A stretch of 64,000 nucleotides of DNA from Bacteroidota bacterium (GTDB lineage Bacteria > Bacteroidota > Bacteroidia > Bacteroidales > UBA12481), in contig JABHCC010000149.1 of NCBI GenBank assembly GCA_018669475.1, positions 1 through 64,000 on the forward strand, written 5' to 3'. Under the pieces are notes generated by a model. That model did not search any database. It was not told the origin of the DNA and worked only from the letters and a program-made list of their open reading frames with translations. Shown piece after piece: positions 1 through 64,000 of the stretch; position 1 is the stretch's first letter, and every line of letters begins with the position of its first letter. A program made the position numbers and the translations under genes.

Positions 1-541
1 GTTTTACCGGACAACACTGAGTGTGCCTTGAAGCAGTGAAGACTGCATGCTATTAGAACGATGATGGTTGGCCCATCGAAGGGGGTGACAGACAAATCCT
101 TCAAACCACTTTGTGGTGCAGCTAGTCGAAAGATAGTTGTGCTGAGCGACAAAGAAAAGGTGAGAGAAAACTCATCAGGTGTGATCCAGAGAGCTGAACG
201 AAAGTGAAGTGCCATAGTAAAACATCGATATGTCCATAGATCCTGTCGAAATTGAGGAGATTCAGTGGTCCTCAAGAGTATAAGCTTAGCGATAGTAAGC
301 TGAAGTTAGCTAAGTGGCAGGCGGTGTAAAGGTAGCAGGACTCTGGATTAGGCGTACTAATGGAACAAGGGAACTCGTGCAGAAATGCTAAGGGAAAGTA
401 CAAGTGGCGAACCCACAAGGCGAATACTAAGGATCTGTACGGGGGCGGATCTAATCGTAGTAGTGATGAAGCATCTGTAATGGGTGTGGAGCGAAGGGTT
501 AGACCAAATCGGTTTTAGAGTAAATAACAACTCGAAAGGGG

Positions 542-1786
542 ATGATTGATTATTTTGAAACAAAGGAACATCCTGTAACCAGGAAAATGGTGCTCGAAGC
601 TTTTCGTAAAGTGAAAGCCAACCGAGGTAGTGCTGGAGTTGACGGACAAAGCATTGAAGCTTATGAGTTAAAACTCCAAGAGAATACCTATAAACTATGG
701 AACCGAATGTCAGCTGGGTCATACTTTCCATCTCCAGTTAAGGAGGTTGAGATAGCCAAGAAGTCAGGAGGCATTAGAAAATTAGGTATTCCCACAGTTC
801 AAGACAGAATTGCTCAACAAGTGGTCAAAGCGCATCTTGAGCCCAAGATTGATTCAACATTTCACAATGACAGTTATGGATACCGACGGGGTAAAAATGC
901 CCATCAGGCCATTCAATCTGCAATGAAACGGAGTGATAGAATCGCTTGGGTTATAGATCTAGACATCAAAGGGTTCTTTGATAATATTGATCATGAATTG
1001 ATGATGAAAGGAGTTCGATATTACACCAAAGAGAAATGGGTGATCATGTACATCGAAAGATGGTTAAAAGCAAAAGTAAGGAAAGTCAATGGTGAGCTAA
1101 ATCAGCGAGATAAAGGCACTCCACAGGGTGGGGTGATAAGTGCGCTGATTGCCAATGTATTTCTGCATTTTGTTTTTGACAGATGGATAGATAAGATGTA
1201 TCCTAATATTCGATTTGAGCGTTATTGTGACGACATCATCATTCATTGCATAAGCTACAAACAAGCCCTCTTTATAAAGGGTAAGGTTGAAGATCGAATG
1301 CATGAATGCAAACTTGAACTCAACGAAAGCAAAACCAAGGTTGTTTATTGCCGTAACGAAAAGCATAGAGAAAGTTATGCTAATGTTAGTTATGATTTTC
1401 TTGGCTATACGATTAGGCCTAGATTTTGTCCTACAGGTAATGGTCTTAAGCTTCTGTCTGCTGCTTGTATGAGCAGGGCTTCAAAGAAAGAAGTTAACGA
1501 CAAGATCCGGAAAATGTCAATTCGGAAATTTAGAGGAAACATTCAATCTCTCGCCAAGGCTATAAATAGCAAAATTAGAGGCTGGATCTATTATTATTGT
1601 AGATTCCATAAATGGACTACATTTGATATTTGGAGGAATCTAAATCAAAAGTTGATTAGCTGGGTCAGGAGCAACAAGAGAATCGGCAAAAGGAAAGCAA
1701 TAAGTTGGCTAAACTGTGTCTATATGACACAACCATCATTGTTTGCGCATTGGCAAATGGCACCACCATCAAAGGTGTGCAGGTAA
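542..1786 (+). CDS. ltrA: Group II intron reverse transcriptase/maturase
   Basis: Intron-encoded protein of 414 residues that helps the intron fold and copies it into DNA at new sites. The reverse transcriptase core is visible: the finger motif with GVDG near residue 32, DLDIKGFFDNIDH near 140, GTPQGG near 192 and the catalytic YCDD at 228-231. YCDD replaces the more usual YADD. A maturase (GIIM) region follows at about 330-400, with RGWIYYY. There is no HNH endonuclease domain after it, so mobility would rely on other primers such as replication forks. It lies inside the intron's domain IV, and domain V starts 12 bases after its stop. Length and motifs suggest a full-length, functional protein. 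Confidence 0.93.
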   Translation: MIDYFETKEHPVTRKMVLEAFRKVKANRGSAGVDGQSIEAYELKLQENTYKLWNRMSAGSYFPSPVKEVEIAKKSGGIRKLGIPTVQDRIAQQVVKAHLEPKIDSTFHNDSYGYRRGKNAHQAIQSAMKRSDRIAWVIDLDIKGFFDNIDHELMMKGVRYYTKEKWVIMYIERWLKAKVRKVNGELNQRDKGTPQGGVISALIANVFLHFVFDRWIDKMYPNIRFERYCDDIIIHCISYKQALFIKGKVEDRMHECKLELNESKTKVVYCRNEKHRESYANVSYDFLGYTIRPRFCPTGNGLKLLSAACMSRASKKEVNDKIRKMSIRKFRGNIQSLAKAINSKIRGWIYYYCRFHKWTTFDIWRNLNQKLISWVRSNKRIGKRKAISWLNCVYMTQPSLFAHWQMAPPSKVCR

Positions 1787-1798
1787 ACCTGATTTGGA

Positions 1799-1868
1799 AG
1801 CGCTGTATGAGATGAGAGTCTCACGTACAGTGCTGTGAGAGGCTTGAGGTGAAATTCCGCTTGCCTAC
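1799..1868 (+). ncRNA. Group II intron domains V and VI
   Basis: Domain V folds at 1799-1834. The lower stem is AGCGCTGTA (1799-1807) with TACAGTGCT (1826-1834), nine pairs including one G-U. The upper stem is GAGAT (1809-1813) with GTCTC (1818-1822), capped by a GAGA tetraloop of the GNRA class, with the expected two- and three-base internal bulge. Domain VI follows at about 1840-1866, with AGGC pairing to GCCT and unpaired A residues that could be the branch point. This is the catalytic centre of the intron and appears intact. Confidence 0.85.
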
Positions 1869-2039
1869 TTGACTTTCTATTATTCTAACTCTGTTATTTT
1901 GTTACGTCATAATTGCTTGCACTTATCGTTTGGGCTGTCCTGAGAAAATTCATACTTATCCTTTGAAAATAAAAACATTAAGGACACTAATGTCTATATA
2001 AATTCCATATTATTGTTCCGAAATTAAACAATATAAATC

Positions 2040-3587
2040 ATGACATTCAAAAAAAGTAATATTAGCTTATTATGGGTGCTGATTTTTTTAATCTTCAATA
2101 GCTGCAATAATGGGATGAAGAATATTGAAGAGAAGCAAAATATTCTTTTTATAGCTGTAGATGATTTGAACGACTGGGCCGGTTTTTTATCCGGAAATAC
2201 TGGAATGAAAATCCATACTCCAAATATTGATCGCCTGGCAGAGTCGTCGATGATATTTACTAATGCACACACACCTGCTCCGGCTTGTGCACCGGCAAGG
2301 ACAGCAATTCTTACCGGAGTGCATCATGCGCGTTCAGGGGCAGAGAACATTTACTGGGGAGACGGGCCAAAGTGGCGAGAGTTCGATGGTTTGGAGGATG
2401 TTTTAACGATGGAGCAATTTTTTAAGGAGCAAGGCTATAAAACTCTCGGTGCAGGAAAAATCTATCATAGTCAGGCGCCGCCATGGTCGCCTACCAGCCA
2501 GGCAGAACCAGATAACTGGGATTTTTATTTCCCGAGTCCTTATATCTCACATCCCTACCAATTTCGTGCACCCAAGGATGTGATATATCCGGATGATGTT
2601 GACAATAAGACCAGGCCCGGAGGAGAAGATGGGTGGTGGACCTGGGGTCCTATTCCTATCCCTGATGAAAAGATGGCTGACTATCATGTTGTAGACTGGG
2701 CAAGGTATCAGTTAAAGCAGGAACATGATAAGCCATTCTTCCTTGCGGTTGGAACCTGGAAACCACATGATCCCTGGGAGGTGCCACAGAAGTATTTCGA
2801 TATGTATCCGCTTGAGAATATAGTTTTACCAGATTGTAAAAAGGATGATCTTAAAGATGCATTCGATCATGGCCGAAGATGGATACATAATTGGGTGGTA
2901 GAAAATAAGCAATGGAAAAAAGTGATCCAGGCATACGCTGCTTCCATCACTTTTTCAGATGCGATGGTTGGGAGATTGCTTGACACTTTTGATAATTCTA
3001 GCTATGCAGATAATACGATTGTCATATTGTGGTCTGATCATGGCATGCATATGGGAGAAAAGGAAAATATTGAAAAATTCACCCTCTGGGAAAGATCAAC
3101 CCGGGTACCATTAATAATTTCAGCTCCCGGTATGACTCAGGCTGGTACTGTTTGCGACCAAGCTGTCAGTCTGATGGATCTCTATCCAACATTGGTTGAA
3201 CTGGCAGGATTTGAAAAACCAACTCACCTCGACGGGAATAGCCTGCTACCTCAAATTAATAATCCAAATACCAAAACTTCACCGGTGATATCCAGTTATA
3301 AGTTTGACTGGGCAAAAGAACCAATAGTAGGACATGCAGTAAGGAGTGCCCGATACAGGTACATTTATTATCCTGATATCAACCTTGAAGAACTATATGA
3401 TCATGAGAATGATCCGAATGAATGGGATAATATTGCCTATAGAAAAGGCAATAAGGAGATCATTGATGAACACAGAAAAGTTCTATTGGAAATGCTGCCT
3501 CAAATTACCTGGACAGAGGGGGATCCAGATGGATATTCTATTGATGATGATGGTATTGTTTGTAAGGATGGTTTTGTGTCTTACTAA
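2040..3587 (+). CDS. S1-family sulfatase lipoprotein (iduronate-2-sulfatase-like)
   Basis: Predicted to remove sulfate esters from sulfated sugars outside the cytoplasm. The N-terminus is a lipoprotein signal with a lipobox ending at Cys22. Metal-binding Asp residues lie in AVDDLNDW (39-46). The formylglycine motif CAPAR starts at Cys83 and fits C-x-P-x-R, with Ala where Ser is most common. Later family features include KPHDPW and WSDHGMHMGE (about residues 240-345). The 515-residue length is normal. Sequence style resembles choline-sulfatase/iduronate-2-sulfatase-type members (S1_7-like), but the substrate cannot be read from sequence. It would need an anaerobic or aerobic sulfatase maturase, which is not in the window. 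It stands alone and faces the DUF1080 gene tail to tail. Confidence 0.9.
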   Translation: MTFKKSNISLLWVLIFLIFNSCNNGMKNIEEKQNILFIAVDDLNDWAGFLSGNTGMKIHTPNIDRLAESSMIFTNAHTPAPACAPARTAILTGVHHARSGAENIYWGDGPKWREFDGLEDVLTMEQFFKEQGYKTLGAGKIYHSQAPPWSPTSQAEPDNWDFYFPSPYISHPYQFRAPKDVIYPDDVDNKTRPGGEDGWWTWGPIPIPDEKMADYHVVDWARYQLKQEHDKPFFLAVGTWKPHDPWEVPQKYFDMYPLENIVLPDCKKDDLKDAFDHGRRWIHNWVVENKQWKKVIQAYAASITFSDAMVGRLLDTFDNSSYADNTIVILWSDHGMHMGEKENIEKFTLWERSTRVPLIISAPGMTQAGTVCDQAVSLMDLYPTLVELAGFEKPTHLDGNSLLPQINNPNTKTSPVISSYKFDWAKEPIVGHAVRSARYRYIYYPDINLEELYDHENDPNEWDNIAYRKGNKEIIDEHRKVLLEMLPQITWTEGDPDGYSIDDDGIVCKDGFVSY

Positions 3588-3625
3588 TGCAAAGCGTATA
3601 CCCCCTCGGACGTATCCCCCTGTAT

Positions 3626-3643
3626 CCCCCTTTGAAAAGGGGG
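3626..3643. terminator. Hairpin between convergent genes
   Basis: A perfect inverted repeat, CCCCCTTT and AAAGGGGG, separated by GA. It lies between the sulfatase stop (3587) and the convergent DUF1080 stop (3698). No T-tract follows on either strand, so it may be a bidirectional rho-assisted terminator or simply a dispersed palindromic repeat. Similar C-rich sequence precedes it at 3601-3620. Confidence 0.45.
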
Positions 3644-3666
3644 AGGGAATCAATGACTTTACGATA

Positions 3667-3695
3667 GCGTCACTTTTGCGTCACTCCCGCGTCAC
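3667..3695. repeat. Three GCGTCAC copies at 11-bp period
   Basis: GCGTCAC occurs at 3667-3673, 3678-3684 and 3689-3695, separated by four bases each time (TTTT, TCCC). The 11-bp period puts the copies on about the same face of the helix. They lie immediately downstream of the minus-strand DUF1080 stop codon. No function can be assigned. Confidence 0.6.
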
Positions 3696-3697
3696 TT

Positions 3698-4345
3698 TCA
3701 AATCTTAGCAATCTTTATATTTCTAAAGTAAATGTACGCTTCCCCATGTTTCCCCTGAAGCCCTACAAACCCCTTCGTAGGCAATTCGGCAAAGGGTGTT
3801 GGTAGCCAGGATGGAATCTCTGTACCGTCTGGGTTTTTCTTTCCGTTAGTCCATTTTGCCATATCCATGTCGGCAGATATTTTGCCGTTCAACTTAACAA
3901 CTATATGTTGTCCTTCGCATCGGATATTCATGTGATTCCATTCTCCCGGATCTTTTACCAGAGTTTCAGATGGCGGTAAGTGTCCGAAAATACCGCCGCA
4001 CATCCACTGTGGTACCCAGTCTTTTTCTTTAAAATAATTATCGTCGCTAATTTGAATTTCTACTGAATTGGGTATCCAATCTTTTCGGTTGGTACAATAA
4101 ACTATGACACCGCTATTGGTGCCTTTTTCGTTTTTAAATTCCAGATCGATTACAAAATTCTCATATTCTATTTCTGTAAATATGCAGGCATCTTTAGAAG
4201 CTGTAAGTACATCTCCATCATAATGCCAAACGCCTTGTTTGTCCATAGCGTTAGATAAATCGTTATTAAAAAGGGATTCCCAGTTTTTCTGTGCAAAAGA
4301 AGAAACAGAAAGGGCTAAGAGAATTGTGATTAGGAATGGTTTCAT
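3698..4345 (-). CDS. DUF1080 (3-keto-disaccharide hydrolase family) secreted protein
   Basis: A 215-residue exported protein with a signal peptide ending near FAQK. The body is the concanavalin-like DUF1080 fold: a start resembling NWESLFNNDLSN, then NSGVIVYC, VEIQISDD, GEWNHMNIRCEG and HIVVKLNGK, and a final FRNIKI strand. Members hydrolyse 3-keto-glycosides or bind sugars; the activity of this copy is unproven. The ATG at 4345 is chosen because the upstream extension would start with TTG and would only add residues before the signal peptide. A second DUF1080 protein is encoded at 47284. Confidence 0.85.
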   Translation of the reverse strand: MKPFLITILLALSVSSFAQKNWESLFNNDLSNAMDKQGVWHYDGDVLTASKDACIFTEIEYENFVIDLEFKNEKGTNSGVIVYCTNRKDWIPNSVEIQISDDNYFKEKDWVPQWMCGGIFGHLPPSETLVKDPGEWNHMNIRCEGQHIVVKLNGKISADMDMAKWTNGKKNPDGTEIPSWLPTPFAELPTKGFVGLQGKHGEAYIYFRNIKIAKI

Positions 4346-4415
4346 GTTTGTTAGTTTTTGCAAAGCTTGAAGATACGGAAATATGACTTAAGAGTTTTCT
4401 GAGGCTTTCGTCACG

Positions 4416-5267
4416 TCAAAGCCAAATTCCTGCACTAATCCCGGCCCAAAAAACCTTACCATAGTCCAAAGTACTGTAGGGTAAATAACCATAATAGCCA
4501 TCGAAGGAGATTGATAGCTGCTTTTCTCCAATCTTGCTGAACTTTATACCTATTCCACAATGAATATCGGGTTCAAAGTTATTCTCCTCATAGATTTTTA
4601 TATCAGAGCCATAGCTGATTGCTGCATTCGGTTTAACTGGTATTTGTGCTTGAAAGCCTCCCTGAGCCATGAATCGTTTTCGAAAAACATTGGGTGAGAT
4701 TACTTCACCTGCACATGCATATATTCCCAGGTTTTCTAGCTGGTAATAGTAAGTGAGATTAATTTCTTCATAGCTTCTGGACTTATCGTTTCTTTGGAAA
4801 TATTCATTTCTTATCATATAATCATCACCCAGGTGTGATGACATATGGAAAAGTTGCAGACGAAAAATGTGTTTTCCTTTTTGTAAATAAAGCAATCCGG
4901 AGGCTTTATAATCGATGTTCAGCAATCCGCCCCTTAAGGTATTTGCATCGTAGCGCTCTACTTCGAATTGGGTGTATGATGCAACACCAAGGGCCAGGCC
5001 AAGGTCAAAACCCGACCATTGCCATTGCATAAAAGGTTTAGTAAAGCCAAGGTTTACTGGTATATAAGCGCTTGTGAAGTCTTCTTTTTCAGTATTTAAA
5101 TAGAAAATGCCAGAGTATACCTGAGTTTCGAGTAGGTCGTATTCAAGGGCAGGGAAGATTTGTGAGCCTGGGAACCACTGGAAATTACTCGATTGTGCCT
5201 GAGTAAATGAGGTCACAGTGGATGAAATCGCAAGTATAGTGAAGATGATGATTTTTGCAATTCTCAT
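4416..5267 (-). CDS. Predicted outer-membrane beta-barrel protein (DUF1207-like)
   Basis: A 283-residue protein with a clear signal peptide (about 1-25) and alternating hydrophobic and aromatic strands through to a C-terminal aromatic-rich strand, typical of a small outer-membrane barrel. The early stretch FPGSQIFPAL loosely recalls the start of DUF1207 proteins, but this is weak. It lies 70 bases downstream of the same-strand S41-like gene and may be co-transcribed with it. Function unknown. Confidence 0.65.
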   Translation of the reverse strand: MRIAKIIIFTILAISSTVTSFTQAQSSNFQWFPGSQIFPALEYDLLETQVYSGIFYLNTEKEDFTSAYIPVNLGFTKPFMQWQWSGFDLGLALGVASYTQFEVERYDANTLRGGLLNIDYKASGLLYLQKGKHIFRLQLFHMSSHLGDDYMIRNEYFQRNDKSRSYEEINLTYYYQLENLGIYACAGEVISPNVFRKRFMAQGGFQAQIPVKPNAAISYGSDIKIYEENNFEPDIHCGIGIKFSKIGEKQLSISFDGYYGYLPYSTLDYGKVFWAGISAGIWL

Positions 5268-5343
5268 TATTTTCAGACCTTGGTTTGCTGATCAAAAGTA
5301 CGAAAACATTATACTTGAGAGTTTGTTCTGATGATCAACAATC

Positions 5344-6936
5344 TTAATGAATTTCCAAATTTTTGGATGTTCTTTTATCAATATCATTAAAAATCCATTC
5401 TAGTTCCGGATCAACTTCATTAATTTTGTCTTCCACTGTTGGTGTGATTACGATATCAGGCAATATTCCTCTTCCTTCAGTACCAGTTTGATAGAATGGT
5501 TTTACTGCTAATAATCCAAAACTAATTTTCAATTTTGATTCTGGTAATATGTATAGGGCCATTTTCCCGGCGACAGCTCCGTTTGCTGCTCCTCCAGTCT
5601 CTTCGCCTACAAAAACAACATTTTGCAGAGACCGTAAATTGGCAGCCAGGATACTGGCAGCGGAGAAGGAGCCACCATTTATTATTACATATAAATTACC
5701 TTTATAATTGTTAGCCTTTGGACGACTTTCGATAGACCCTTGGGTATGATAATAGTAGGTGTTGCCTTCCTCTTTCCTATTTAACAGAAGATAGGAAAAT
5801 CCTCTTGAAAGCAACTCTCGTGGATAAAGAATCCCCAGAAGCACATTTAAATACCATGGATTGCCTTTGAAATAGTTTGCCTTTAAAATACTATTCTTTG
5901 AAACGACTTCAGATTTTTCAACGAAAATAAAGGTGCTGTCAACTAAATAGGAGAATAGAACCTTTGCATCTATTAATTTTCCTCCCGGATTATCTCTTAA
6001 ATCCAGAATTAGATTTTTAGTCTTGAGTGAATCAAGTAATTTGAAACTCCTGCTATAGAATTCACCATAATTTCCATCGTAAAAATTATTTATTCTTAAA
6101 AGTGCAATACTGCTGTCGGTTTCAAGAAAGCTTAAATCCTTCGTGTATGTTTTGGTAGCCCAGTTGTAGCCTTGTTCTTCTCTTTTTTTACTGTCCTTTT
6201 TTCTAGTTTCTTTTTCACTGGCCTTTTGTTCACGGGATTTCATGTTTTCTCTTGAAAGACTTCTTTTCTTATGCCTGAGAAGAACAGTTTTTACAGTGTC
6301 ATTGTATATAAATTGACATGCAATGCTATCTACGAATCCAGTCTCATTAAAGAAATAGTCAGCGAATTCATTGCTTAGCTTCCGGTTTACGTAGGTTAGA
6401 TTAAATCCATCTGAAGACACAGTATTTCTGTATTTTGAAATCAGGTCCTGAGGTTTATAATTGTTGATTTTAATAATTTCTGATCCGACGTTGATATTAT
6501 TGTTTCCTGAGTTGTTTTTAACGACGTATAGCTTATTGTCAAATAAATCAAAATCCAGTTGATGTAATGCTGACCTGCCATTAGTTCCATTATCAAATAA
6601 TTCCTTTAAGGTGATTTCCTTATTAAGGGGATGCAATAATGTGTGTCCTTGTTTCACAGAGGCAATAACAGGGCTCAATTTGAAGTAGAAATCTGTACTC
6701 GACATTGGTGCAATAATGGAGGATTTCAGGCTGTCAAATTTGAAATCTAAATCTTCCTTGCTTGTATATAAATATAGCTGTGGATGCAGCTTTTGTAGCC
6801 TATCATATACATAATCGATATCCGACACTAAATCTTTTTCGGCGTGTAAAACTTTTAAATCGCGATTAAATTTCTTGACTGAAGCACAGCTTCCCGAAAT
6901 GGAAGCAATTATGAATAGGACAATAATCTGTTTCAT
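5344..6936 (-). CDS. S41-family (tail-specific) protease-like lipoprotein
   Basis: A 530-residue predicted lipoprotein, with lipobox SGSC at residues 14-17 when started at the ATG at 6936. An upstream ATG at 6993 would add 19 residues before the signal peptide and is less likely. The C-terminal half has S41 peptidase features: NLILDLRDNPGG, then GGSFSAAS with the presumed nucleophile Ser near residue 423, then VGEETGGAANG. A strongly basic, Lys/Arg/Glu-rich segment occurs around residues 220-255. No PDZ domain is obvious. It follows the LanC-like lipoprotein gene on the same strand with only a short gap, so the two probably share a transcript. Substrate unknown. Confidence 0.82.
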   Translation of the reverse strand: MKQIIVLFIIASISGSCASVKKFNRDLKVLHAEKDLVSDIDYVYDRLQKLHPQLYLYTSKEDLDFKFDSLKSSIIAPMSSTDFYFKLSPVIASVKQGHTLLHPLNKEITLKELFDNGTNGRSALHQLDFDLFDNKLYVVKNNSGNNNINVGSEIIKINNYKPQDLISKYRNTVSSDGFNLTYVNRKLSNEFADYFFNETGFVDSIACQFIYNDTVKTVLLRHKKRSLSRENMKSREQKASEKETRKKDSKKREEQGYNWATKTYTKDLSFLETDSSIALLRINNFYDGNYGEFYSRSFKLLDSLKTKNLILDLRDNPGGKLIDAKVLFSYLVDSTFIFVEKSEVVSKNSILKANYFKGNPWYLNVLLGILYPRELLSRGFSYLLLNRKEEGNTYYYHTQGSIESRPKANNYKGNLYVIINGGSFSAASILAANLRSLQNVVFVGEETGGAANGAVAGKMALYILPESKLKISFGLLAVKPFYQTGTEGRGILPDIVITPTVEDKINEVDPELEWIFNDIDKRTSKNLEIH

Positions 6937-7001
6937 TGCTAAAGAGACCTTCTCATACCTCCGATTGGCCAAAGGTTTAATAGTGCTGATCATTTAGCCG
7001 T

Positions 7002-8351
7002 TTATTTTACTTGGGGTTTATCCGGCAGGGTTATTAAATTCTTTGACTGATTAATATGTGCATAGAGATGTAGAAACCATAGGCCGATACCAGCTGATCC
7101 TTGCATCAGGCCTGTTTGGGCGGCCACATTCCCTGGACTGCTACGATTCTCAGCATGAGTCCATTTCAAATAGTCATCAACTTCAGTGGACGACATGATA
7201 AGCTGATCTGTCATCGTGGCTGAATACTCCAAATATTCCATATTTCCGGTAATCGTGTAAAGCCAAAAATAGTATTCGGCAACACCAGCAGCTCCGCAAC
7301 ACTTTCCAACATTATTCCAATAGCCATCAGTCTGATGTTCATGTATCCCCTCTTCCATTAAATGATCGGCTGTTTGTTTCATTTTATTAAGCCAGTCTTC
7401 GTCTTTTGTTGCAACATACAGAGAGTAAAATAGTCGGGAGGTTCCGGCTGGTCCATGGCACCAATTCAGATAATATAAATCTTCACCACCCGGAAGATGA
7501 TGGGGGATGTAACCCTTGTCGTTTGATACTGAGTCAAGTAGCTCAGCAGCAGAAATGGCAGCATCTAAGTATTTTTGATTTTTCGTTTTCAAATAAGTCT
7601 GACTAAGAAAATATGCCACTCCGGATGTGCCATGAGAAAAATTATCCATGAACCGATCATAATAGGGAGACATTTTCCATCGTAGGCCTGATGGGGATTC
7701 TATTGCAATTTCAAGTAATTCGTTTGCAACAAGAATCGAAAGGCTGTCTGCCTGGCTTGATTTCAGCTCCTCTGCGATGTATTGCAGAAAAAGTCCTATT
7801 CCAGAACTACCATATACAATATCTGTCATGAATCCCCAATGTATGCCGTTTTCAGATTGGATAGCAGATAACTCCAGTAGATTAACTATATCTATTGCCG
7901 CCTCGTGGTATTTGTGATCATTGGTACTTTTATATACCTCAGTAAAGGTAAATCCAAGTCCGGCCAGCCCCGTGTACAAACCAACTTCATTGGGAAGGTA
8001 AATGCTGTCATGAAGGGTATTTATTAAATAATCAGCTCCGAGTTTTGCCTCTTCCAGATAAAAGGGATTAGCGCTAGCCTTATGCAGTTCCAGATAGAAT
8101 AACACTATGCCAGGGGATCCGCTGTATAGTGAATTATCGCCTTTGGAATCAATACTATCCGGCATGACTCTCCAGGTCACCCCCACATCAGAGTGATATT
8201 TTGATTGCTGAATATATTTCTCTGTCTTGATTGCTAAGGATAGCCAATCTTCATTTGTAAAAGCATCGTTCTTCTGATTAGAACAGGCATCAAAGCACAC
8301 AATACAAAGGATGGCTGCAATTCCGATTTTTAAATTGTGTTTCACGACCAT
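7002..8351 (-). CDS. Secreted LanC-like lipoprotein
   Basis: A 449-residue protein with a lipoprotein signal (lipobox DAC near residue 24) and a LanC-type alpha/alpha barrel marked by repeated GxxG turns such as SGSPGIVLF, GLAGLGFTF, YGSSGIGLF, HGTSGVAYF, GPAGTSRLF and GSAGIGLWF. Classical LanC cyclases bind zinc through a Cys in WCxG and a Cys-His pair. Here the first motif is WCHG (Cys298) and the second is KCCG (Cys351-Cys352), so the usual His ligand position carries Cys. The protein is exported, whereas lanthipeptide cyclases act in the cytoplasm, and no precursor peptide or LanB/LanM is nearby. It may be a glycan- or peptide-processing relative. It is the first gene of a minus-strand pair with the S41-like gene. 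Confidence 0.8.
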   Translation of the reverse strand: MVVKHNLKIGIAAILCIVCFDACSNQKNDAFTNEDWLSLAIKTEKYIQQSKYHSDVGVTWRVMPDSIDSKGDNSLYSGSPGIVLFYLELHKASANPFYLEEAKLGADYLINTLHDSIYLPNEVGLYTGLAGLGFTFTEVYKSTNDHKYHEAAIDIVNLLELSAIQSENGIHWGFMTDIVYGSSGIGLFLQYIAEELKSSQADSLSILVANELLEIAIESPSGLRWKMSPYYDRFMDNFSHGTSGVAYFLSQTYLKTKNQKYLDAAISAAELLDSVSNDKGYIPHHLPGGEDLYYLNWCHGPAGTSRLFYSLYVATKDEDWLNKMKQTADHLMEEGIHEHQTDGYWNNVGKCCGAAGVAEYYFWLYTITGNMEYLEYSATMTDQLIMSSTEVDDYLKWTHAENRSSPGNVAAQTGLMQGSAGIGLWFLHLYAHINQSKNLITLPDKPQVK

Positions 8352-8526
8352 TATGATGATTATCTTTCATCTAATGTAGGAAAATAATCCGGAGATTTAT
8401 TTGAGTTTTCTGAGCTGCTTTCTCATCGGGATGGTATCCTTACTGATATTATAGTATTTTTGCGGATTGAATTTTCAATGGTTTTCACTCGAGTATGATA
8501 GTTTTTTTAAAAATGATTGATAAGTA

Positions 8527-10842
8527 ATGAGAAAAGTAGTCTTTCTGGTGCTTCTAATGAGTGCCATTTTGAGTATAGGAGCGAAGGGAAAAAGTACGAT
8601 TAGCGGATACGTCAAAGATGCCCAAACCGGAGAGGTGCTTATTGGCGCCACAGTTTTTATAGAAGAAACTGAAGTTGGCCTGGTAACTAATGAATATGGA
8701 TTCTACTCTCTGACTATTCCTGACGGCGAATATACTGTTCAATTTCGTTATGTTGGGTACCAAACCCATTCGAAAAAAATCAAGTTAGCAGGACATCAGA
8801 GATTGAATGTTGAGTTGGAGCCCCTGTTTGAACAAATTGAGCAGGTTACAATTCGTGCTGGTGGTAATGATAGAAATGTGAAATCGACTGAGATAAGCAT
8901 GATCCAGCTTGACATGAAAGAAATCTCAATGGTTCCTGTCCTGTTTGGTGAGAAAGACATTTTAAAAAGTATACAATTACTACCGGGAGTTAAAAGTGCA
9001 GGGGAAGGTAACAGTGGATTTTATGTGAGAGGAGGAAATTCAGATCAGAATCTCATACTTCTCGATGAAGCACCTGTATATAATGCATCACATTTGATGG
9101 GATTTTTCTCAGTATTTAATTCAGCAGCCATTAAGGAGGTTCAACTGTACAAAGGAGGTATGCCGGCCAAATATGGAGGCAGATTATCATCAGTGCTCGA
9201 TGTTATTATGAATGACGGCAATTCAAAAAAATTCGGTGTATCAGGAGGATTGGGATTGATATCATCAAACCTCACTGTTGAAGGTCCGATTAAAAAGGAT
9301 CATGGTTCATTTGTGGTCTCAGGACGTAGAACCTATGCTGATTTATTTCTCAAGTTATCCAAGGATAGCACACGGCAGGATGCTAAATTGTATTTCTATG
9401 ATTTGAATTTCAAGGCAAATTACAGGATCGGAGAGAATGATCGTATTTATTTATCCGGATATTTTGGCAGAGATGTTATGGGTTTTCAGGATATTATGTC
9501 GATGGATTGGGGTAATAAAACCGGAACTCTAAGGTGGAATCACCTTTTCGGCGACCGATTGTTTCTGAATAGTAATTTAGTTTACAGTGATTACAATTTT
9601 AAGCAGGGAGCAACTTTTGGTGATATATCGATGAGTATGCTCTCTGGCATTAAGGATTTGAATCTCAAAGAAGAGTTTCAGTATTATGCTAATAGTAAGA
9701 ATACCATCAAATGGGGGGCAAATATTATTTACCACTGCTTTAATCCCGGACAAATAGAAAGCAATTTTGAGGGTTTTGATCCACCAGTTTTGGATGATCG
9801 CTTTGCATATGATGCTGCAGCTTACTTATCACATGAAAGTAAAATTGGTGCTCGTCTTTCCTTAGATTATGGTATTCGATATTCACAGTTTATACCAGTA
9901 GGTCCGGGAGATTATTATTCATTCAATACGAACGGAGCAGTAAAGGATACCATTACATATTTGGAGGGCGAAACTATTGCAAGTTATGGGGGTCTTGAAC
10001 CAAGGGCCTCGCTAAGCTTTGTGCTGACAGACAGAAGCTCTGTTAAGGCCTCTTACAACAGAAACAGACAATATATTCATTTGATATCTAATGCAACTGC
10101 AGGAACCCCGCTTGATACCTGGATACCCAGCAGCAGTATTGTTAAGCCCGAGATCGCGGATCAGCTTGCATTGGGTTATTTCAGGAATTTCAATAACAAT
10201 CAATGGGAAACTTCAGTTGAAGTTTATTATAAAAGTCTTCAGAATCAGATAGAATATAAAAATGGAGCTGACCTTTTGATTAATCCATTTGTGGAGTCTC
10301 AATTGGTTTTTGGAATAGGCAGAGCATATGGTCTTGAGGTTTATGCTAAGAAATTGACCGGAAAGCTTACCGGATGGATAAGCTATACTTTGTCTCGCAC
10401 TGAGCGTAGCTTTCAGGATATAGATAATGGATCATGGTTTCCTGCCCGGTATGACAGAGTGCATGATTTTTCAATTGTAGGCATCTACCAGTTCAATCAA
10501 AAATGGAGCCTGTCAGGGTCATGGATCTATTATACCGGTGATGCTGTGACTTTCCCAAGTGGCAAGTACTTTATTGATGATATGATTGTTAGTATGTATA
10601 CTGAAAGAAACGGATACAGGATGCCTGATTATCATCGCCTCGACCTTGGAGTAAATTTCATTAACAAAAAAAGAGGAAGATTTACCTCAACATGGAACTT
10701 TAGTGTTTATAACGCTTATGCAAGGGAGAATGCTTATTCAATAAACTTTACTCAAAGTGAAGATGATCCCAATATTACGCAAGCTGAGCAACTCTCTCTT
10801 TTCAGCATAATCCCTTCTATTACCTGGAATTTCAAATTTTAA
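8527..10842 (+). CDS. TonB-dependent receptor with carboxypeptidase-regulatory domain
   Basis: An outer-membrane importer of 771 residues. It has a signal peptide (1-20), a CarboxypepD_reg-like beta-sandwich (about 22-100, with GYVKDAQTGEVLIGATV), then a plug domain (about 115-230, including FYVRGGNSDQNLILLDEAPV and KGGMPAKYGGRLSSVLDV) and a barrel that ends in an aromatic strand finishing TWNFKF. It is shorter than SusC proteins. The DUF4249 lipoprotein begins four bases after its stop, a standard pairing. The ligand is unknown. Confidence 0.92.
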   Translation: MRKVVFLVLLMSAILSIGAKGKSTISGYVKDAQTGEVLIGATVFIEETEVGLVTNEYGFYSLTIPDGEYTVQFRYVGYQTHSKKIKLAGHQRLNVELEPLFEQIEQVTIRAGGNDRNVKSTEISMIQLDMKEISMVPVLFGEKDILKSIQLLPGVKSAGEGNSGFYVRGGNSDQNLILLDEAPVYNASHLMGFFSVFNSAAIKEVQLYKGGMPAKYGGRLSSVLDVIMNDGNSKKFGVSGGLGLISSNLTVEGPIKKDHGSFVVSGRRTYADLFLKLSKDSTRQDAKLYFYDLNFKANYRIGENDRIYLSGYFGRDVMGFQDIMSMDWGNKTGTLRWNHLFGDRLFLNSNLVYSDYNFKQGATFGDISMSMLSGIKDLNLKEEFQYYANSKNTIKWGANIIYHCFNPGQIESNFEGFDPPVLDDRFAYDAAAYLSHESKIGARLSLDYGIRYSQFIPVGPGDYYSFNTNGAVKDTITYLEGETIASYGGLEPRASLSFVLTDRSSVKASYNRNRQYIHLISNATAGTPLDTWIPSSSIVKPEIADQLALGYFRNFNNNQWETSVEVYYKSLQNQIEYKNGADLLINPFVESQLVFGIGRAYGLEVYAKKLTGKLTGWISYTLSRTERSFQDIDNGSWFPARYDRVHDFSIVGIYQFNQKWSLSGSWIYYTGDAVTFPSGKYFIDDMIVSMYTERNGYRMPDYHRLDLGVNFINKKRGRFTSTWNFSVYNAYARENAYSINFTQSEDDPNITQAEQLSLFSIIPSITWNFKF

Positions 10843-10846
10843 ATCC

Positions 10847-11698
10847 ATGATAAAGAAATACTCATTATATATTTTGCTTGGTCTTTTCAGTCTTACTTCA
10901 TGCACAAAGATTATTGACATAAAGCTGAATTCAGGCATGCAAAGGATAGTTATTGAAGCCAGAATTACTGATCAAAATCTACCTGCTACAATTATTCTGT
11001 CCCGAACGACTGACTACTTTAATCCTGATGAGCCGGAGAAAGTTTCGGGTGCAATTGTGAAGCTGAGTACAGGTTCAGGAGAAATGGAAATACTATCAGA
11101 GACAAGCGAAGGAGTATATCAGGCTACTCAAATCAAAGGTGTAAATGGTGAAAAATACTTCTTGCGAGTTGAAGATGGGAACGAGGTTTATGAGGCTTCA
11201 TCTACCCTGCCGGATAAAGTCAGTATTGATAGTTTGGTCTACAGTCCTTCATTTATGATGAATCCGCACGATACAGTTGGAGGTTTCATGCTCGGATGCA
11301 GATTTACTGATCCGGGAGGTATTGCTAATTATTATAGTGTGAACATTTTCAAAACGCCTGTTGACACAGGTAAACAGCAGAGTTTTGGCCCCCCGGGAAT
11401 GGCAAGTTCTAGATTGCTGGTTGATGACATGCTTTTCAACGGCAAGCCAGGTTCAATTAATCTCAACCGAGGAGGACTATATCAAATAGGAGATACAGTA
11501 GAGGTTGAGCTTGTTTCATTGGATCAGGTTGTATATAGCTATTATGATCAGCTCAATGAGGTAAGCGGAGGTGGAGCAATGTTCAGCAGCTCAGCGCCGG
11601 CCAACCCGGAGAATAATATCAGTAATGGAGCAATGGGGTTTTTTACAGCTGAAGCGATTGACAGGCAAATGGTAATTATTGAGGCTAAAGCTCCGTAA
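10847..11698 (+). CDS. DUF4249 lipoprotein, receptor partner
   Basis: A 283-residue lipoprotein (lipobox TSC near residue 19) with the DUF4249 pattern: an early CTKIIDI, VIEARITD, a middle GAIVKLS and YQATQIKG, then ASSTLPDKVSIDSLVY. Such proteins accompany CarboxypepD-type TonB receptors and probably form a surface lid or accessory. It is four bases downstream of the receptor gene, so the two are translationally coupled. The ligand is unknown. Confidence 0.85.
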   Translation: MIKKYSLYILLGLFSLTSCTKIIDIKLNSGMQRIVIEARITDQNLPATIILSRTTDYFNPDEPEKVSGAIVKLSTGSGEMEILSETSEGVYQATQIKGVNGEKYFLRVEDGNEVYEASSTLPDKVSIDSLVYSPSFMMNPHDTVGGFMLGCRFTDPGGIANYYSVNIFKTPVDTGKQQSFGPPGMASSRLLVDDMLFNGKPGSINLNRGGLYQIGDTVEVELVSLDQVVYSYYDQLNEVSGGGAMFSSSAPANPENNISNGAMGFFTAEAIDRQMVIIEAKAP

Positions 11699-11842
11699 TT
11701 GGAGGCCCGGTTGTGGGGTGGGATTTGAAGAAGAAAGTAAGATGATAATGACCTGCTGCTTAAGTTTTTTCCCCTCCTCCACGGATTAGATGTCGGAATG
11801 TTTTTTGAGGCATCAGTTTTTTGCTATTTTCGTTTATCCGAA

Positions 11843-14773
11843 ATGAGGCATATTGATTCTAAATATTGGATTATTCTGTCTATCCTGTTATTAAGTATTA
11901 AAGCGGGGTATTCAAATGATCCTGAAATCAAAAAAACCGGAGTCCCGTTTATTCAGCATTACTCAAAGAGAGACTACAAAGCTGGAACTCAAAACTGGAC
12001 ATTTGTACAGGCTAATAACGGCATTCTTTATATTGGCAACAATCTTGGCATTCTGAAATATGATGGGACTTTATGGGATATTATTCCTTTACCAAATCAT
12101 TCTGTCGTAAGGTGTCTTTTTCAGGATAATGACGGAACAATCTATGCTGGAGGATTCAATGAATTTGGATATTTGAAACCAGATGAATCCGGAAAATTGA
12201 TATACCATTCTCTCAACGATAATATTCCAGGAGAGGAACCCCGTGAGTTCTGGAGAATTGCAAGATCTGGCGATTTTTTGTACTTCCAATCTTATGAGGC
12301 TCTGGTGGTGTGGAATACTAAAAATAATGAATGGACTTATTTAGAAGCGGAAAATCAGTTTGGGTTTATAAACGAGGTTGATGGAAAGCTTATTCTGAAT
12401 GATCAGGGTAGAGGTTTGGTAGAAATCAGCGGAATTGATCTGATTTCTTGTGGGGGGGGAGATTTTTTTGCACGGAATGAAGTGTGGAAAATAATTCGTT
12501 TGGAAAGTAAGATACTCGTGTGTACTCAAAATGAAGGGATATTTGAGTTTGCTCAAGGCTGTACAAAACCCTGGGATACTGAAATTAATATTCAGATGAT
12601 TGAAAACCGATTGTTCAGTGTGGAAGTTGGTGATGATCACGTTTTCTGGGGTTCAATACTAAATGGATTGTATATCACAGATATGGAAGGTCGGATTATT
12701 CAGAATCTTAACAAGGAAAGGGGCCTTCATAATAATACCATATTGAGTATTTTTCTGGATTATGAATCGAATATCTGGTTAGGATTGGACAACGGAATTG
12801 ATCTGGTTGATATATATTCACCATTAAGTAATCTGTTTGTTGGTGCGGATATTGGGAGTGGATATTCGGTGGCTCAATTCAAGGACAGAATTTATCTTGG
12901 CACAAATCAGGGCTTGTTTTGGGTAAGTGATTATCGGAAAAGTTTTAATTCAATTGGTGATTCCCAAATACACTCAGTTCATGAGTTATCCGGCCAGGTT
13001 TGGTCATTGCATGTTGCAGGAGATTATTTGCTTGTGGGTCATAATCGAGGCACTTTTGCTATAGATGGAGATATAGTTGAACAGATAGGGAATTCCCGGG
13101 GTGGTTGGAATTTTGAACCTGTTCCCAATCATCCCGAATTAATTTTACAAGGGACCTACGATGGTTTGCAGTTATTTGAAATAACGAAAAATGGCATAAC
13201 ACTCAGCCATATAATCGATGGATATAGTGAGTCCGGGAAGATGCTTCTCTTTGAAAGTGAAGACCGATTATGGGTCGGACATGGATATAAAGGAATATTC
13301 AGGCTGGATCTGAATGCAGATTTTACCAGTGTTAACGAATTGAAGCTTTTTGGTGAGAGTAGCGGCTTAGGATCAAATATCTTTAATGAACTTCTTACAG
13401 TTACTCCAGAGGTTCTGGTGTGCAACGAGGATGGATTTTTCATCTTTGACGAAAAATCCAATGACTTTATTGACGCAGACCTATGGAATGAAAACTTCCC
13501 TAAATATGGAAGGATGACTCGTCTGATCAGGGAGAACGATGAAACTTACTGGTTTTTTCAGGACCGTCAGGCAGGAAAACTTCGGATATTTAATGACACG
13601 CTGTTTGTTAAGGATAGCAGGATTCTTTCTCCTCTTGTAGAATCTTTTAGTCCCAGTTTCGAAAATATTTTTTTCATGTCAGACAGGGATTTGATTTTTG
13701 GTACTAATGATGGCTATGTCCATCTTGATCCACAGATTAAACTTCCTAATGTACCTGACTTACCAATTATTTTTAGTTTGTTTGTCAGTCTGCGATCTGA
13801 TTCCGCCCTTCACATTTATCTTCAGAATCTTGATCAACCAGACATTAAATCGGAACAACATCCCTTGGCTCAGATCCCTTATCGTGACAATGATATTAGG
13901 GTGAGTTTTGTAGCTCCGTCCCTGATGGCATCTGATCGAATACAGTATCAATATATACTTGATGGGCAATCTTTAGAATGGAGTCATTGGGCGGAACAGA
14001 GCTTTGCTGAATTTACTAACATGAGAGAGGGTGAATATCTTTTAAGAGTTAAAGCGCGAAATGCGTATGGAGTTCTATCATCCGAGCGCAGCTTATTTTT
14101 TCATATTAAAACTCCATGGTATAGATCCATTTTAGCCAAGATCTCATACTTTTTACTTGTCATATTGTTTATTTTTTTGAGCTGGTATTTAATAAATAAA
14201 CGCTTGGAAAGAGAAAAGAGAAGGGCTATGATACTCGAAAAGCGTAAAATGCTACATAAGCAACTTCAGTTGAAAAGGGATTCTGAGCTTGCAGAAAAAG
14301 AAATTGTAAAGCTCAGAAACGATAAACTCAGGGCTGATATCAGACATAAGAGCAAGCAGCTGGCAAATCAGACTATGGATGTTTTACAAAAGAACCGTTT
14401 CCTGACTGATATTAAGCTCGAAATGATTGAGTTAAAAAAAAGGGCGCAATCTGAGGAAGTCAAATCATCCATGAGAAGAATGATTCGAAAAATTGACCGA
14501 AATATTGAGGATGAAGACACGCTGAAAGTATTTGAAACAAGTTTTGATCAGGTTCATGAAAACTTCCTTAGAAGATTGCGGGAAGCTTATCCTGAGCTAA
14601 CAGCAAAAGACCTGCGTCTTTGTGCCTACCTTCGACTAAATCTGTCGTCAAAAGAGATTGCCCCCTTACTGAATATTTCGATCCGCGGTGTGGAAATTAG
14701 CAGATACAGGCTGCGAAAAAAGCTGAATCTGCATCATGAGGAGCACTTGGCTGATTTTATATTAGCGTTCTAG
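11843..14773 (+). CDS. Membrane-spanning propeller sensor with LuxR-type HTH
   Basis: A one-component sensor-regulator of 976 residues from the ATG at 11843; an upstream in-frame ATG at 11798 would place residues before the signal sequence. Order: signal sequence (about 5-25); periplasmic two-component-regulator propeller repeats (about 40-690); a Y_Y_Y Ig-like domain (about 690-760); one membrane helix (about 765-788); a long charged coiled coil (790-890); and a C-terminal helix-turn-helix (about 915-975) with LSSKEIAPLLNIS. There is no histidine kinase domain, so the periplasmic signal must pass directly to the DNA-binding end. It directly precedes the laminarin locus and is its most plausible activator; this is inferred from position. 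Confidence 0.87.
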   Translation: MRHIDSKYWIILSILLLSIKAGYSNDPEIKKTGVPFIQHYSKRDYKAGTQNWTFVQANNGILYIGNNLGILKYDGTLWDIIPLPNHSVVRCLFQDNDGTIYAGGFNEFGYLKPDESGKLIYHSLNDNIPGEEPREFWRIARSGDFLYFQSYEALVVWNTKNNEWTYLEAENQFGFINEVDGKLILNDQGRGLVEISGIDLISCGGGDFFARNEVWKIIRLESKILVCTQNEGIFEFAQGCTKPWDTEINIQMIENRLFSVEVGDDHVFWGSILNGLYITDMEGRIIQNLNKERGLHNNTILSIFLDYESNIWLGLDNGIDLVDIYSPLSNLFVGADIGSGYSVAQFKDRIYLGTNQGLFWVSDYRKSFNSIGDSQIHSVHELSGQVWSLHVAGDYLLVGHNRGTFAIDGDIVEQIGNSRGGWNFEPVPNHPELILQGTYDGLQLFEITKNGITLSHIIDGYSESGKMLLFESEDRLWVGHGYKGIFRLDLNADFTSVNELKLFGESSGLGSNIFNELLTVTPEVLVCNEDGFFIFDEKSNDFIDADLWNENFPKYGRMTRLIRENDETYWFFQDRQAGKLRIFNDTLFVKDSRILSPLVESFSPSFENIFFMSDRDLIFGTNDGYVHLDPQIKLPNVPDLPIIFSLFVSLRSDSALHIYLQNLDQPDIKSEQHPLAQIPYRDNDIRVSFVAPSLMASDRIQYQYILDGQSLEWSHWAEQSFAEFTNMREGEYLLRVKARNAYGVLSSERSLFFHIKTPWYRSILAKISYFLLVILFIFLSWYLINKRLEREKRRAMILEKRKMLHKQLQLKRDSELAEKEIVKLRNDKLRADIRHKSKQLANQTMDVLQKNRFLTDIKLEMIELKKRAQSEEVKSSMRRMIRKIDRNIEDEDTLKVFETSFDQVHENFLRRLREAYPELTAKDLRLCAYLRLNLSSKEIAPLLNISIRGVEISRYRLRKKLNLHHEEHLADFILAF

Positions 14774-14997
14774 TGATAAACTTCAAGATTTAATTTGAAG
14801 TAAAGGGGTGTTTCATTAAGCACTTGATAATCAGGCATGTTTTATTCTATCCGATGAGTTAGTGATGTAGCAAAGTGCTTGGCATGTTGTACTGTTGATG
14901 AGTCAGATAATTTGATAAATGCAATCGTACCTTAGTAAATTAGCAAAAGAAATTATCAATTCTAGTGCAAATAAATTATTTACTAAAAAATCTTACA

Positions 14998-16473
14998 ATG
15001 AAAATTTACAGATTTCAAATGTTAAAGAAGGTTGGCCTGGTGTTGGCTGCCTTTACTATTATTTTCTCCTCGTGTAAAAAGGATGAACCTTTAGCTGACC
15101 CAATTGCCAGCTTTCAGTATGCAGTTAGCGAAACTGATTATCTTGAGGTGATACTAACTAATTATTCCCAGAATGCTACATCATATTCCTGGAATTTTGG
15201 AGATGGTGAAACTTCAACTGAATCTGATCCTACTCATGTTTATGCTGAGGCAGGAAGCTATGAAATTACTCTTACCGCGAAGAATATTGATGATGCGATG
15301 GCAACTTATTCTGAAATTATTGAACTTTCGGATCCTAATTCAGCTTTAAAATTACTTGATGGTGGAGAATCTAAAACATGGAGATTATATCGTGAAGGTT
15401 CCAGTTTAGGTGTTGGTCCTGATTTGGAAGGTGCCCGTAGTTGGTGGGCTTTAATGAACGATGGTTCCCGTCCATGTGTTTATTTCCATGAATTTACTTT
15501 CCAGCGTGATGGTTCATTTATTTTTGACGACAAAGGATTATTCTGGGGAGAGACAGCCTTATTTGCTGGAACTGAGCAAAATGAGGTTGCTTTCGAAGCT
15601 ATTCCAGCCAATATGATTAATAAAGACGGTGTGGATGTTAGTGCCTGGTTGAGTGGCACACATGCTTTCACCTATGACGCGGTTGCAGGTGAAATCACAT
15701 TGACTGGTACTGGTGCCTGGATGGGAATGCCACAGTTAAGTACTGTTGCTGAAGTAAGTGTTCCAGATGCAAGCAGAACTTTTAGTGCTACTATTGAACA
15801 AATGGAAGGTTTTGATTTATTAACTATAACTTTCATTTATGATGGTTTGTATTGGGATTTCACTTATGCCAGCTACTCAGATCCTTCATTGGAACCAGAA
15901 GTAGTGACAGTCACTGAAGAATATGGTGAAGATCTTGATGATTTTGCTCCTGCCAGCATGTTTAATACTTTTATTTCTACCACTGAAACAGATGTATCTT
16001 ATTTAGCTCCTTCTGAATCAGCTGTAACAGTCACAGCTGGAGTTGATGATCCTGCAGATGCTGCTGCCGAAAAAGTAGGTCAGTATGTCAGAGGTACAGA
16101 TCAGTTTTCTGATCTCAAATTCCAGATGGATTTTGATATTCAGTTTGATAATTTTACATCTTTCTCAATTGAGGTATACATTCCTAGTTCAAATACTTTC
16201 GAAGAAGGTGGATTAACTAAGAATATTCAACTCTGGATTGCTGACTTCAGCCAGACTCAGGAATTCTGGGGCAGCTGGGTACAATATGATGTTGACCCTG
16301 AATCAATTCCCGTGGATACATGGAAAACATATACTTTCCAGTTAGAATCTCCATCAGCCGGAACAGGTACCCCGAAAACAAGAACAGATCTTGACCTTGT
16401 TGGACTTGTTATTGGTGGTTCAAACCATGTAATTGATGGAACTTTCTACATTAGAAATTTTAAATTTGAATAA
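14998..16473 (+). CDS. PKD-domain surface glycan-binding lipoprotein
   Basis: A 491-residue lipoprotein (lipobox SSC near residue 25) with a PKD domain (about 30-110, containing YSWNFGDGETSTESDPTHVY) and a C-terminal beta-sandwich resembling a carbohydrate-binding module (about 330-491, ending FYIRNFKFE). The middle portion is Trp-rich. It has no catalytic motif. Its place beside GH16, SusC and SusD makes it the likely surface beta-glucan-binding protein of the locus. The ATG at 14998 is chosen over an in-frame upstream ATG at 14965, since it starts at the basic n-region of the signal peptide. A strong terminator follows its stop codon. Confidence 0.8.
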   Translation: MKIYRFQMLKKVGLVLAAFTIIFSSCKKDEPLADPIASFQYAVSETDYLEVILTNYSQNATSYSWNFGDGETSTESDPTHVYAEAGSYEITLTAKNIDDAMATYSEIIELSDPNSALKLLDGGESKTWRLYREGSSLGVGPDLEGARSWWALMNDGSRPCVYFHEFTFQRDGSFIFDDKGLFWGETALFAGTEQNEVAFEAIPANMINKDGVDVSAWLSGTHAFTYDAVAGEITLTGTGAWMGMPQLSTVAEVSVPDASRTFSATIEQMEGFDLLTITFIYDGLYWDFTYASYSDPSLEPEVVTVTEEYGEDLDDFAPASMFNTFISTTETDVSYLAPSESAVTVTAGVDDPADAAAEKVGQYVRGTDQFSDLKFQMDFDIQFDNFTSFSIEVYIPSSNTFEEGGLTKNIQLWIADFSQTQEFWGSWVQYDVDPESIPVDTWKTYTFQLESPSAGTGTPKTRTDLDLVGLVIGGSNHVIDGTFYIRNFKFE

Positions 16474-16479
16474 ATCTAC

Positions 16480-16524
16480 ATACAGTTGTGATCAGAGATG
16501 TTCTGGTCACAACTGTATTTTTTT
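16480..16524 (+). terminator. Rho-independent terminator after the surface-binding gene
   Basis: ATACAGTTGTGA (16480-16491) and TCACAACTGTAT (16507-16518) form a perfect 12-bp stem with a 15-base loop, followed directly by a run of T. It lies seven bases after the PKD lipoprotein stop and before the GH16 gene. This would let the binding protein be made in excess over the downstream locus, or act as an attenuator. Confidence 0.88.
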
Positions 16525-16541
16525 CTTAAATATCTTCTTCA

Positions 16542-17654
16542 ATGAACTATACAATTCGCATTTTATGCACTATTGCCATTATGCTATTGGGACTTACTGC
16601 CTCTTGTGGCAAAGGAGATCCAATAAATAACGAGGATCCCAGGGATTTAACAATAGTTGTAAGTGTGGCAGAGGATGAGTCGGGTTTGGTAAGTATTGAA
16701 GCAAGTGCAATCAATACAATCCTCTATTCATTTTACATTAGTATAGCTGAAGATGCAATTGAAGAAAACTCTTCTGGAAAATTTGAATATACTTTTGTGC
16801 GGTCAGGCACCTATGAGATTACTATAAGAGCATATGGTACTTCTGGTAAGTATGTGCGTACATCGGCACAAGTAAAAGTCAGTCTTGAAAAAGATGTTTC
16901 TATTGAGGATGGCTATATCAGCCCTCTTACATACGAAGGCTATGAATTGGTTTGGAATGATGAATTTGATGGTGACATTATACAATCAACAAATTGGAAA
17001 TTCGAGATTGGAACTGGCTGTCCGAATTGTGGATGGGGGAATAATGAGTTGGAATATTATCGGAGAGAGAACGCTTGGATCGAAAATGGCGTATTATCAA
17101 TTGAAGCCAAAGAAGAAAAATATAAGGGAATGGATTACACCTCAGCCCGACTGATTACAAAAAATCTGAGATCTTTCAAATATGGAAGGATAGATATAAG
17201 GGCTCTTCTGCCAAGGGGTCAGGGCATCTGGCCTGCTTTATGGATGTTGGGTAATAATATTAGTTCTGCTGGCTGGCCTGAATGTGGAGAGATCGATATC
17301 ATGGAAATGATTGGGGGTGGAGGAAGAGATAACACAAGCCATGGAACCTTACATTGGGATGCATCTGGAAACCATGCATCAATTGGTGATAGTTATACGG
17401 TTCAATCCAGTACGCTATCTGGTGAATATCATGTGTTTAGCATTGTTTGGATGGAATCATCTATTACCTGGTTTGTGAATAACGAGGAATTTTATTCTGT
17501 TAATATTACTCCTGCTGAGATGAGTGAATTCCATCAAGAATTTTTCATAATTATGAATCTTGCTGTGGGTGGTAACTGGCCGGGTAGTCCGGATTCTTCA
17601 ACTATTTTTCCACAAAAAATGAAAGTGGATTACGTACGCGTATTTCAAAAGTAA
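16542..17654 (+). CDS. GH16 endo-beta-1,3-glucanase (laminarinase) lipoprotein
   Basis: A 370-residue lipoprotein (lipobox TASC near residue 22), probably on the cell surface, that cuts beta-1,3-glucan chains. A PKD-like Ig domain spans about 35-120. The GH16 catalytic domain (about 125-370) starts ELVWNDEFDG and carries GEIDIMEMIG: Glu250 is the expected nucleophile, Asp252 the helper and Glu255 the acid/base. The NNELEYY and WPALWMLG motifs are typical of the bacterial laminarinase subfamily (GH16_3). Length is normal. It is followed 11 bases later by susC, giving the endo-acting surface enzyme of the locus. Confidence 0.93.
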   Translation: MNYTIRILCTIAIMLLGLTASCGKGDPINNEDPRDLTIVVSVAEDESGLVSIEASAINTILYSFYISIAEDAIEENSSGKFEYTFVRSGTYEITIRAYGTSGKYVRTSAQVKVSLEKDVSIEDGYISPLTYEGYELVWNDEFDGDIIQSTNWKFEIGTGCPNCGWGNNELEYYRRENAWIENGVLSIEAKEEKYKGMDYTSARLITKNLRSFKYGRIDIRALLPRGQGIWPALWMLGNNISSAGWPECGEIDIMEMIGGGGRDNTSHGTLHWDASGNHASIGDSYTVQSSTLSGEYHVFSIVWMESSITWFVNNEEFYSVNITPAEMSEFHQEFFIIMNLAVGGNWPGSPDSSTIFPQKMKVDYVRVFQK

Positions 17655-17665
17655 AATTAAATCAA

Positions 17666-20600
17666 ATGAGAAAACAATACTTCAGATTAATGTTTTTAGT
17701 GGGCATATTGATCTGTTCTAAGAATTTGTTTGCCCAAACGCTCTCCGTAACGGGCAAGGTTACAGATGCAACGACAGGCTTGGGAATACCAGTCGCTACA
17801 ATTTCTGAGCAGGGAACCAGCAATGGAACCCTAAGCAATGTTGATGGGGACTTTTCTATTAAAGTAGCAAATTCTGATGCTGTGCTTTTGGTTTCATTTG
17901 TTGGATATCAAACACAAGTTGTCCCGGTTGATGGTAGAACCGTTATTAGTATCAAGCTGGCTGAGAAAGTTTCAGAGTTAGATGAGGTTGTTGTAATTGG
18001 CTATGGTACTCAGAAGAAAAAAGTTGTAACCGGTGCTATTGCCAGTGTAAGTAGTGAAGAAATTACTTCTACGCCTATTCATAGAATTGAGCAGGCAATG
18101 CAAGGAAGAACAGCTGGTGTTCAGGTTACAAATTTATCCGGACAGCCAGGAGAGGCTCCTACTGTCAGAGTACGCGGAGCTGGAACAACAGGAAATGCTG
18201 ATCCATTGTACATTGTTGATGGAATGGCAGTTGGCGGAATAGATTATCTAAATCCAGGGGACATTGAGTCTATGGATGTTTTAAAAGATGCTGCTTCTGC
18301 AGCGATTTATGGTGCCAGAGCAGCCAATGGCGTGATCCTGATTACCACAAAGAGTGGAAAAAAGGGTGATATGAAAGTCACATATTCGGGTTATCAGGGA
18401 ATTCAAAATACAGCAAAAACAATCAATATGCTGGATGCTGATCAATACCGTACTCTCATGAATGAAGGCGCACGCAATGCAGGATTGTCAGAGCCCTTTG
18501 ATATGAATGAAATTCCAAAATACAATACTGATTGGCAAGAGTCACTTTTTCATGAGAATGCACCCATTATGAATCATGAATTTGCCGTGACAGGCGGAAG
18601 TGATAAATCAAGTTTTTCTTCCTCTCTGTCTTATTTTTCACAACAGGGAATAATTGGTGGAAGTAAATCACAATTTGACCGTATTACTGCCAGACTTAAT
18701 TCTCGCCATGAGGTAAATGATAATTTTAGATTTGGGAATAATCTTGCTTATTCCAGTATTACCAGGAGGGGAATTGGAAGTAACCAGTCCTTCAACGGGG
18801 CATACAGCTCGGCTTTGAACATGGATCCTCTGACTCCTCTGTACGAGGATGACCCGAACATTTTATCAACTTACCCATATTCATATGAACCTGTTCTCAG
18901 CAATTCGCTTAATCAGGTATATGGAATATCAAATTACGTTGGCGCTGAGGTTGTAAACCCAATGGCTTTACTCGAAACTCAAACTGGAGAGACAAGAGTG
19001 GATAAACTCGTTGGAAATGTATATGGCGAATTAGACATCATTGAAGGCCTTAAATTCAGAACAAGTTTAGGTATTGATATGGCCTATGTACTGGATGATT
19101 CCTATCGCCCACTCTATTATTTGAACGGAGCCCAGCTAAACGTTGATAAAACATCAGTTTCAAAAAATATCAATAGATACTTTACATGGCAATGGGAGAA
19201 CACCCTGGCATACAACAAGCAAATCGATGATCACAATTTCTCGGCATTAGTTGGAATGACAGCCAGTAAATTCAATTTTGAAAACCTCTCTGGTTTTAAT
19301 GCCAAAGTTCCTATTACAGATCCCAATCATGTTTATCTGAATATGGCTACTGATACTGCATGGACAGCAGGTGGTGGAGCTGCTCACTCTTCTTTACTAT
19401 CAAATTTTGCTCGTGTTGCATATGATTATAAAAACAAATACTCTTTTACCGGAATTATACGAAGAGATGGTTCTTCGAAATTCGGTTCTAACAAGAGATA
19501 CGGTATTTTTCCATCCGTGGGTGTGTCATGGTTGTTGAGCGATGAGAATTTCTTCCCAAAGATCAAAGAGATTAACTTTTTGAAATTGAGAACCTCATGG
19601 GGCATCAATGGAAATCAGGAAATTGGAAATTATCAGTTCATATCAGTGATGGACAAAAGCCGGGGCTACATTTTTGGCGGAGGCCGGATGATTGGTGCTT
19701 CACCAGCTTATATTGAGAATGCGGATATTCATTGGGAGGAATCAAGACAATTTGATGCAGCCATAGATTTAGGAGCCTTTAACAACAGACTGATTGCCAC
19801 GATTGATTATTATAGTAAAACTACAAGTGGATTGCTGGAGCGTATTCCTATACCAGCTCATGTTGGAAATGGACCCCCATTTGCAAATGTTGGATCAGTT
19901 CAGAACCGTGGTGTGGAAATGTCAGTTAATTGGCGACATATTTTCGGTGCAATTAGTTACTCAGTGGGAATGAATGGTGCTTATAACAAGAACATGATGA
20001 CCCATATTGGTAATGAAGAAAAGGTATTGCCAGGTGCTACATGGGCTGTTGCCGGAATGGTTACCAGGGCAGAGGAAGGACTTCCGATTGGATATTTCTG
20101 GGGTTATCAAACCGCAGGTCTATTCCAGAATGATGCCGAGATATTCCAACATATTGGTGTAACCGGGAAACCTCTGCAACCACGTGCTGTGCCAGGCGAT
20201 GTGCGTTTTGTGGATGTTAACAATGATGGTACGATCAATGAAGATGATCGAACGATGATTGGTAATCCTACACCGGATTTCACTCTTGGATTCAATGCGT
20301 CAATTGAATACATGCAATTTGATTTTTCAATGCTTATTGTAGGAGCCTATGGCCATGAGATATTTAATGGAATGCAAAGACAGGATCTACGTTTTACAAA
20401 CCGGTCTGAAGCTATCCTGGACAGATGGACGGGAGAAGGCACTTCAACTGACATTCCCAGATATACCTGGATAGATGTAAATAACAATTACCGGGTTTCG
20501 GATTTGTACGTCGAAAATGGTTCATATACCAAAATAAAAAATGTACAGCTGGGATATACCATAGCCGATCCCATACTGAAACGTATTCGAGCAAGCACAT

Positions 20601-20758
20601 GGAGGTTCTATCTTTCATTCGAGAACCTTTTCACTTTTACAAAGTATAGTGGTGCTGATCCTGAGATTGGAGCGATGAGTGCTTTTGATATTGGAATTGA
20701 CCGTGGAATATACCCACAGGCAAGAACTGTCAGACTTGGGACAAGTATTACATTTTAA
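17666..20758 (+). CDS. susC: SusC-family TonB-dependent oligosaccharide importer
   Basis: A 1030-residue outer-membrane importer with a signal peptide (1-24), CarboxypepD_reg-like domain (27-105, with GKVTDATTGLGIPVATI), the family signature VVIGYGTQKK (about 110), a plug domain (115-225, with PLYIVDGM and ASAAIYGARAANGVILITTK) and a C-terminal barrel ending in RLGTSITF. It forms the standard complex with SusD, encoded 14 bases downstream, and by context carries beta-1,3-gluco-oligosaccharides into the periplasm. Confidence 0.96.
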   Translation: MRKQYFRLMFLVGILICSKNLFAQTLSVTGKVTDATTGLGIPVATISEQGTSNGTLSNVDGDFSIKVANSDAVLLVSFVGYQTQVVPVDGRTVISIKLAEKVSELDEVVVIGYGTQKKKVVTGAIASVSSEEITSTPIHRIEQAMQGRTAGVQVTNLSGQPGEAPTVRVRGAGTTGNADPLYIVDGMAVGGIDYLNPGDIESMDVLKDAASAAIYGARAANGVILITTKSGKKGDMKVTYSGYQGIQNTAKTINMLDADQYRTLMNEGARNAGLSEPFDMNEIPKYNTDWQESLFHENAPIMNHEFAVTGGSDKSSFSSSLSYFSQQGIIGGSKSQFDRITARLNSRHEVNDNFRFGNNLAYSSITRRGIGSNQSFNGAYSSALNMDPLTPLYEDDPNILSTYPYSYEPVLSNSLNQVYGISNYVGAEVVNPMALLETQTGETRVDKLVGNVYGELDIIEGLKFRTSLGIDMAYVLDDSYRPLYYLNGAQLNVDKTSVSKNINRYFTWQWENTLAYNKQIDDHNFSALVGMTASKFNFENLSGFNAKVPITDPNHVYLNMATDTAWTAGGGAAHSSLLSNFARVAYDYKNKYSFTGIIRRDGSSKFGSNKRYGIFPSVGVSWLLSDENFFPKIKEINFLKLRTSWGINGNQEIGNYQFISVMDKSRGYIFGGGRMIGASPAYIENADIHWEESRQFDAAIDLGAFNNRLIATIDYYSKTTSGLLERIPIPAHVGNGPPFANVGSVQNRGVEMSVNWRHIFGAISYSVGMNGAYNKNMMTHIGNEEKVLPGATWAVAGMVTRAEEGLPIGYFWGYQTAGLFQNDAEIFQHIGVTGKPLQPRAVPGDVRFVDVNNDGTINEDDRTMIGNPTPDFTLGFNASIEYMQFDFSMLIVGAYGHEIFNGMQRQDLRFTNRSEAILDRWTGEGTSTDIPRYTWIDVNNNYRVSDLYVENGSYTKIKNVQLGYTIADPILKRIRASTWRFYLSFENLFTFTKYSGADPEIGAMSAFDIGIDRGIYPQARTVRLGTSITF

Positions 20759-20772
20759 AAAAGGAGTTAAAA

Positions 20773-22329
20773 ATGAAAAGATTATTATATCACACAGCTA
20801 AGATTCTACTCATAGTTTTCCTTTTTACTTCATGCGAAGATTTTCTTGATCTAAAACCACTTGATCAGGAAGTATCCTCAAATTTTTATCAAACTGAGGA
20901 AGATGCCATGCAAGCGCTGGTGGCTATCTATGATGTGATCACGTACCAGTCTAGTCCGGGTATCTCCTGGGCACCGTTCATTATTGTCTCAGATATTTTA
21001 TCTGATGATAGTTATGCAGGAGGTTCTGATGCGAATGATGGAATGCAGCAGCAGGAATTGAATACTTTTGATATTCCTACTACAAATGGCATTGTTCATT
21101 CTATTTGGATTAAGAACTACATTGGTATTTACCGGGCTAATTTGTTTTTGGAGCTTATTGATCAAATAGATGCCAGTGATGAATTTAAGAAAAGAACCAT
21201 CGCAGAAGCCAAATTCCTAAGAGCCTATTTTTATCTCGAGCAAGTAAGATTTTTCGAGAATATTCCACTTTTAACTGCCACAATAAAAGGACCAGAAGAG
21301 TATAAGCAAGAGCAAAATACTCCTGAAGAGGTCTATAATCAAATAGCACTTGATCTGGATGAAGCAATAGTTGATTTGCCAACAAGTGTTTCATTGTCTG
21401 AGGCAGGCAGGATTACTAAATGGGCTGCTGAGTCATTAATGGCAAGAACATACCTGTTTTACAATGGTGTTTATGGAATGGATTTACAGGCAGGTGAAAA
21501 AGTGGTGGATGAAACAGTGGTATTGGCCTATCTCGAGGATCTGATAAGTAATAGCGGACATGATTTGTTTGAGAATTACCAGGATAATTTCAAGTTGGTT
21601 GGTGAGTTTGGAATAGAATCTGTTTTTGAAATCTCCTATGGTGACACACCAGCATGGTGGGATTGGGGTTACATCCGTGGAGGACATGGAAATCTATCAG
21701 CCCAAATGCAAGGTCCCAGGGTTACTGGTTCACAAAAATGGAATCGTGGTTGGAGTTTTGGAACGGTAAGCCAGAAGCTGGTACAGGATCTGGAGGATGA
21801 CCCTCGATTAGCTTATACCATTCTCAAAGAGGAGGAGTTGGATGGTAAACTGACAAAGGGATATCAGCATACAGGGTACTTCTCAAAAAAGTACAGTTCT
21901 GATTCTGAACACTGGGGGAGTGATGGGCAATTTGAGCTTAACAGAACCTGTAACCACAGGGTCATCAGATTTTCTGATGTGCTTCTTATGGCAGCAGAAC
22001 TCGGGAGTCCAAATGCCCAACAGTATCTTGATCGTGTTCGAGAACGGGTTGGTCAGGAAAGTGTTCCCGCTAGTATGGAAAACATTTTGAAGGAGAGAAG
22101 ACTGGAATTATCTCTTGAAGGTATAAGGTATTTTGATGTATTACGACTTGGATTGAACTATGCAGAAGAGGAATTCTCTACGTCAGATATTCGTGGTCCA
22201 CGATACGAGGGAGATCAACAACTTTTTGATGTGAATTTTGATCCATCAACAAAAGGTTTTCTGCCAATACCCCAAACAGAGGTGGATCTATCTGCTGGTT
22301 CATTCATACAGAATCAAGGCTATAACTAA
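20773..22329 (+). CDS. susD: SusD-family glycan-binding lipoprotein
   Basis: A 518-residue surface lipoprotein (lipobox TSC, CEDFLDLKP start of the mature form) of the RagB/SusD family. The N-terminal helical region has the usual LDLKPLDQEVSSNFYQTEEDAMQAL type of sequence and a TPR-like scaffold; the C-terminus has LKERRLELSLEGIRYFDVLRLG and GFLPIPQTEVDL, both family hallmarks. It acts as the lid of the SusC transporter. A good Shine-Dalgarno-like AAGGAG lies upstream, which is unusual in this window. Confidence 0.96.
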   Translation: MKRLLYHTAKILLIVFLFTSCEDFLDLKPLDQEVSSNFYQTEEDAMQALVAIYDVITYQSSPGISWAPFIIVSDILSDDSYAGGSDANDGMQQQELNTFDIPTTNGIVHSIWIKNYIGIYRANLFLELIDQIDASDEFKKRTIAEAKFLRAYFYLEQVRFFENIPLLTATIKGPEEYKQEQNTPEEVYNQIALDLDEAIVDLPTSVSLSEAGRITKWAAESLMARTYLFYNGVYGMDLQAGEKVVDETVVLAYLEDLISNSGHDLFENYQDNFKLVGEFGIESVFEISYGDTPAWWDWGYIRGGHGNLSAQMQGPRVTGSQKWNRGWSFGTVSQKLVQDLEDDPRLAYTILKEEELDGKLTKGYQHTGYFSKKYSSDSEHWGSDGQFELNRTCNHRVIRFSDVLLMAAELGSPNAQQYLDRVRERVGQESVPASMENILKERRLELSLEGIRYFDVLRLGLNYAEEEFSTSDIRGPRYEGDQQLFDVNFDPSTKGFLPIPQTEVDLSAGSFIQNQGYN

Positions 22330-22396
22330 TTATTAATTTGGGTTTAGCGTTTAGAATGCTGTCTTGTCGTTCGCAGGGATAACAAATATAGCAGTG

Positions 22397-22438
22397 GGAT
22401 TTCTAAAGCTACTTCTTCGGAAGAAGCTTTAGAAATCC
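22397..22438 (+). promoter_or_regulatory. Long hairpin between susD and the sugar porter
   Basis: GGATTTCTAAAGCT (22397-22410) and AGCTTTAGAAATCC (22425-22438) are perfectly complementary over 14 bp, and the loop itself pairs CTTC/GAAG around a TTCG tetraloop. No T-tract follows, so it is more likely an mRNA-stability or processing element, or a dispersed repeat, than a terminator. It would separate the abundant susCD message from the transporter and enzyme genes. Confidence 0.75.
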
Positions 22439-22463
22439 GGCTGAGCCAATTAACTACAAAAGA

Positions 22464-23807
22464 ATGCAGTACAATAAAAGATATACCGTGCTAACGGCTA
22501 TGATTGTGGCTTTGGGTGGATTCTTATTAGGATTCGACAGTGCTGTAATCTCAGGAGCAGTGCCATTTATTAAAAGCTACTTTCTTCTCAATGAAATTCA
22601 GTTGGGTTGGTCAGTGTCATGTCTGATATTGGGAGCAATGCTTGGGAATTCGGTAGCAGGTCCACTAAGTGACCGTTACGGCCGTAAGAATGTGCTTATT
22701 GTAACATCTTTATTATTTGCAGTTTCTGCTGTTAGTTCAGCCCTGGCTACCCAGTTTGGATTTTTTATTGTTGCCAGAATAGTTGGTGGAATTGGGGTTG
22801 GTGGAGCAATTTTGATCGCACCAATTTATATTGCTGAAATGGCGCCTGCTGAGAAGCGAGGACAACTCGTTTCTTTTAATCAGCTCAATATCGTTCTTGG
22901 TATTTCAGCAGCCTATTTCTCAAATTATTTTCTTCTTGAAATTGGAGATAACAACTGGAGATGGATGCTAGGAGTTGAAGCCATTCCCGCAATTATTTAT
23001 TTTTCCGCCTTATTCATCGTTCCCAGAAGTCCAAGGTGGTTATATAGCCATGGAAATAAGTTGCAGGCAAGAATCATTCTGGAAAAAATTGGAGGTGCTG
23101 CATATGCAAAGACCTGCCTTGCAGAGATTCAGGAAAGTTTTGATAAACAAACAACAAAAGCCTCCTTGAACCAGGTGTTTAAAAGAAAGTATGGTTTTAT
23201 TCTTTTAATCGGATTAACTATAGCTTTTTTTCAGCAGATCACAGGTATTAATGCTGTTATGTATTATGCACCAACCATCTTCGAGCAGGCAGGCGGGGGA
23301 ACAAAAGCTGCCTTTATGCAGGCAGTGGTAGTTGGATTAACTAATTTGGTATTCACCTTAATTGCCATTAATCTTATTGACAGGCTTGGAAGAAAATCTC
23401 TATTAATGGTCGGTGCTGCAGGAATGACAGTGGCTCTGTCTGTATTGGGATTCTCTTTTAATAAACCGATTGAAGATATTAATACAGTTATTGTACTGAT
23501 ATCAGTGCTTTTTTATGTTGCATCTTTCGCGATCTCCTTTGGTCCTGTTATGTGGGTATTGCTATCTGAAATATTCCCAAATATGATAAGGGGATTCGCT
23601 ATTTCAATTGTGGGATTTTTTAATTCTCTGGTAAGCTTCAGTGTTACTTTGGTTTTTCCTTGGGAGTTAACGCATGTGGGGCCATCCGGAACCTTCTTCA
23701 TATTCGGAGGGATGGCATTCCTCGGCCTACTTTTTGCCATGTTTCTTGTTCCTGAAACTAAAGGAAAGTCTTTGGAACAGATTGAAAAAGAACTTATAAG
23801 AAAATAA
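22464..23807 (+). CDS. MFS sugar porter (sugar:H+ symporter family)
   Basis: A 12-helix inner-membrane transporter of 447 residues. Sugar-porter signatures are present: GFDSAVISGA in helix 1, DRYGRKN after helix 2, PIYIAEMAPAEKRGQ after helix 4, PRSPRWL at the end of helix 6, QQITGINAVMYYAP in helix 7, DRLGRKSLL and PETKGKSLEQIE at the end. By context it brings glucose or short laminari-oligosaccharides into the cytoplasm, where the phosphorylase acts. Substrate is inferred from position. Confidence 0.92.
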   Translation: MQYNKRYTVLTAMIVALGGFLLGFDSAVISGAVPFIKSYFLLNEIQLGWSVSCLILGAMLGNSVAGPLSDRYGRKNVLIVTSLLFAVSAVSSALATQFGFFIVARIVGGIGVGGAILIAPIYIAEMAPAEKRGQLVSFNQLNIVLGISAAYFSNYFLLEIGDNNWRWMLGVEAIPAIIYFSALFIVPRSPRWLYSHGNKLQARIILEKIGGAAYAKTCLAEIQESFDKQTTKASLNQVFKRKYGFILLIGLTIAFFQQITGINAVMYYAPTIFEQAGGGTKAAFMQAVVVGLTNLVFTLIAINLIDRLGRKSLLMVGAAGMTVALSVLGFSFNKPIEDINTVIVLISVLFYVASFAISFGPVMWVLLSEIFPNMIRGFAISIVGFFNSLVSFSVTLVFPWELTHVGPSGTFFIFGGMAFLGLLFAMFLVPETKGKSLEQIEKELIRK

Positions 23808-23811
23808 TACG

Positions 23812-25128
23812 ATGATAAAGAGGTTTATATATTTTTTAGTAATTGCGTTTATTGGAGCAATATCTTATGCATGTAAATCAACCAATAATGAGGGAGAGGG
23901 CCCAAAACATGTGCAGCTAGAGCAAACAAATGGAAATTATTCTCTAAGCGTAGATGGTGAGCCTTTTTACGTTAAAGGAGCCGGATGCGAATTTGGAAAT
24001 ATTGAATCTCTGGCCAGACATGGTGCTAATTCTTTCAGAACCTGGCGAACCGAAAATGGACAACAAAGTGCTCAGGATATTCTTGACGAAGCAAAAAGAC
24101 ATGGACTTTTAGTCTGCATGGGTCTGGAAATTGGCAGGGAAAGACACGGCTTTGATTACAATGATGATGAGGCTGTAGAAAAACAATTTGAATATATTAA
24201 AGCTGAGGTGTTAAAGTATAAGGATCACCCGGCTCTTCTCACCTGGGGTATTGGCAATGAGTTAAATCTAAATTCTTCAAATTCTAAGGTTTGGAAGGCA
24301 GTAAATGATATTTCAAAGATGATACATAAGCTGGATACTAATCATCCTACCACAACAATGTTGGCTGGTTTCAGTAAAGAGCTCGGAGATGAATTGGCCG
24401 AACAAGCCGGGGATCTTGATTTCTTGTCTTTCCAATTCTATGCTGATATTATTAATCTCCCGAAGTATATTAAGCAGGCTGAATATAAGGGTGCTTATCT
24501 GGTTACAGAATGGGGAGCTACTGGTCATTGGGAATCTCCGACAACAGATTGGGGACGACCACTTGAACAAAACAGTTATGATAAGGCAAATTCATATCAT
24601 TTTCGTTATGAGAATGTTATTGCACCTGACCATGCACAATGCATTGGAAGTTATGTATTCTTGTGGGGACAAAAGCAGGAACGAACTCCTACCTGGTATG
24701 GAATGTTCCTGGAAAATGGAGACGAAACGGCAACGGTAGATGTAATGCATTATATCTGGAATAGTGAATGGCCCGAGAATAGAACACCTAAAATGGAATC
24801 TTTAACTATGAATGATTTGTTTGCCGGTGCAAATATTAAACTGGCACCCAAAGCAAGTTGCTGGGCAGAGGTGAAGGTGTCTGAGCCAGATGGAGATGAC
24901 ATGACAATACATTGGGAAATAATCCAGGAAGTGCCTGAAGATCAACAGAGCGATGGAGGAGATTTTGAAGCCCGTCAGGAAACCATTCTAAGTTCTTTTG
25001 TGAATTTGACTGAAAATAAAATTGAATTCACCGGGCCAGGAAATGCTGGAGAATACAGATTATTTGTTTACGTGTCTGATGGAAAAGGTCACTCAGCAAC
25101 AGCTAACATTCCATTTTTGGTTAAATAG
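23812..25128 (+). CDS. Clan GH-A glycosidase lipoprotein, GH158-like beta-1,3-glucanase
   Basis: A 438-residue lipoprotein (lipobox YAC near residue 21) with a TIM barrel and a C-terminal Ig-like domain (about 335-438). The barrel carries GIGNELN with the likely acid/base Glu150 and LVTEWGATG with the likely nucleophile Glu233; the 83-residue spacing is compatible with GH158 enzymes known from gut Bacteroides laminarin loci. A GH2- or GH5-type assignment is possible, as all share clan GH-A. It begins 5 bases after the sugar porter gene and is followed 9 bases later by the phosphorylase, so it belongs to the same transcript. Confidence 0.8.
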   Translation: MIKRFIYFLVIAFIGAISYACKSTNNEGEGPKHVQLEQTNGNYSLSVDGEPFYVKGAGCEFGNIESLARHGANSFRTWRTENGQQSAQDILDEAKRHGLLVCMGLEIGRERHGFDYNDDEAVEKQFEYIKAEVLKYKDHPALLTWGIGNELNLNSSNSKVWKAVNDISKMIHKLDTNHPTTTMLAGFSKELGDELAEQAGDLDFLSFQFYADIINLPKYIKQAEYKGAYLVTEWGATGHWESPTTDWGRPLEQNSYDKANSYHFRYENVIAPDHAQCIGSYVFLWGQKQERTPTWYGMFLENGDETATVDVMHYIWNSEWPENRTPKMESLTMNDLFAGANIKLAPKASCWAEVKVSEPDGDDMTIHWEIIQEVPEDQQSDGGDFEARQETILSSFVNLTENKIEFTGPGNAGEYRLFVYVSDGKGHSATANIPFLVK

Positions 25129-25136
25129 ATTTATCC

Positions 25137-27854
25137 ATGCAAAAGCTTTGGAAATATAATGGAGATAAGCACGGTAGTTTTACTGCTGTGGATCCTGATC
25201 AAACGAGCCGTCTGTATTTCCCATTAATGAATGAGGCGGGAATGAAAACCTCGGTTACTCCGGAGCTTAAAGGTGATATCTCAGCAAATTTTGCTCAATA
25301 TCTAATGCCTCCTGTGGTAACTGAAGACCTACCCAGAACAAACAATAGCAGATATGTATGGCTTACATTTGATAATCATTCTCCATGGTCGCTAAATGGA
25401 TTGAGTTCAGAGCAACAGTCACTGAAGTGGACGGATAATCCGGAGAAATCTGAAATACAAGCTCGTCCTGGTATGTTCAGATTGAAGAGATTCCATCACA
25501 AATTGGCAATTACAGGGGAAATTAGTATTACGGTTCCCAATACTGCTGACAAGGTGGAATTGTGGAAGGTTATTATTCATAATCATGGTGATGTAGATCA
25601 AAAAATCACACCCTATATCGCTTTACCCTTGTTTGGCCGACATGCAGATAATCTTCGTGATCACCGGCAGGTTACTTCCATGTTTCAGATAACAAGCAAG
25701 CTGAGTTATGGCGTTCATTTAAAGCCAAGTATCGTTCACGATGAGAGTGGACACAGGATTAATAAAACCAGCTATTTCGCTATGGGATACGGTCCTCAAA
25801 GTGAAAAACCTGAAAGAATCTGGACTCGGATGCAGGATTTTATCGGTGAAGGAGGAAGTCTGAGTAATCCTCAGGCCGTTTTCCAAAATTTGCCGGAGCC
25901 TGATTTAAATGAATCAGACAGAAATGGCGTGGATGCTGTTTGTGCCATGAGCTTTTCTCCCAAAACACTCAAACCGGGGGAGGAAATACAACTGCATATG
26001 CTTATTGGTATTACCGATAATAGTGATGCAGAAGAGATTTTTTCGCGATACAATACTCAGAACAAAGTAGATTCCATTCTGGATGATACCCTAAACTATT
26101 GGTCTGACCTTACTGGTCAGGTCGAATTTGAAACGGGTCAGAAAGATTTTGATGAATGGGTACCATGGCTGGCTTTTCAGCTGAAATGTCGTCAGATTTA
26201 TGGAAATAGCTTCCTGCCGGATTTTGGATATGGACGGGGAGGACGTGGCTGGAGAGATCTGTGGCAAGACCTTTTATCAATTTTCCTGGTAGATCCGGAT
26301 AGCGCACGCAATGAGATTGTAAATAATCTTAAAGGGATCCGGATCGATGGATCTAATGCTACAATAATTGGAAATAAGCCTGGGGAGTTTAAGGCTGACC
26401 GAAATAATATTCCCAGGACATGGTGTGATCATGGAGCATGGCCATTATTCGCCCTGAATTTCTACATTCAACAGACAGGAGATTTTGAGATCTTGCTAAA
26501 GGAAATAGAATACTGGAAGGATCCTTTTGTTTTCAGAAGTACGGAAATCGATGAGCTATGGAATGAAGATGAAGGAAACTGGTTATTGACCCGTAATGGA
26601 GATAAGTATAAGGGATTTGTTCTTGAGCATATTCTTGTTCAGCAATTATCTGCCTTTTTTCATGTAGGAGAACATAATATTCTTCTTTTGGAGGGTGCTG
26701 ACTGGAATGACACTCTGGATATGGCTAAAAACCGTGGAGAGTCAGCTTGCTTTCAGTCTTTCTATGCAGGAAATTTGGGAATTCTTATTGAGCTTCTGGA
26801 GGTACTGAAATCAAGAGGAATGCATTCAATTGGCCTCCTGGATGAGCTGTCTGCCTTGTTTGACCGATCTTTGAATCAGGGTACTATAAATTACGGTGTG
26901 ATCTCTGAAAAAAGAGAACTGATCAATAAATACTTCCAAAGTGTCAGATCACGTGTGAGTGGGAGACGGCGAGATTTTAAAGTGGACGAACTTATTACTG
27001 ATCTCAAAATAAAGGAAGAACATGCCAAGAAGCAAATCCGGTCTCAGGAGTGGATTTCTACGGATAATGGTGGATATTTCAATGGTCATTATGATGATCA
27101 GGGCCAAGCAATGCATGGTAATTTTCCTGAAGGTTTCAGAATGGATCTCACGTCTCAGGTTATGCCTGTTATGTTTGATGTTGCCAGTGACAATCAAGTG
27201 TTAGAAGTTTACCAATCAGCTAGAAAAATTCTTGGGGATGAAAGTAGTCCGGGTTTGAAATTATGTACACCTTATCCGGATATTGACATGAATATCGGAC
27301 GTATCACGGGCTTCGTATATGGGTATAAAGAGCATGGTAGCAAATGGATGCAGCAAAATATCATGTTCATGCATGGCCTGTTTCACAGAAATCATATTCA
27401 AGCCGGACATGAAATGTTCAGAGATATTTTTGAATTGAGTAATGATTCTGCGGTGTCAAAAACCTTTCCCGGTATTCCTTCGTTTTATGAACCTGATGAT
27501 CGTGGCTCATATATGTACCTGACTGGTTCATCTACCTGGATATTTCTCAGCCTTGTAACTCAGATTTTTGGAATCCGGGGAAGAGCTGGAGATCTTATGC
27601 TTAATCCAAAGCTATCGGATTGGTTCTTTGATCATAAGCAGGAGGCAAAAATTAAGCTGAACTATAGAAATCAAAGAGTACAGATAACATATTTCAACCC
27701 CCAATGTCTGGCTGTAGATAATTACAAAATACAATCAGTAAAAATCGATGACAGATCAGTTTTTTCTGGTTCTGAATCTTCTGTTATTATTGATTCCAAG
27801 GAGTTTAGTTCCTTCGGGAGAGGATTAGTTTATTTACGAATAAATTTAGGTTGA
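25137..27854 (+). CDS. Inverting glycoside phosphorylase (GH94/GH149/GH161 type)
   Basis: A 905-residue cytoplasmic enzyme with no signal peptide. Phosphorylase hallmarks are RGWRDLWQDLL (about 369-379) and GADWND with the probable catalytic acid around Asp522-Asp525. It begins with the beta-sandwich domain of the clan and ends with a long alpha/alpha barrel plus cap. The family phosphorolyses beta-glucosides to glucose-1-phosphate. Next to a laminarinase and SusCD, the best guess is a laminaribiose or beta-1,3-oligoglucan phosphorylase. The exact CAZy family cannot be settled by eye. Confidence 0.83.
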   Translation: MQKLWKYNGDKHGSFTAVDPDQTSRLYFPLMNEAGMKTSVTPELKGDISANFAQYLMPPVVTEDLPRTNNSRYVWLTFDNHSPWSLNGLSSEQQSLKWTDNPEKSEIQARPGMFRLKRFHHKLAITGEISITVPNTADKVELWKVIIHNHGDVDQKITPYIALPLFGRHADNLRDHRQVTSMFQITSKLSYGVHLKPSIVHDESGHRINKTSYFAMGYGPQSEKPERIWTRMQDFIGEGGSLSNPQAVFQNLPEPDLNESDRNGVDAVCAMSFSPKTLKPGEEIQLHMLIGITDNSDAEEIFSRYNTQNKVDSILDDTLNYWSDLTGQVEFETGQKDFDEWVPWLAFQLKCRQIYGNSFLPDFGYGRGGRGWRDLWQDLLSIFLVDPDSARNEIVNNLKGIRIDGSNATIIGNKPGEFKADRNNIPRTWCDHGAWPLFALNFYIQQTGDFEILLKEIEYWKDPFVFRSTEIDELWNEDEGNWLLTRNGDKYKGFVLEHILVQQLSAFFHVGEHNILLLEGADWNDTLDMAKNRGESACFQSFYAGNLGILIELLEVLKSRGMHSIGLLDELSALFDRSLNQGTINYGVISEKRELINKYFQSVRSRVSGRRRDFKVDELITDLKIKEEHAKKQIRSQEWISTDNGGYFNGHYDDQGQAMHGNFPEGFRMDLTSQVMPVMFDVASDNQVLEVYQSARKILGDESSPGLKLCTPYPDIDMNIGRITGFVYGYKEHGSKWMQQNIMFMHGLFHRNHIQAGHEMFRDIFELSNDSAVSKTFPGIPSFYEPDDRGSYMYLTGSSTWIFLSLVTQIFGIRGRAGDLMLNPKLSDWFFDHKQEAKIKLNYRNQRVQITYFNPQCLAVDNYKIQSVKIDDRSVFSGSESSVIIDSKEFSSFGRGLVYLRINLG

Positions 27855-27910
27855 TGTAAATTTGATCCTGGAAACCTGTCATGTAGTGCAACTTGGCAGG
27901 TTTTGCTTTT

Positions 27911-27990
27911 CGCCTCCAATTTAAATCTCTTGTGGAACGGCCAATTTTTTCAAAATTGAGGTGTTCCAAAAGAGATTCAAACCTCCGGCT
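27911..27990. repeat. Palindromic intergenic element, copy 1
   Basis: An inverted repeat with arms AATCTCTTGTGGAAC (27924-27938) and GTTCCAAAAGAGATT (27963-27977), one mismatch. Outside the arms are CGCCTCCA (27911) on the left and TCAAACCTCCGGCT (27977-27990) on the right; the centre begins GGCCAATTTTTT. The flanks and centre recur at 34870-34953 although the arms there differ. It fills most of the gap between the phosphorylase and the next gene. Confidence 0.7.
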
Positions 27991-28127
27991 TTCTTTAATG
28001 TTTCTGGCATTGATTTTATTAATGCCCATAAAGGACGATAATTCAGAAACAGATGAAACTTTCCGGTTTTTGGATTGTATATATGTGTACTGTCTATTTC
28101 GCAAAAAATGCATTATCCAATTATATT

Positions 28128-28343
28128 ATGAAAATTACAGGGAAAACTTACGTGTCAGAAATTTTGAAGGAACATGGAGACATTGCTGGGGTTATGGAAA
28201 TCTTTGGTGTAAAAAGAGTGGGAGGCTATGGTTTTAGAAAGGTAATTACCCGTGTTATTACTGTTAAAACTGCAGCTTTTATTCATAGGATCCCTCTGGA
28301 TAAAATGTTGGGGATGTTAGAAAATGCTATTGCCACTAAATGA
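28128..28343 (+). CDS. Small DUF1858/ScdA_N-like protein without cysteines
   Basis: A 71-residue protein from the ATG at 28128. It has the shape of a DUF1858 or DUF542 domain: TYVSEILKEHGDIAGVMEIFGV, a turn, then an amphipathic HRIPLDKMLGMLENAI helix. In most relatives the turn carries one or two Cys residues thought to bind a metal or cofactor; here it reads VKRVGGYG and the protein has no Cys. Possible helical extension upstream is in frame but lacks a better start. Function unknown. Confidence 0.55.
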   Translation: MKITGKTYVSEILKEHGDIAGVMEIFGVKRVGGYGFRKVITRVITVKTAAFIHRIPLDKMLGMLENAIATK

Positions 28344-28391
28344 TAATAATTGGAGAATTGATTTAGGGATTATGTATAGATTCCTTTTGCT

Positions 28392-28423
28392 ATCGACAAT
28401 GAGCAATTAGTTGAATTGTCGAT
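28392..28423 (+). terminator. Hairpin after the DUF1858-like gene
   Basis: ATCGACAAT (28392-28400) and ATTGTCGAT (28415-28423) form a perfect 9-bp stem with a 14-base loop, 48 bases after the stop codon. It has no strong T-tract, so termination is plausible but unproven. Confidence 0.4.
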
Positions 28424-28562
28424 CTTCTTCATTGGCATTTGTGCATCTGGACTTGGAATTTGGTGTTGAGTGTTAATGATAAAATTATTCTGTTTGTTGT
28501 TAGTTTGAATGCTTGTATTGATTGCTGTTGTTACCTTTGGGTGGTAATTAACACTTTTGATC

Positions 28563-30488
28563 ATGAGAGTATTTTTTTCAATTTTATTTCTTTGTCTGAG
28601 TTTTAGCTTAATAGCCCAAACTCCAAAGAAGAAACATGTGACTCCTTTTGAACGGCTCACAATTGTCACAAATCCTTCTAAAGGTGAGAATCCATATCCA
28701 GCATGGGGTGTTTTTCCATCTAAAGAAACTCCGATCAGGAAGATTTTGATGCATTTAACTTTGGGAACACCTGATTCCATTTCAACTGCTCATTGGGACT
28801 ATAAAGACCATGTCACAATCAGACGTGTTGGTGGACTGGCAGGGGAATCGCATGACCTGGAGATTGGAAGAATGCTAACTCCTTATGGGAGTATTTATAG
28901 TACCGGGTGGGAGTTTAAATGGACTGTTGACGTTACGGATTTTGCAATGATTTTTCGTGACAGTGTGGAAATTGAATACAATCACACAGGGTATGAACCT
29001 ACTTCAGTTGGTTGGGCCCTGACCATTGATTTTGAGTTTACCTTGGGACCTCCACACATTCTACCATTACAAATTGATAACATGTGGGTGGGTAGCTACA
29101 ATTATGGAAACCCTGAGAAACCGACAGAAGCTGAATTAACGCCGATTAAATATACTCCGCTTAAGGAAAGTGTGATTAATCGTCTCCGTATTCAGCATAC
29201 CGGACATGGAATGGATCAACCAAAAGGGTGTTCTGAGTTTTGTAGTAGATGGAGAAGAGTTTTGTTTAATGGCGAAATTGCTCAGGATAAGGATCTTTGG
29301 AAAGAGTGTGGCGACAATCCACTTTATCCGCAGGGAGGTACATGGATTTTTGATAGAGCTTTATGGTGTCCGGGCGACCTTCAGGCACCGGATATCATCG
29401 ATGTTTATCCAACAGCCGGTGAGAATGAATTTGAGATTATGATGGAGCCTTACACCGCCACGGAGAATATTCAGGCGAAAGAGGCTATCGCATCATGTCT
29501 GATCCAATATGGTGCTCCGGTAAGCAAATATGATGTCGAGATGGTGGAGATTGTGACTCCTAATAACCGTCAGCTTTATAATCGCTCAAACCCGAAATGC
29601 TTTGATTCAAGAATTATTATCCGCAACCTTGGCAGTAAAAAATTGACCTCATTGACGATAGCCTATGGGACAAAAGGATTCGATGAGAGAATTTTTAAAT
29701 GGAAGGGAAATCTGGCCTATTACGGCTCTGAAGAAGTAATCCTGCCCGGTTCACATAATTTCGAGACAGGTGAGAACACTTTTGTTGTTGAACTTAAAAA
29801 GCCTAACGGACGAAAGGATGCATGGATAGGCGACAACACTATGACGACACAATTTGATGCCCCTGTGACCTTACCTGAGAATATTATTATTCAATACAGA
29901 AGCAATAATCAACCTGAAGAGAATCATGTTTTCATTGTTGGTGAATCAGGAGATACTTTATATCAAAAGAGCCCTGATCAGGTGGAGAAGGCACATTTGT
30001 ATGTTGATACCCTGAACCTGAAAGATGGACTATATGAGATGTTCTTGATTGACACAGCCGGACAAGGATTGGAGTTTTGGTTTATGCGTGATCAGGGCTT
30101 CGGATATATAAGGATACTGGATATGGATGGAAATCTGCTGCATCTTTTTACGGCCGATTGTGGTGATGGTGAAATGCTTGCATTCCGCACAAGTACTGAG
30201 TTTGTTAAAGATCCGGCTGTTGTGCTTTATGATTTTGCATTATACCCTAAAGTTGTAACAGAGGAGTTCGCTCTGGAAGTTTACTCCGGACGTGAAATTG
30301 AGCTGGAAGTATTATTGAAGCATGAGGGCGTTGTGGTTGAGAAGCATTCTTATCCAAAGACCAATGGGGGCACCTTTAAATACAATATTGCCCATTTGCC
30401 TGATAAGCGGTATATCGCTGAGGTTTATGTGAATGGAGAGTTAAAGCACAAGTCGCGGTGCCAGAAGGCTTCGAACTGGCAGTATTAA
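28563..30488 (+). CDS. Peptide-N-glycosidase F-like secreted amidase
   Basis: A 641-residue exported protein (signal peptide ending near LIAQ) resembling PNGase F, which removes N-glycans from Asn in glycoproteins. The family's C-terminal-domain pattern is clear: a Cys-rich CSEFCSRW, ECGDNPLYPQGGTWIFDRALWCPGD split by Gly/Trp residues, and GENEFEIMMEPY. Extra C-terminal domains, about 250 residues, extend it beyond the roughly 350-residue core. The last residues (KYNIAHLPDKRYIAEVYVNG) could be a por-type sorting-like Ig domain. The ATG at 28563 is used because the upstream alternative is TTG. It has its own upstream gap and is likely monocistronic. Confidence 0.78.
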   Translation: MRVFFSILFLCLSFSLIAQTPKKKHVTPFERLTIVTNPSKGENPYPAWGVFPSKETPIRKILMHLTLGTPDSISTAHWDYKDHVTIRRVGGLAGESHDLEIGRMLTPYGSIYSTGWEFKWTVDVTDFAMIFRDSVEIEYNHTGYEPTSVGWALTIDFEFTLGPPHILPLQIDNMWVGSYNYGNPEKPTEAELTPIKYTPLKESVINRLRIQHTGHGMDQPKGCSEFCSRWRRVLFNGEIAQDKDLWKECGDNPLYPQGGTWIFDRALWCPGDLQAPDIIDVYPTAGENEFEIMMEPYTATENIQAKEAIASCLIQYGAPVSKYDVEMVEIVTPNNRQLYNRSNPKCFDSRIIIRNLGSKKLTSLTIAYGTKGFDERIFKWKGNLAYYGSEEVILPGSHNFETGENTFVVELKKPNGRKDAWIGDNTMTTQFDAPVTLPENIIIQYRSNNQPEENHVFIVGESGDTLYQKSPDQVEKAHLYVDTLNLKDGLYEMFLIDTAGQGLEFWFMRDQGFGYIRILDMDGNLLHLFTADCGDGEMLAFRTSTEFVKDPAVVLYDFALYPKVVTEEFALEVYSGREIELEVLLKHEGVVVEKHSYPKTNGGTFKYNIAHLPDKRYIAEVYVNGELKHKSRCQKASNWQY

Positions 30489-30505
30489 TTGTTTTTTGAA
30501 TAAGA

Positions 30506-30537
30506 TTGCTTATTAGCGACAAATAGTATATATTTGT
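30506..30537 (+). promoter_or_regulatory. hipBA promoter and overlapping operator
   Basis: A Bacteroidota-type promoter: TTG at 30506-30508 and TATATTTG at 30529-30536 (consensus TAnnTTTG), 20 bases apart. A palindrome ACAAATA-gtata-TATTTGT (30519-30537) overlaps the -7 element. The half-site GCGACAAATA recurs at 30517 and 30547, the second copy running into the start codon of the HipB-like gene. This fits autorepression by the antitoxin. Confidence 0.72.
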
Positions 30538-30555
30538 AATAAATAAGCGACAAAT

Positions 30556-30843
30556 ATGAATTCTAAGAAAGCAATTCTTCTCCCTAAGTACCAAGAGATG
30601 TTTGGTCAATTAGGAGAAAATATTAAGCTTGCCCGTAAACGAAGGAAACTTTCCACTGAGCAGGTTTCAGAGCGTGCTGGTATTCATCGAGCAACCCTTT
30701 TTCGTATAGAAAAAGGAGACCCATCGGTAGCCATAGGATTGTATTTCAATGTTTTTAGAGTATTTAATCTTCAAGATGACTTTCTAAAATTAGGAATCGA
30801 TGATGTATTTGGCAGAAAACTCCAAGACCTTGATTTGTTGTAA
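30556..30843 (+). CDS. hipB: HipB-like XRE-family antitoxin/repressor
   Basis: A 95-residue DNA-binding protein with an XRE helix-turn-helix at about 15-70 (LGENIKLARKRRKLSTEQ, then AGIHRATLFRIEKGDP). It ends shortly before the HipA gene, whose start is 5 bases downstream. Such proteins bind HipA, neutralise it and repress the operon. The palindrome upstream is the likely binding site. Confidence 0.88.
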   Translation: MNSKKAILLPKYQEMFGQLGENIKLARKRRKLSTEQVSERAGIHRATLFRIEKGDPSVAIGLYFNVFRVFNLQDDFLKLGIDDVFGRKLQDLDLL

Positions 30844-30848
30844 ATAGT

Positions 30849-32114
30849 ATGGGAAGCGGAAAGTTTGACATATATGTTTTTGCGAACTGGTCAGGACTTA
30901 AAGGTCCTGTATTTATTGGGACTCTTTCTGCCCATTTCGCTAAAGGGAAAAAGGCCTTTAGTTTTGAGTATGATAAGAACTGGTTGAAAACTGATGCTCA
31001 ACAATTATTGGATCCTGATATAGCATTTTATTCTGGGCCACAATATCCACCGAGCAAAGAAAATTTTGGAATATTCTTAGATAGTATGCCTGATACCTGG
31101 GGAAAAACTCTGATGAAAAGGCAAGTTGCACATGAAGCGAGAGCAAAAAACGAAAAGGCAAAAACACTCTATGACATAGACTATCTACTCAGGGTTCATG
31201 ATGAAAGTCGGATGGGTGCACTACGCTTCAAAATTGAAATGGATGGTCCTTTTTTAGACAATAATACTGAGAAGCCAGTACCACCTTGGACAAGTCTGGG
31301 GGAGCTTCAAGATGCTGTTAATTTATTAGAGAATGAAGACCAAAGTGATGCCATAAAAAAATGGTTAGCGGTTTTGATTGCACCAGGTTCATCACTGGGT
31401 GGAGCCAGACCAAAAGCAAATATTCTGGATGCGAGTAAAAACATATGGATAGCTAAATTCCCATCGAAGACAGATGTTGTCGACAAAGCTGCCTGGGAAT
31501 TCTTGGCCTACCAATTAGCAATTGCTTCGGGAATTGAAATGGCCGAATCTAAAATCGAAAAATTAAGGGGTCAATACCATACTTTTTTGACAAAGCGTTT
31601 CGATAGGGAAAATGGGGCACGTATTCATTTTGCCTCGGCAATGACAATGACCGGGAATTCTGAAAATATTATTAAGAATGGTGCACCTAGTTATTTGGAA
31701 ATAGTTGAATTTATTGAAAATTTTGGTGCTAATGTAACCTGGAATTTGCATCAATTATGGCGTAGAATAGCATTTAATATTGCCATTTCAAACACTGATG
31801 ATCATTTAAGAAATCATGGCTTCATATTAACTGAGAAAGGTTGGATATTATCTCCTGCTTATGACTTAAATCCATCGACTGATAAGGATGGGCTGTCACT
31901 CAATATTGACATGGACAATAATGCATTGGATTTTGAATTAGCTAAAAGTGTTGGTGAATTTTTTAGATTAAGTGAAGAAGAAATGGATGCCATTTTGAGA
32001 GAAGTACTATCAGTAGTTAAGGATTGGAGATCTATTGCTAAAAGGATAGGAATTTCACGTATGGAGCAAAGTTTAATGGAAAGAGCATTTAACTATTTAT
32101 TCCCGATTTCATAG
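30849..32114 (+). CDS. hipA: HipA-type serine/threonine kinase toxin
   Basis: A 421-residue kinase. The loop SSLGGARPK (about 181-190) matches the HipA P-loop-like segment that also carries the autophosphorylated Ser. The catalytic region NTDDHLRNH (315-323) and the metal-binding AYDLNP (337-342) are intact. HipA proteins phosphorylate tRNA synthetases or other targets and cause growth arrest. It forms a module with the HipB-like gene. Length is near the family norm, so it looks functional. Its target is unknown. Confidence 0.9.
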   Translation: MGSGKFDIYVFANWSGLKGPVFIGTLSAHFAKGKKAFSFEYDKNWLKTDAQQLLDPDIAFYSGPQYPPSKENFGIFLDSMPDTWGKTLMKRQVAHEARAKNEKAKTLYDIDYLLRVHDESRMGALRFKIEMDGPFLDNNTEKPVPPWTSLGELQDAVNLLENEDQSDAIKKWLAVLIAPGSSLGGARPKANILDASKNIWIAKFPSKTDVVDKAAWEFLAYQLAIASGIEMAESKIEKLRGQYHTFLTKRFDRENGARIHFASAMTMTGNSENIIKNGAPSYLEIVEFIENFGANVTWNLHQLWRRIAFNIAISNTDDHLRNHGFILTEKGWILSPAYDLNPSTDKDGLSLNIDMDNNALDFELAKSVGEFFRLSEEEMDAILREVLSVVKDWRSIAKRIGISRMEQSLMERAFNYLFPIS

Positions 32115-32230
32115 ATCAGAGGGTTAATTATATTTCAAGAACTCTTGCAAAATACCGTACTTAAAGAAATAAACTTACTCTATTATAGAGATATCAGGAC
32201 CTGCTTGGTCGAGGGGATGTAGTTATTAAA

Positions 32231-32563
32231 TTATTCAATAAGTTCCCGACCTATGTAATTCCTTGGTAAAGCAGTAAACAAATTCGTTTGATTATCTAAG
32301 AACTGCCAAGTAAAGGAACCTCCTGATACACTATGGTTTCCATTGTAGTCAATGCTAATAGTAATGGCTTCATTTTCGGTGTCTGGCTCGGCTGAACAAA
32401 CTACTATCCTGACATCATCTTGATCAACAACAGTGATATGGACATCTTCAATAGGCAGACCAGTTGATGAATTTAATGTCTGCCCTGATAGTTGGCATTT
32501 CTGGGCATAGCTCGTCAGAACTATTGGACACATTAATAGCAGAATTATTAATCTAAGGATCAT
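32231..32563 (-). CDS. Small secreted protein with carboxypeptidase-regulatory-like start
   Basis: A 110-residue protein with a signal peptide (1-20, ending SYAQ) followed by a stretch like a CarboxypepD_reg beta-sandwich (GQTLNSSTGLPIEDVHITVV). The rest has no recognisable family and ends soon after. It may be a stand-alone beta-sandwich or the remnant of a longer receptor-like protein. It is transcribed away from hipA's direction and lies next to the DedA-like gene on the same strand. Confidence 0.5.
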   Translation of the reverse strand: MILRLIILLLMCPIVLTSYAQKCQLSGQTLNSSTGLPIEDVHITVVDQDDVRIVVCSAEPDTENEAITISIDYNGNHSVSGGSFTWQFLDNQTNLFTALPRNYIGRELIE

Positions 32564-32614
32564 TGAGAAATATTTTAGTTCAGGGGGGATTCAAAAGTAA
32601 AGAAAGTTCAATAA

Positions 32615-33145
32615 TTACAAAAATACGATAAGCCCAAGAACTGAATATTTGATAAGCAAGCCCGCTGCACTAAAGAAAAGCACCTTCTTGTACGGATAAT
32701 TGATCATTCCTGAAGCCAGGCAAATAATGGGAGATGACAGGGGTAGCAGATTAAACACGAATATGGTGAGGTTGCCGTGTTTTTTGATTGTTTGGATAGC
32801 CTTACTGCTTTTCCTTTCACCAAAATATCTGTTAATCACATTGGTGCTGATCTTTCTTCCAATCCAGTAATCGATGGTTTGAGCTGTTAGGGCCGTGACT
32901 AAAGCAACTGCTATCAATAAAACTATATGAGAAAAACTGGTAGCGCAGTAGATAAAGGATAATTCAACCGGCATGAGTAGAAAAAAGAGGTAGCCGGCAA
33001 AATGAAGGGTTGCAAAAGACCCCAATGATTGGCTTCTGCCCTGGATGAAATCCTGACCTAATGTTGCCGATAAAATAAGTATCGCAGTTAGTGAGGTTAT
33101 TATTAGAACAAGAAGCCTTACACCTTTCAGTTTAGTTTTATCCAC
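32615..33145 (-). CDS. DedA/VTT-domain membrane protein
   Basis: A 176-residue integral membrane protein with about four hydrophobic segments. The central part has the SNARE-associated/VTT signature: YWIGRKIS, RYFGERK, then a conserved FVFNLLPLSSPIICLASGM stretch with a re-entrant loop. Family members are thought to move lipids across the inner membrane. Somewhat shorter than typical DedA (about 200). It is divergent from the downstream GH-D-like gene and 36 bases away from it. Confidence 0.75.
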   Translation of the reverse strand: MDKTKLKGVRLLVLIITSLTAILILSATLGQDFIQGRSQSLGSFATLHFAGYLFFLLMPVELSFIYCATSFSHIVLLIAVALVTALTAQTIDYWIGRKISTNVINRYFGERKSSKAIQTIKKHGNLTIFVFNLLPLSSPIICLASGMINYPYKKVLFFSAAGLLIKYSVLGLIVFL

Positions 33146-33253
33146 ACGCTAAAAATAGATAATAAACTGAGAGTTTCAGTTTTGAGTCTGATAATTTTTA
33201 TCTTACTTCAAAATCAGTTTAAACCTATTACAATGATTACTGCGTCGAATTTC

Positions 33254-34849
33254 ATGAAGATAATCCTATGTTCTTGTGTATCCCTATTCCTTTTGTCGAA
33301 CTGTATTGTTGATAAGCAAGCCCCGGATTTGGTTCCCGATGAGAGAGGAACAGCTCCCAATTACTGGTGTACCTGGTATTGGCAAAATTACTTGATTGAG
33401 AAGGGCAAAGAGATTACAAACCCTGATCCTAAAACGGTCTATACCAATTCGGCAGCCAGAGAGAATGTGAATCAGGAGACGATCTTCGGAGAGGAAGGGA
33501 TGGCTAAGGTGATGTTGCCAAAAACAAGGGGTGATTATTACTTTGTGATCGATCATGGCTGGCAGGATAAGAGGATAAAGAAGAATACTTTCTTTTCACT
33601 GATCATGGATACACTTGATTTTCCGAAGTACGCCCAACTCGAGCCGCGAGACAGAGTTAAGCAGATGAATGTAGATATTAAAGCTCTGGGCTGGAGGAGC
33701 CTGGGGCTTTGGGTGAGGGGAAACCCTACTGAGGCTGAGATGCGAACCTTTGTTGAGTGGAGCAAATATGCCGGAATAGAATACTGGAAGATCGATGGGG
33801 GAGATACAAAGTTCTATTATGCAACAAAGATAAAGGAGGAGATTTATCCTGAATTGACATTGGAACATGTGACTGGTGCTGGTCCATTAACTCCGCTTTG
33901 GGGTGAAGTAGATCGGGAATTTTATCCATCCGCTTATTATCCGGAGTTAAACTCTAATAAATCAGGAAAGATGTTGGAGATTCTGCAAAATACCTCGGTA
34001 TTCCGAACCTATGATGCAGCTCCTTTGCTGGTTACGACTACAACCATGCAAAGAGTTCATGATATTCTGACATTAACTGCCGGAGATGCCAGGTACTCAG
34101 CCATTCTGAATGTTCAGGATGAATGCAACATTGCTGCGGCAATGGGCTTACTGGTGGCGGTTAAACGTCACCCCATGAACACGCCGAGAATGTATAAGGG
34201 TAGCGATTATCATTTGCAGATTTCGGGCGATCGACAAGTTGGGAAGAGGCTTAATGAGATGGATAGATTTGCTGTGTGGCAAAGAATTGCCCCTCCTATG
34301 CCTGCCGGATATGGTAGCTATCATTCATCAGATGAATTTATGATTGACAGTATCGTTTTTCATGAGAATCATACTTGGTATACACCCACTTATGGCAAGA
34401 TGGTACGGCAAAGTGCACCGGCGGTTATGAGTCGGAATATTACTCTGCCTTCGGTAAAAGCAGATGGGGAGAAGCCTTTCGTAATGGCCAGTAAATTTCA
34501 GGATGGAGTTGTTTGTATTGCTACTGAAGGTCGGGTAAAGCCTAACAAAAGTTGGTTTCACCCGAGAGCTGAAATTACTGTATCAGAACTTGAAGCTGGT
34601 CAGCCAATTGGGGTATTCGGATATTACAAAACCCTGACCCTGGAGTTTACTGATGATATTTCAAAAAATGCCGGTGTTTGGGCTCAGGACCTTCTTGCGT
34701 CAGAGGCTGTAGATATAAGTGGCAGGATTTCTATCAAGGGAAATACTTTAACAATTCAGGGAGACCTTATCGATGAGATTGGAACTTCATGCAATGATGA
34801 AGATGATATTTCTGCACCTGGATTGGTGTTGCGAGTTAGTAATAATTAG
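33254..34849 (+). CDS. Clan GH-D-like glycosidase lipoprotein
   Basis: A putative lipoprotein of about 530 residues (lipobox LSNC near residue 17). Several in-frame starts exist (33182, 33233, 33254); the last gives the most compact signal peptide. The body looks like an alpha-galactosidase-type TIM barrel of clan GH-D (GH27/GH36): FVIDHGWQD, LGWRSLGLWVRG, then GIEYWKIDGGD with the Asp in the K-x-D position used as nucleophile. A C-terminal beta domain follows (about 420-530). The assignment is by motif only and the exact family is unclear. Two bases into the following gap the palindromic-element region begins. Confidence 0.62.
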   Translation: MKIILCSCVSLFLLSNCIVDKQAPDLVPDERGTAPNYWCTWYWQNYLIEKGKEITNPDPKTVYTNSAARENVNQETIFGEEGMAKVMLPKTRGDYYFVIDHGWQDKRIKKNTFFSLIMDTLDFPKYAQLEPRDRVKQMNVDIKALGWRSLGLWVRGNPTEAEMRTFVEWSKYAGIEYWKIDGGDTKFYYATKIKEEIYPELTLEHVTGAGPLTPLWGEVDREFYPSAYYPELNSNKSGKMLEILQNTSVFRTYDAAPLLVTTTTMQRVHDILTLTAGDARYSAILNVQDECNIAAAMGLLVAVKRHPMNTPRMYKGSDYHLQISGDRQVGKRLNEMDRFAVWQRIAPPMPAGYGSYHSSDEFMIDSIVFHENHTWYTPTYGKMVRQSAPAVMSRNITLPSVKADGEKPFVMASKFQDGVVCIATEGRVKPNKSWFHPRAEITVSELEAGQPIGVFGYYKTLTLEFTDDISKNAGVWAQDLLASEAVDISGRISIKGNTLTIQGDLIDEIGTSCNDEDDISAPGLVLRVSNN

Positions 34850-34869
34850 GATTTTGCAGAGGGGGGAGT

Positions 34870-34953
34870 CGTCTCCAGCTTGAAGCCAGTTTGAAGCCGC
34901 CAATTTTTTTACGAAAACCTGAGATGTTTCAAACTGGCTTCAAGCCTCCGGCT
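34870..34953. repeat. Palindromic intergenic element, copy 2
   Basis: Perfect 18-bp arms, 34878-34895 and 34928-34945, surround a 32-base centre containing GCCAATTTTTTT-like sequence (GCCGCCAATTTTTTT). Left flank CGTCTCCA (34870) and right flank TCAAGCCTCCGGCT (34940-34953) match copy 1 at 27911-27990, though arm sequences differ. The remaining gap to 35186 holds a C-rich stretch (34970-35000) but no gene I can support. Confidence 0.78.
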
Positions 34954-35186
34954 CCACGGTATTCGAATGGCCTGCCTCCCCTGCCTCCCCTGCGCTTCGC
35001 TCGGGTTGTTAATAGGTTCTGCTCGTCTTGAAAAGTTATTTCAGTACCTTTTTGGTCCTTTTCAGGCTTCTTTTTCAAGACTCTTGGCTACAAAGTATTA
35101 TTATTGTATTACGAAGTTGAACAAACCGGGCATGATTATTTTTTGTTATGTAAGCTCCATCCTGCAATTGAAATAAATAAAAGCGA

Positions 35187-35960
35187 ATGAAAACACTTGT
35201 GATGATGACTTCCTTATGGATTTGTGGCTTGGGTATTGGTACTCTTGCCCAATCCATTGAAGGTGGAATTGTGAAGTACAAGCGTATTGTCGACCTTGGA
35301 ATTAAGGTCGAGGGGGAATGGGCTGACTTTAAGAAGACTTTGCCAAAAACCCGTACTACGAATTTCATTCTGTATTTCTCTACCTCAGAATCCAATTTTG
35401 CGGATAATGCTAAGGAAAATGAAGCTCCCAGCAACATGATGAAGAAGGCTATGTATTTTGCAGGAGTTACCGGGAAACCACAGGTTAAGTTTGCCAAACT
35501 TTATCGGGATATGGATAAGAATTTAGAGATCAAACAAAGCGAATTTATGACCCGTTTGTTTTTGGAGGAGGGCAAAACGCCTAAATTGAAGTGGAAAATG
35601 GGTGCGGCAACTAAAGAAATTCTCGGTTATACATGCATGCAGGCTGAGATTGAACTGGATGGCAAGAAAATATTGGCATGGTTTACTCCTGACATCCCTA
35701 TATCCATAGGGCCTGATAAATACTATGGACTACCCGGACTAATTCTGGAGGCCAATGTGAATCAGGGCCAGCAGGTTTGGCTGGCCGCATCTATTGATAA
35801 AACTGTTCCGTCAAAAGAACTGTTGTCAAAGCCTAAAGAGGGTAAGAAAGTAAAGCCCGATCAGTACAAAAAGATTCAGGAAGTTAAGATTGCCGAATGG
35901 GAGAAGCAGGCTAAAATGAAGAAAAACCTGAAAGGTGATTGGCAAGGGGGAAAGAAATAA
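35187..35960 (+). CDS. GLPGLI-family secreted protein
   Basis: A 257-residue exported protein (signal peptide ending LAQ near residue 22) named for its motif, visible as YYGLPGLILEAN. The earlier GYTCMQAEIELDGKKILAWFTPDIPI is also typical. These proteins usually sit beside large CarboxypepD-type outer-membrane receptors, as here, with the next gene starting about 14 bases after the stop. Their role is unknown; a part in export or capture of peptide-like cargo is often guessed. A basic, lysine-rich C-terminus is notable. Confidence 0.9.
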   Translation: MKTLVMMTSLWICGLGIGTLAQSIEGGIVKYKRIVDLGIKVEGEWADFKKTLPKTRTTNFILYFSTSESNFADNAKENEAPSNMMKKAMYFAGVTGKPQVKFAKLYRDMDKNLEIKQSEFMTRLFLEEGKTPKLKWKMGAATKEILGYTCMQAEIELDGKKILAWFTPDIPISIGPDKYYGLPGLILEANVNQGQQVWLAASIDKTVPSKELLSKPKEGKKVKPDQYKKIQEVKIAEWEKQAKMKKNLKGDWQGGKK

Positions 35961-35973
35961 TAAACAGATTATT

Positions 35974-38601
35974 ATGTTCTACAGAGTATTGGTTTTTTTC
36001 TGCATGATGGTCTGGTCGCTTGGTAGTTTTGGACAAAACAAGATATCAGGAACAGTGCATGATGAGAATGATGTACCGCTTCATTCGGCTACTGTTGTAT
36101 TATTGAACCCATCAGATTCTACAATGGAATATTTTGCTGTTACCAATGAAGACGGGGAATATTACATCCGAAATATCAATGATGGATCTTATTTAATGCA
36201 ATATGCCTTTGTAGGTATGCAATCACTATTTGCAGATATTGAAATTCCTACCGGAGATGGAGAAAATCTGGGTATTATAACAATGAAGGTTAAAGCTCTC
36301 GATGTTGAAGAGGTCTCAGTTGTAGGGGAATATGTACCTATGAAGTTTAAAAATGATACTGTTGAGTTTAATGCGAAAGCTTTTAAAACAAAGCCAGATG
36401 CTGTTGTTGAAGATCTGTTAAAGAAGTTGCCCGGCCTGGAAGTTGACCGTTCAGGGAACCTTAAAGCAATGGGTGAAGATGTAGTGAAGGTGTTGGTTGA
36501 TGGCAAGGAATTTTTCGGCAATGATGCTAAGGTAGCTACAAAAAATCTACCAGCTGATGCCATTGATAAGGTGCAAATCTATGATCGTAGATCTGATGTT
36601 TCTCAATTCACCGGAATTGATGATGGTGTACGCGACCGTACAATCGATCTGAAATTGAAAGAGGACAGAAAGAAGGGGATTTTCGGGAATATTCTTGCCG
36701 GACTTGGAACTGCTGAGCATTATCTTGCCAGTGGACGAGTTTTTCGATTCAACCAGGTATCTCAAGTTGCTATTCTCGGTAACTTTAACAACATTAATCG
36801 TTTCGGTGTAAAAGGGAATAATTTCGGTCAGGCAGCTGATGGATTTAATACTGCGGGTTCTGCTGGAATAAACCTGTCATATAATCCAAGTGACTGGAAC
36901 AGGTACTACATGAGTTATATGGCTAATGGTTCAAAATCGGTACTGGAACAGGAAACTGAGACGCAAAACTTCTTAAAGGATTTTGAATACTACCAGACAA
37001 ATACTCTGAATCAGACACGTAGAGATACTTCTCACAATTTACATTTTGGAGTAAGAGCCAGAGTATTGGCCTGGCATAATATTGTCGCCAATGCCAATGT
37101 GAATATCGCAGAAAGGAATGTGGTAAGGCAAACCCTAATGAACCGAATCATGAGTGATAGTCCGGTGAATCAGTTAATGAATGGGACTAATGAGGAGTCA
37201 AACTCTCTGAGTTCTAATGCAAATGCTACCTATATAATAAAATTGGATGAGGATAGGACTCAGATTACCACTAAGTTAGCTCTTAATGGGAGTACAAGCT
37301 TCAGTGCTTCTAACTGGAACAACTCCACAACATTTTACAGTCCGGATAGAATCATTCTGGAAGATCAATTTCAGGAAAATCACAACGAAAATCTGAATGC
37401 TACAGTTACTCCTGCCCTCGTGCAGAAACTCAATCGTTTCTGGTATTTTAACACGCATGTGGCGATGGGATTAAATACCCATTCACTAGACAGGAAGCAG
37501 GGAATTCCGGGTTTGACTAATATGATCACCGATTCTTTAAGTCCGAGGTTTAACAGAGATTATCGCTTTGTTCGTCCCGGTATATCCTTCCAGAGAAACA
37601 CTGAAAAGAATCAGCTGAACATTACTCTGGGGGCTGAATGGTCGAGCTTAAAACAGGTCTTATGGGATGATGATATAAGGGGAGAAAACTTCTTTTATCT
37701 GAAGCCCATGATCAGGTATAGCTCACAATACAAGCCTGGCAGGAGAATCGGGGCTAACTACTCAACAAATTTGAATTTACCGAATGTTGGACAATTGATG
37801 CCGGTTGTAAGTACATTAAATCCACTGAGTCTATACCAGGGAAACAGTCAACTCGAACCTGAATACAGGCACAATTTGGGAATGGAATGGCGAGTCTTTG
37901 ATCAATTCTCTTTCACTTCTTTTTTTACTCGCTTATCGGTGCATTATACTGAGAATAAGATTGGGATGTCAAGAACTATCAGTGATGATTTGCAGCAGTA
38001 TGTAACTCCGGTAAATGTACCATGGAATTTCGGGGGAAATGGAAATTTCAATTTCTCCACACCTATCCGTCCATTGGATGTGGTGATTGCTCTGAAAGTC
38101 AATGAGAGTTTTAACAGAGGGATCAATATTATCAATCATCAGGATAATATCGGATCTCACCTGACCCATAGCCTGGGTTTTGATATAAATAATCGGAATA
38201 AAAATATCTGGGATGCTGAAGTTGGAGCTTCCATATCCATGACCGACTCATGGTACTCAATTCAGGAAGACCAGAATAACCGGTATTATAACTTCAGTTA
38301 CTTTGGTGTTGTACGATGGACCCCATCTGAGAAGTTTAATATTAAGATCGATGCCGACATAACTAATTACAATTCACAAAGCTTCAACGAATCCGTAAGT
38401 ATCCCATTGATCGGGGCTGAAATGAATTTCTACTTTCTGAGTGGTAACCGTGCAGTACTGAGCCTTGAAGCCGTAGATATCCTGAATAAAAATACCGGCT
38501 TGATGCGGATCAGCGATATTAACTACCTGATGCAGCGGACGAGTAATATGCTGGGTCGTTATGTGATGTTGTCGTTAAAGTACCGATTGAATAAAATATA
38601 G
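35974..38601 (+). CDS. Outer-membrane receptor-like barrel with carboxypeptidase-regulatory domain
   Basis: An 875-residue protein from ATG 35974 with a signal peptide, a CarboxypepD_reg-like domain (about 20-105, GTVHDENDVPLHSATVVLL), a plug-like segment (VEDLLKKLPGLEVDRSGNL, KVLVDGKEFFGNDAKVATKNLP) and a long beta-barrel of the OMP_b-brl_3 type. It follows the GLPGLI gene, with which it forms a common pair. The plug lacks an obvious classical TonB box and the ligand is unknown. Confidence 0.88.
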   Translation: MFYRVLVFFCMMVWSLGSFGQNKISGTVHDENDVPLHSATVVLLNPSDSTMEYFAVTNEDGEYYIRNINDGSYLMQYAFVGMQSLFADIEIPTGDGENLGIITMKVKALDVEEVSVVGEYVPMKFKNDTVEFNAKAFKTKPDAVVEDLLKKLPGLEVDRSGNLKAMGEDVVKVLVDGKEFFGNDAKVATKNLPADAIDKVQIYDRRSDVSQFTGIDDGVRDRTIDLKLKEDRKKGIFGNILAGLGTAEHYLASGRVFRFNQVSQVAILGNFNNINRFGVKGNNFGQAADGFNTAGSAGINLSYNPSDWNRYYMSYMANGSKSVLEQETETQNFLKDFEYYQTNTLNQTRRDTSHNLHFGVRARVLAWHNIVANANVNIAERNVVRQTLMNRIMSDSPVNQLMNGTNEESNSLSSNANATYIIKLDEDRTQITTKLALNGSTSFSASNWNNSTTFYSPDRIILEDQFQENHNENLNATVTPALVQKLNRFWYFNTHVAMGLNTHSLDRKQGIPGLTNMITDSLSPRFNRDYRFVRPGISFQRNTEKNQLNITLGAEWSSLKQVLWDDDIRGENFFYLKPMIRYSSQYKPGRRIGANYSTNLNLPNVGQLMPVVSTLNPLSLYQGNSQLEPEYRHNLGMEWRVFDQFSFTSFFTRLSVHYTENKIGMSRTISDDLQQYVTPVNVPWNFGGNGNFNFSTPIRPLDVVIALKVNESFNRGINIINHQDNIGSHLTHSLGFDINNRNKNIWDAEVGASISMTDSWYSIQEDQNNRYYNFSYFGVVRWTPSEKFNIKIDADITNYNSQSFNESVSIPLIGAEMNFYFLSGNRAVLSLEAVDILNKNTGLMRISDINYLMQRTSNMLGRYVMLSLKYRLNKI

Positions 38602-38633
38602 TAACTTCATTGGTTGGCATTGAAACTAGTAGT

Positions 38634-39926
38634 ATGACAATCAGAAGACGCGATTTTATTAAAAGCAGCTCAGCAGCTGTTGGGGGAATGTTGATTCCAG
38701 GTGTCGCACAGGCATCGTTTACATCACGGGATTTTACTTTTCAAAAGGCACCTATCAGAGTTTCTCAATTGAAAAAACCACTGGCAATTGCTATGTGGGA
38801 CTACAGTTGAATATTGCGCCATCACAAATTTGGAGAGTTTAAAGACTGGGATATAGCACTTGAGGGTTTGGCTGAAAGAGGATATAATGCAATCCGAGTG
38901 GATGCTATGCCCCAGTTTGTAGCTGCTGATTCGGATGGCAGAATCCGGGGTAGTTTTAAGAGCATTAAAGAAAATTGGACTCCATCGCTATGGGGTAATG
39001 ATTTCACAATGGAATTTAATCCCAGACAAGCCTTATTAGAATTCCTTCCAAAATGTCAAAAATATGGGATTAAGGTTGGTTTGGCAAGTTGGTTTATGCG
39101 TCATGGAACTGACAGAAAAGGTATTTTTAATGAGGAGGGAGGACTGTTGCGGGCCTGGGATGAAACACTGTGTTTTTTGCAAGCAAATAACTTGCTGAGC
39201 AATGTGGTTTATGTGGATCTACTTAACGAATACCCCAACTGGCACGGATATGATTGGTTTAAAGGAGAAATGAACAAACGCTCTGACCAGAACAAATTTA
39301 TCCTTGATAATCCTGATGCTAATGTCCCTACAGATTTTAACTTTGATACATCACAAGGAAATTCACTCCAGAGACACTTATATGAGAACTTTATTAATTC
39401 TACTATAAAAGTTTTGCGTGACAAGTATCCTGATCTTGACTATTTTGCATCTTTAGATTCAGGGATGCATCTGGGACGTATTGATTTAAATAATTTTAGT
39501 GCTCTGGATTACCACATCTGGTTTGCCCACAAGGGAGGAATACCTGGTCTTGATGTTGTTAGATCGAGGAAAGCAGATTCTGATTACCACAAAGCATATT
39601 CTGGCCTGATGGATTTCTGGAAGACAAACAAAGATCATCTCATTAACTGGATGGATGGGAGAATTTCAGATATATCAGATGCAGCTTCGAAAAACAATAT
39701 TGTATGTGGCAATACTGAGGGATGGGGGCCTATTTGGTGGTTTGACCATCCCGGATTGGATTGGAGATGGGTCCAGGAATGTGCTGATATATGCGTAGAC
39801 CTTGCATTAAAGCATAGCAACTATAAGTTCATTTGCACCTCAAATTTTACTCATCCTCAGTTCAGGGGAATCTGGAATGATATTAGTTGGCACAGGCAGA
39901 TTACCTCACGGATATTAAAAGGATAA
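38634..39926 (+). pseudogene. Cellulase-like GH-A protein interrupted by one in-frame TGA
   Basis: A Tat signal (RRRDFIKSSSAAVGG) opens a 430-codon reading frame that is broken only by TGA at 38808-38810. The frame on both sides is identical: upstream ends MWDYS, downstream continues ILRHHKFGEFKDWD. Relatives carry an aromatic residue, typically Trp, at this point, so TGG to TGA is the simplest explanation. The rest looks intact and has catalytic-type motifs of clan GH-A: DLLNEYP (likely acid/base Glu) and NTEGWGP (likely nucleophile Glu). No ribosome-binding sequence or ATG follows the stop to allow restart. It may be a recent pseudogene, a sequencing error, or a readthrough gene. Confidence 0.82.
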
Positions 39927-39936
39927 TAGAGTCTGC

Positions 39937-40815
39937 TTACTTCACGTATCTGGCTTTGTTTAAATAATCGAAACTCTCCTGGGCACTGGCTAGTGGATCA
40001 TTATTGGTATATTCTTCAATTTCTACATACCAGTCTTTCATCTTAGACCGGTTCATCTGTTTGAAGATGGCTTCAAAATCCATCATTCCACTGGCACCAA
40101 TCTCTTTTTCATCTTTGATATGGGTTAAGATGATCTGATCGGAGTATTTCTTTAGATATTCTGCCGGATTGGCTCCACCCACTTGGCACCAGTACACATC
40201 AAGCTCAAAGCAGACTTTGTCTTTGTCGGTATTCGCGAGCATATAATCATATATTACATGATCACCTATCTTTTTGAATTCGCCTGCATGGTTATGAAAA
40301 CCAAAGGTAATTCCAGATTTTTTCGTCAACTCTCCTACTTTATTGAAATATTCGCAATACCTTTTCAAATCATTCAGTTCATTCTTTTCACCGACTGGCA
40401 GAAAAGGCATTACCATATAGATCATTTCTGCTTTGTTATGTGCCTCTGTGGCTATTTTCCACCAGTCCATGACTTTGTCTTCATTCCCCTTGGTATAGGA
40501 CTGACCCAGATGGGCACTGGTGACTTTCATTCCCAAACTATCTACCTGCTTTTTGAATTCTACAGGCTTTAATCCGTAGATTTTCCCATCGGAATAGCCT
40601 GCTGTTTCAAGATTTTTGTAGCCGATTTTAGCAACTGCCTCAAGAGTTGCCTGAATGCCCTCTTTGTTAACCATACTCCGCAAAGAGTATAGTTGAAGAC
40701 CAATATTTTTACCGGCTGGGGTGAGCATGCCATTTGAGGAAAAAAGCTGAGGGGCCACCAGACTACCGGCAGCCAGAAGAGAAGCTTGTTTGATGAAATT
40801 TCGTCTGTTTTGCAT
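39937..40815 (-). CDS. Tat-exported sugar phosphate isomerase/epimerase family protein
   Basis: A 292-residue TIM-barrel protein of the xylose-isomerase-like/AP-endonuclease-2 family. The N-terminus is a Tat signal (RRNFIKQASLLAAG). The barrel shows metal-ligand-type strands: TSAHLG, FHNHAGEF, ELDVYWCQVGG, THIKDE and DWYVEIEEY. Members act on 3-keto sugars or inositols, which fits the DUF1080 proteins in this window, but the reaction here is not known. It is convergent with the broken cellulase-like gene, 10 bases away. Confidence 0.85.
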   Translation of the reverse strand: MQNRRNFIKQASLLAAGSLVAPQLFSSNGMLTPAGKNIGLQLYSLRSMVNKEGIQATLEAVAKIGYKNLETAGYSDGKIYGLKPVEFKKQVDSLGMKVTSAHLGQSYTKGNEDKVMDWWKIATEAHNKAEMIYMVMPFLPVGEKNELNDLKRYCEYFNKVGELTKKSGITFGFHNHAGEFKKIGDHVIYDYMLANTDKDKVCFELDVYWCQVGGANPAEYLKKYSDQIILTHIKDEKEIGASGMMDFEAIFKQMNRSKMKDWYVEIEEYTNNDPLASAQESFDYLNKARYVK

Positions 40816-41033
40816 GCCTGAAGATAGTAAATGTTTCCCTTTTCAGGACCTGTAAAATTCAAGAACAGGAATAATTTCTCTATGATTGGCCATTTGATCC
40901 CGATCTTTTTTATTTTACCTCCAGCAATGTTATAATTCTCATTTTATCGGCTCATGATTGAACAAAGGCATGGGTCTTTCTTTTTTGAGTAACTTTAGAT
41001 ATGTTTGAGTAGCTTATTATCAAAACAATAATT

Positions 41034-43418
41034 ATGCTGAAACCTGAATATGCGGATCGTATTTACTTTTTAAAAGACCGTGTTCTTTGCACTCCTCCAG
41101 AGATGGATTTGGAGAATGCCGAGATTCTGACCAATGGTTTCAGGGAGTTTGAGGGTGAGCCCCTTGTAATGAGGAAAGCCAAAGCATTTCGGAAACAATG
41201 CCTGGAAAAAACTGTAAGAATCTGGGATAAGGAACTCATCGTTGGATGTTCAGGTAGTAAACTCCGTGCCGGAATTCTATGTGCGGATACTTGTTGGTCG
41301 GTGCTTAACGAGGAGCTAGATACCATTTCAGAAAGATCCTATGATCCCTTTCATTTGAAAGATGAAGACAGAAGTTTGTTTGAGCAGAAGGTCAGGCCGT
41401 ATTGGAAAGGTAGATCAAGCTACGAGGAGTGGATGGCACAGATACCTGATGACACCAGAGACTTGCGTGATGCAGGAGTGGTTTATATTGACAGAAAGGC
41501 GGTTAGAGGTTTTGGTGAAACCACTGCTGGATACGAGTGGCTCATCCGGGAGGGTATTATTGGTATTGAAGAAGTGATTAGAAAAAGAAGAGCCAGGCTT
41601 GATATAACTGTACCTGGCGATTACCAGAAGGATTATTATTTAGAGTCTTTACTTATCGTCGGTGATGGCATGAAGAAGCTGTCGATACGCTATAGCAGAG
41701 AGGCTGAACATCTTGCCTCATTGGCTATGGATGGGGAGAGAAAAAGGGAGCTGCTTGAAATAGCTGAAGTTTGCCTAAGAGTTCCTACCCATCCTGCCCA
41801 ATCATTTCGAGAAGCATTACAAGCTCTTTATTTCTATCAGACTTTTATCTTCATGGAACAAAATGCGGCCAGTTATAATCCCGGCCGTATGGATCAATAT
41901 CTCTTACCATATTATAATGCTGATCTCAAGTCTGGGGCAATTACCAAAGACCAGGCTCAGGAGCTGATTGAATGTCTTTGGGTCAAATTTGCTGAGCCTT
42001 GCCTTTTTCAGGATGCTGTCACCGCCGAGTTTGCAGCTGGCTATCCCATGTTCCAGAATGTATGTGTGGGAGGAGTGGATGAAACTGGCAGGGATGCTGT
42101 TAATGAATTGTCATACATGATTCTTCAGGCAACAATGGACGTTCAGTTATATCAGCCATCTTTATCGGTCAGGTACAGTCTGGCAAAAAATCCGAGCAAT
42201 TTTCTGAGAAAAGTAGTGGAACTGATTGCTTTAGGTACAGGCTTTCCTGCATTTCATAACGATGATATAGGCATAAGAATGTTAATGAACAAGGGCATTC
42301 CTTTACGGGAGGCTTTTGACTGGAATCCATGTGGTTGTGTGGAAACAAATCTTGAAGGACGACTACGTCATTATACCGCTCTGGCAGATGTAAATCTGGG
42401 TTCAGTTATTGAGTTAGCGCTTTTGGATGGCCGTAGTCGGAAAGCCAATAAGTACGTCTCTGTCAGAACAGGCAATGCTGAAGAGTTTGAGACTTTCGAA
42501 TTGTTCCTTGATGCAATAAAGAAACAGTTCGCCTATGTAACCAGGGCGGTGGTGAAAGGCAGTCATATTATTGATGAGGTTTGTATGAACAGGCCCTCAC
42601 CAGCACTGTCTTTAACATTCAAAGACTGCATTGAAAGTGCCAAAGATTATGCCTGGGGAGGAGCAAAATATAATACTGGAAATGGGATTATTCTGATTGG
42701 TGTGGCTGACCTGATAAACAGTATTTCTGCAATAAAGCATATTGTTTTCGACACTCAACTTGTCAGTATGTCGCAATTACTCAAAGCCTTAGAGGATGAT
42801 TTTGATGGTCATGATGATATCCTGAAACTCTGTCGTAAGGCGCCAAAATATGGTAATGATAATCCCGATGTTGACTGGATAGCAGGTGATATTTTTACAT
42901 ATTTTGCTGATGAGATTGAGAGCTATAATTCCAAATTTGGTAAGATGACTCCAGGTATTCTACCTGTATCAGGAAATACCCCATTCGGACTTGAGGTTGG
43001 AGCATTACCATCGGGAAAGAGGGCCTGGAAACCACTTGCCGATGGAGTGAGTCCCATGGGGGGGACTGACATGAACGGATCAGGTTCTGTGTTGAAATCA
43101 GTTGCAAATATTCCTCATGATCGCTTTGTACAGGGCACCCTGCTGAATTTGAAAGTAGAACCAGCTATGTTACATGATGAGAACGGAGTAAGACAGATGA
43201 TGGCTTTCCTGAAATCAATGTGCAGCCTTGGGGTTTATCATGTTCAGTTCAATGTTATTGATCAGGAAAAACTACTCAAAGCTCAGGAGTCTCCGGATGA
43301 TTATCGAGGACTTCTTGTAAGGGTAGCTGGGTATTCTGCCTACTTTGTCGAGTTAGGAAAAGATGTTCAGGATGATATAATCGGTAGAACAATGCTCCAT
43401 GGAATCTCAGTCGGGTAG
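41034..43418 (+). CDS. Glycyl radical enzyme, unassigned subclass
   Basis: A 794-residue radical enzyme of the pyruvate formate-lyase superfamily. The glycyl radical loop is RVAGYSAYF with Gly766, followed by QDDIIGRT. The thiyl site is CGCVETNLEGR (about residues 432-442). The GCVE core with its Glu is the hallmark of eliminase/dehydratase-type members (diol, choline, hydroxyproline), not of PFL itself, yet the residue after Glu is Thr where those families normally have Pro. Length is typical. Its activase gene overlaps its end. The substrate cannot be called; neighbouring sugar genes suggest a polyol or sugar-acid product. Confidence 0.9.
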   Translation: MLKPEYADRIYFLKDRVLCTPPEMDLENAEILTNGFREFEGEPLVMRKAKAFRKQCLEKTVRIWDKELIVGCSGSKLRAGILCADTCWSVLNEELDTISERSYDPFHLKDEDRSLFEQKVRPYWKGRSSYEEWMAQIPDDTRDLRDAGVVYIDRKAVRGFGETTAGYEWLIREGIIGIEEVIRKRRARLDITVPGDYQKDYYLESLLIVGDGMKKLSIRYSREAEHLASLAMDGERKRELLEIAEVCLRVPTHPAQSFREALQALYFYQTFIFMEQNAASYNPGRMDQYLLPYYNADLKSGAITKDQAQELIECLWVKFAEPCLFQDAVTAEFAAGYPMFQNVCVGGVDETGRDAVNELSYMILQATMDVQLYQPSLSVRYSLAKNPSNFLRKVVELIALGTGFPAFHNDDIGIRMLMNKGIPLREAFDWNPCGCVETNLEGRLRHYTALADVNLGSVIELALLDGRSRKANKYVSVRTGNAEEFETFELFLDAIKKQFAYVTRAVVKGSHIIDEVCMNRPSPALSLTFKDCIESAKDYAWGGAKYNTGNGIILIGVADLINSISAIKHIVFDTQLVSMSQLLKALEDDFDGHDDILKLCRKAPKYGNDNPDVDWIAGDIFTYFADEIESYNSKFGKMTPGILPVSGNTPFGLEVGALPSGKRAWKPLADGVSPMGGTDMNGSGSVLKSVANIPHDRFVQGTLLNLKVEPAMLHDENGVRQMMAFLKSMCSLGVYHVQFNVIDQEKLLKAQESPDDYRGLLVRVAGYSAYFVELGKDVQDDIIGRTMLHGISVG

Positions 43419-44355
43419 AAAAACAACAGACGATGTTAAAGCTGTGGTTCTCCGTATTGAGAGGATGTCTATTTTTGATGGGCCGGGTTTGCGAACGGTT
43501 GTGTTCCTAAAAGGATGCCATCTCAACTGCCAATGGTGTTCAACTCCGGAGTCTCAAATTATAAAACCAGAAAAGGGATTTTTGCAAGATCGCTGCAGAG
43601 AGTGTGGATCCTGTATTGAAAATTGTAAAACAGGAGCCCTTTCGATGATAGAAGGAAGAGTTGTGACTGACCACTCCCTGTGTAGTTCATGTTTTGAATG
43701 TGTAGATATTTGTCCTCATGATGCACACAAAAGCTTTGGACAGGAAATGACAGATTCTCAGGTGTTTGATGAGATTAGCAAGGATGAAGTATTTTTCTTT
43801 CACTCGGGAGGTGGTGTAACTATTAGCGGAGGGGAATGTCTTTGTCAGCCTGATTTTGTCATCTCTGTTTTAAAGAAATGCAGGATTCGTGGTATCTTTA
43901 CGGCAATTGAAACAAGCCTTTCAGTAAGCTGGGAGATTATCGAAAATGTGCTTCCGTTTATTGATAATCTGTATGTGGATATTAAACATTTGGATACCAG
44001 AATGCACAAGAAATTTGTCGGTGTCAATAATAAACTTATTCTCTCCAATCTTGAAAAACTTGATAGATCTGAATTACCATTCGATTTGCATATTCGCATA
44101 CCATTGATTCCGGGAGTTAATGATGATGATGCCTCTCTTTTAGCCCTGATTCCTGTCATGAAGTCGTTAAAGAGGCTTACTGACATTGAAATTCTTCCGT
44201 ACCACCGCCTTGGTGTTGGAACCTATGCCCAGCTGGGTAAGGATTACAAATTTGAGGGTCTTCAGCCGCCAACAGAGGAATATATTGCCGAACGCATTGA
44301 GTTTTTGAGTAAACAGGAATTGACCGTTCCGCTTAGAATTGCAGGAGGTGCTTAG
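43399..44355 (+). CDS. Glycyl radical enzyme activase (radical SAM)
   Basis: A 318-residue activase that abstracts hydrogen from the glycine of its partner. It has the radical SAM motif CHLNCQWC (CX3CX2C, near residue 34-41) and an inserted ferredoxin-like domain with two clusters, CRECGSCIENC and CSSCFECVDICP, as in eliminase-type activases. GGGVTISGGE and the late LPYHRLG are family features. It overlaps the glycyl radical enzyme gene by 20 bases, so the two are translationally coupled. Confidence 0.93.
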   Translation: MESQSGRKTTDDVKAVVLRIERMSIFDGPGLRTVVFLKGCHLNCQWCSTPESQIIKPEKGFLQDRCRECGSCIENCKTGALSMIEGRVVTDHSLCSSCFECVDICPHDAHKSFGQEMTDSQVFDEISKDEVFFFHSGGGVTISGGECLCQPDFVISVLKKCRIRGIFTAIETSLSVSWEIIENVLPFIDNLYVDIKHLDTRMHKKFVGVNNKLILSNLEKLDRSELPFDLHIRIPLIPGVNDDDASLLALIPVMKSLKRLTDIEILPYHRLGVGTYAQLGKDYKFEGLQPPTEEYIAERIEFLSKQELTVPLRIAGGA

Positions 44356-44392
44356 GATACCTTAATCCTTAAATCCGGATAGGAATAGGTGA

Positions 44393-45514
44393 TTATTTTC
44401 CACCGAACAGTTTATATATTTCCGAACCTGCAGCCAAAAAGGCCCCTGTTCCATATACTTCAGATTTATCGGGCCAGGCTTTTCCCGGACCTGCACCAAT
44501 TGGCTGCACATAACCCAGCATGCCATCTTTGTTAACATGTCCTGCCATGGCTCTCCAGCCTTTTTTCACTGCATCGATGTAGTCGGTTTTTTCAAGAATT
44601 CCCTGATTAACACCCCAGGCTAAACCAAAAACATAGAATGATGAGCCACTTGTTTCAGGTGTTGGATAATAATCCTGTCCTAACAAACTCATAGCCCAAT
44701 GGCCCTGAGGCGTTTGGATTTCCAGTAATTTTTTAGCCATCTTTTTGTAGAGCTTTAGAAAGTACTTGTATTCCTTGCTCTGAGGGTTTAGCTCAGTCAT
44801 TATGTTGGCCAATCCTGCAAAAACCCAGCCGTTGCCCCTGGCCCAGAATACCTTGGTGCCATTATCCCTTTTACTTATATAACTTTCATCGCGATAAAAT
44901 AAGTTTTCCTTTTTATCGAACAGGAAATCTGTTGTAGCCTTATATTCTTTCATCAGGAAATCAAGATATTTTCTTTCTCCGGTGATGTTGTACAGCTTGG
45001 CCCATACAGGGGGTGACATAAACAAGGCATCGCACCAGTTCCACCGATCCTGATGATAGGGTGTTTTCCAGGTAAGAACAGATTGAGAGGGGTGCATCAT
45101 GATAAAACCAAACTGTTTCTTGGTTGGCTCGAGCATCTTCTCTTCTCCGTATTTACGGTACAGCTCAGCATACATCTGACCAACAGTATGGTCATCAGCA
45201 TGATATTGCCTTTTATGCAACATCCACTCGTTTTCGGCGCCAATGGATTTAAGCCAGGTGTAATATTTATCATCATCAGCCATAGCTGCCCATTTTACCA
45301 TTCCCACATACAAAGCCCCTTTTGTCCAGGCCAGTGGATGGTGTGGAACTTTGTGCCCGCTATACAAATCATTGATGTGCTCAATTTGCCTATCGGCCAC
45401 TTTCTGCATAATAGCTTTAACTTCTGATGGCTTTATTTCCTGGGCAGAAAGTATTCCATTTATAGTAATAAATACCAGGCATACAGCCAGTAATCGTATT
45501 GTAAAAAACCTCAT
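44393..45514 (-). CDS. GH105 unsaturated rhamnogalacturonyl/glucuronyl hydrolase
   Basis: A 373-residue secreted enzyme (signal peptide ending ILSAQ) with the alpha6/alpha6 barrel of GH105/GH88. Visible motifs are WTKGALYVGM, HADDHTVGQMY, NWCDALFMSPP (with the catalytic-type Asp), WARGNGWVFAGL and ETSGSSFYVFGLAWG. It hydrolyses the unsaturated sugar left by polysaccharide lyases, such as rhamnogalacturonan or ulvan lyases. It is divergent from the pectate-lyase-like gene, and a LacI-type palindrome lies between them. Confidence 0.9.
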   Translation of the reverse strand: MRFFTIRLLAVCLVFITINGILSAQEIKPSEVKAIMQKVADRQIEHINDLYSGHKVPHHPLAWTKGALYVGMVKWAAMADDDKYYTWLKSIGAENEWMLHKRQYHADDHTVGQMYAELYRKYGEEKMLEPTKKQFGFIMMHPSQSVLTWKTPYHQDRWNWCDALFMSPPVWAKLYNITGERKYLDFLMKEYKATTDFLFDKKENLFYRDESYISKRDNGTKVFWARGNGWVFAGLANIMTELNPQSKEYKYFLKLYKKMAKKLLEIQTPQGHWAMSLLGQDYYPTPETSGSSFYVFGLAWGVNQGILEKTDYIDAVKKGWRAMAGHVNKDGMLGYVQPIGAGPGKAWPDKSEVYGTGAFLAAGSEIYKLFGGK

Positions 45515-45568
45515 AATCGTCAGATCGTTTAGTGTTAAAATGAATCATTGAGTCCAATGAATGCCATA

Positions 45569-45600
45569 CAAATTTATGATTATTTTATGCAAACGTTTGC
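45569..45600. promoter_or_regulatory. LacI-type operator beside the GH105 promoter
   Basis: GCAAACGTTTGC (45589-45600) is a perfect 12-bp palindrome with the central CG typical of LacI/GalR operators. On the minus strand it lies 13 bases upstream of TAAATTTG (45569-45576 complement), a good -7 element for the GH105 gene. It also lies upstream of the divergent beta-helix gene. It could control both. No LacI-family gene is in the window. Confidence 0.65.
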
Positions 45601-45647
45601 GTTATTATGAATTCTTTTTTAAGCATAATTGACGATATTTACTTTAT

Positions 45648-46877
45648 ATGAAAAATCTGAAATTTTTACTGGTGCTGATGCTTTTACTCAGCACTTGTCA
45701 ACAAAATGCATCTGGACAAAAAAGCATCCGTGATTTTGATGTGAGGCCAGAGAACAGCCCTGACCTGAACAGAATTAATTTGCAAATGGCAATTGACTGG
45801 GCCTCATCCGGAGGGAAGGCACTTTTTGTGGAGCCATCTGAAATCCCATATCCCATCAATGGAGGGATCATTCTGAAGGAGAATGTCTCTTTGATTGGAG
45901 TGCATGGTCCCACACCACGCGGAACGGTTCACCAAACACTAAAACAACCAGTAGGCAGTGTATTCAAAATAACAGATGAGAAAAATGCATTCATAACCGT
46001 AGAAACCGGTACACAAATCAAAGGAATCCAGTTTTGGTACCCCAATCAAACTCTTAAGGAGCCCTCCAAGATTATCGAGTATCCGCCAACTGTCAAAGTT
46101 TCTACGACAAGCCGAACACAAGGAGTTTTCCTCTCTTGTTTGACCTTTTACGGGGAGTATCTGGCCTTTGATTTTAATGCCAGTAGAGATTATCCATGTG
46201 AATTAATGGTTTTTGAACATTGCTATGGCTATCCGCTGAGTGGTGAATTTATTAGGATGAATTACTGTTATGATGTTCCCCGAATCCTCCATTGTCATGT
46301 TAATCCAGCTATACAACGATTTATTGGCGGACAAATACATCGGGATGTGGTGGATGAAGTGATACGCAATAAAACCTATGCATATACCATCAATAATACT
46401 GACAACGCCCAACTTATAGATCTATTCACATTTGGGACATATGGTGGAATTCTTCTGGATGCTGAATCATATGGACAGTTAACTAACTTTAATTTTGATT
46501 GCGTGGCTGTTGGTATTTTAAAACGTGGGAGTAACACTAAAAATCGTAATTGGCAAATAGCTCAAGGATCAATCATTGCCAACACAGGAGAACAGGTGGA
46601 AAATATCCATCCAATAATTATTGAAGGCCAGGGTCACACTTCATTAAGTAATGTAGAAGCGTTTTCAGGTGGTAATGGTGCATTGTCAACTATTCCCATG
46701 TCATGTGATTACCTGCTGGTTAGAGGAGACAAGAAGCTCACCGTTTCTATCTGGGGAGCCAGGATGAGAAATTATATTTCTGATTCACCAATTACTGTCG
46801 AGAATGACAATGCTGTTATTCAGATTGTAGGATGTTTTGATAAAGATGAAAAGATCTATAATGAGATTATTAAATAG
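45648..46877 (+). CDS. Pectate-lyase-like right-handed beta-helix protein
   Basis: A 409-residue secreted protein or lipoprotein (LLLSTC near residue 17). It shows the start of a pectate-lyase superfamily beta-helix: DFDVRPENSPDLNRINLQMAI, then a strand pattern with regularly spaced small residues and Asn/Gly turns. No catalytic residues can be picked out by eye. Divergent from GH105, it could be a lyase making the substrate of that enzyme, or a sugar-binding helix. Function is inferred from fold and place. Confidence 0.68.
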   Translation: MKNLKFLLVLMLLLSTCQQNASGQKSIRDFDVRPENSPDLNRINLQMAIDWASSGGKALFVEPSEIPYPINGGIILKENVSLIGVHGPTPRGTVHQTLKQPVGSVFKITDEKNAFITVETGTQIKGIQFWYPNQTLKEPSKIIEYPPTVKVSTTSRTQGVFLSCLTFYGEYLAFDFNASRDYPCELMVFEHCYGYPLSGEFIRMNYCYDVPRILHCHVNPAIQRFIGGQIHRDVVDEVIRNKTYAYTINNTDNAQLIDLFTFGTYGGILLDAESYGQLTNFNFDCVAVGILKRGSNTKNRNWQIAQGSIIANTGEQVENIHPIIIEGQGHTSLSNVEAFSGGNGALSTIPMSCDYLLVRGDKKLTVSIWGARMRNYISDSPITVENDNAVIQIVGCFDKDEKIYNEIIK

Positions 46878-46885
46878 GTGACATC

Positions 46886-46975
46886 ATGAAAACGAGAAGA
46901 GAGTTTATCAAAAATACTGGAATTATATCTGCGGCAGCAGCAATCATCCCCTCCCTGGGTTTGGATATTCTGTAA
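46886..46975 (+). pseudogene. Orphan Tat signal peptide fragment
   Basis: An ATG at 46886, nine bases after the previous stop, opens a 29-codon frame reading a typical Tat signal: KTRREFIKNTGIISAAAAI, then IPSLGLDIL and TAA at 46973. No continuation of a mature protein is found downstream in any frame I followed. It looks like the leftover 5' end of a deleted Tat-exported gene, perhaps an oxidoreductase or isomerase like the gene at 39937. Confidence 0.7.
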
Positions 46976-47019
46976 GACCAAGTCATACACCCTGTATATT
47001 TACATAGGTGCAAAACCTT

Positions 47020-47061
47020 AATCTAACTTGCCAAATTAATACTAATTGGGCAAGTTAGATT
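47020..47061. repeat. Long inverted repeat in a gene-free gap
   Basis: AATCTAACTTGCC (47020-47032) and GGCAAGTTAGATT (47049-47061) form a perfect 13-bp stem with a 16-base loop. It lacks a T-tract. It sits in the 46976-47283 gap, where I see no gene, and may end transcription from the beta-helix gene or mark the deletion edge next to the Tat fragment. Confidence 0.65.
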
Positions 47062-47283
47062 CCATAATTTATAAAAACTTGGGATTTTTAAATGCAGTAC
47101 GACTGGAACTATTTTCTTGTTTGCAGTATTGACCATTCCAGCAATCTGGTTTATTTGGAAAGTCAGATCGAAATATCTGACTGTGCTGGTAGAATTCCGA
47201 GCGCTTATCAGTGGAGTTAAGCGATATAATTTGATACATTTGGAAATATTTTGATGTAACAAGTTGAAAATAAAACCTTCGGT

Positions 47284-47976
47284 ATGCGTTCAATTTTTCT
47301 GTTTCTATTTGCTTTAGTTCAATTCGTTTCGGTCGCTCAGGCCCAAATGGACCATGTTAATCTGTTTGATGGGAAAAGTCTTACAGGCTGGGAGTATTTC
47401 CTTGTTGAGCCTGATGTTAGTATGGAGGATGTTTGGAGTGTAGAAGATGGCCTCCTGATCTGCACGGGTGAGCCTATGGGCTATCTGGCTACCAATGAAG
47501 AGTTCACCAATTTCAAACTGGTGCTTGAATGGCGTTGGGCACCTGGAAAACCAGCAGGTAATTCGGGAGTACTTATGAGGATTACAGGTAATCCTCAGGC
47601 TTTACCTAAATGTACTGAGGCTCAGCTGAAACATGGTAGTGCCGGTGATATTTATGGATTCCATGGGTTCAATGTGACAGGAGATCCTGATCGGTTTATA
47701 TCCAACGAAAAAGAATTGACAGGAAAGCTTACCGGTGTATCGAAAATCAAAGACAATGAAAATGAACCCGGCGAATGGAACCAATATGAGATTTATCTCC
47801 TGAAAGGAAACCTGACACTGTATGTAAATGGAGAGAAGGTAAATGAGGCGGATGGATTGGATGTGCTTGCTGGTAAAATTGGCTTGCAATCAGAGGGAGG
47901 CGAAATACATTTTCGTACAGTCAGCTTAATCCCGTTGGATTCAAATAATACTCACCAACATACTCATGATCACTAG
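47284..47976 (+). CDS. DUF1080 (3-keto-disaccharide hydrolase family) secreted protein
   Basis: A 230-residue exported protein (signal ending VAQA) with a full DUF1080 domain: NLFDGKSLTGWEYF at the start, DVWSVEDGLLICTG, GNSGVLMRI, TEAQLKHGSAGDIYGFHG, EPGEWNQYEIYL and KIGLQSEGGEIHFRTV at the end. It ends in a His-rich tail (THQHTHDH). It belongs to the same family as the gene at 3698 but keeps more of the family signature. Predicted to bind or cut 3-keto-glycosides. A single gene with its own gap upstream. Confidence 0.9.
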   Translation: MRSIFLFLFALVQFVSVAQAQMDHVNLFDGKSLTGWEYFLVEPDVSMEDVWSVEDGLLICTGEPMGYLATNEEFTNFKLVLEWRWAPGKPAGNSGVLMRITGNPQALPKCTEAQLKHGSAGDIYGFHGFNVTGDPDRFISNEKELTGKLTGVSKIKDNENEPGEWNQYEIYLLKGNLTLYVNGEKVNEADGLDVLAGKIGLQSEGGEIHFRTVSLIPLDSNNTHQHTHDH

Positions 47977-48141
47977 GTTTTCAATGAATGGCCTCAGTTT
48001 CATGATCCAAATGGGAATTACTTGTCTATGAAATAGAACTATTGAGAAGTTTGCAATTGGTATATTTTGTTCGATTGTATTTTTAATTTTTATTCATAAC
48101 TTATTCCGGAGAATTTGCCATAGTCAATCAAGAACACCTTC

Positions 48142-51100
48142 ATGGATATAGATAATGGTCTTATCTCCTATATATCTCCCATAAAGCTTCCGGAATTATC
48201 TGTCAAAAGTTTTAATCAGCTTATTTTTGACACATTACAAAACCGTTCTACTCAATCGGAGATAATTATCGGCCATGTTGGCAATGATTTAATCAGGATT
48301 AACCTTCATCACTTGCAATCTATTGTCAGAACTGTCTATTGGAAGGTGCATGAACTTGGATTATCACCCGGAGATACAGTACTGCTTTGCCGCCTGGAAG
48401 GGGGAAGTGAGCTAAATATTGCATTATTGCTTATTGCTTTAAGTGCATATGGTTTACGGGTGTTTCTACCTATGTATATGGAACCAGATCGCTTGGCATA
48501 TTGGATAAATCTGGCAGGAGTTAAATGTGTATTGTTGCCTGAAAATGAATTTGCTAAGAATGACAGCCATCACAAGGAAAAAGAGCAAATTAAATTGATC
48601 AAGAATATTGCCTCTGATTTAAGAATTCAGGTTGTCGATGTACAGGATGGGCAAAATACAGTAGGAATTCTACCTGATTCCCTTGGAGGTGAGGAGGAAA
48701 AAGATGGTTTTCCTCCTGCGATCGGTAGTTTTGATAGCCTTCAAACTGAGGCATTAATTGTTACCACTTCTGGAACTTCGGAGGATTCCAAACTTGTAGT
48801 TTATACCCAGGGAGCGATTCTTAATTCTTGTTTGTCATGGGAAACTGCAGGATTTTTCAGCCCTGAAATAATGGGAGGAAGGAGTTTTACTCCCCTGATT
48901 TCACATACAATGGGTGTGCGTGGATTATTTAATGCATTGTGGTCAGGTCACGCTGTATGCCTTATTAACTCCAGTTATTACACGGAGAAACCAGAAATAG
49001 CCCGGTATTTCTTGATGGAAATGAAACCTGAGAATATAACTGGTGGACCTGCTTTGTACCAGATGTTACTTGAGATGATCCGATTGTTCCCTGAACTGAG
49101 AGATGGTTTACGACAGCATCTTCAAACCCTGGTTTCAAGTGGAACAAATTTCAATCCAACAACTTTGAAGGTTATTGAGGATGCTTTTGAGAAACCTCTG
49201 CACAATGCTTTTGGTACGACCGAAACACACCAGGTCACTAATACATTGTTGTCTAAAGAGAATAATAGTTATTCGGATTCTGTTTTGGGAGGCCTGTTGC
49301 CGGGAGTTGAAATTGAGCTTAAGCCAACAGAGGATAATCATGATTTATATTCCTTACAGGTATATACTCCATTCATGCATAAGCGTGTGCTGGGCAAGAC
49401 TCAAGAAAATCAACCATCAACTGACAAATTCTTTGCAACAAAGGACCTGATAAAGATTGGGGCAGAAGGACAATTGATTTTTGTTGGACGTGAGGATTAT
49501 GATTTCCTGAAAGATGGATTTGGCGTGAAGATTCCCTTAGCATCTATCAGGGGATATTATGAAACTCTGATTGAAAGATACAATTATGTCCATTTTGTTC
49601 CGGTTAATGCCTACCCTGGATTAGCAGTGTTGATATTTGATCCGGACAGCCAAGAGCTGGTGAGGAGAAAAGATTCAGTTAAACGATTGATAAAGGATAT
49701 CAATTCAAATCTCAGAAAGCAACTAACTCCTTTCGAGTACAAGCACAGGCATATTGCAGCTTATCTTATTATAAGTGAAACTGCACCGTTGACCAGCAAG
49801 GGCAATGTTTCGATCAGGATTCTGAAAAAGAACTATTCCCGTGAATTGAAAATGCTTGAAAACTTATTTAATCGACAAACTGAAATTAGCCTGATAGAAG
49901 ATGACGAGCCTGATGTTGATCCTTTCTCCGAATTCTCCAATCCCTATTTGGGCTTTATGATCAGGGCGCTAAAAACAAATTGGAGTTTTCATAGGGGCAG
50001 AGGTGATGAGTTGTATAGTCACCGTGATGGGAAGGAGCTTGCGGTAATAGATTTTGTAGGAGGATATGGTACTGGCCTGCTCGGTCATAATCATCCTGCT
50101 ATCAGGAAGTCGATTAGTGATTTCTTAGATAAGGAAGCTGTTCCTTTATCAGATCAGTTCAGTAGTCACGATATAATCGGACGGTTAGCCCGCGATCTTG
50201 AAAATGAGGTTTCATCAATCCATAAGACTCGTTTTGTAACATTATTTGGTTCAACAGGTTCAGAGGTGGTAGAAATGGCATTGCACCATGCATATTTGGA
50301 ATGGACAAAAAAATTCAAAAAGATAAGGGACGATCAGTTCAGGCAATTTGCTGATGTTGCGGGTAATCTTGTTCAAGATATTTGGGATAAAAACCAGCAA
50401 AATTTTAAGAGACAAAGAGTAAGTGTGGTTTCACATGTAAAAGGATATCACGGACTTACTTCTGGAGCACGTGCAATTCTTGGTGAAGGGGAGAGGAAAA
50501 AACCATTCACAGGCTTGTTTGCTATTAATTCGATCCAGATAGATGATCAGATGTTGGATTGGAAAGCTATTCTCGAAAAAAAAGTTTCTGAGGCTACTTT
50601 TGAAATCAAGATATTGAAACTATCGAAGCAAGAGGTAAGGGTTGAGAAGGTTCCTGTTTCTTTAATTTTAGCAAGTATTTTTGAGCCAATTCTTGGTGAA
50701 GGAGGAGTACGTGAATTAGCCCCTGGAGTGTTGGAATACTTTGCTGAACAATCATATCCCCTGATAATTGATGAAATACAAACAGGCCTGGGACGTACCG
50801 GGGAATTCCTTGCTTCGCAAAATGTAAAAGGAGACTATTATCTCTTGTCTAAATCGCTCGGAGGTAATTATCATAAACTTGCTGCTCTTCTGATTCGCAA
50901 AAGTCGATTCATTACCAAATTTCAAAAGCACTTTCTGAGCACTTTTTCAATGGGGGCTCTGGCAGCCCAATCAGCTTTGACATCCCTTAGTATAGTCAGG
51001 CAGGATCAGTTAGCGAAATTGGCCCGGGGAAAAGGGAGTTATCTTATGGATGGGCTTTCCCAACTTATGTTGAAGTTCCCTTCACTTATTAAGCGGGTAG

Positions 51101-52545
51101 GCGGAAGAGGCCTGATGTGTGGATTGCAAATGTGTGACATGTTAGATCTCGAATCACTTCTGATCAGAACATTATACAAGCATAAGTTATTGGCTTACTT
51201 TTGCTCAGCGTATCTGCTTAATGTTCACCAGATTCGAGTTCTGCCAACATTGTCAGCAAGCGATACCCTTCGTTTTGAACCTAGTGCCTATATCAGTCAT
51301 TTACATATAGATAAGCTTCTGAAAGCATTGGACTCATTTTTCTATTTAGTAGAAACTAAAAATACCTACGAATTGTTCAAATTCCTGATGGATGGAGATC
51401 CTTTTACTGATAATCGGGGATTTAGGCCTGAGCAGGGTTTAATAGATGTAAAATATGAAAAACCTGTTAAAGGGGCTCGAAGAATAGCCAGTATTGTGCA
51501 TTTTGCCTACCCAACTGAAGAGCTTCGGATCATGGATCCCTGCCTGGCTCAAGGTTCTGATACAGGATTGAGAATTTTATTCAGTCGTTTTCAGGCAGTT
51601 CTTGCAGGTAAGACGATATTGTTATCTGCCAAAAACCTTCACAAAGGCACAATCCATTTATCCATATACTTATTGACTGCCGACTCAGGAGAACTAGAAC
51701 GCTTACAAAAGGAGGGACGTAGAAACAAGACTACCAGAAGAATCCAAAAGGCTGTGAATCTGGCCGCAAAGAATGGAGCTGAGGTGATTAGCCTTGGGGG
51801 ATTTACTTCGATTCTCACTCGAAATGGTACTCAAATTGTTCCTCCTCCTTCATCAAGGATTACTACAGGTAACAGTTTAACTGCTGGTATGGGGATTCGA
51901 AGAATGTTCAATGAGATTGAGAAGAAAGCTCATTTAAAAGAGGATGTGAATATTGCACTTGTAGGATCAACCGGTAATATTGGCTCACTGATAGGGAGAG
52001 AATTAATAATAAAAGAAGGGTACTCCAGGTTAGTGCTAATTTCCCGGCGAAAGGTGAGTTCAGATATGATAGTCAAGCGTTATCGATTGCCAGAGGATGT
52101 ACAATTTGACCAGAACAAAATCCTTGTGTCAACAAATCTGTCAAATATTCAATCATGTAATTTTATTGTGGCAGTTAGTAATTCTTCTGATCCTATCATC
52201 TTTCCAAGCCACATTCGGTCGGATACTCAAGTAAATATCTTCGATGTGTCAATACCCTCTGCTGTTTCAATGGATGTTCATCAAATGGAGAATGTCAATG
52301 TTATCCCATTTACTGCCTATGCGGCTCTACCCCATGATCCGAATTATGTTATCAGCACCTGCCTGCCTCGGGGAACAATGTTTTGTTGTATGGCGGAAGG
52401 TATCCTGTGTGCTCTGGAAGATGTCAATTACAAGTTGACAGGGAGAATTGATCCTGAGGCTGTAGATCACCTTGTCAGATTAGCTGAGAAACAAGGCCTG
52501 ACTGCAGGGTCGGATTTAGCAAAATCTTTTAAAAAAAGAATGTGA
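48142..52545 (+). CDS. Adenylating domain - class III aminotransferase - acyl-ACP-reductase fusion
   Basis: A 1467-residue, three-part enzyme, first gene of a 14-kb operon. Residues 1-570 form an acyl-adenylating domain: TTSGTSEDSK (about 207-216), FGTTETH (357-363), GREDYDFLKDGFG (449-461) and a tail LTSKGNVSIRIL (about 552-563). Residues 600-1080 form a class III PLP aminotransferase: GLLGHNHP, GSTGSE, DEIQTGLGRTG with Asp877, and SKSLGG with the presumed PLP Lys904. Residues 1150-1467 match cyanobacterial long-chain acyl-ACP reductase: LGGFTSI, TTGNSLTAG, a GSTGNIGS nucleotide-binding loop and FCCMAEG, with Cys1416 aligned to the acyl-enzyme Cys. The order suggests activation of an acid, reduction of acyl thioester to aldehyde and transamination to amine. 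Reaction order and substrate are inference. Confidence 0.87.
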   Translation: MDIDNGLISYISPIKLPELSVKSFNQLIFDTLQNRSTQSEIIIGHVGNDLIRINLHHLQSIVRTVYWKVHELGLSPGDTVLLCRLEGGSELNIALLLIALSAYGLRVFLPMYMEPDRLAYWINLAGVKCVLLPENEFAKNDSHHKEKEQIKLIKNIASDLRIQVVDVQDGQNTVGILPDSLGGEEEKDGFPPAIGSFDSLQTEALIVTTSGTSEDSKLVVYTQGAILNSCLSWETAGFFSPEIMGGRSFTPLISHTMGVRGLFNALWSGHAVCLINSSYYTEKPEIARYFLMEMKPENITGGPALYQMLLEMIRLFPELRDGLRQHLQTLVSSGTNFNPTTLKVIEDAFEKPLHNAFGTTETHQVTNTLLSKENNSYSDSVLGGLLPGVEIELKPTEDNHDLYSLQVYTPFMHKRVLGKTQENQPSTDKFFATKDLIKIGAEGQLIFVGREDYDFLKDGFGVKIPLASIRGYYETLIERYNYVHFVPVNAYPGLAVLIFDPDSQELVRRKDSVKRLIKDINSNLRKQLTPFEYKHRHIAAYLIISETAPLTSKGNVSIRILKKNYSRELKMLENLFNRQTEISLIEDDEPDVDPFSEFSNPYLGFMIRALKTNWSFHRGRGDELYSHRDGKELAVIDFVGGYGTGLLGHNHPAIRKSISDFLDKEAVPLSDQFSSHDIIGRLARDLENEVSSIHKTRFVTLFGSTGSEVVEMALHHAYLEWTKKFKKIRDDQFRQFADVAGNLVQDIWDKNQQNFKRQRVSVVSHVKGYHGLTSGARAILGEGERKKPFTGLFAINSIQIDDQMLDWKAILEKKVSEATFEIKILKLSKQEVRVEKVPVSLILASIFEPILGEGGVRELAPGVLEYFAEQSYPLIIDEIQTGLGRTGEFLASQNVKGDYYLLSKSLGGNYHKLAALLIRKSRFITKFQKHFLSTFSMGALAAQSALTSLSIVRQDQLAKLARGKGSYLMDGLSQLMLKFPSLIKRVGGRGLMCGLQMCDMLDLESLLIRTLYKHKLLAYFCSAYLLNVHQIRVLPTLSASDTLRFEPSAYISHLHIDKLLKALDSFFYLVETKNTYELFKFLMDGDPFTDNRGFRPEQGLIDVKYEKPVKGARRIASIVHFAYPTEELRIMDPCLAQGSDTGLRILFSRFQAVLAGKTILLSAKNLHKGTIHLSIYLLTADSGELERLQKEGRRNKTTRRIQKAVNLAAKNGAEVISLGGFTSILTRNGTQIVPPPSSRITTGNSLTAGMGIRRMFNEIEKKAHLKEDVNIALVGSTGNIGSLIGRELIIKEGYSRLVLISRRKVSSDMIVKRYRLPEDVQFDQNKILVSTNLSNIQSCNFIVAVSNSSDPIIFPSHIRSDTQVNIFDVSIPSAVSMDVHQMENVNVIPFTAYAALPHDPNYVISTCLPRGTMFCCMAEGILCALEDVNYKLTGRIDPEAVDHLVRLAEKQGLTAGSDLAKSFKKRM

Positions 52546-53627
52546 TGGAGGTGCTTTTCAATTTCGGTCTGTCTCAAGACGATTCCCGAACGGAAAAACA
52601 GTTTCTGAAATTATCAGAGGATGACCATGTTTTGTGTCTGGCGAGCGGAGGTGAGGTTCCATTGGATTTGATCTCAGGAATAAAAGACATTCATATTGAT
52701 GCGGTTGATACAGATCAGAATCAGCTGTTTTTAGCACAATTGAAACACAAAGCTGCAATTCATCTTGATCCAAATGAAGCAGCTTTGCTGCTTGGATATT
52801 CTAAGGGGAGCGAAGCTATAAGGCGAACATTATTAAGCCATTTGAAATTCCATTTATCCGAAGCTGAAAAAGACTTCTGGAAGCATAATATTGATCTGTT
52901 TAATTTGGGGCCCATTCATGCAGGTCGTTTTGAAACATACATTCGGAAATACAATAAAATCGTCTCTTCTCTCCTTGGAAAGAAACATCTTATTGCCCTA
53001 ATGGGCATGAATGATCGTGCAGAACAGGAGGACTATTTTGATCATTATTTCAGAGTCAGACTTCTTAAATTTATTTTCAGGATAGCCTTTCACCCCCGAA
53101 TATATAAAAGCCGTGGAGTTGTGGAAGAAGGACTACAGCATAGCAAGACAAGCAATATGGCAGAATTTTTTTACAGCCGTTTCAGAAATTTTTGCGTAGC
53201 CAACCCAGCGGCGAAAAACGGCTATTACCAGTTTACTTTTTTCAACGAGATGATACTACCAGAAGCATTTCCTGATTTCCTTCAGGTAAAGAATCTTAAT
53301 ATCCTCAGGGCTCAGACTCAAAACCTGAATTTCTTTAAAACTGATATCATGGATCACCTGAAACAGGTCGAGGATAATTATTATTCTAAAATTGCTTTAT
53401 CAAACCTCAGCGACTGGATGAGCTGTGATGAGATTACAAGCTTGCTAGATATAATCCTAAAGAAAGTAAAACCCGGTGCCCGTATCCTGGCCAGGTATAT
53501 CCATGCTCCAATTATCTTGTCAGGTGATCATGCCGATCGATTTGAAATTGATTATGAGCAAGCAAGGGATCTTATGAATAAAGAGCGATATCCCTTTTAC
53601 TCACTGATTCCCATGGTAGTTACATGA
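52545..53627 (+). CDS. BtaA/DUF3419-type SAM-dependent 3-amino-3-carboxypropyltransferase
   Basis: A 360-residue protein of the DUF3419 family. BtaA, the known member, moves the aminocarboxypropyl group of SAM to diacylglycerol in betaine-lipid synthesis. Visible features: LCLASGGEVPLDLI, then AVDTDQNQLFLAQLKHKAA (cofactor loop and acidic residue), GPIHAGRFETYI, and a Rossmann-type C-terminal half with SNLSDWM. The ATG at 52545 overlaps the preceding stop by one base (TGATG), so translation is coupled. BtaB, which would methylate the product, is absent here. In this cluster the acceptor may be an amine or alcohol made by the other enzymes. Confidence 0.82.
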   Translation: MEVLFNFGLSQDDSRTEKQFLKLSEDDHVLCLASGGEVPLDLISGIKDIHIDAVDTDQNQLFLAQLKHKAAIHLDPNEAALLLGYSKGSEAIRRTLLSHLKFHLSEAEKDFWKHNIDLFNLGPIHAGRFETYIRKYNKIVSSLLGKKHLIALMGMNDRAEQEDYFDHYFRVRLLKFIFRIAFHPRIYKSRGVVEEGLQHSKTSNMAEFFYSRFRNFCVANPAAKNGYYQFTFFNEMILPEAFPDFLQVKNLNILRAQTQNLNFFKTDIMDHLKQVEDNYYSKIALSNLSDWMSCDEITSLLDIILKKVKPGARILARYIHAPIILSGDHADRFEIDYEQARDLMNKERYPFYSLIPMVVT

Positions 53628-53690
53628 GATTTTGATTTAAGCATGTATTCAGGTATATTTGTTTAAGTGCCATTCACTTAAACCATTACT

Positions 53691-54173
53691 ATGCGATTCT
53701 ATCTGGTTGATCGAATAACCCAAATAGAGCACGGAGCTTCTATTGAAGGCATTAAAGCCTGGACTTTATCGGAAAACTATTTTGAGCAACACTTTCCGGG
53801 ATATCCTGTTGTTCCCGGAACCTTACTAATTGAGTCGATGGCACAGATTCTGGGATATCTGGGCGAAATCAGTTACGAAAAGGAATTTTGTGATACAAAA
53901 GGTGTATATGTGTTATTGACCATTATTCATCGGGCTAAATTCAGAGACTATGTGATTCCCGGGGATCAGTGTATTTTGAAAGGAAGGCTTAAGTCTCTGG
54001 ATAAAAATCGTTGTTCGGGATCAGCTGAAGTCTATGTCAATAAAAAGCGTATGGCAGAAGCAGAGCTCTCATTTATAATTATTCAGCAGCATATGCTGCC
54101 ACCAAATAAGTACATTTCCAAGCGAGATGAGTACAACCATATTCTTACACAAGAAAGACAAAGGGGGACATGA
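53691..54173 (+). CDS. FabZ-like hotdog-fold dehydratase
   Basis: A 160-residue 3-hydroxyacyl-ACP dehydratase. The active-site segment is QHFPGYPVVPGTLLIESMAQ-like: His34 in HFPG and Glu48 in ESMAQ. It supplies the dehydration step of chain building on the cluster's ACP. Its stop overlaps the next gene by four bases (ATGA). Confidence 0.9.
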   Translation: MRFYLVDRITQIEHGASIEGIKAWTLSENYFEQHFPGYPVVPGTLLIESMAQILGYLGEISYEKEFCDTKGVYVLLTIIHRAKFRDYVIPGDQCILKGRLKSLDKNRCSGSAEVYVNKKRMAEAELSFIIIQQHMLPPNKYISKRDEYNHILTQERQRGT

Positions 54174-55249
54174 GCGAACGGATATTCATGACCGATTATG
54201 TATATGCCTTGCCCGGACTTCCGGGACAGTATGAAATAGCTAAAGCCATGGATGGGCATGAGGCAGTTTTCGATAATAATTCAGAATCACCTTTTTTTGG
54301 GAAATTAGACTTTCCAGAAGAACTTTTAGCCCTGATAAGAAAGCAGGATTTGAAGAGTATGCGTGAAGATGCCCTTGCTGCAGGTATATGTAGTTGGTTG
54401 TTGATGAATCGTTTGGATATTGATAAGGATGAATTGATCTCTCTACCTCTCTTTGTGGCCACCGGGGTAGTAATCGAGAAATTATTTGCAAGAAAACCAA
54501 AAGTGCTAAAGTATTTCAATCAGGCTTTAATGATGGAATCGACGGTGGATAAAAACAATCGATTGTCAAGGATTCTGCCACCTTTATTGGCTCTGGAAAC
54601 TCTGACAAATGCTGCTGAGACTTATGCCGCCCAGTATGGGGGGATGGCAGGTGAAAATACAACATTTGGAGGATGTTCATTAGGTGGATTCTATTCTTTG
54701 AAAGAAGGGTTTGACCAAATTATTTCCGGAAACATTGGAAGAGCTGTTGTTGGAGCGGTAAACCTTAGTGGTATTAATTCCTACAGAACATTCAGCCCTT
54801 TTTTCCAGTCTGTTGATCACTGGCACGAGAGCCCGTGTGCAGTTTTTATGATTCTTGAATCTGAGAGCAATTTGAAAGCAAGGGCGGGATTAAATGCATT
54901 TGAACTAACTAAACTCGAGGCTATTCCGACAATTCCTTCATTATTTGAACCGCAGGAGAAAACCTTTAGGGATTCCATTTTAAACTCAAGTTCATCTTCT
55001 TCATTGGTTTTTAGCGGAGCTTTCACTGATAAAGCATATGAATTGGATTACCGGGCATGCACAGCTACAAGTTCGAATTCGTTCAGCTGGTATCCATCCT
55101 ATGGTAATCTTGGATCTGCTTCTGTATTGATGAATTTATTGGGGGCTACTCATTTCATAGATACAAAAAAAGCAGAGACTGTTGAATGTCTTGATCGGGA
55201 TCCATATGGAAGGATTTCCAAAGTCAGGCTTAAGAAATATCAATTATGA
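54170..55249 (+). CDS. Degenerate ketosynthase (chain-length-factor-like)
   Basis: A 359-residue thiolase-fold protein related to beta-ketoacyl synthases but not catalytically typical. A Cys lies in TFGGCSLGG (Cys169). The C-terminal GHxxGAAG motif reads YGNLGSAS, with Asn313 in place of the catalytic His, and no HGT motif is visible. It sits directly before an intact ketosynthase, in the arrangement of KS/CLF pairs of type II polyketide and aryl-polyene systems, but with the order reversed. Likely a heterodimer partner that shapes the chain-length pocket. Overlaps both neighbours by four bases. Confidence 0.8.
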   Translation: MSERIFMTDYVYALPGLPGQYEIAKAMDGHEAVFDNNSESPFFGKLDFPEELLALIRKQDLKSMREDALAAGICSWLLMNRLDIDKDELISLPLFVATGVVIEKLFARKPKVLKYFNQALMMESTVDKNNRLSRILPPLLALETLTNAAETYAAQYGGMAGENTTFGGCSLGGFYSLKEGFDQIISGNIGRAVVGAVNLSGINSYRTFSPFFQSVDHWHESPCAVFMILESESNLKARAGLNAFELTKLEAIPTIPSLFEPQEKTFRDSILNSSSSSSLVFSGAFTDKAYELDYRACTATSSNSFSWYPSYGNLGSASVLMNLLGATHFIDTKKAETVECLDRDPYGRISKVRLKKYQL

Positions 55250-56541
55250 TTAAGGAAAGGGTATTTGTGCTTGATTATGATCTGATCAGTCCCTTGGGAG
55301 TGGGAAAGAAAGATGTTTGGGAAAATATTGAAGATCAAAAATCCGCTGAGGATGAGATTACGAACTTTGATGTGGATGGTCTGCAAATACGTCATGGATG
55401 TGAGGTTAAGAATGGTTTACGGCAGTTGTACTGCAATGAACCTGAACAATTATTGGCTGCCATGAGGTTTGACCGAAAACTTGAACTTCTATGTGCTGTA
55501 TATAAGCTGATGAATGACAGGCTTTTAGTCTATCTGGAAAAGGTCGAATCAGGCAGGGCAGGAGTTATTTTGGGCTTAGGAGTTGATGTTTTCCCCTTTG
55601 AGTTATTGGATAAGGATATACTAATGCGTTTGGGATCTGAAATGGATCCATTATTGCTTATTTCTGAACAGATGAAAACCTGGTCGGGTCCTCTCAATCT
55701 GGTTCTAAATCCATTTGATATGTATCCCATCTACCTTGCTGAGAAGTTGGGATTGGCAGCTTTCCAGAAAACTGTACTGACGGCCTGTGCGGCTTCTACT
55801 CAGGCTTTTATTCTTGGGTGTCAGGCTATTGCAAGAAGAGAAGTTGATGTTGTTCTGGTGGGAGGAACTGATTCAATTCTAAATCTGGTGGGATTAACAG
55901 GTTTTTCAAAACTGGGTGTTCTGGCTGAGTCCGATTCAAATCCAGGGACTAGCTGCAAACCATTTGATGTCAATCGCAAGGGAACTTTGGCTGGTGAGGC
56001 AGCTGGTTTGTGTCTATTAGTATCTGAAAAGTACCTGGACCGCACTGGTGGAAATCCCAGTTTTGAAGTATTGGGCCATGGCAATACACTTGATGCATAC
56101 CAAATCACTGCCCCTGATCCAGAGGCAAAAGGCATGATCCGTGCAATTGAAAATGCCTTGAAGGGTTCTGGGATCAAGCCTGAGGAAATCGATACTATTA
56201 ATTTGCACGGTACAGGTACTTATTTGAATGACCCAGCAGAATTGTTGGCTCTGGAAACCGTTTTTGGTAATGTTCTTAACAAGATACCTGTTTGCTCAAC
56301 AAAAGACAGGCATGGACATGCAATCGCTGCCGCTGGTATCCAGGAACTTGTTGTTTTGTTTGAATGTATGTCAAATAATATGGTGCCAAGTACGATAAAT
56401 CTTACTCATCCTATTGGTGATAGTGGTGCAGATTTTGTCATGGGAACTAACCGGAGAACTCCACTTAATATAGGAATGAGTAATAATTTTAGTTTTGGAG
56501 GTATCAATACCTCTGTTGTGGTGAAGAAAATTAACCAATGA
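55246..56541 (+). CDS. Beta-ketoacyl-ACP synthase (active KS)
   Basis: A 431-residue ketosynthase of the FabF type with a full Cys-His-His triad: Cys181 in LTACAAST, His321 in LHGTGT and His358 in KDRHGHAIAAAG. It condenses malonyl-ACP with the growing acyl chain. It pairs with the CLF-like protein encoded just before. No malonyl-CoA:ACP transacylase is present in the cluster, so this is presumably borrowed from primary fatty-acid synthesis. Confidence 0.94.
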   Translation: MIKERVFVLDYDLISPLGVGKKDVWENIEDQKSAEDEITNFDVDGLQIRHGCEVKNGLRQLYCNEPEQLLAAMRFDRKLELLCAVYKLMNDRLLVYLEKVESGRAGVILGLGVDVFPFELLDKDILMRLGSEMDPLLLISEQMKTWSGPLNLVLNPFDMYPIYLAEKLGLAAFQKTVLTACAASTQAFILGCQAIARREVDVVLVGGTDSILNLVGLTGFSKLGVLAESDSNPGTSCKPFDVNRKGTLAGEAAGLCLLVSEKYLDRTGGNPSFEVLGHGNTLDAYQITAPDPEAKGMIRAIENALKGSGIKPEEIDTINLHGTGTYLNDPAELLALETVFGNVLNKIPVCSTKDRHGHAIAAAGIQELVVLFECMSNNMVPSTINLTHPIGDSGADFVMGTNRRTPLNIGMSNNFSFGGINTSVVVKKINQ

Positions 56542-56554
56542 ATTAAGGCTAAAT

Positions 56555-57313
56555 ATGGATCTGAAACTTGACAATAAAAGAGTTCTTATGACGGGTGCAA
56601 CGGGGGGGATCGGCCGTGAGATTTGTAAGGCTTTTCTGATGGAAAATGCAAAGATCTTCAATTTTTACCGGGAACGGAATAAAATGGAGAGTCTTGTAAG
56701 CTGGCTTAATGATCAGGGAATTTCAACTGACAAGCTACATGGTTGTTCCGTTAATCTTTCAGATCAGGACTCTGTGGAAGATGGCTTCAAAAAAATGATG
56801 AGTGAGTTTGGAGGAATTGATATCTATGTGAACGTTGTGGGAAAAGCTGTTGAGAGTCCATTTTTATTGGGAAATTCTGATGATTGGGAAAAGGCTCAGG
56901 AAATTAACCTCAAACCTGCTGTTTTGCTTAGTCGTTTGGTCATTAAGCCCATGATGCTTGCTCGCTCAGGATCAATTGTGTTTATTAGTTCTATTGTTGC
57001 CTGGCGATTTGGGAGGGGAGTCGTGCCATATGCAACTGCTAAAGCTGCACTCAATCGCTTTGCTGAGACTCTTGCCTTCGAAGTGGGCCAGAAAGGAATT
57101 AGAGTAAATCTGGTTTGTCCGGGAATGATAGATACCAAGATGGCTGAATCTATTAAACAAAAGCATTCTGATTTTTTAGAATATCATTCAGCACTGGGGC
57201 GTATTGGAAAACCAAAAGAGATAGCTCCAGCAGTACTCTTTTTGGCCTCTGATGCCACGTCATCATATATGACCGGACAAAAAATTGTTGTAGATGGTGG
57301 TGTAAGCCTCTAA
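56555..57313 (+). CDS. FabG-type SDR ketoreductase
   Basis: A 252-residue short-chain dehydrogenase with TGATGGIG at the nucleotide-binding end, the catalytic YATAK (Tyr and Lys four residues apart) preceded by SSIV, and the C-terminal GQKIVVDGGVSL. It reduces 3-ketoacyl-ACP to hydroxyacyl-ACP in this context. It is 13 bases after the ketosynthase. Confidence 0.92.
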   Translation: MDLKLDNKRVLMTGATGGIGREICKAFLMENAKIFNFYRERNKMESLVSWLNDQGISTDKLHGCSVNLSDQDSVEDGFKKMMSEFGGIDIYVNVVGKAVESPFLLGNSDDWEKAQEINLKPAVLLSRLVIKPMMLARSGSIVFISSIVAWRFGRGVVPYATAKAALNRFAETLAFEVGQKGIRVNLVCPGMIDTKMAESIKQKHSDFLEYHSALGRIGKPKEIAPAVLFLASDATSSYMTGQKIVVDGGVSL

Positions 57314-57336
57314 AAATAAATATAAAGAAACTAAAG

Positions 57337-57726
57337 ATGAAAGATAATTTAGTGTTGAATTTTATCATTGAGTCCATTTCAGAATCCAGCGGATTGGAAG
57401 TGGAATCTATAAATCCCGGTAGTACTTTATTTCAAGACTTGTGCCTTACTTCCATTGATATGGTAGAAATTTTCTACATGATTGAAATGGAGTATGATAT
57501 CAGCCTAAGAGCTTCTGATTTTGAAAATGATCTCAGGAAGGACATGGACGGTGAAGAATTCGAAATTGACAATGTTATAACTGATAAAGGCCTAGCTGCC
57601 ATCCGACAGAAGCTTCCGGAGATTAATAGCGACAATCTTAAGCAAGGACTTACGGTTGATCAATTGATAAAATTTATCACTGTTAGAGCGCTGGCCAATC
57701 TAGTAACTATCAAAATCAATCAATAG
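57337..57726 (+). CDS. Acyl carrier protein, long form
   Basis: A 129-residue acidic protein with an acyl carrier domain in the first 80 residues. The pantetheine attachment Ser is Ser39, in DLCLTSIDMVEIF. The tail of about 45 residues beyond a normal ACP is predicted to be helical and is not explained by the family. No phosphopantetheinyl transferase is encoded nearby. It would carry the intermediates of this cluster. Confidence 0.85.
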   Translation: MKDNLVLNFIIESISESSGLEVESINPGSTLFQDLCLTSIDMVEIFYMIEMEYDISLRASDFENDLRKDMDGEEFEIDNVITDKGLAAIRQKLPEINSDNLKQGLTVDQLIKFITVRALANLVTIKINQ

Positions 57727-57729
57727 CTT

Positions 57730-58818
57730 ATGTTCCCCAGAATCTGTTTAGCTGGTGCAACAGGATTTACTGGTCAACTCATTGCCTCAGAGTTAATGAT
57801 CAGGGGGATTCCGTTCAGTATTTTGGGACGTAATTTGGAGAAAATGAGGCTGTGGCAGCAACAGACCGGGCACCATGGAGAACTTCTTTGTGCCAACATT
57901 CAGGATGAGGTAGAAATCATCAAAGTGCTTAATAAAACTGATCTGGTAGTCAATTGTGTTGGCCCATTTAATCTATTTTCAACTGAACTTTGTGCTGTGG
58001 TTACCAAGTTAGGGAAAGATTATTTTGATATTACCGGTGAACAGTCATTCGTGAAATATTCACATGAAAGGAATGCAGAAAAGGCCAAGCAAAGTGGTGC
58101 TTCTATTGTTCATTCCATGTCTTTTGAATCTTGTCTGGCAGACATTATGGCTAGTCATTTGGTGCAGGATTCTGATCAGGTAGAGGAAATCTCGTCATTC
58201 TATTATTTTTCGGCAACAAGACCATCACCAGGGACTCGTTTAACGATGCAAACAGCCCATTACTTTCCTACTTTTGCTGTTCGTAACCATCAGATCAAAG
58301 AGATCCCTCCTCTGGCCTGGTCAAGAAAAGCTTCATGTTCTGAGATCCCGGAAATAAAGACTGCTTTCTTCATGCCTTACCCAGAAGTCATTTTTTTTAA
58401 GGAAAGGTACAATCCCAAGGTTTCGGGTTCTTTCATATTAAGCAATGAGGAAAAGAATTCATTTCCCAGATCAAAGATTCAGGGAGATCAGAATGATCTC
58501 AACAAGATTGTAGAGCGGCATAGTAAGCGCAGAGTAAAGCCTATCACAAAGGAGGAATGTATGGGTCAGAAATTTAGTTTGTATTTACGGGTTCTTACAA
58601 GGGATGGTCGTGTAAAAATTAAATGTATTAAAGGAGCCGATATGTATGGAGTGACAGCAGCAATAGTTGCTGAAGGAATATCGTATTACATGAAAATAAA
58701 TAATCCGGGAGGGATGTATTCACCGGCATTATTCTTTGGAGATTATCCTTTGCTAGACAGGCTGATAACTACTCACGGAATACAGATTACCGAAGGATCA
58801 AATTTATTAGAGTTGTAA
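57730..58818 (+). CDS. Saccharopine-dehydrogenase-like (trans-acting enoyl reductase type)
   Basis: A 362-residue NAD(P)-binding protein starting with a Rossmann motif, LAGATGFTGQLIASEL. It resembles the saccharopine dehydrogenase-like family that includes mycobacterial trans-acting enoyl reductases of lipid polyketide pathways: VVNCVGPFNLF, DYFDITGEQSF and MSFESCLADIM fit. It may reduce the enoyl-ACP intermediate; alternatively it might reduce an imine. It starts four bases after the ACP stop. Confidence 0.75.
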   Translation: MFPRICLAGATGFTGQLIASELMIRGIPFSILGRNLEKMRLWQQQTGHHGELLCANIQDEVEIIKVLNKTDLVVNCVGPFNLFSTELCAVVTKLGKDYFDITGEQSFVKYSHERNAEKAKQSGASIVHSMSFESCLADIMASHLVQDSDQVEEISSFYYFSATRPSPGTRLTMQTAHYFPTFAVRNHQIKEIPPLAWSRKASCSEIPEIKTAFFMPYPEVIFFKERYNPKVSGSFILSNEEKNSFPRSKIQGDQNDLNKIVERHSKRRVKPITKEECMGQKFSLYLRVLTRDGRVKIKCIKGADMYGVTAAIVAEGISYYMKINNPGGMYSPALFFGDYPLLDRLITTHGIQITEGSNLLEL

Positions 58819-58839
58819 ATATTGAAGATTAGAGATCAA

Positions 58840-60960
58840 ATGAAGACTGACAGAATAATTCTCTTCTTGATCAGGAATAACAAGAGTTTATTCTTCCTGG
58901 CTCTGGTCATTATTGTTGGAATGGTTCTGCTAATTCGTCCCGTTTCTATTACAGGTGATTTTTCAGGTTTTGAAATGCGTCAGAATCCTTATCAGCAGGT
59001 TGAGAAGACATTGTCTGAAGAATTCCACACCAGGAGTTTGATTCAGCTTAAAATCACACAAAAGGACCAGCCTATATCTGTCCTTTGCAACAATCTTAAT
59101 GAGCTTGAGAATGATGTAAAAGCCATAATTCCAGATGCTCACATATTATCCATTCACCAGATTGATAAATTGCTTTTCCAATTATATGGAAAAGAAGCTT
59201 CTGCTATGAAAGTATTGGAAAGATGCCACAGTCTTCCATTTCTATCCAATATGATTTCTTCAGATAATCGTTCATTCCTATTCCTGATCCAGGTGACTGA
59301 TAATGAATCATTTCCGTTGGAGGCTTTTAATCAGTTGATTGGGGAGGACTATGCAGGTATTGTGAAAATGAATCCAATGAGTTACTTCCATATTTCTGAC
59401 GATATTGAGACGGCTCTCAGGAAAGATCTGGTACTTATTCCCATTGTTCTTCTCTTAATAACAATTGGATTGATCTTAATGATATTTAAAAGAGTCAGTG
59501 CCCTGGCTTACATATTTGGTCAGATATTCATTAGTATGATTCCGATATTTTTCATTCTATCCGTATTCAAAATACCAATTAGCCTGGGAACAATATTGAT
59601 CTTACCGGTTGTCATTGTCATTGCTCTGGCCGATGGCATACACTTATTGGTTGGATACCATAATCAGGATCCGAGTCAAAATCGTCAGGAGGCTGCGAAA
59701 AAGACACTCAAGTTATTTATTGTCCCATCATTTCTAACCTCTCTAACCACAGCTGTTGCCTTCTGTTCATTCGGACTTTCCGAATCGGTCGGAATTCGGC
59801 ACTTTGGTCTTATAACAGGTATTGTTGTTTTATTCGAATTTTTCCTCACTTTCATGATTTCGCCATACTGGTTAAGTCGCTTGAGTATATCAAATCTTAA
59901 TGCTCGCACATTATCAAATATTTTTCCGGTTTTAGTGAGGTACCGAAAACCTATCGGAGCTTTCCTATTAGTCTTATTAATATCTGCTGCTTTATTCATA
60001 CCTCAATTAAAGTTTGCAACTAATTATGAGAAATTTTTCCCTTCACGATCAAATATTGCAAGTACGTATGAAGAGTTTAAACGGGATTTTAAATCTCCGG
60101 TAAGCATGGATATTGTACTAGCCTTAGAAAAGCCTACTAGAGATATTTTGTCGGGTGATTATCCTGCTTTTACCGAATTGGATGCTCTTGTCGATGAAAT
60201 TAAAGGACTTGATGAGGTGAAGAGAGTTAATTCAGTAGCAGGAATTAAGGCTTTTACTGATCGCTTCAAGGGTTTTGGACTCCTGGTAGACTATTCAGAT
60301 GATCACCACCCATTCTACAATAAGGAAAAACAATTGTACAGAATCAATATTTGGACAGAAACCACCGATGACTTGTATTTACTTAAAGATAAAGTCACTT
60401 TGGTCCTTGAACAATATTCATCTGTTTTTTCCTCCCGGATATATGGTAGTGTTTTCTTATTAGATTATGTGAATCAGAGTGTTGCAAGATCACTTTTTCG
60501 CTCATTGCTTCTGTCATCTCTGTTGATCTTTGTAATCTTTGCTCTTCTATCACGAAATCTGAGAGTAGCCTTGGTTAGTATTCTGGCCAACATCATTCCA
60601 TTGAGTGCAATGGTTCTCATTTTTGTTTTTTGGGATCTTAACCTGAATATCCTTACATCATTGATTTGTGTGATCTGTTTGGGCCTAATGGTAGACGATA
60701 CCATCCATATCCTGTACAGAAAGGTGCAATTAAAATCCTCAGTCGGAAAGTTGAGTGAGGGTATGATCACAAGCTCACTGATTTTATTTGGTGGTTTTGC
60801 TATTCATGGGCTAAGCAGTTTTGAGCCAACTCGTAACTTTGGATTGACCTGTTCGATTATTTTTATGCTTACCCTTGTCAGTGACCTGGTATTGATTCCG
60901 TGGGGAGTTGAACTCTTTTCAAGAAAAGAGAAGAATAAAACTGATGATCATCATGAGTGA
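58840..60960 (+). CDS. MMPL/RND-family lipid exporter
   Basis: A 706-residue inner-membrane protein with two repeats of a membrane-helix block and a large periplasmic loop, as in RND/MMPL transporters. The helix-4 type motif is seen twice: ALADGIHLLVGY and LMVDDTIHILYR, each with the charged residues of the proton relay. TTG at 58822 is a possible longer start. The family exports lipids and hydrophobic products. It is the likely exporter for the cluster product. Confidence 0.85.
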   Translation: MKTDRIILFLIRNNKSLFFLALVIIVGMVLLIRPVSITGDFSGFEMRQNPYQQVEKTLSEEFHTRSLIQLKITQKDQPISVLCNNLNELENDVKAIIPDAHILSIHQIDKLLFQLYGKEASAMKVLERCHSLPFLSNMISSDNRSFLFLIQVTDNESFPLEAFNQLIGEDYAGIVKMNPMSYFHISDDIETALRKDLVLIPIVLLLITIGLILMIFKRVSALAYIFGQIFISMIPIFFILSVFKIPISLGTILILPVVIVIALADGIHLLVGYHNQDPSQNRQEAAKKTLKLFIVPSFLTSLTTAVAFCSFGLSESVGIRHFGLITGIVVLFEFFLTFMISPYWLSRLSISNLNARTLSNIFPVLVRYRKPIGAFLLVLLISAALFIPQLKFATNYEKFFPSRSNIASTYEEFKRDFKSPVSMDIVLALEKPTRDILSGDYPAFTELDALVDEIKGLDEVKRVNSVAGIKAFTDRFKGFGLLVDYSDDHHPFYNKEKQLYRINIWTETTDDLYLLKDKVTLVLEQYSSVFSSRIYGSVFLLDYVNQSVARSLFRSLLLSSLLIFVIFALLSRNLRVALVSILANIIPLSAMVLIFVFWDLNLNILTSLICVICLGLMVDDTIHILYRKVQLKSSVGKLSEGMITSSLILFGGFAIHGLSSFEPTRNFGLTCSIIFMLTLVSDLVLIPWGVELFSRKEKNKTDDHHE

Positions 60961-62113
60961 ACGATTTTATGGAATGGACTTCTTAAGGATGGCACTGATG
61001 CTGTCAGGAATTGTTTTTCACGCCGGTCTGTTTTATACTTGTACTGAACACGAAACCTTGTGGCCTATTCAGGTATCAGAGTGTCATATGACTTTCGATG
61101 TTATTTGTGGATGGTTACACCTTTTTCGTATTCCTGCATTCTTTGTTATCGCTGGTTTTTTTGCTGCACTACTTCTTGAAAAGCGTGGTTTGACTGGGTT
61201 TGTCATTAACCGTTTTTGGCGTATAGTGCTCCCCTTTGTCCTGGCTTGGCTCATTCTTTTTCCAGTAGTGATATTGATATTTTACCTCTTAAATCATCTG
61301 GGGGATGAGCATGTTTTTTCTGATACCATTACTGGACTGTTTAGTAGAGAGTTGATTGGGTATAAGCCTAAAATAACGATACACCTTTGGTTTCTTTATT
61401 ATCTGATCTTCTTCTATGTGGTATTGCTCCTAATCAGGAGGTTCTGGAAACCAAGATCAAAAAGGCCATTGCTTTTGGTATTGGGATTTGCGATGGTTTT
61501 GTCAGGTCTTGGCTTTTTCTTTTGTGAATCAGGAGAATTCAATGGATTTTATTCTTTCAATCCCGATTTCTTTTCCCTCGGTGGATTTGCTCCATTTTTC
61601 TTTTTCGGTTATTTGCTTTATCACCATCAATACTGGATTAAGAGGTTTATGAAATCCTATGTATCTATGCTCGCATGGTCAATAATTCCCTTTATCACTT
61701 ATTTGCTATTAAGGATAGGCCGGATTGACCTTGGGGAAACAATTACTAAACTTTTGCTTGTTATTTCTTCAATAATATTTTCCTGGCTAATGATTCTGGC
61801 CTTGATCGGTTGGGTCAGCTATAAATTCAGGCAATCAAATCCTGTGATTCGTTATTTGTCAGATGCTTCTTATTGGATATATTTGGTTCACCTTCCTATG
61901 ATATTGCTCATTGGGGGATTATTAAACGAGCTTATCCATTTTTCATTATTTGTTTGGATTTTGAATATCCTGTTGACATCAATATTTACCCTCTTGACAT
62001 ATCATTTTCTGGTGCGACCAACTATAATAGGGAAATTGCTGAATGGAAGAAAGTATCCTTTCGCTAATCCTTTCAGAATTACCAGGAAAATCGAAGGCCA
62101 AATGAAGATGTGA
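60953..62113 (+). CDS. Acyltransferase-3 family membrane protein
   Basis: A 386-residue protein of about ten membrane helices. The start chosen, ATG 60953, overlaps the exporter's stop by eight bases; an upstream start (60908) would add 15 residues inside the exporter's coding end. AT3 features: FYGMDFLRMALM, GIVFHAGLF with the catalytic-type His, and RIPAFFVIAGFF. Such proteins O-acylate sugars or lipids at the periplasmic side. Likely finishes the exported molecule. Its 3' end overlaps the convergent gene at 62079 by 35 bases. Confidence 0.83.
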   Translation: MSERFYGMDFLRMALMLSGIVFHAGLFYTCTEHETLWPIQVSECHMTFDVICGWLHLFRIPAFFVIAGFFAALLLEKRGLTGFVINRFWRIVLPFVLAWLILFPVVILIFYLLNHLGDEHVFSDTITGLFSRELIGYKPKITIHLWFLYYLIFFYVVLLLIRRFWKPRSKRPLLLVLGFAMVLSGLGFFFCESGEFNGFYSFNPDFFSLGGFAPFFFFGYLLYHHQYWIKRFMKSYVSMLAWSIIPFITYLLLRIGRIDLGETITKLLLVISSIIFSWLMILALIGWVSYKFRQSNPVIRYLSDASYWIYLVHLPMILLIGGLLNELIHFSLFVWILNILLTSIFTLLTYHFLVRPTIIGKLLNGRKYPFANPFRITRKIEGQMKM

Positions 62114-62663
62114 AAACGTACAATCCTCCCGGAATTACATTAGCAAGGATTTCCCATTGGGATTTTATTCGGTACAAATATTCTATATCCGGTATCGGAT
62201 AAAACCTGTACTGATAACCTTTAAATACCCGATCTTCGAAAAAAGTATCACCTGAGTATTCAGGGAATTGGTGCCAATCTTCTCTGAAAAGCAAGGTAGG
62301 ACCCACACCTATGGCCAAACTATGTGGCCCCCTGTTTAATAAAGTATACCTAAGTCCCAATTGTACAAATCCTGCTGGAACAACTGCACAATCAAGGTAT
62401 AGTGCAATAGCAGAGCGAACGCTCAAGCGGTTTGTCAGATAATAATTGTATTGAAAAGCTCCACCCATTTCGAAAACAAAATAGGCTTTCTTATCAAGCT
62501 TTAAATGGTAGTGTTGAGGGTAAGTTCCGGCTTTTGGATGAAAGGCAAGACCAATCCATTGTCCTGATATTGCATGTGATCCTTTAATTGTGGTATCCTG
62601 TGCCCAAATTGAGAACCATGAGAAAGAAATAGCGAGAATAACAATTATGGATACTTTTTTCAC
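62079..62663 (-). CDS. Small secreted beta-barrel-like protein
   Basis: A 194-residue protein with a signal peptide (ends SIWAQ) and alternating strands ending in a C-terminal aromatic (GLRFSW), as in small outer-membrane barrels. No family recognised. It is convergent with the acyltransferase gene, overlapping it tail to tail by 35 bases. Confidence 0.6.
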   Translation of the reverse strand: MKKVSIIVILAISFSWFSIWAQDTTIKGSHAISGQWIGLAFHPKAGTYPQHYHLKLDKKAYFVFEMGGAFQYNYYLTNRLSVRSAIALYLDCAVVPAGFVQLGLRYTLLNRGPHSLAIGVGPTLLFREDWHQFPEYSGDTFFEDRVFKGYQYRFYPIPDIEYLYRIKSQWEILANVIPGGLYVFTSSFGLRFSW

Positions 62664-62932
62664 AAGACTAACTTCTATTGATATTGTTTTGCCTTTAATC
62701 TGTATTATCCTATGAGTGAACAGATCACATGTAATTGATTAAAGTTAGGAAAATAATCGCAGCAAATTGGGGATGCTGACTATGACACTTTCCCATTGGA
62801 ATAGGTAGTAAGCGTAACATAGTCTTATGAAATGGGTGTTTTCAGTTCATGTTAAGCTCTTTTAACATTTGAATTTGTCCGTTTCGAACGCAAACTCAAT
62901 GAGAACAGGCAGATAAATCGTATTTTTATGAT

Positions 62933-64000
62933 ATGAAACCTGCCCTGTTTATCACTGGCTTACTGCTCTTACTCTTTGTTTCGATCACCGAAAGTGTCAT
63001 GGCCCAGGAAATAGCTAAAAAGCAATCCGAAGAAATAGTTATCAATACCCAGGATTCCCTCCGCAAAGATGCGCTGAATGTCTATATGAATGCCTCGCAA
63101 CACATCCGAAGAGAAATATCTTTTATCAATTATGTTCGTGATATTAAAGATGCGCAGTTGGTGATAATCACCACTCGTCAGCGCACAGGATCAGGAGGAC
63201 GGCAAACTAATTTTTTTCTCGAGGGTCAATTAAATCTGAAAGGGAAAAATGACACAATAAAATATGTGTCATCTCCCGATGATACAGAGGATATTAGGAG
63301 GGAAGGGGAGATAAGAACTCTGAAAATGGGACTCATGAGATATATTCTGGAAACCCCACTCGCTGAATTCATCGATATTCATTTTACGGAACCCATCGCT
63401 GATATTGTATCAGATGATAAATGGAACTCCTGGGTGTTCAGTACTTATTTCGGAGGTAATACCAGAGGTGAAGATCAATATGAATCTATCGAAACCAATG
63501 CTAATATTTCTGCCAGTCGTGTTACAGATGAATGGAGAATTAATACAAGTGCTAATTACGAGTGGGATTTGTCTAAATACCATATTAATGATGAAGTAAT
63601 TACCAGTGACCGGCGAAATGGGGGAATACATCTGACTCTGGTTAAATCACTTGGCCCTCATTTTTCAGCTGGACTTTTTACAAATCTGACCACCTCATCG
63701 TATAATAACCTTAATCTGAATTATTCATTTTTTCCTGCTTTTGAATTTAATGTATTCCCATATTCCGAATCAACCAGGAGGCAGTTGCGTTTGGTTTACG
63801 GCCTGGGTGGCTCTTACAGAGACTATAATGAACTTACAATTTACGATAAGGAGCAAGAGACTCTGTTCAATCATCAAATATGGGCAAATTACAGATTGAT
63901 ACAGAAGTGGGGATCTATCAATGTACATGCTAATTGGCAGAATTACTTTCATGACTGGTCAAAGAATCATCTCACTGCAGGATTTGGAGTAAACTTTAGG
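62933..64000 (+). CDS. Predicted outer-membrane protein, 3' end outside window
   Basis: An open frame from ATG 62933 to the window edge with no stop (356 codons). It starts with a signal peptide (ending SVMAQ), then a globular segment with INYVRDIKDAQLVIIT and RTGSGGRQ, followed by repeating aromatic strands like a barrel. This architecture is common in uncharacterised Bacteroidota outer-membrane proteins; I can name no function. The gap upstream, 62664-62932, has no gene I can support. Confidence 0.78.
   Translation, partial: MKPALFITGLLLLLFVSITESVMAQEIAKKQSEEIVINTQDSLRKDALNVYMNASQHIRREISFINYVRDIKDAQLVIITTRQRTGSGGRQTNFFLEGQLNLKGKNDTIKYVSSPDDTEDIRREGEIRTLKMGLMRYILETPLAEFIDIHFTEPIADIVSDDKWNSWVFSTYFGGNTRGEDQYESIETNANISASRVTDEWRINTSANYEWDLSKYHINDEVITSDRRNGGIHLTLVKSLGPHFSAGLFTNLTTSSYNNLNLNYSFFPAFEFNVFPYSESTRRQLRLVYGLGGSYRDYNELTIYDKEQETLFNHQIWANYRLIQKWGSINVHANWQNYFHDWSKNHLTAGFGVNFR

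What the first reader, a model, noticed from the sequence alone, without database searches (positions are those of the whole stretch)
48142..52545. Three-domain adenylation/aminotransferase/acyl-ACP-reductase fusion
The C-terminal third matches cyanobacterial acyl-ACP reductase in order and motif (LGGFTSI, TTGN, nucleotide loop, Cys1416), and that enzyme is usually a stand-alone hydrocarbon-pathway protein. Here it is fused to an aminotransferase, implying acid to aldehyde to amine in one chain. Reduction-plus-transamination in one polypeptide has a parallel in PigE-type prodigiosin enzymes, but with unrelated reductases as far as I recall.
Basis: partly seen in the sequence, partly recalled or inferred. 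Interest (0 to 1): 0.85.

Follow-up and report, generated by a model that had tools for sequence, protein, structure and literature searches.

The report
Fused fatty-acid-to-amine enzyme in lipid operon
A bacterial gene fuses three enzyme domains that should turn a fatty acid into a fatty amine within one protein, and its relatives sit beside genes that point to an undescribed kind of lipid, although none of this has been tested in the laboratory.

Summary
Confirmed: window 48142-52545 is one intact 1467-aa ORF: adenylation (A), class III aminotransferase (AT), acyl-ACP-reductase-like thioester reductase (TR). Lys904, Cys1416 and the other catalytic residues are invariant in 15 of 15 full-length relatives. 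New here is the A domain on the same chain, without an ACP domain. A-AT-TR proteins form one clade; a Leisingera plasmid carries a separately made AT-TR-A fusion.

The larger finding is the neighbourhood. In 16 of 17 loci (Bacteroidota, Aminicenantes, Acidobacteria MAGs) the next gene is a BtaA-like DUF3419 enzyme (the 17th is cut by its contig end); in 13 of 17 a double-GNAT acyltransferase follows. None of the 17 shows the BtaB-like methyltransferase found near 29 of 30 other DUF3419 genes. The window lacks the adjacent GNAT but carries a type II KS/CLF set, ACP and exporter. Best reading: a trifunctional fatty-acid-to-amine synthase whose amine accepts a SAM-derived 3-amino-3-carboxypropyl group, giving an uncharacterised aminolipid. 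Acceptor and product are inferred.

The parts
48142..49896 (+). Adenylation (ANL) domain, residues 1-585; Lys553 (the lysine of the C-terminal A10-like motif; motif names recalled) is encoded at 49798-49800
   Evidence: Pfam AMP-binding E 9.9e-22; T209, S210, G211, E361, D435, R450, K553 invariant in 15 of 15
49897..51396 (+). Class III aminotransferase domain with linkers, residues 586-1085; PLP lysine Lys904 encoded at 50851-50853
   Evidence: Pfam Aminotran_3 E 4.6e-37; D877 and K904 invariant in 15 of 15; model best matches CrmG and PigE, Z 36.8
51397..52545 (+). Acyl-ACP-reductase-like thioester reductase domain, residues 1086-1467, and stop; GxxGxxG encoded at 51964-51984; Cys1415-Cys1416 at 52384-52389
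   Evidence: profile match to AAR 6jzq E 1.4e-18 and PigE 4.2e-16; residues invariant in 15 of 15
52542..53627 (+). DUF3419 (BtaA-like) protein, predicted SAM-dependent 3-amino-3-carboxypropyl transferase; next gene after A-AT-TR in 16 of 17 loci
   Evidence: Pfam DUF3419 E 1.4e-43; class I methyltransferase fold in the model, Z up to 14.0; synteny
53691..54173 (+). FabZ-like 3-hydroxyacyl-ACP dehydratase
   Evidence: NCBIfam FabZ E about 2e-28, below that model's cut-off; Pfam FabA-like E 2.1e-19
54170..55249 (+). Ketosynthase-like chain-length-factor-type subunit (KSb)
   Evidence: no Pfam or NCBIfam hit; aligns with the KS of the same cluster but lacks both active-site histidines
55246..56541 (+). 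FabF-type ketosynthase (KSa) with Cys-His-His
   Evidence: Pfam ketoacyl-synt, NCBIfam fabF E 5.1e-77; TAC, HGTGT and GHAIAAAG present
56555..57313 (+). FabG-type ketoreductase
   Evidence: NCBIfam FabG E 1e-55
57337..57726 (+). Separate acyl carrier protein with a C-terminal extension; LTSIDMVE phosphopantetheine-site-like motif
   Evidence: Pfam PP-binding E 1.4e-7; sequence
57730..58818 (+). Saccharopine-dehydrogenase-like NAD(P)-binding protein; possible trans enoyl reductase (recalled analogy)
   Evidence: Pfam Sacchrp_dh_NADP E 4.2e-5, just under its cut-off
58822..60960 (+). MMPL/HAE3-type RND exporter
   Evidence: Pfam MMPL E 7.6e-7, NCBIfam HAE3 E 1.4e-13; MMPL relatives at 7 of 17 loci
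60908..62113 (+). Acyltransferase_3 membrane protein, last gene of the run; membership in the pathway uncertain
   Evidence: Pfam Acyl_transf_3 E 9.7e-32

Best explanation
The protein is a trifunctional fatty-acid-to-primary-amine synthase. The A domain adenylates a carboxylic acid with ATP. The acyl group is handed on as a thioester, through the separate ACP encoded in the same run of genes or through CoA, to Cys1416 of the TR domain. NAD(P)H reduces the acyl-enzyme to the aldehyde, and the AT domain (PLP on Lys904) turns the aldehyde into a long-chain amine. [quoted passage not shown] In 13 of the 17 loci a GNAT enzyme is placed to acylate the product. Shown: domain content, residues, gene order, family membership, single origin of A-AT-TR in the sample. 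Inferred by homology to TamA plus TamH: the acid-to-amine reaction. Inferred from synteny only: that the amine is the acceptor for DUF3419 and that the product is a lipid.
For: Domains and residues. The same chemistry by the same domain kinds on two proteins (TamA ANL-ACP plus TamH AT-TR turn C12 acid into C12 amine; PMC9594044, read in parts 1-3 of 5). A second, separate fusion of an A domain to AT-TR in the other order (Leisingera, 1395 aa) says that these three activities work together. DUF3419 is next in 16 of 17 loci and GNAT in 13 of 17, over MAGs titled Bacteroidota, Aminicenantes and Acidobacteria. The DUF3419 of these loci is a clade of its own (14 of 14 rows, 100/100), and none of the 17 loci has a BtaB-like methyltransferase, whereas 29 of 30 other DUF3419 loci fetched do. 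DUF3419 is the BtaA family (PMC6642084, passages) and the model has a SAM-methyltransferase fold. The separate ACP, KS/CLF, KR and DH in the window can supply the acyl chain.
Against: No ACP domain in the chain, and the window's ACP used as a single query found no ACP in the other loci, so the thioester carrier is unknown in most of them. The A domain's only PDB match at E 1e-10 or better is Cfl, an acid-amine ligase (E 1e-13); its NCBIfam matches are mixed acyl-CoA ligase and amino-acid adenylation models, all far below cut-off, so its substrate is open. If the FAS set delivers acyl-ACP, an A domain is not needed to feed the TR. The window copy is the most diverged of 15 (36 lone departures at otherwise invariant columns against 0-12 in the others, among them G214E and G434K in A-domain motifs) and lacks the adjacent GNAT. 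In G563 a stand-alone reductase with an aldehyde-decarbonylase-like protein, and no AT or A domain, also sits with DUF3419 and a GNAT, so the acceptor need not be an amine in every case.
Confidence: 0.5

Rival explanations
1. The A domain is an amide ligase. The TR takes acyl-ACP straight from the neighbouring KS/CLF synthase, the AT makes the amine, and the A domain joins an activated second acid to that amine.
For: The A domain's closest PDB sequence is Cfl, known as an acid-amine ligase (recalled). The window and L031 carry a KS/CLF, KR and DH set, so acyl-ACP is to hand. KecF is proposed to reduce an ACP-bound polyketide and transaminate it without any A domain (PMC6498172, passages).
Against: KS/CLF genes were found in only 2 of 17 loci. 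In tambjamine biosynthesis the adenylating partner of an AT-TR protein loads the acid for reduction (PMC9594044, PMC5939613). The match to Cfl is distant.
Confidence: 0.2
2. DUF3419 is an ordinary BtaA acting on diacylglycerol; the amine from A-AT-TR goes elsewhere (for example into a separate natural product) and the two genes only share an operon.
For: The DUF3419 shares core residues with the BtaA-type rows (D55, W112, N225, W291 and R317 among the columns kept in both groups). One G563 locus joins DUF3419 with reductase but no aminotransferase.
Against: No BtaB-like gene in 17 of 17 loci against 29 of 30 in the comparison set; the cassette clade is separate and differs at positions kept in BtaA-type rows (Q11 for W in 14 of 14 against 19 of 19; N287 for D in 14 of 14 against 18 of 19); adjacency is kept across three named phyla.
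Confidence: 0.2
3. The window's gene is a koreenceine- or tambjamine-like natural-product enzyme: the KS/CLF set builds a chain, A-AT-TR releases it as an aminoaldehyde or amine that cyclises, and the exporter secretes an alkaloid.
For: KS, CLF, KR, DH, ACP and an MMPL exporter follow directly; KecF and TamH act this way (PMC6498172, PMC9594044); a Photobacterium plasmid shows AT-TR with several ketosynthase-like genes, SDRs and an MMPL.
Against: DUF3419 is the next gene even where no PKS genes are present, so the common task is not polyketide release; DUF3419 is not part of the tam or kec pathways as described in the passages I read.
Confidence: 0.15
4. The window copy has decayed or changed task: catalytic residues remain, but loop glycines of the A domain have changed.
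For: 36 lone departures at otherwise invariant columns (17 in A, 11 in AT, 8 in TR) against 0-12 in 14 relatives; long end branch 1.34.
Against: An intact 1467-codon frame with the catalytic residues kept, and an equally long-branched, intact DUF3419 neighbour (end branch 1.13), fit faster evolution rather than loss.
Confidence: 0.1

Closest known systems
TamA plus TamH of tambjamine YP1 biosynthesis (Pseudoalteromonas tunicata)
   Same: ANL domain, class III AT and AAR-like TR cooperate to turn a fatty acid into an amine; AT-TR in the same order (PMC9594044)
   Different: There the ANL is fused to an ACP and is a separate protein; here A, AT and TR are one chain without an ACP; no DUF3419 or GNAT is described there in what I read
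KecF (koreenceine) and PpKTFusion (PP_2782)
   Same: AT-TR fusion in the same order, with KS/CLF-type PKS genes near KecF (PMC6498172, PMC10829540)
   Different: No A domain is reported; the proposed release gives tetrahydropyridine alkaloids
PigE (prodigiosin)
   Same: Same two domain kinds; best NCBIfam match (224.8 bits) and a top structural match of the AT part
   Different: Opposite order (TR-AT), no A domain, below the PigE model's cut-off of 850 bits
BtaA/BtaB betaine-lipid synthesis
   Same: DUF3419 family, SAM-methyltransferase fold
   Different: No BtaB-like neighbour in any of 17 loci; separate clade; GNAT instead in 13 of 17
Leisingera plasmid protein AT-TR-A (NZ_CP109791.1)
   Same: The same three domains on one chain, followed by an MMPL exporter gene
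   Different: Other domain order, outside the A-AT-TR clade; neighbours listed include no DUF3419-named gene
Carboxylic acid reductase (CAR, A-T-R; recalled)
   Same: Activates and reduces an acid on one chain
   Different: CAR has a carrier domain and an SDR-type reductase (recalled); here no carrier domain and an AAR-type reductase

Membership tests
Acyl-ACP reductase (AAR) superfamily, for the TR domain | Sequence relationship to solved AAR over the catalytic region | tested here: met
   6jzq E 1.4e-18, profile positions 108-367 of 380
Acyl-ACP reductase (AAR) superfamily, for the TR domain | GxxGxxG nucleotide loop and catalytic cysteine in place | tested here: met
   G1275, G1278, G1281 and C1416 in 15 of 15 relatives; C1416 aligned to the AAR cysteine
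Acyl-ACP reductase (AAR) superfamily, for the TR domain | Reduction of an acyl thioester to the aldehyde | not testable with these tools
   needs an enzyme assay
AT-TR fusions of the TamH/KecF kind | Class III AT with PLP lysine followed by AAR-type TR on one chain | tested here: met
   K904 and C1416 also in 6 of 6 AT-TR outgroups
AT-TR fusions of the TamH/KecF kind | Two domains only | tested here: not met
   an AMP-binding domain precedes AT-TR; so it works like TamH plus TamA and is an extended variant
PigE | TR-AT order and NCBIfam PigE equivalog cut-off (850 bits) | tested here: not met
   order AT-TR; 224.8 bits
TamA | ANL domain fused to an ACP | tested here: not met
   no PP-binding match in the chain at E up to 1; about 35 residues between the domains
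Fatty acyl-AMP ligase or acyl-CoA ligase, for the A domain | Family-specific profile match | tested here: inconclusive
   mixed weak matches, none near cut-off
BtaA (DUF3419), for the neighbour | Pfam DUF3419 above cut-off | tested here: met
   150 bits against cut-off 28.2
BtaA (DUF3419), for the neighbour | Partner BtaB methyltransferase next door | tested here: not met
   0 of 17 cassette loci; 29 of 30 comparison loci
BtaA (DUF3419), for the neighbour | Diacylglycerol as acceptor | not testable with these tools
   needs an assay
Type II KS/CLF system, for the window's downstream genes | One KS with Cys-His-His and one partner lacking the catalytic histidines | tested here: met
   alignment of the window and L031 pairs

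The most novel reading that the evidence does not exclude
The A-AT-TR, DUF3419 and GNAT genes are a dedicated pathway for an undescribed glycerol-free, phosphorus-free two-chain lipid: a fatty acid becomes a long-chain amine, SAM supplies a 3-amino-3-carboxypropyl group on its nitrogen (N4-alkyl-2,4-diaminobutyrate), and the GNAT acylates that amino acid, much as ornithine lipids are acylated. In the window the alkyl chain is made to order by a type II KS/CLF synthase and the product is exported by an MMPL pump. A bolder detail: the Cys1415-Cys1416 pair, seen in 15 of 15 A-AT-TR proteins and in 0 of 6 AT-TR outgroups, lets the acyl group pass from the adenylate to the reductase without a carrier protein.
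Probability: 0.3. Interest if true: 0.8.

Novelty: new variant of a known kind. Interest (0 to 1): 0.6.

Why it matters
If right, one polypeptide turns a free carboxylic acid into a primary amine, which biocatalysis at present does with two proteins (TamA plus TamH). The operon would extend BtaA chemistry from diacylglycerol to a long-chain amine and reveal a membrane lipid class in uncultured Bacteroidota and Aminicenantes, many of the MAGs carrying lake-derived names. It makes specific mass-spectrometric predictions that can be checked.

Tried and rejected
Considered and rejected: (1) that the finding is a frameshift or chimaera artefact: the same three-domain ORF recurs in 15 full-length loci. 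(2) That it is PigE: wrong order and below cut-off. (3) That it is a CAR: no carrier domain, AAR-type reductase. (4) A DNA-level repeat or RNA element: the repeat finder gave only two-copy and imperfect matches of 27-32 nt, Rfam gave 0 matches in 40000-64000, and promoter- and terminator-like sites were no more frequent than in shuffles (38 against 40.5; 9 against 11.2).

Led nowhere or inconclusive: the structure search of the AT-TR model listed aminotransferases only in its first 50 rows, so it does not test the TR fold. DUF3419 has no PDB sequence match; its Foldseek matches are weak (best E 8.2e-4) and many methyltransferase rows are tied. The A domain's class was not resolved. The window's genome has a GNAT homologue on another contig (C58, 36% identity, E 1.3e-73) beside a DDAH-like gene, but its place in the GNAT tree is poorly supported, so I do not claim it belongs to the pathway.

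Counts and their limits. Full-length A-AT-TR: 2 of 12 genomes of the family (own and G011; other matches there are to single aminotransferase stretches), 2 of 295 of the order (own and G228; E 1e-40); in the class sample 2 of 395 at E 1e-50, of which one (G332) lacks the A domain; TR profile 2 of 395 in the phylum sample (own and G563). Sampled genomes overlap between these calls. The genome-contig scan used two peptide patterns only, so it finds close relatives (60 stretches, 15 loci). The 17 loci are those 15, the window and L049 (the wider region of L023, G228). L005 was left out because it has the contig length and gene of L039. L043 shows only a TR piece at the contig edge, a DUF3419 in two ORFs and a partial GNAT; L045 stops inside TR. 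The 30 comparison DUF3419 loci are the best-scoring 30 of 46, 28 of the 29 BtaB-like genes lie directly beside DUF3419 and one (L077) about 1.1 kb away; the DUF3419 tree used 19 of the 30. Long branches in the AT-TR tree make the placing of single outgroups unsure. The ACP search of the other loci used one query sequence.

Literature: papers were searched (open-licence library only). No listing showed an A-AT-TR protein, or DUF3419 with an aminotransferase-reductase; this does not prove absence in print. Seen: PMC9594044 parts 1-3 of 5; PMC10829540 outline, abstract, section 5 part 1 and one passage; PMC8341465, PMC5939613, PMC6498172, PMC10491745 and PMC6642084 passages only.

Full report
What is there. 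The gene at 48142-52545 encodes 1467 residues in one frame. It has an adenylation domain, a class III aminotransferase domain and a C-terminal reductase domain. The reductase domain is related to cyanobacterial acyl-ACP reductase and to the N-terminal part of PigE: single-sequence E-values are 1.4e-9 and 1.1e-12, profile E-values 1.4e-18 and 4.2e-16. Cys1416 aligns with the reductase's active cysteine, and Lys904 is the PLP lysine. These and the key adenylation residues are invariant in 15 of 15 full-length relatives. The aminotransferase part of the predicted AT-TR model (pLDDT 85.6) matches CrmG and PigE best (Z 36.8). The chain has no carrier-protein match.

What is and is not new in the enzyme. 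TamH is AT-TR in the same order, with an AAR-like reductase, and makes C12 amine from C12 acid together with TamA, an ANL-ACP protein (PMC9594044, parts 1-3 read). KecF is AT-TR in the koreenceine pathway, next to KS/CLF genes (PMC6498172, passages). PpKTFusion and thermophilic homologues were studied as natural transaminase-AAR fusions (PMC10829540, abstract and part of section 5). PigE carries the pair in reverse order (PMC8341465, passages). What I did not meet in these texts is an adenylation domain on the same chain. In a tree of 21 AT-TR regions the 15 A-AT-TR rows form one side of a branch with 100/100 support, in all of 200 bootstrap trees. The Leisingera protein P0002 has the order AT-TR-A and lies with the outgroups, so an A domain was joined to AT-TR at least twice. 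The Paraburkholderia phymatum protein has a carrier domain in front of AT-TR. Repeated joining of activation or carrier domains to AT-TR supports a shared reaction path.

Relatives and neighbourhood. The protein is rare: in sampled genomes full-length relatives were found in 2 of 12 (family) and 2 of 295 (order), own genome included. One scan of 84,980 species genomes with a reductase profile gave 15 loci from MAGs titled Bacteroidota or Bacteroidales, Aminicenantes, Acidobacteria and one plain 'bacterium'. Together with the window and G228 this makes 17 loci. DUF3419 follows directly in 16; the remaining locus, L045, stops inside the reductase. A double-GNAT protein of about 370 aa is next in 13 (L031-L043); it is not adjacent in the window, L044 or L049. 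MMPL-type exporters occur at 7 of 17. The KS, CLF and DH genes of the window recur only in L031. The window's own run of genes from 48142 to 62113 is all on the + strand with gaps of -53 to 63 bases.

What DUF3419 says. [quoted passage not shown] The model of the window's DUF3419 (pLDDT 89.7) has a class I methyltransferase fold (Z up to 14.0; the aminopropyl-group enzyme MccD is among the rows at 12.9), which fits SAM binding but proves no reaction. In a phylum sample 46 of 395 genomes have DUF3419, and the window's genome has only this one. Of 30 loci fetched, 29 have a BtaB-like methyltransferase, 28 of them directly beside DUF3419. None of the 17 A-AT-TR loci has one. The cassette DUF3419 rows form their own clade (14 of 14, 100/100). 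The two rows nearest to that clade are G563 and L082, both of which have a GNAT-family gene in the same run; in L082, the one comparison locus without BtaB, that GNAT did not match the cassette GNAT at E 1e-3. The natural reading is two uses of one transferase: with BtaB it leads to betaine lipid, with a GNAT to an N-acylated product.

How it most likely works. A fatty acid is adenylated; a thioester carrier delivers the acyl group to Cys1416; a hydride from NAD(P)H gives the aldehyde; the aminotransferase gives the amine; DUF3419 alkylates the amine; the GNAT, where present, acylates. The first four steps rest on homology with TamA and TamH. The last two rest on gene order, family and fold. 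In the window, the separate ACP and the KS/CLF, KR and DH genes may make the chain, and the exporter may move the product.

Results against this reading. The thioester carrier is not identified outside the window. The A domain resembles Cfl more than any other solved protein and does not fall clearly into a ligase family. G563 joins the reductase, DUF3419 and a GNAT with an aldehyde-decarbonylase-like protein, with no aminotransferase in the four-gene run, so DUF3419 may accept something other than an amine there. The window copy departs alone at 36 otherwise invariant columns, and its GNAT is not adjacent. Single-row departures also reflect its long branch.

Verdict. The enzyme is a new variant of a known kind (AT-TR fusions). 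The conserved operon with DUF3419 and GNAT is the more surprising part, and I met no description of it in the searches listed under Tried and rejected.

Noticed in passing
L053:6187-10161 (G563, Bacteroidota): Run of genes GNAT, aldehyde-decarbonylase-like (Pfam Ald_deCOase E 9.9e-14), stand-alone AAR-like reductase, DUF3419: reductase, DUF3419 and GNAT together without A or AT domains.
   Followed up: partly
L028:11437-15624 (Leisingera thetidis plasmid): 1395-aa AT-TR-A fusion, followed by an MMPL exporter and preceded by a LolA-like gene; three further Leisingera plasmids matched but their domain order was not checked.
   Followed up: partly
L025:14751-15461, L027:10508-11242, L085 near 8844: In 3 of 3 Rhodobacterales plasmid loci examined, the AT-TR gene lies near a protein ending in a VPLPA-CTERM exosortase signal; L025 also has exosortase XrtD. 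VPLPA was not found in the Photobacterium, Paraburkholderia or Leisingera loci. Perhaps a long-chain amine serves as lipid acceptor for an exosortase.
   Followed up: partly
window 52384-52389: The Cys1415-Cys1416 pair is present in 15 of 15 A-AT-TR proteins; the first Cys is Ala or Gly in 6 of 6 AT-TR outgroups.
   Followed up: partly
L029:11656-14595 (Paraburkholderia phymatum pBPHY01): Carrier domain-AT-TR fusion: PP-binding match at residues 54-89 in front of the aminotransferase.
   Followed up: no
L082:365-3294 (G785): 620-aa ORF holding a DUF3419 region, followed by a GNAT-family gene; the one comparison locus without a BtaB-like gene.
   Followed up: no
L043:610-1686: DUF3419 appears as two ORFs in different frames in this Acidobacteria MAG contig, either an assembly error or a broken gene.
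   Followed up: no
window 41034-44355: By sequence, a glycyl-radical-enzyme-like protein (794 aa) followed by an activase-like radical-SAM protein (318 aa) (families recalled, not searched).
   Followed up: no
G000:C58:70302-71399: The window's genome has a homologue of the cassette GNAT on another contig, beside a DDAH/ADI-like gene.
   Followed up: partly
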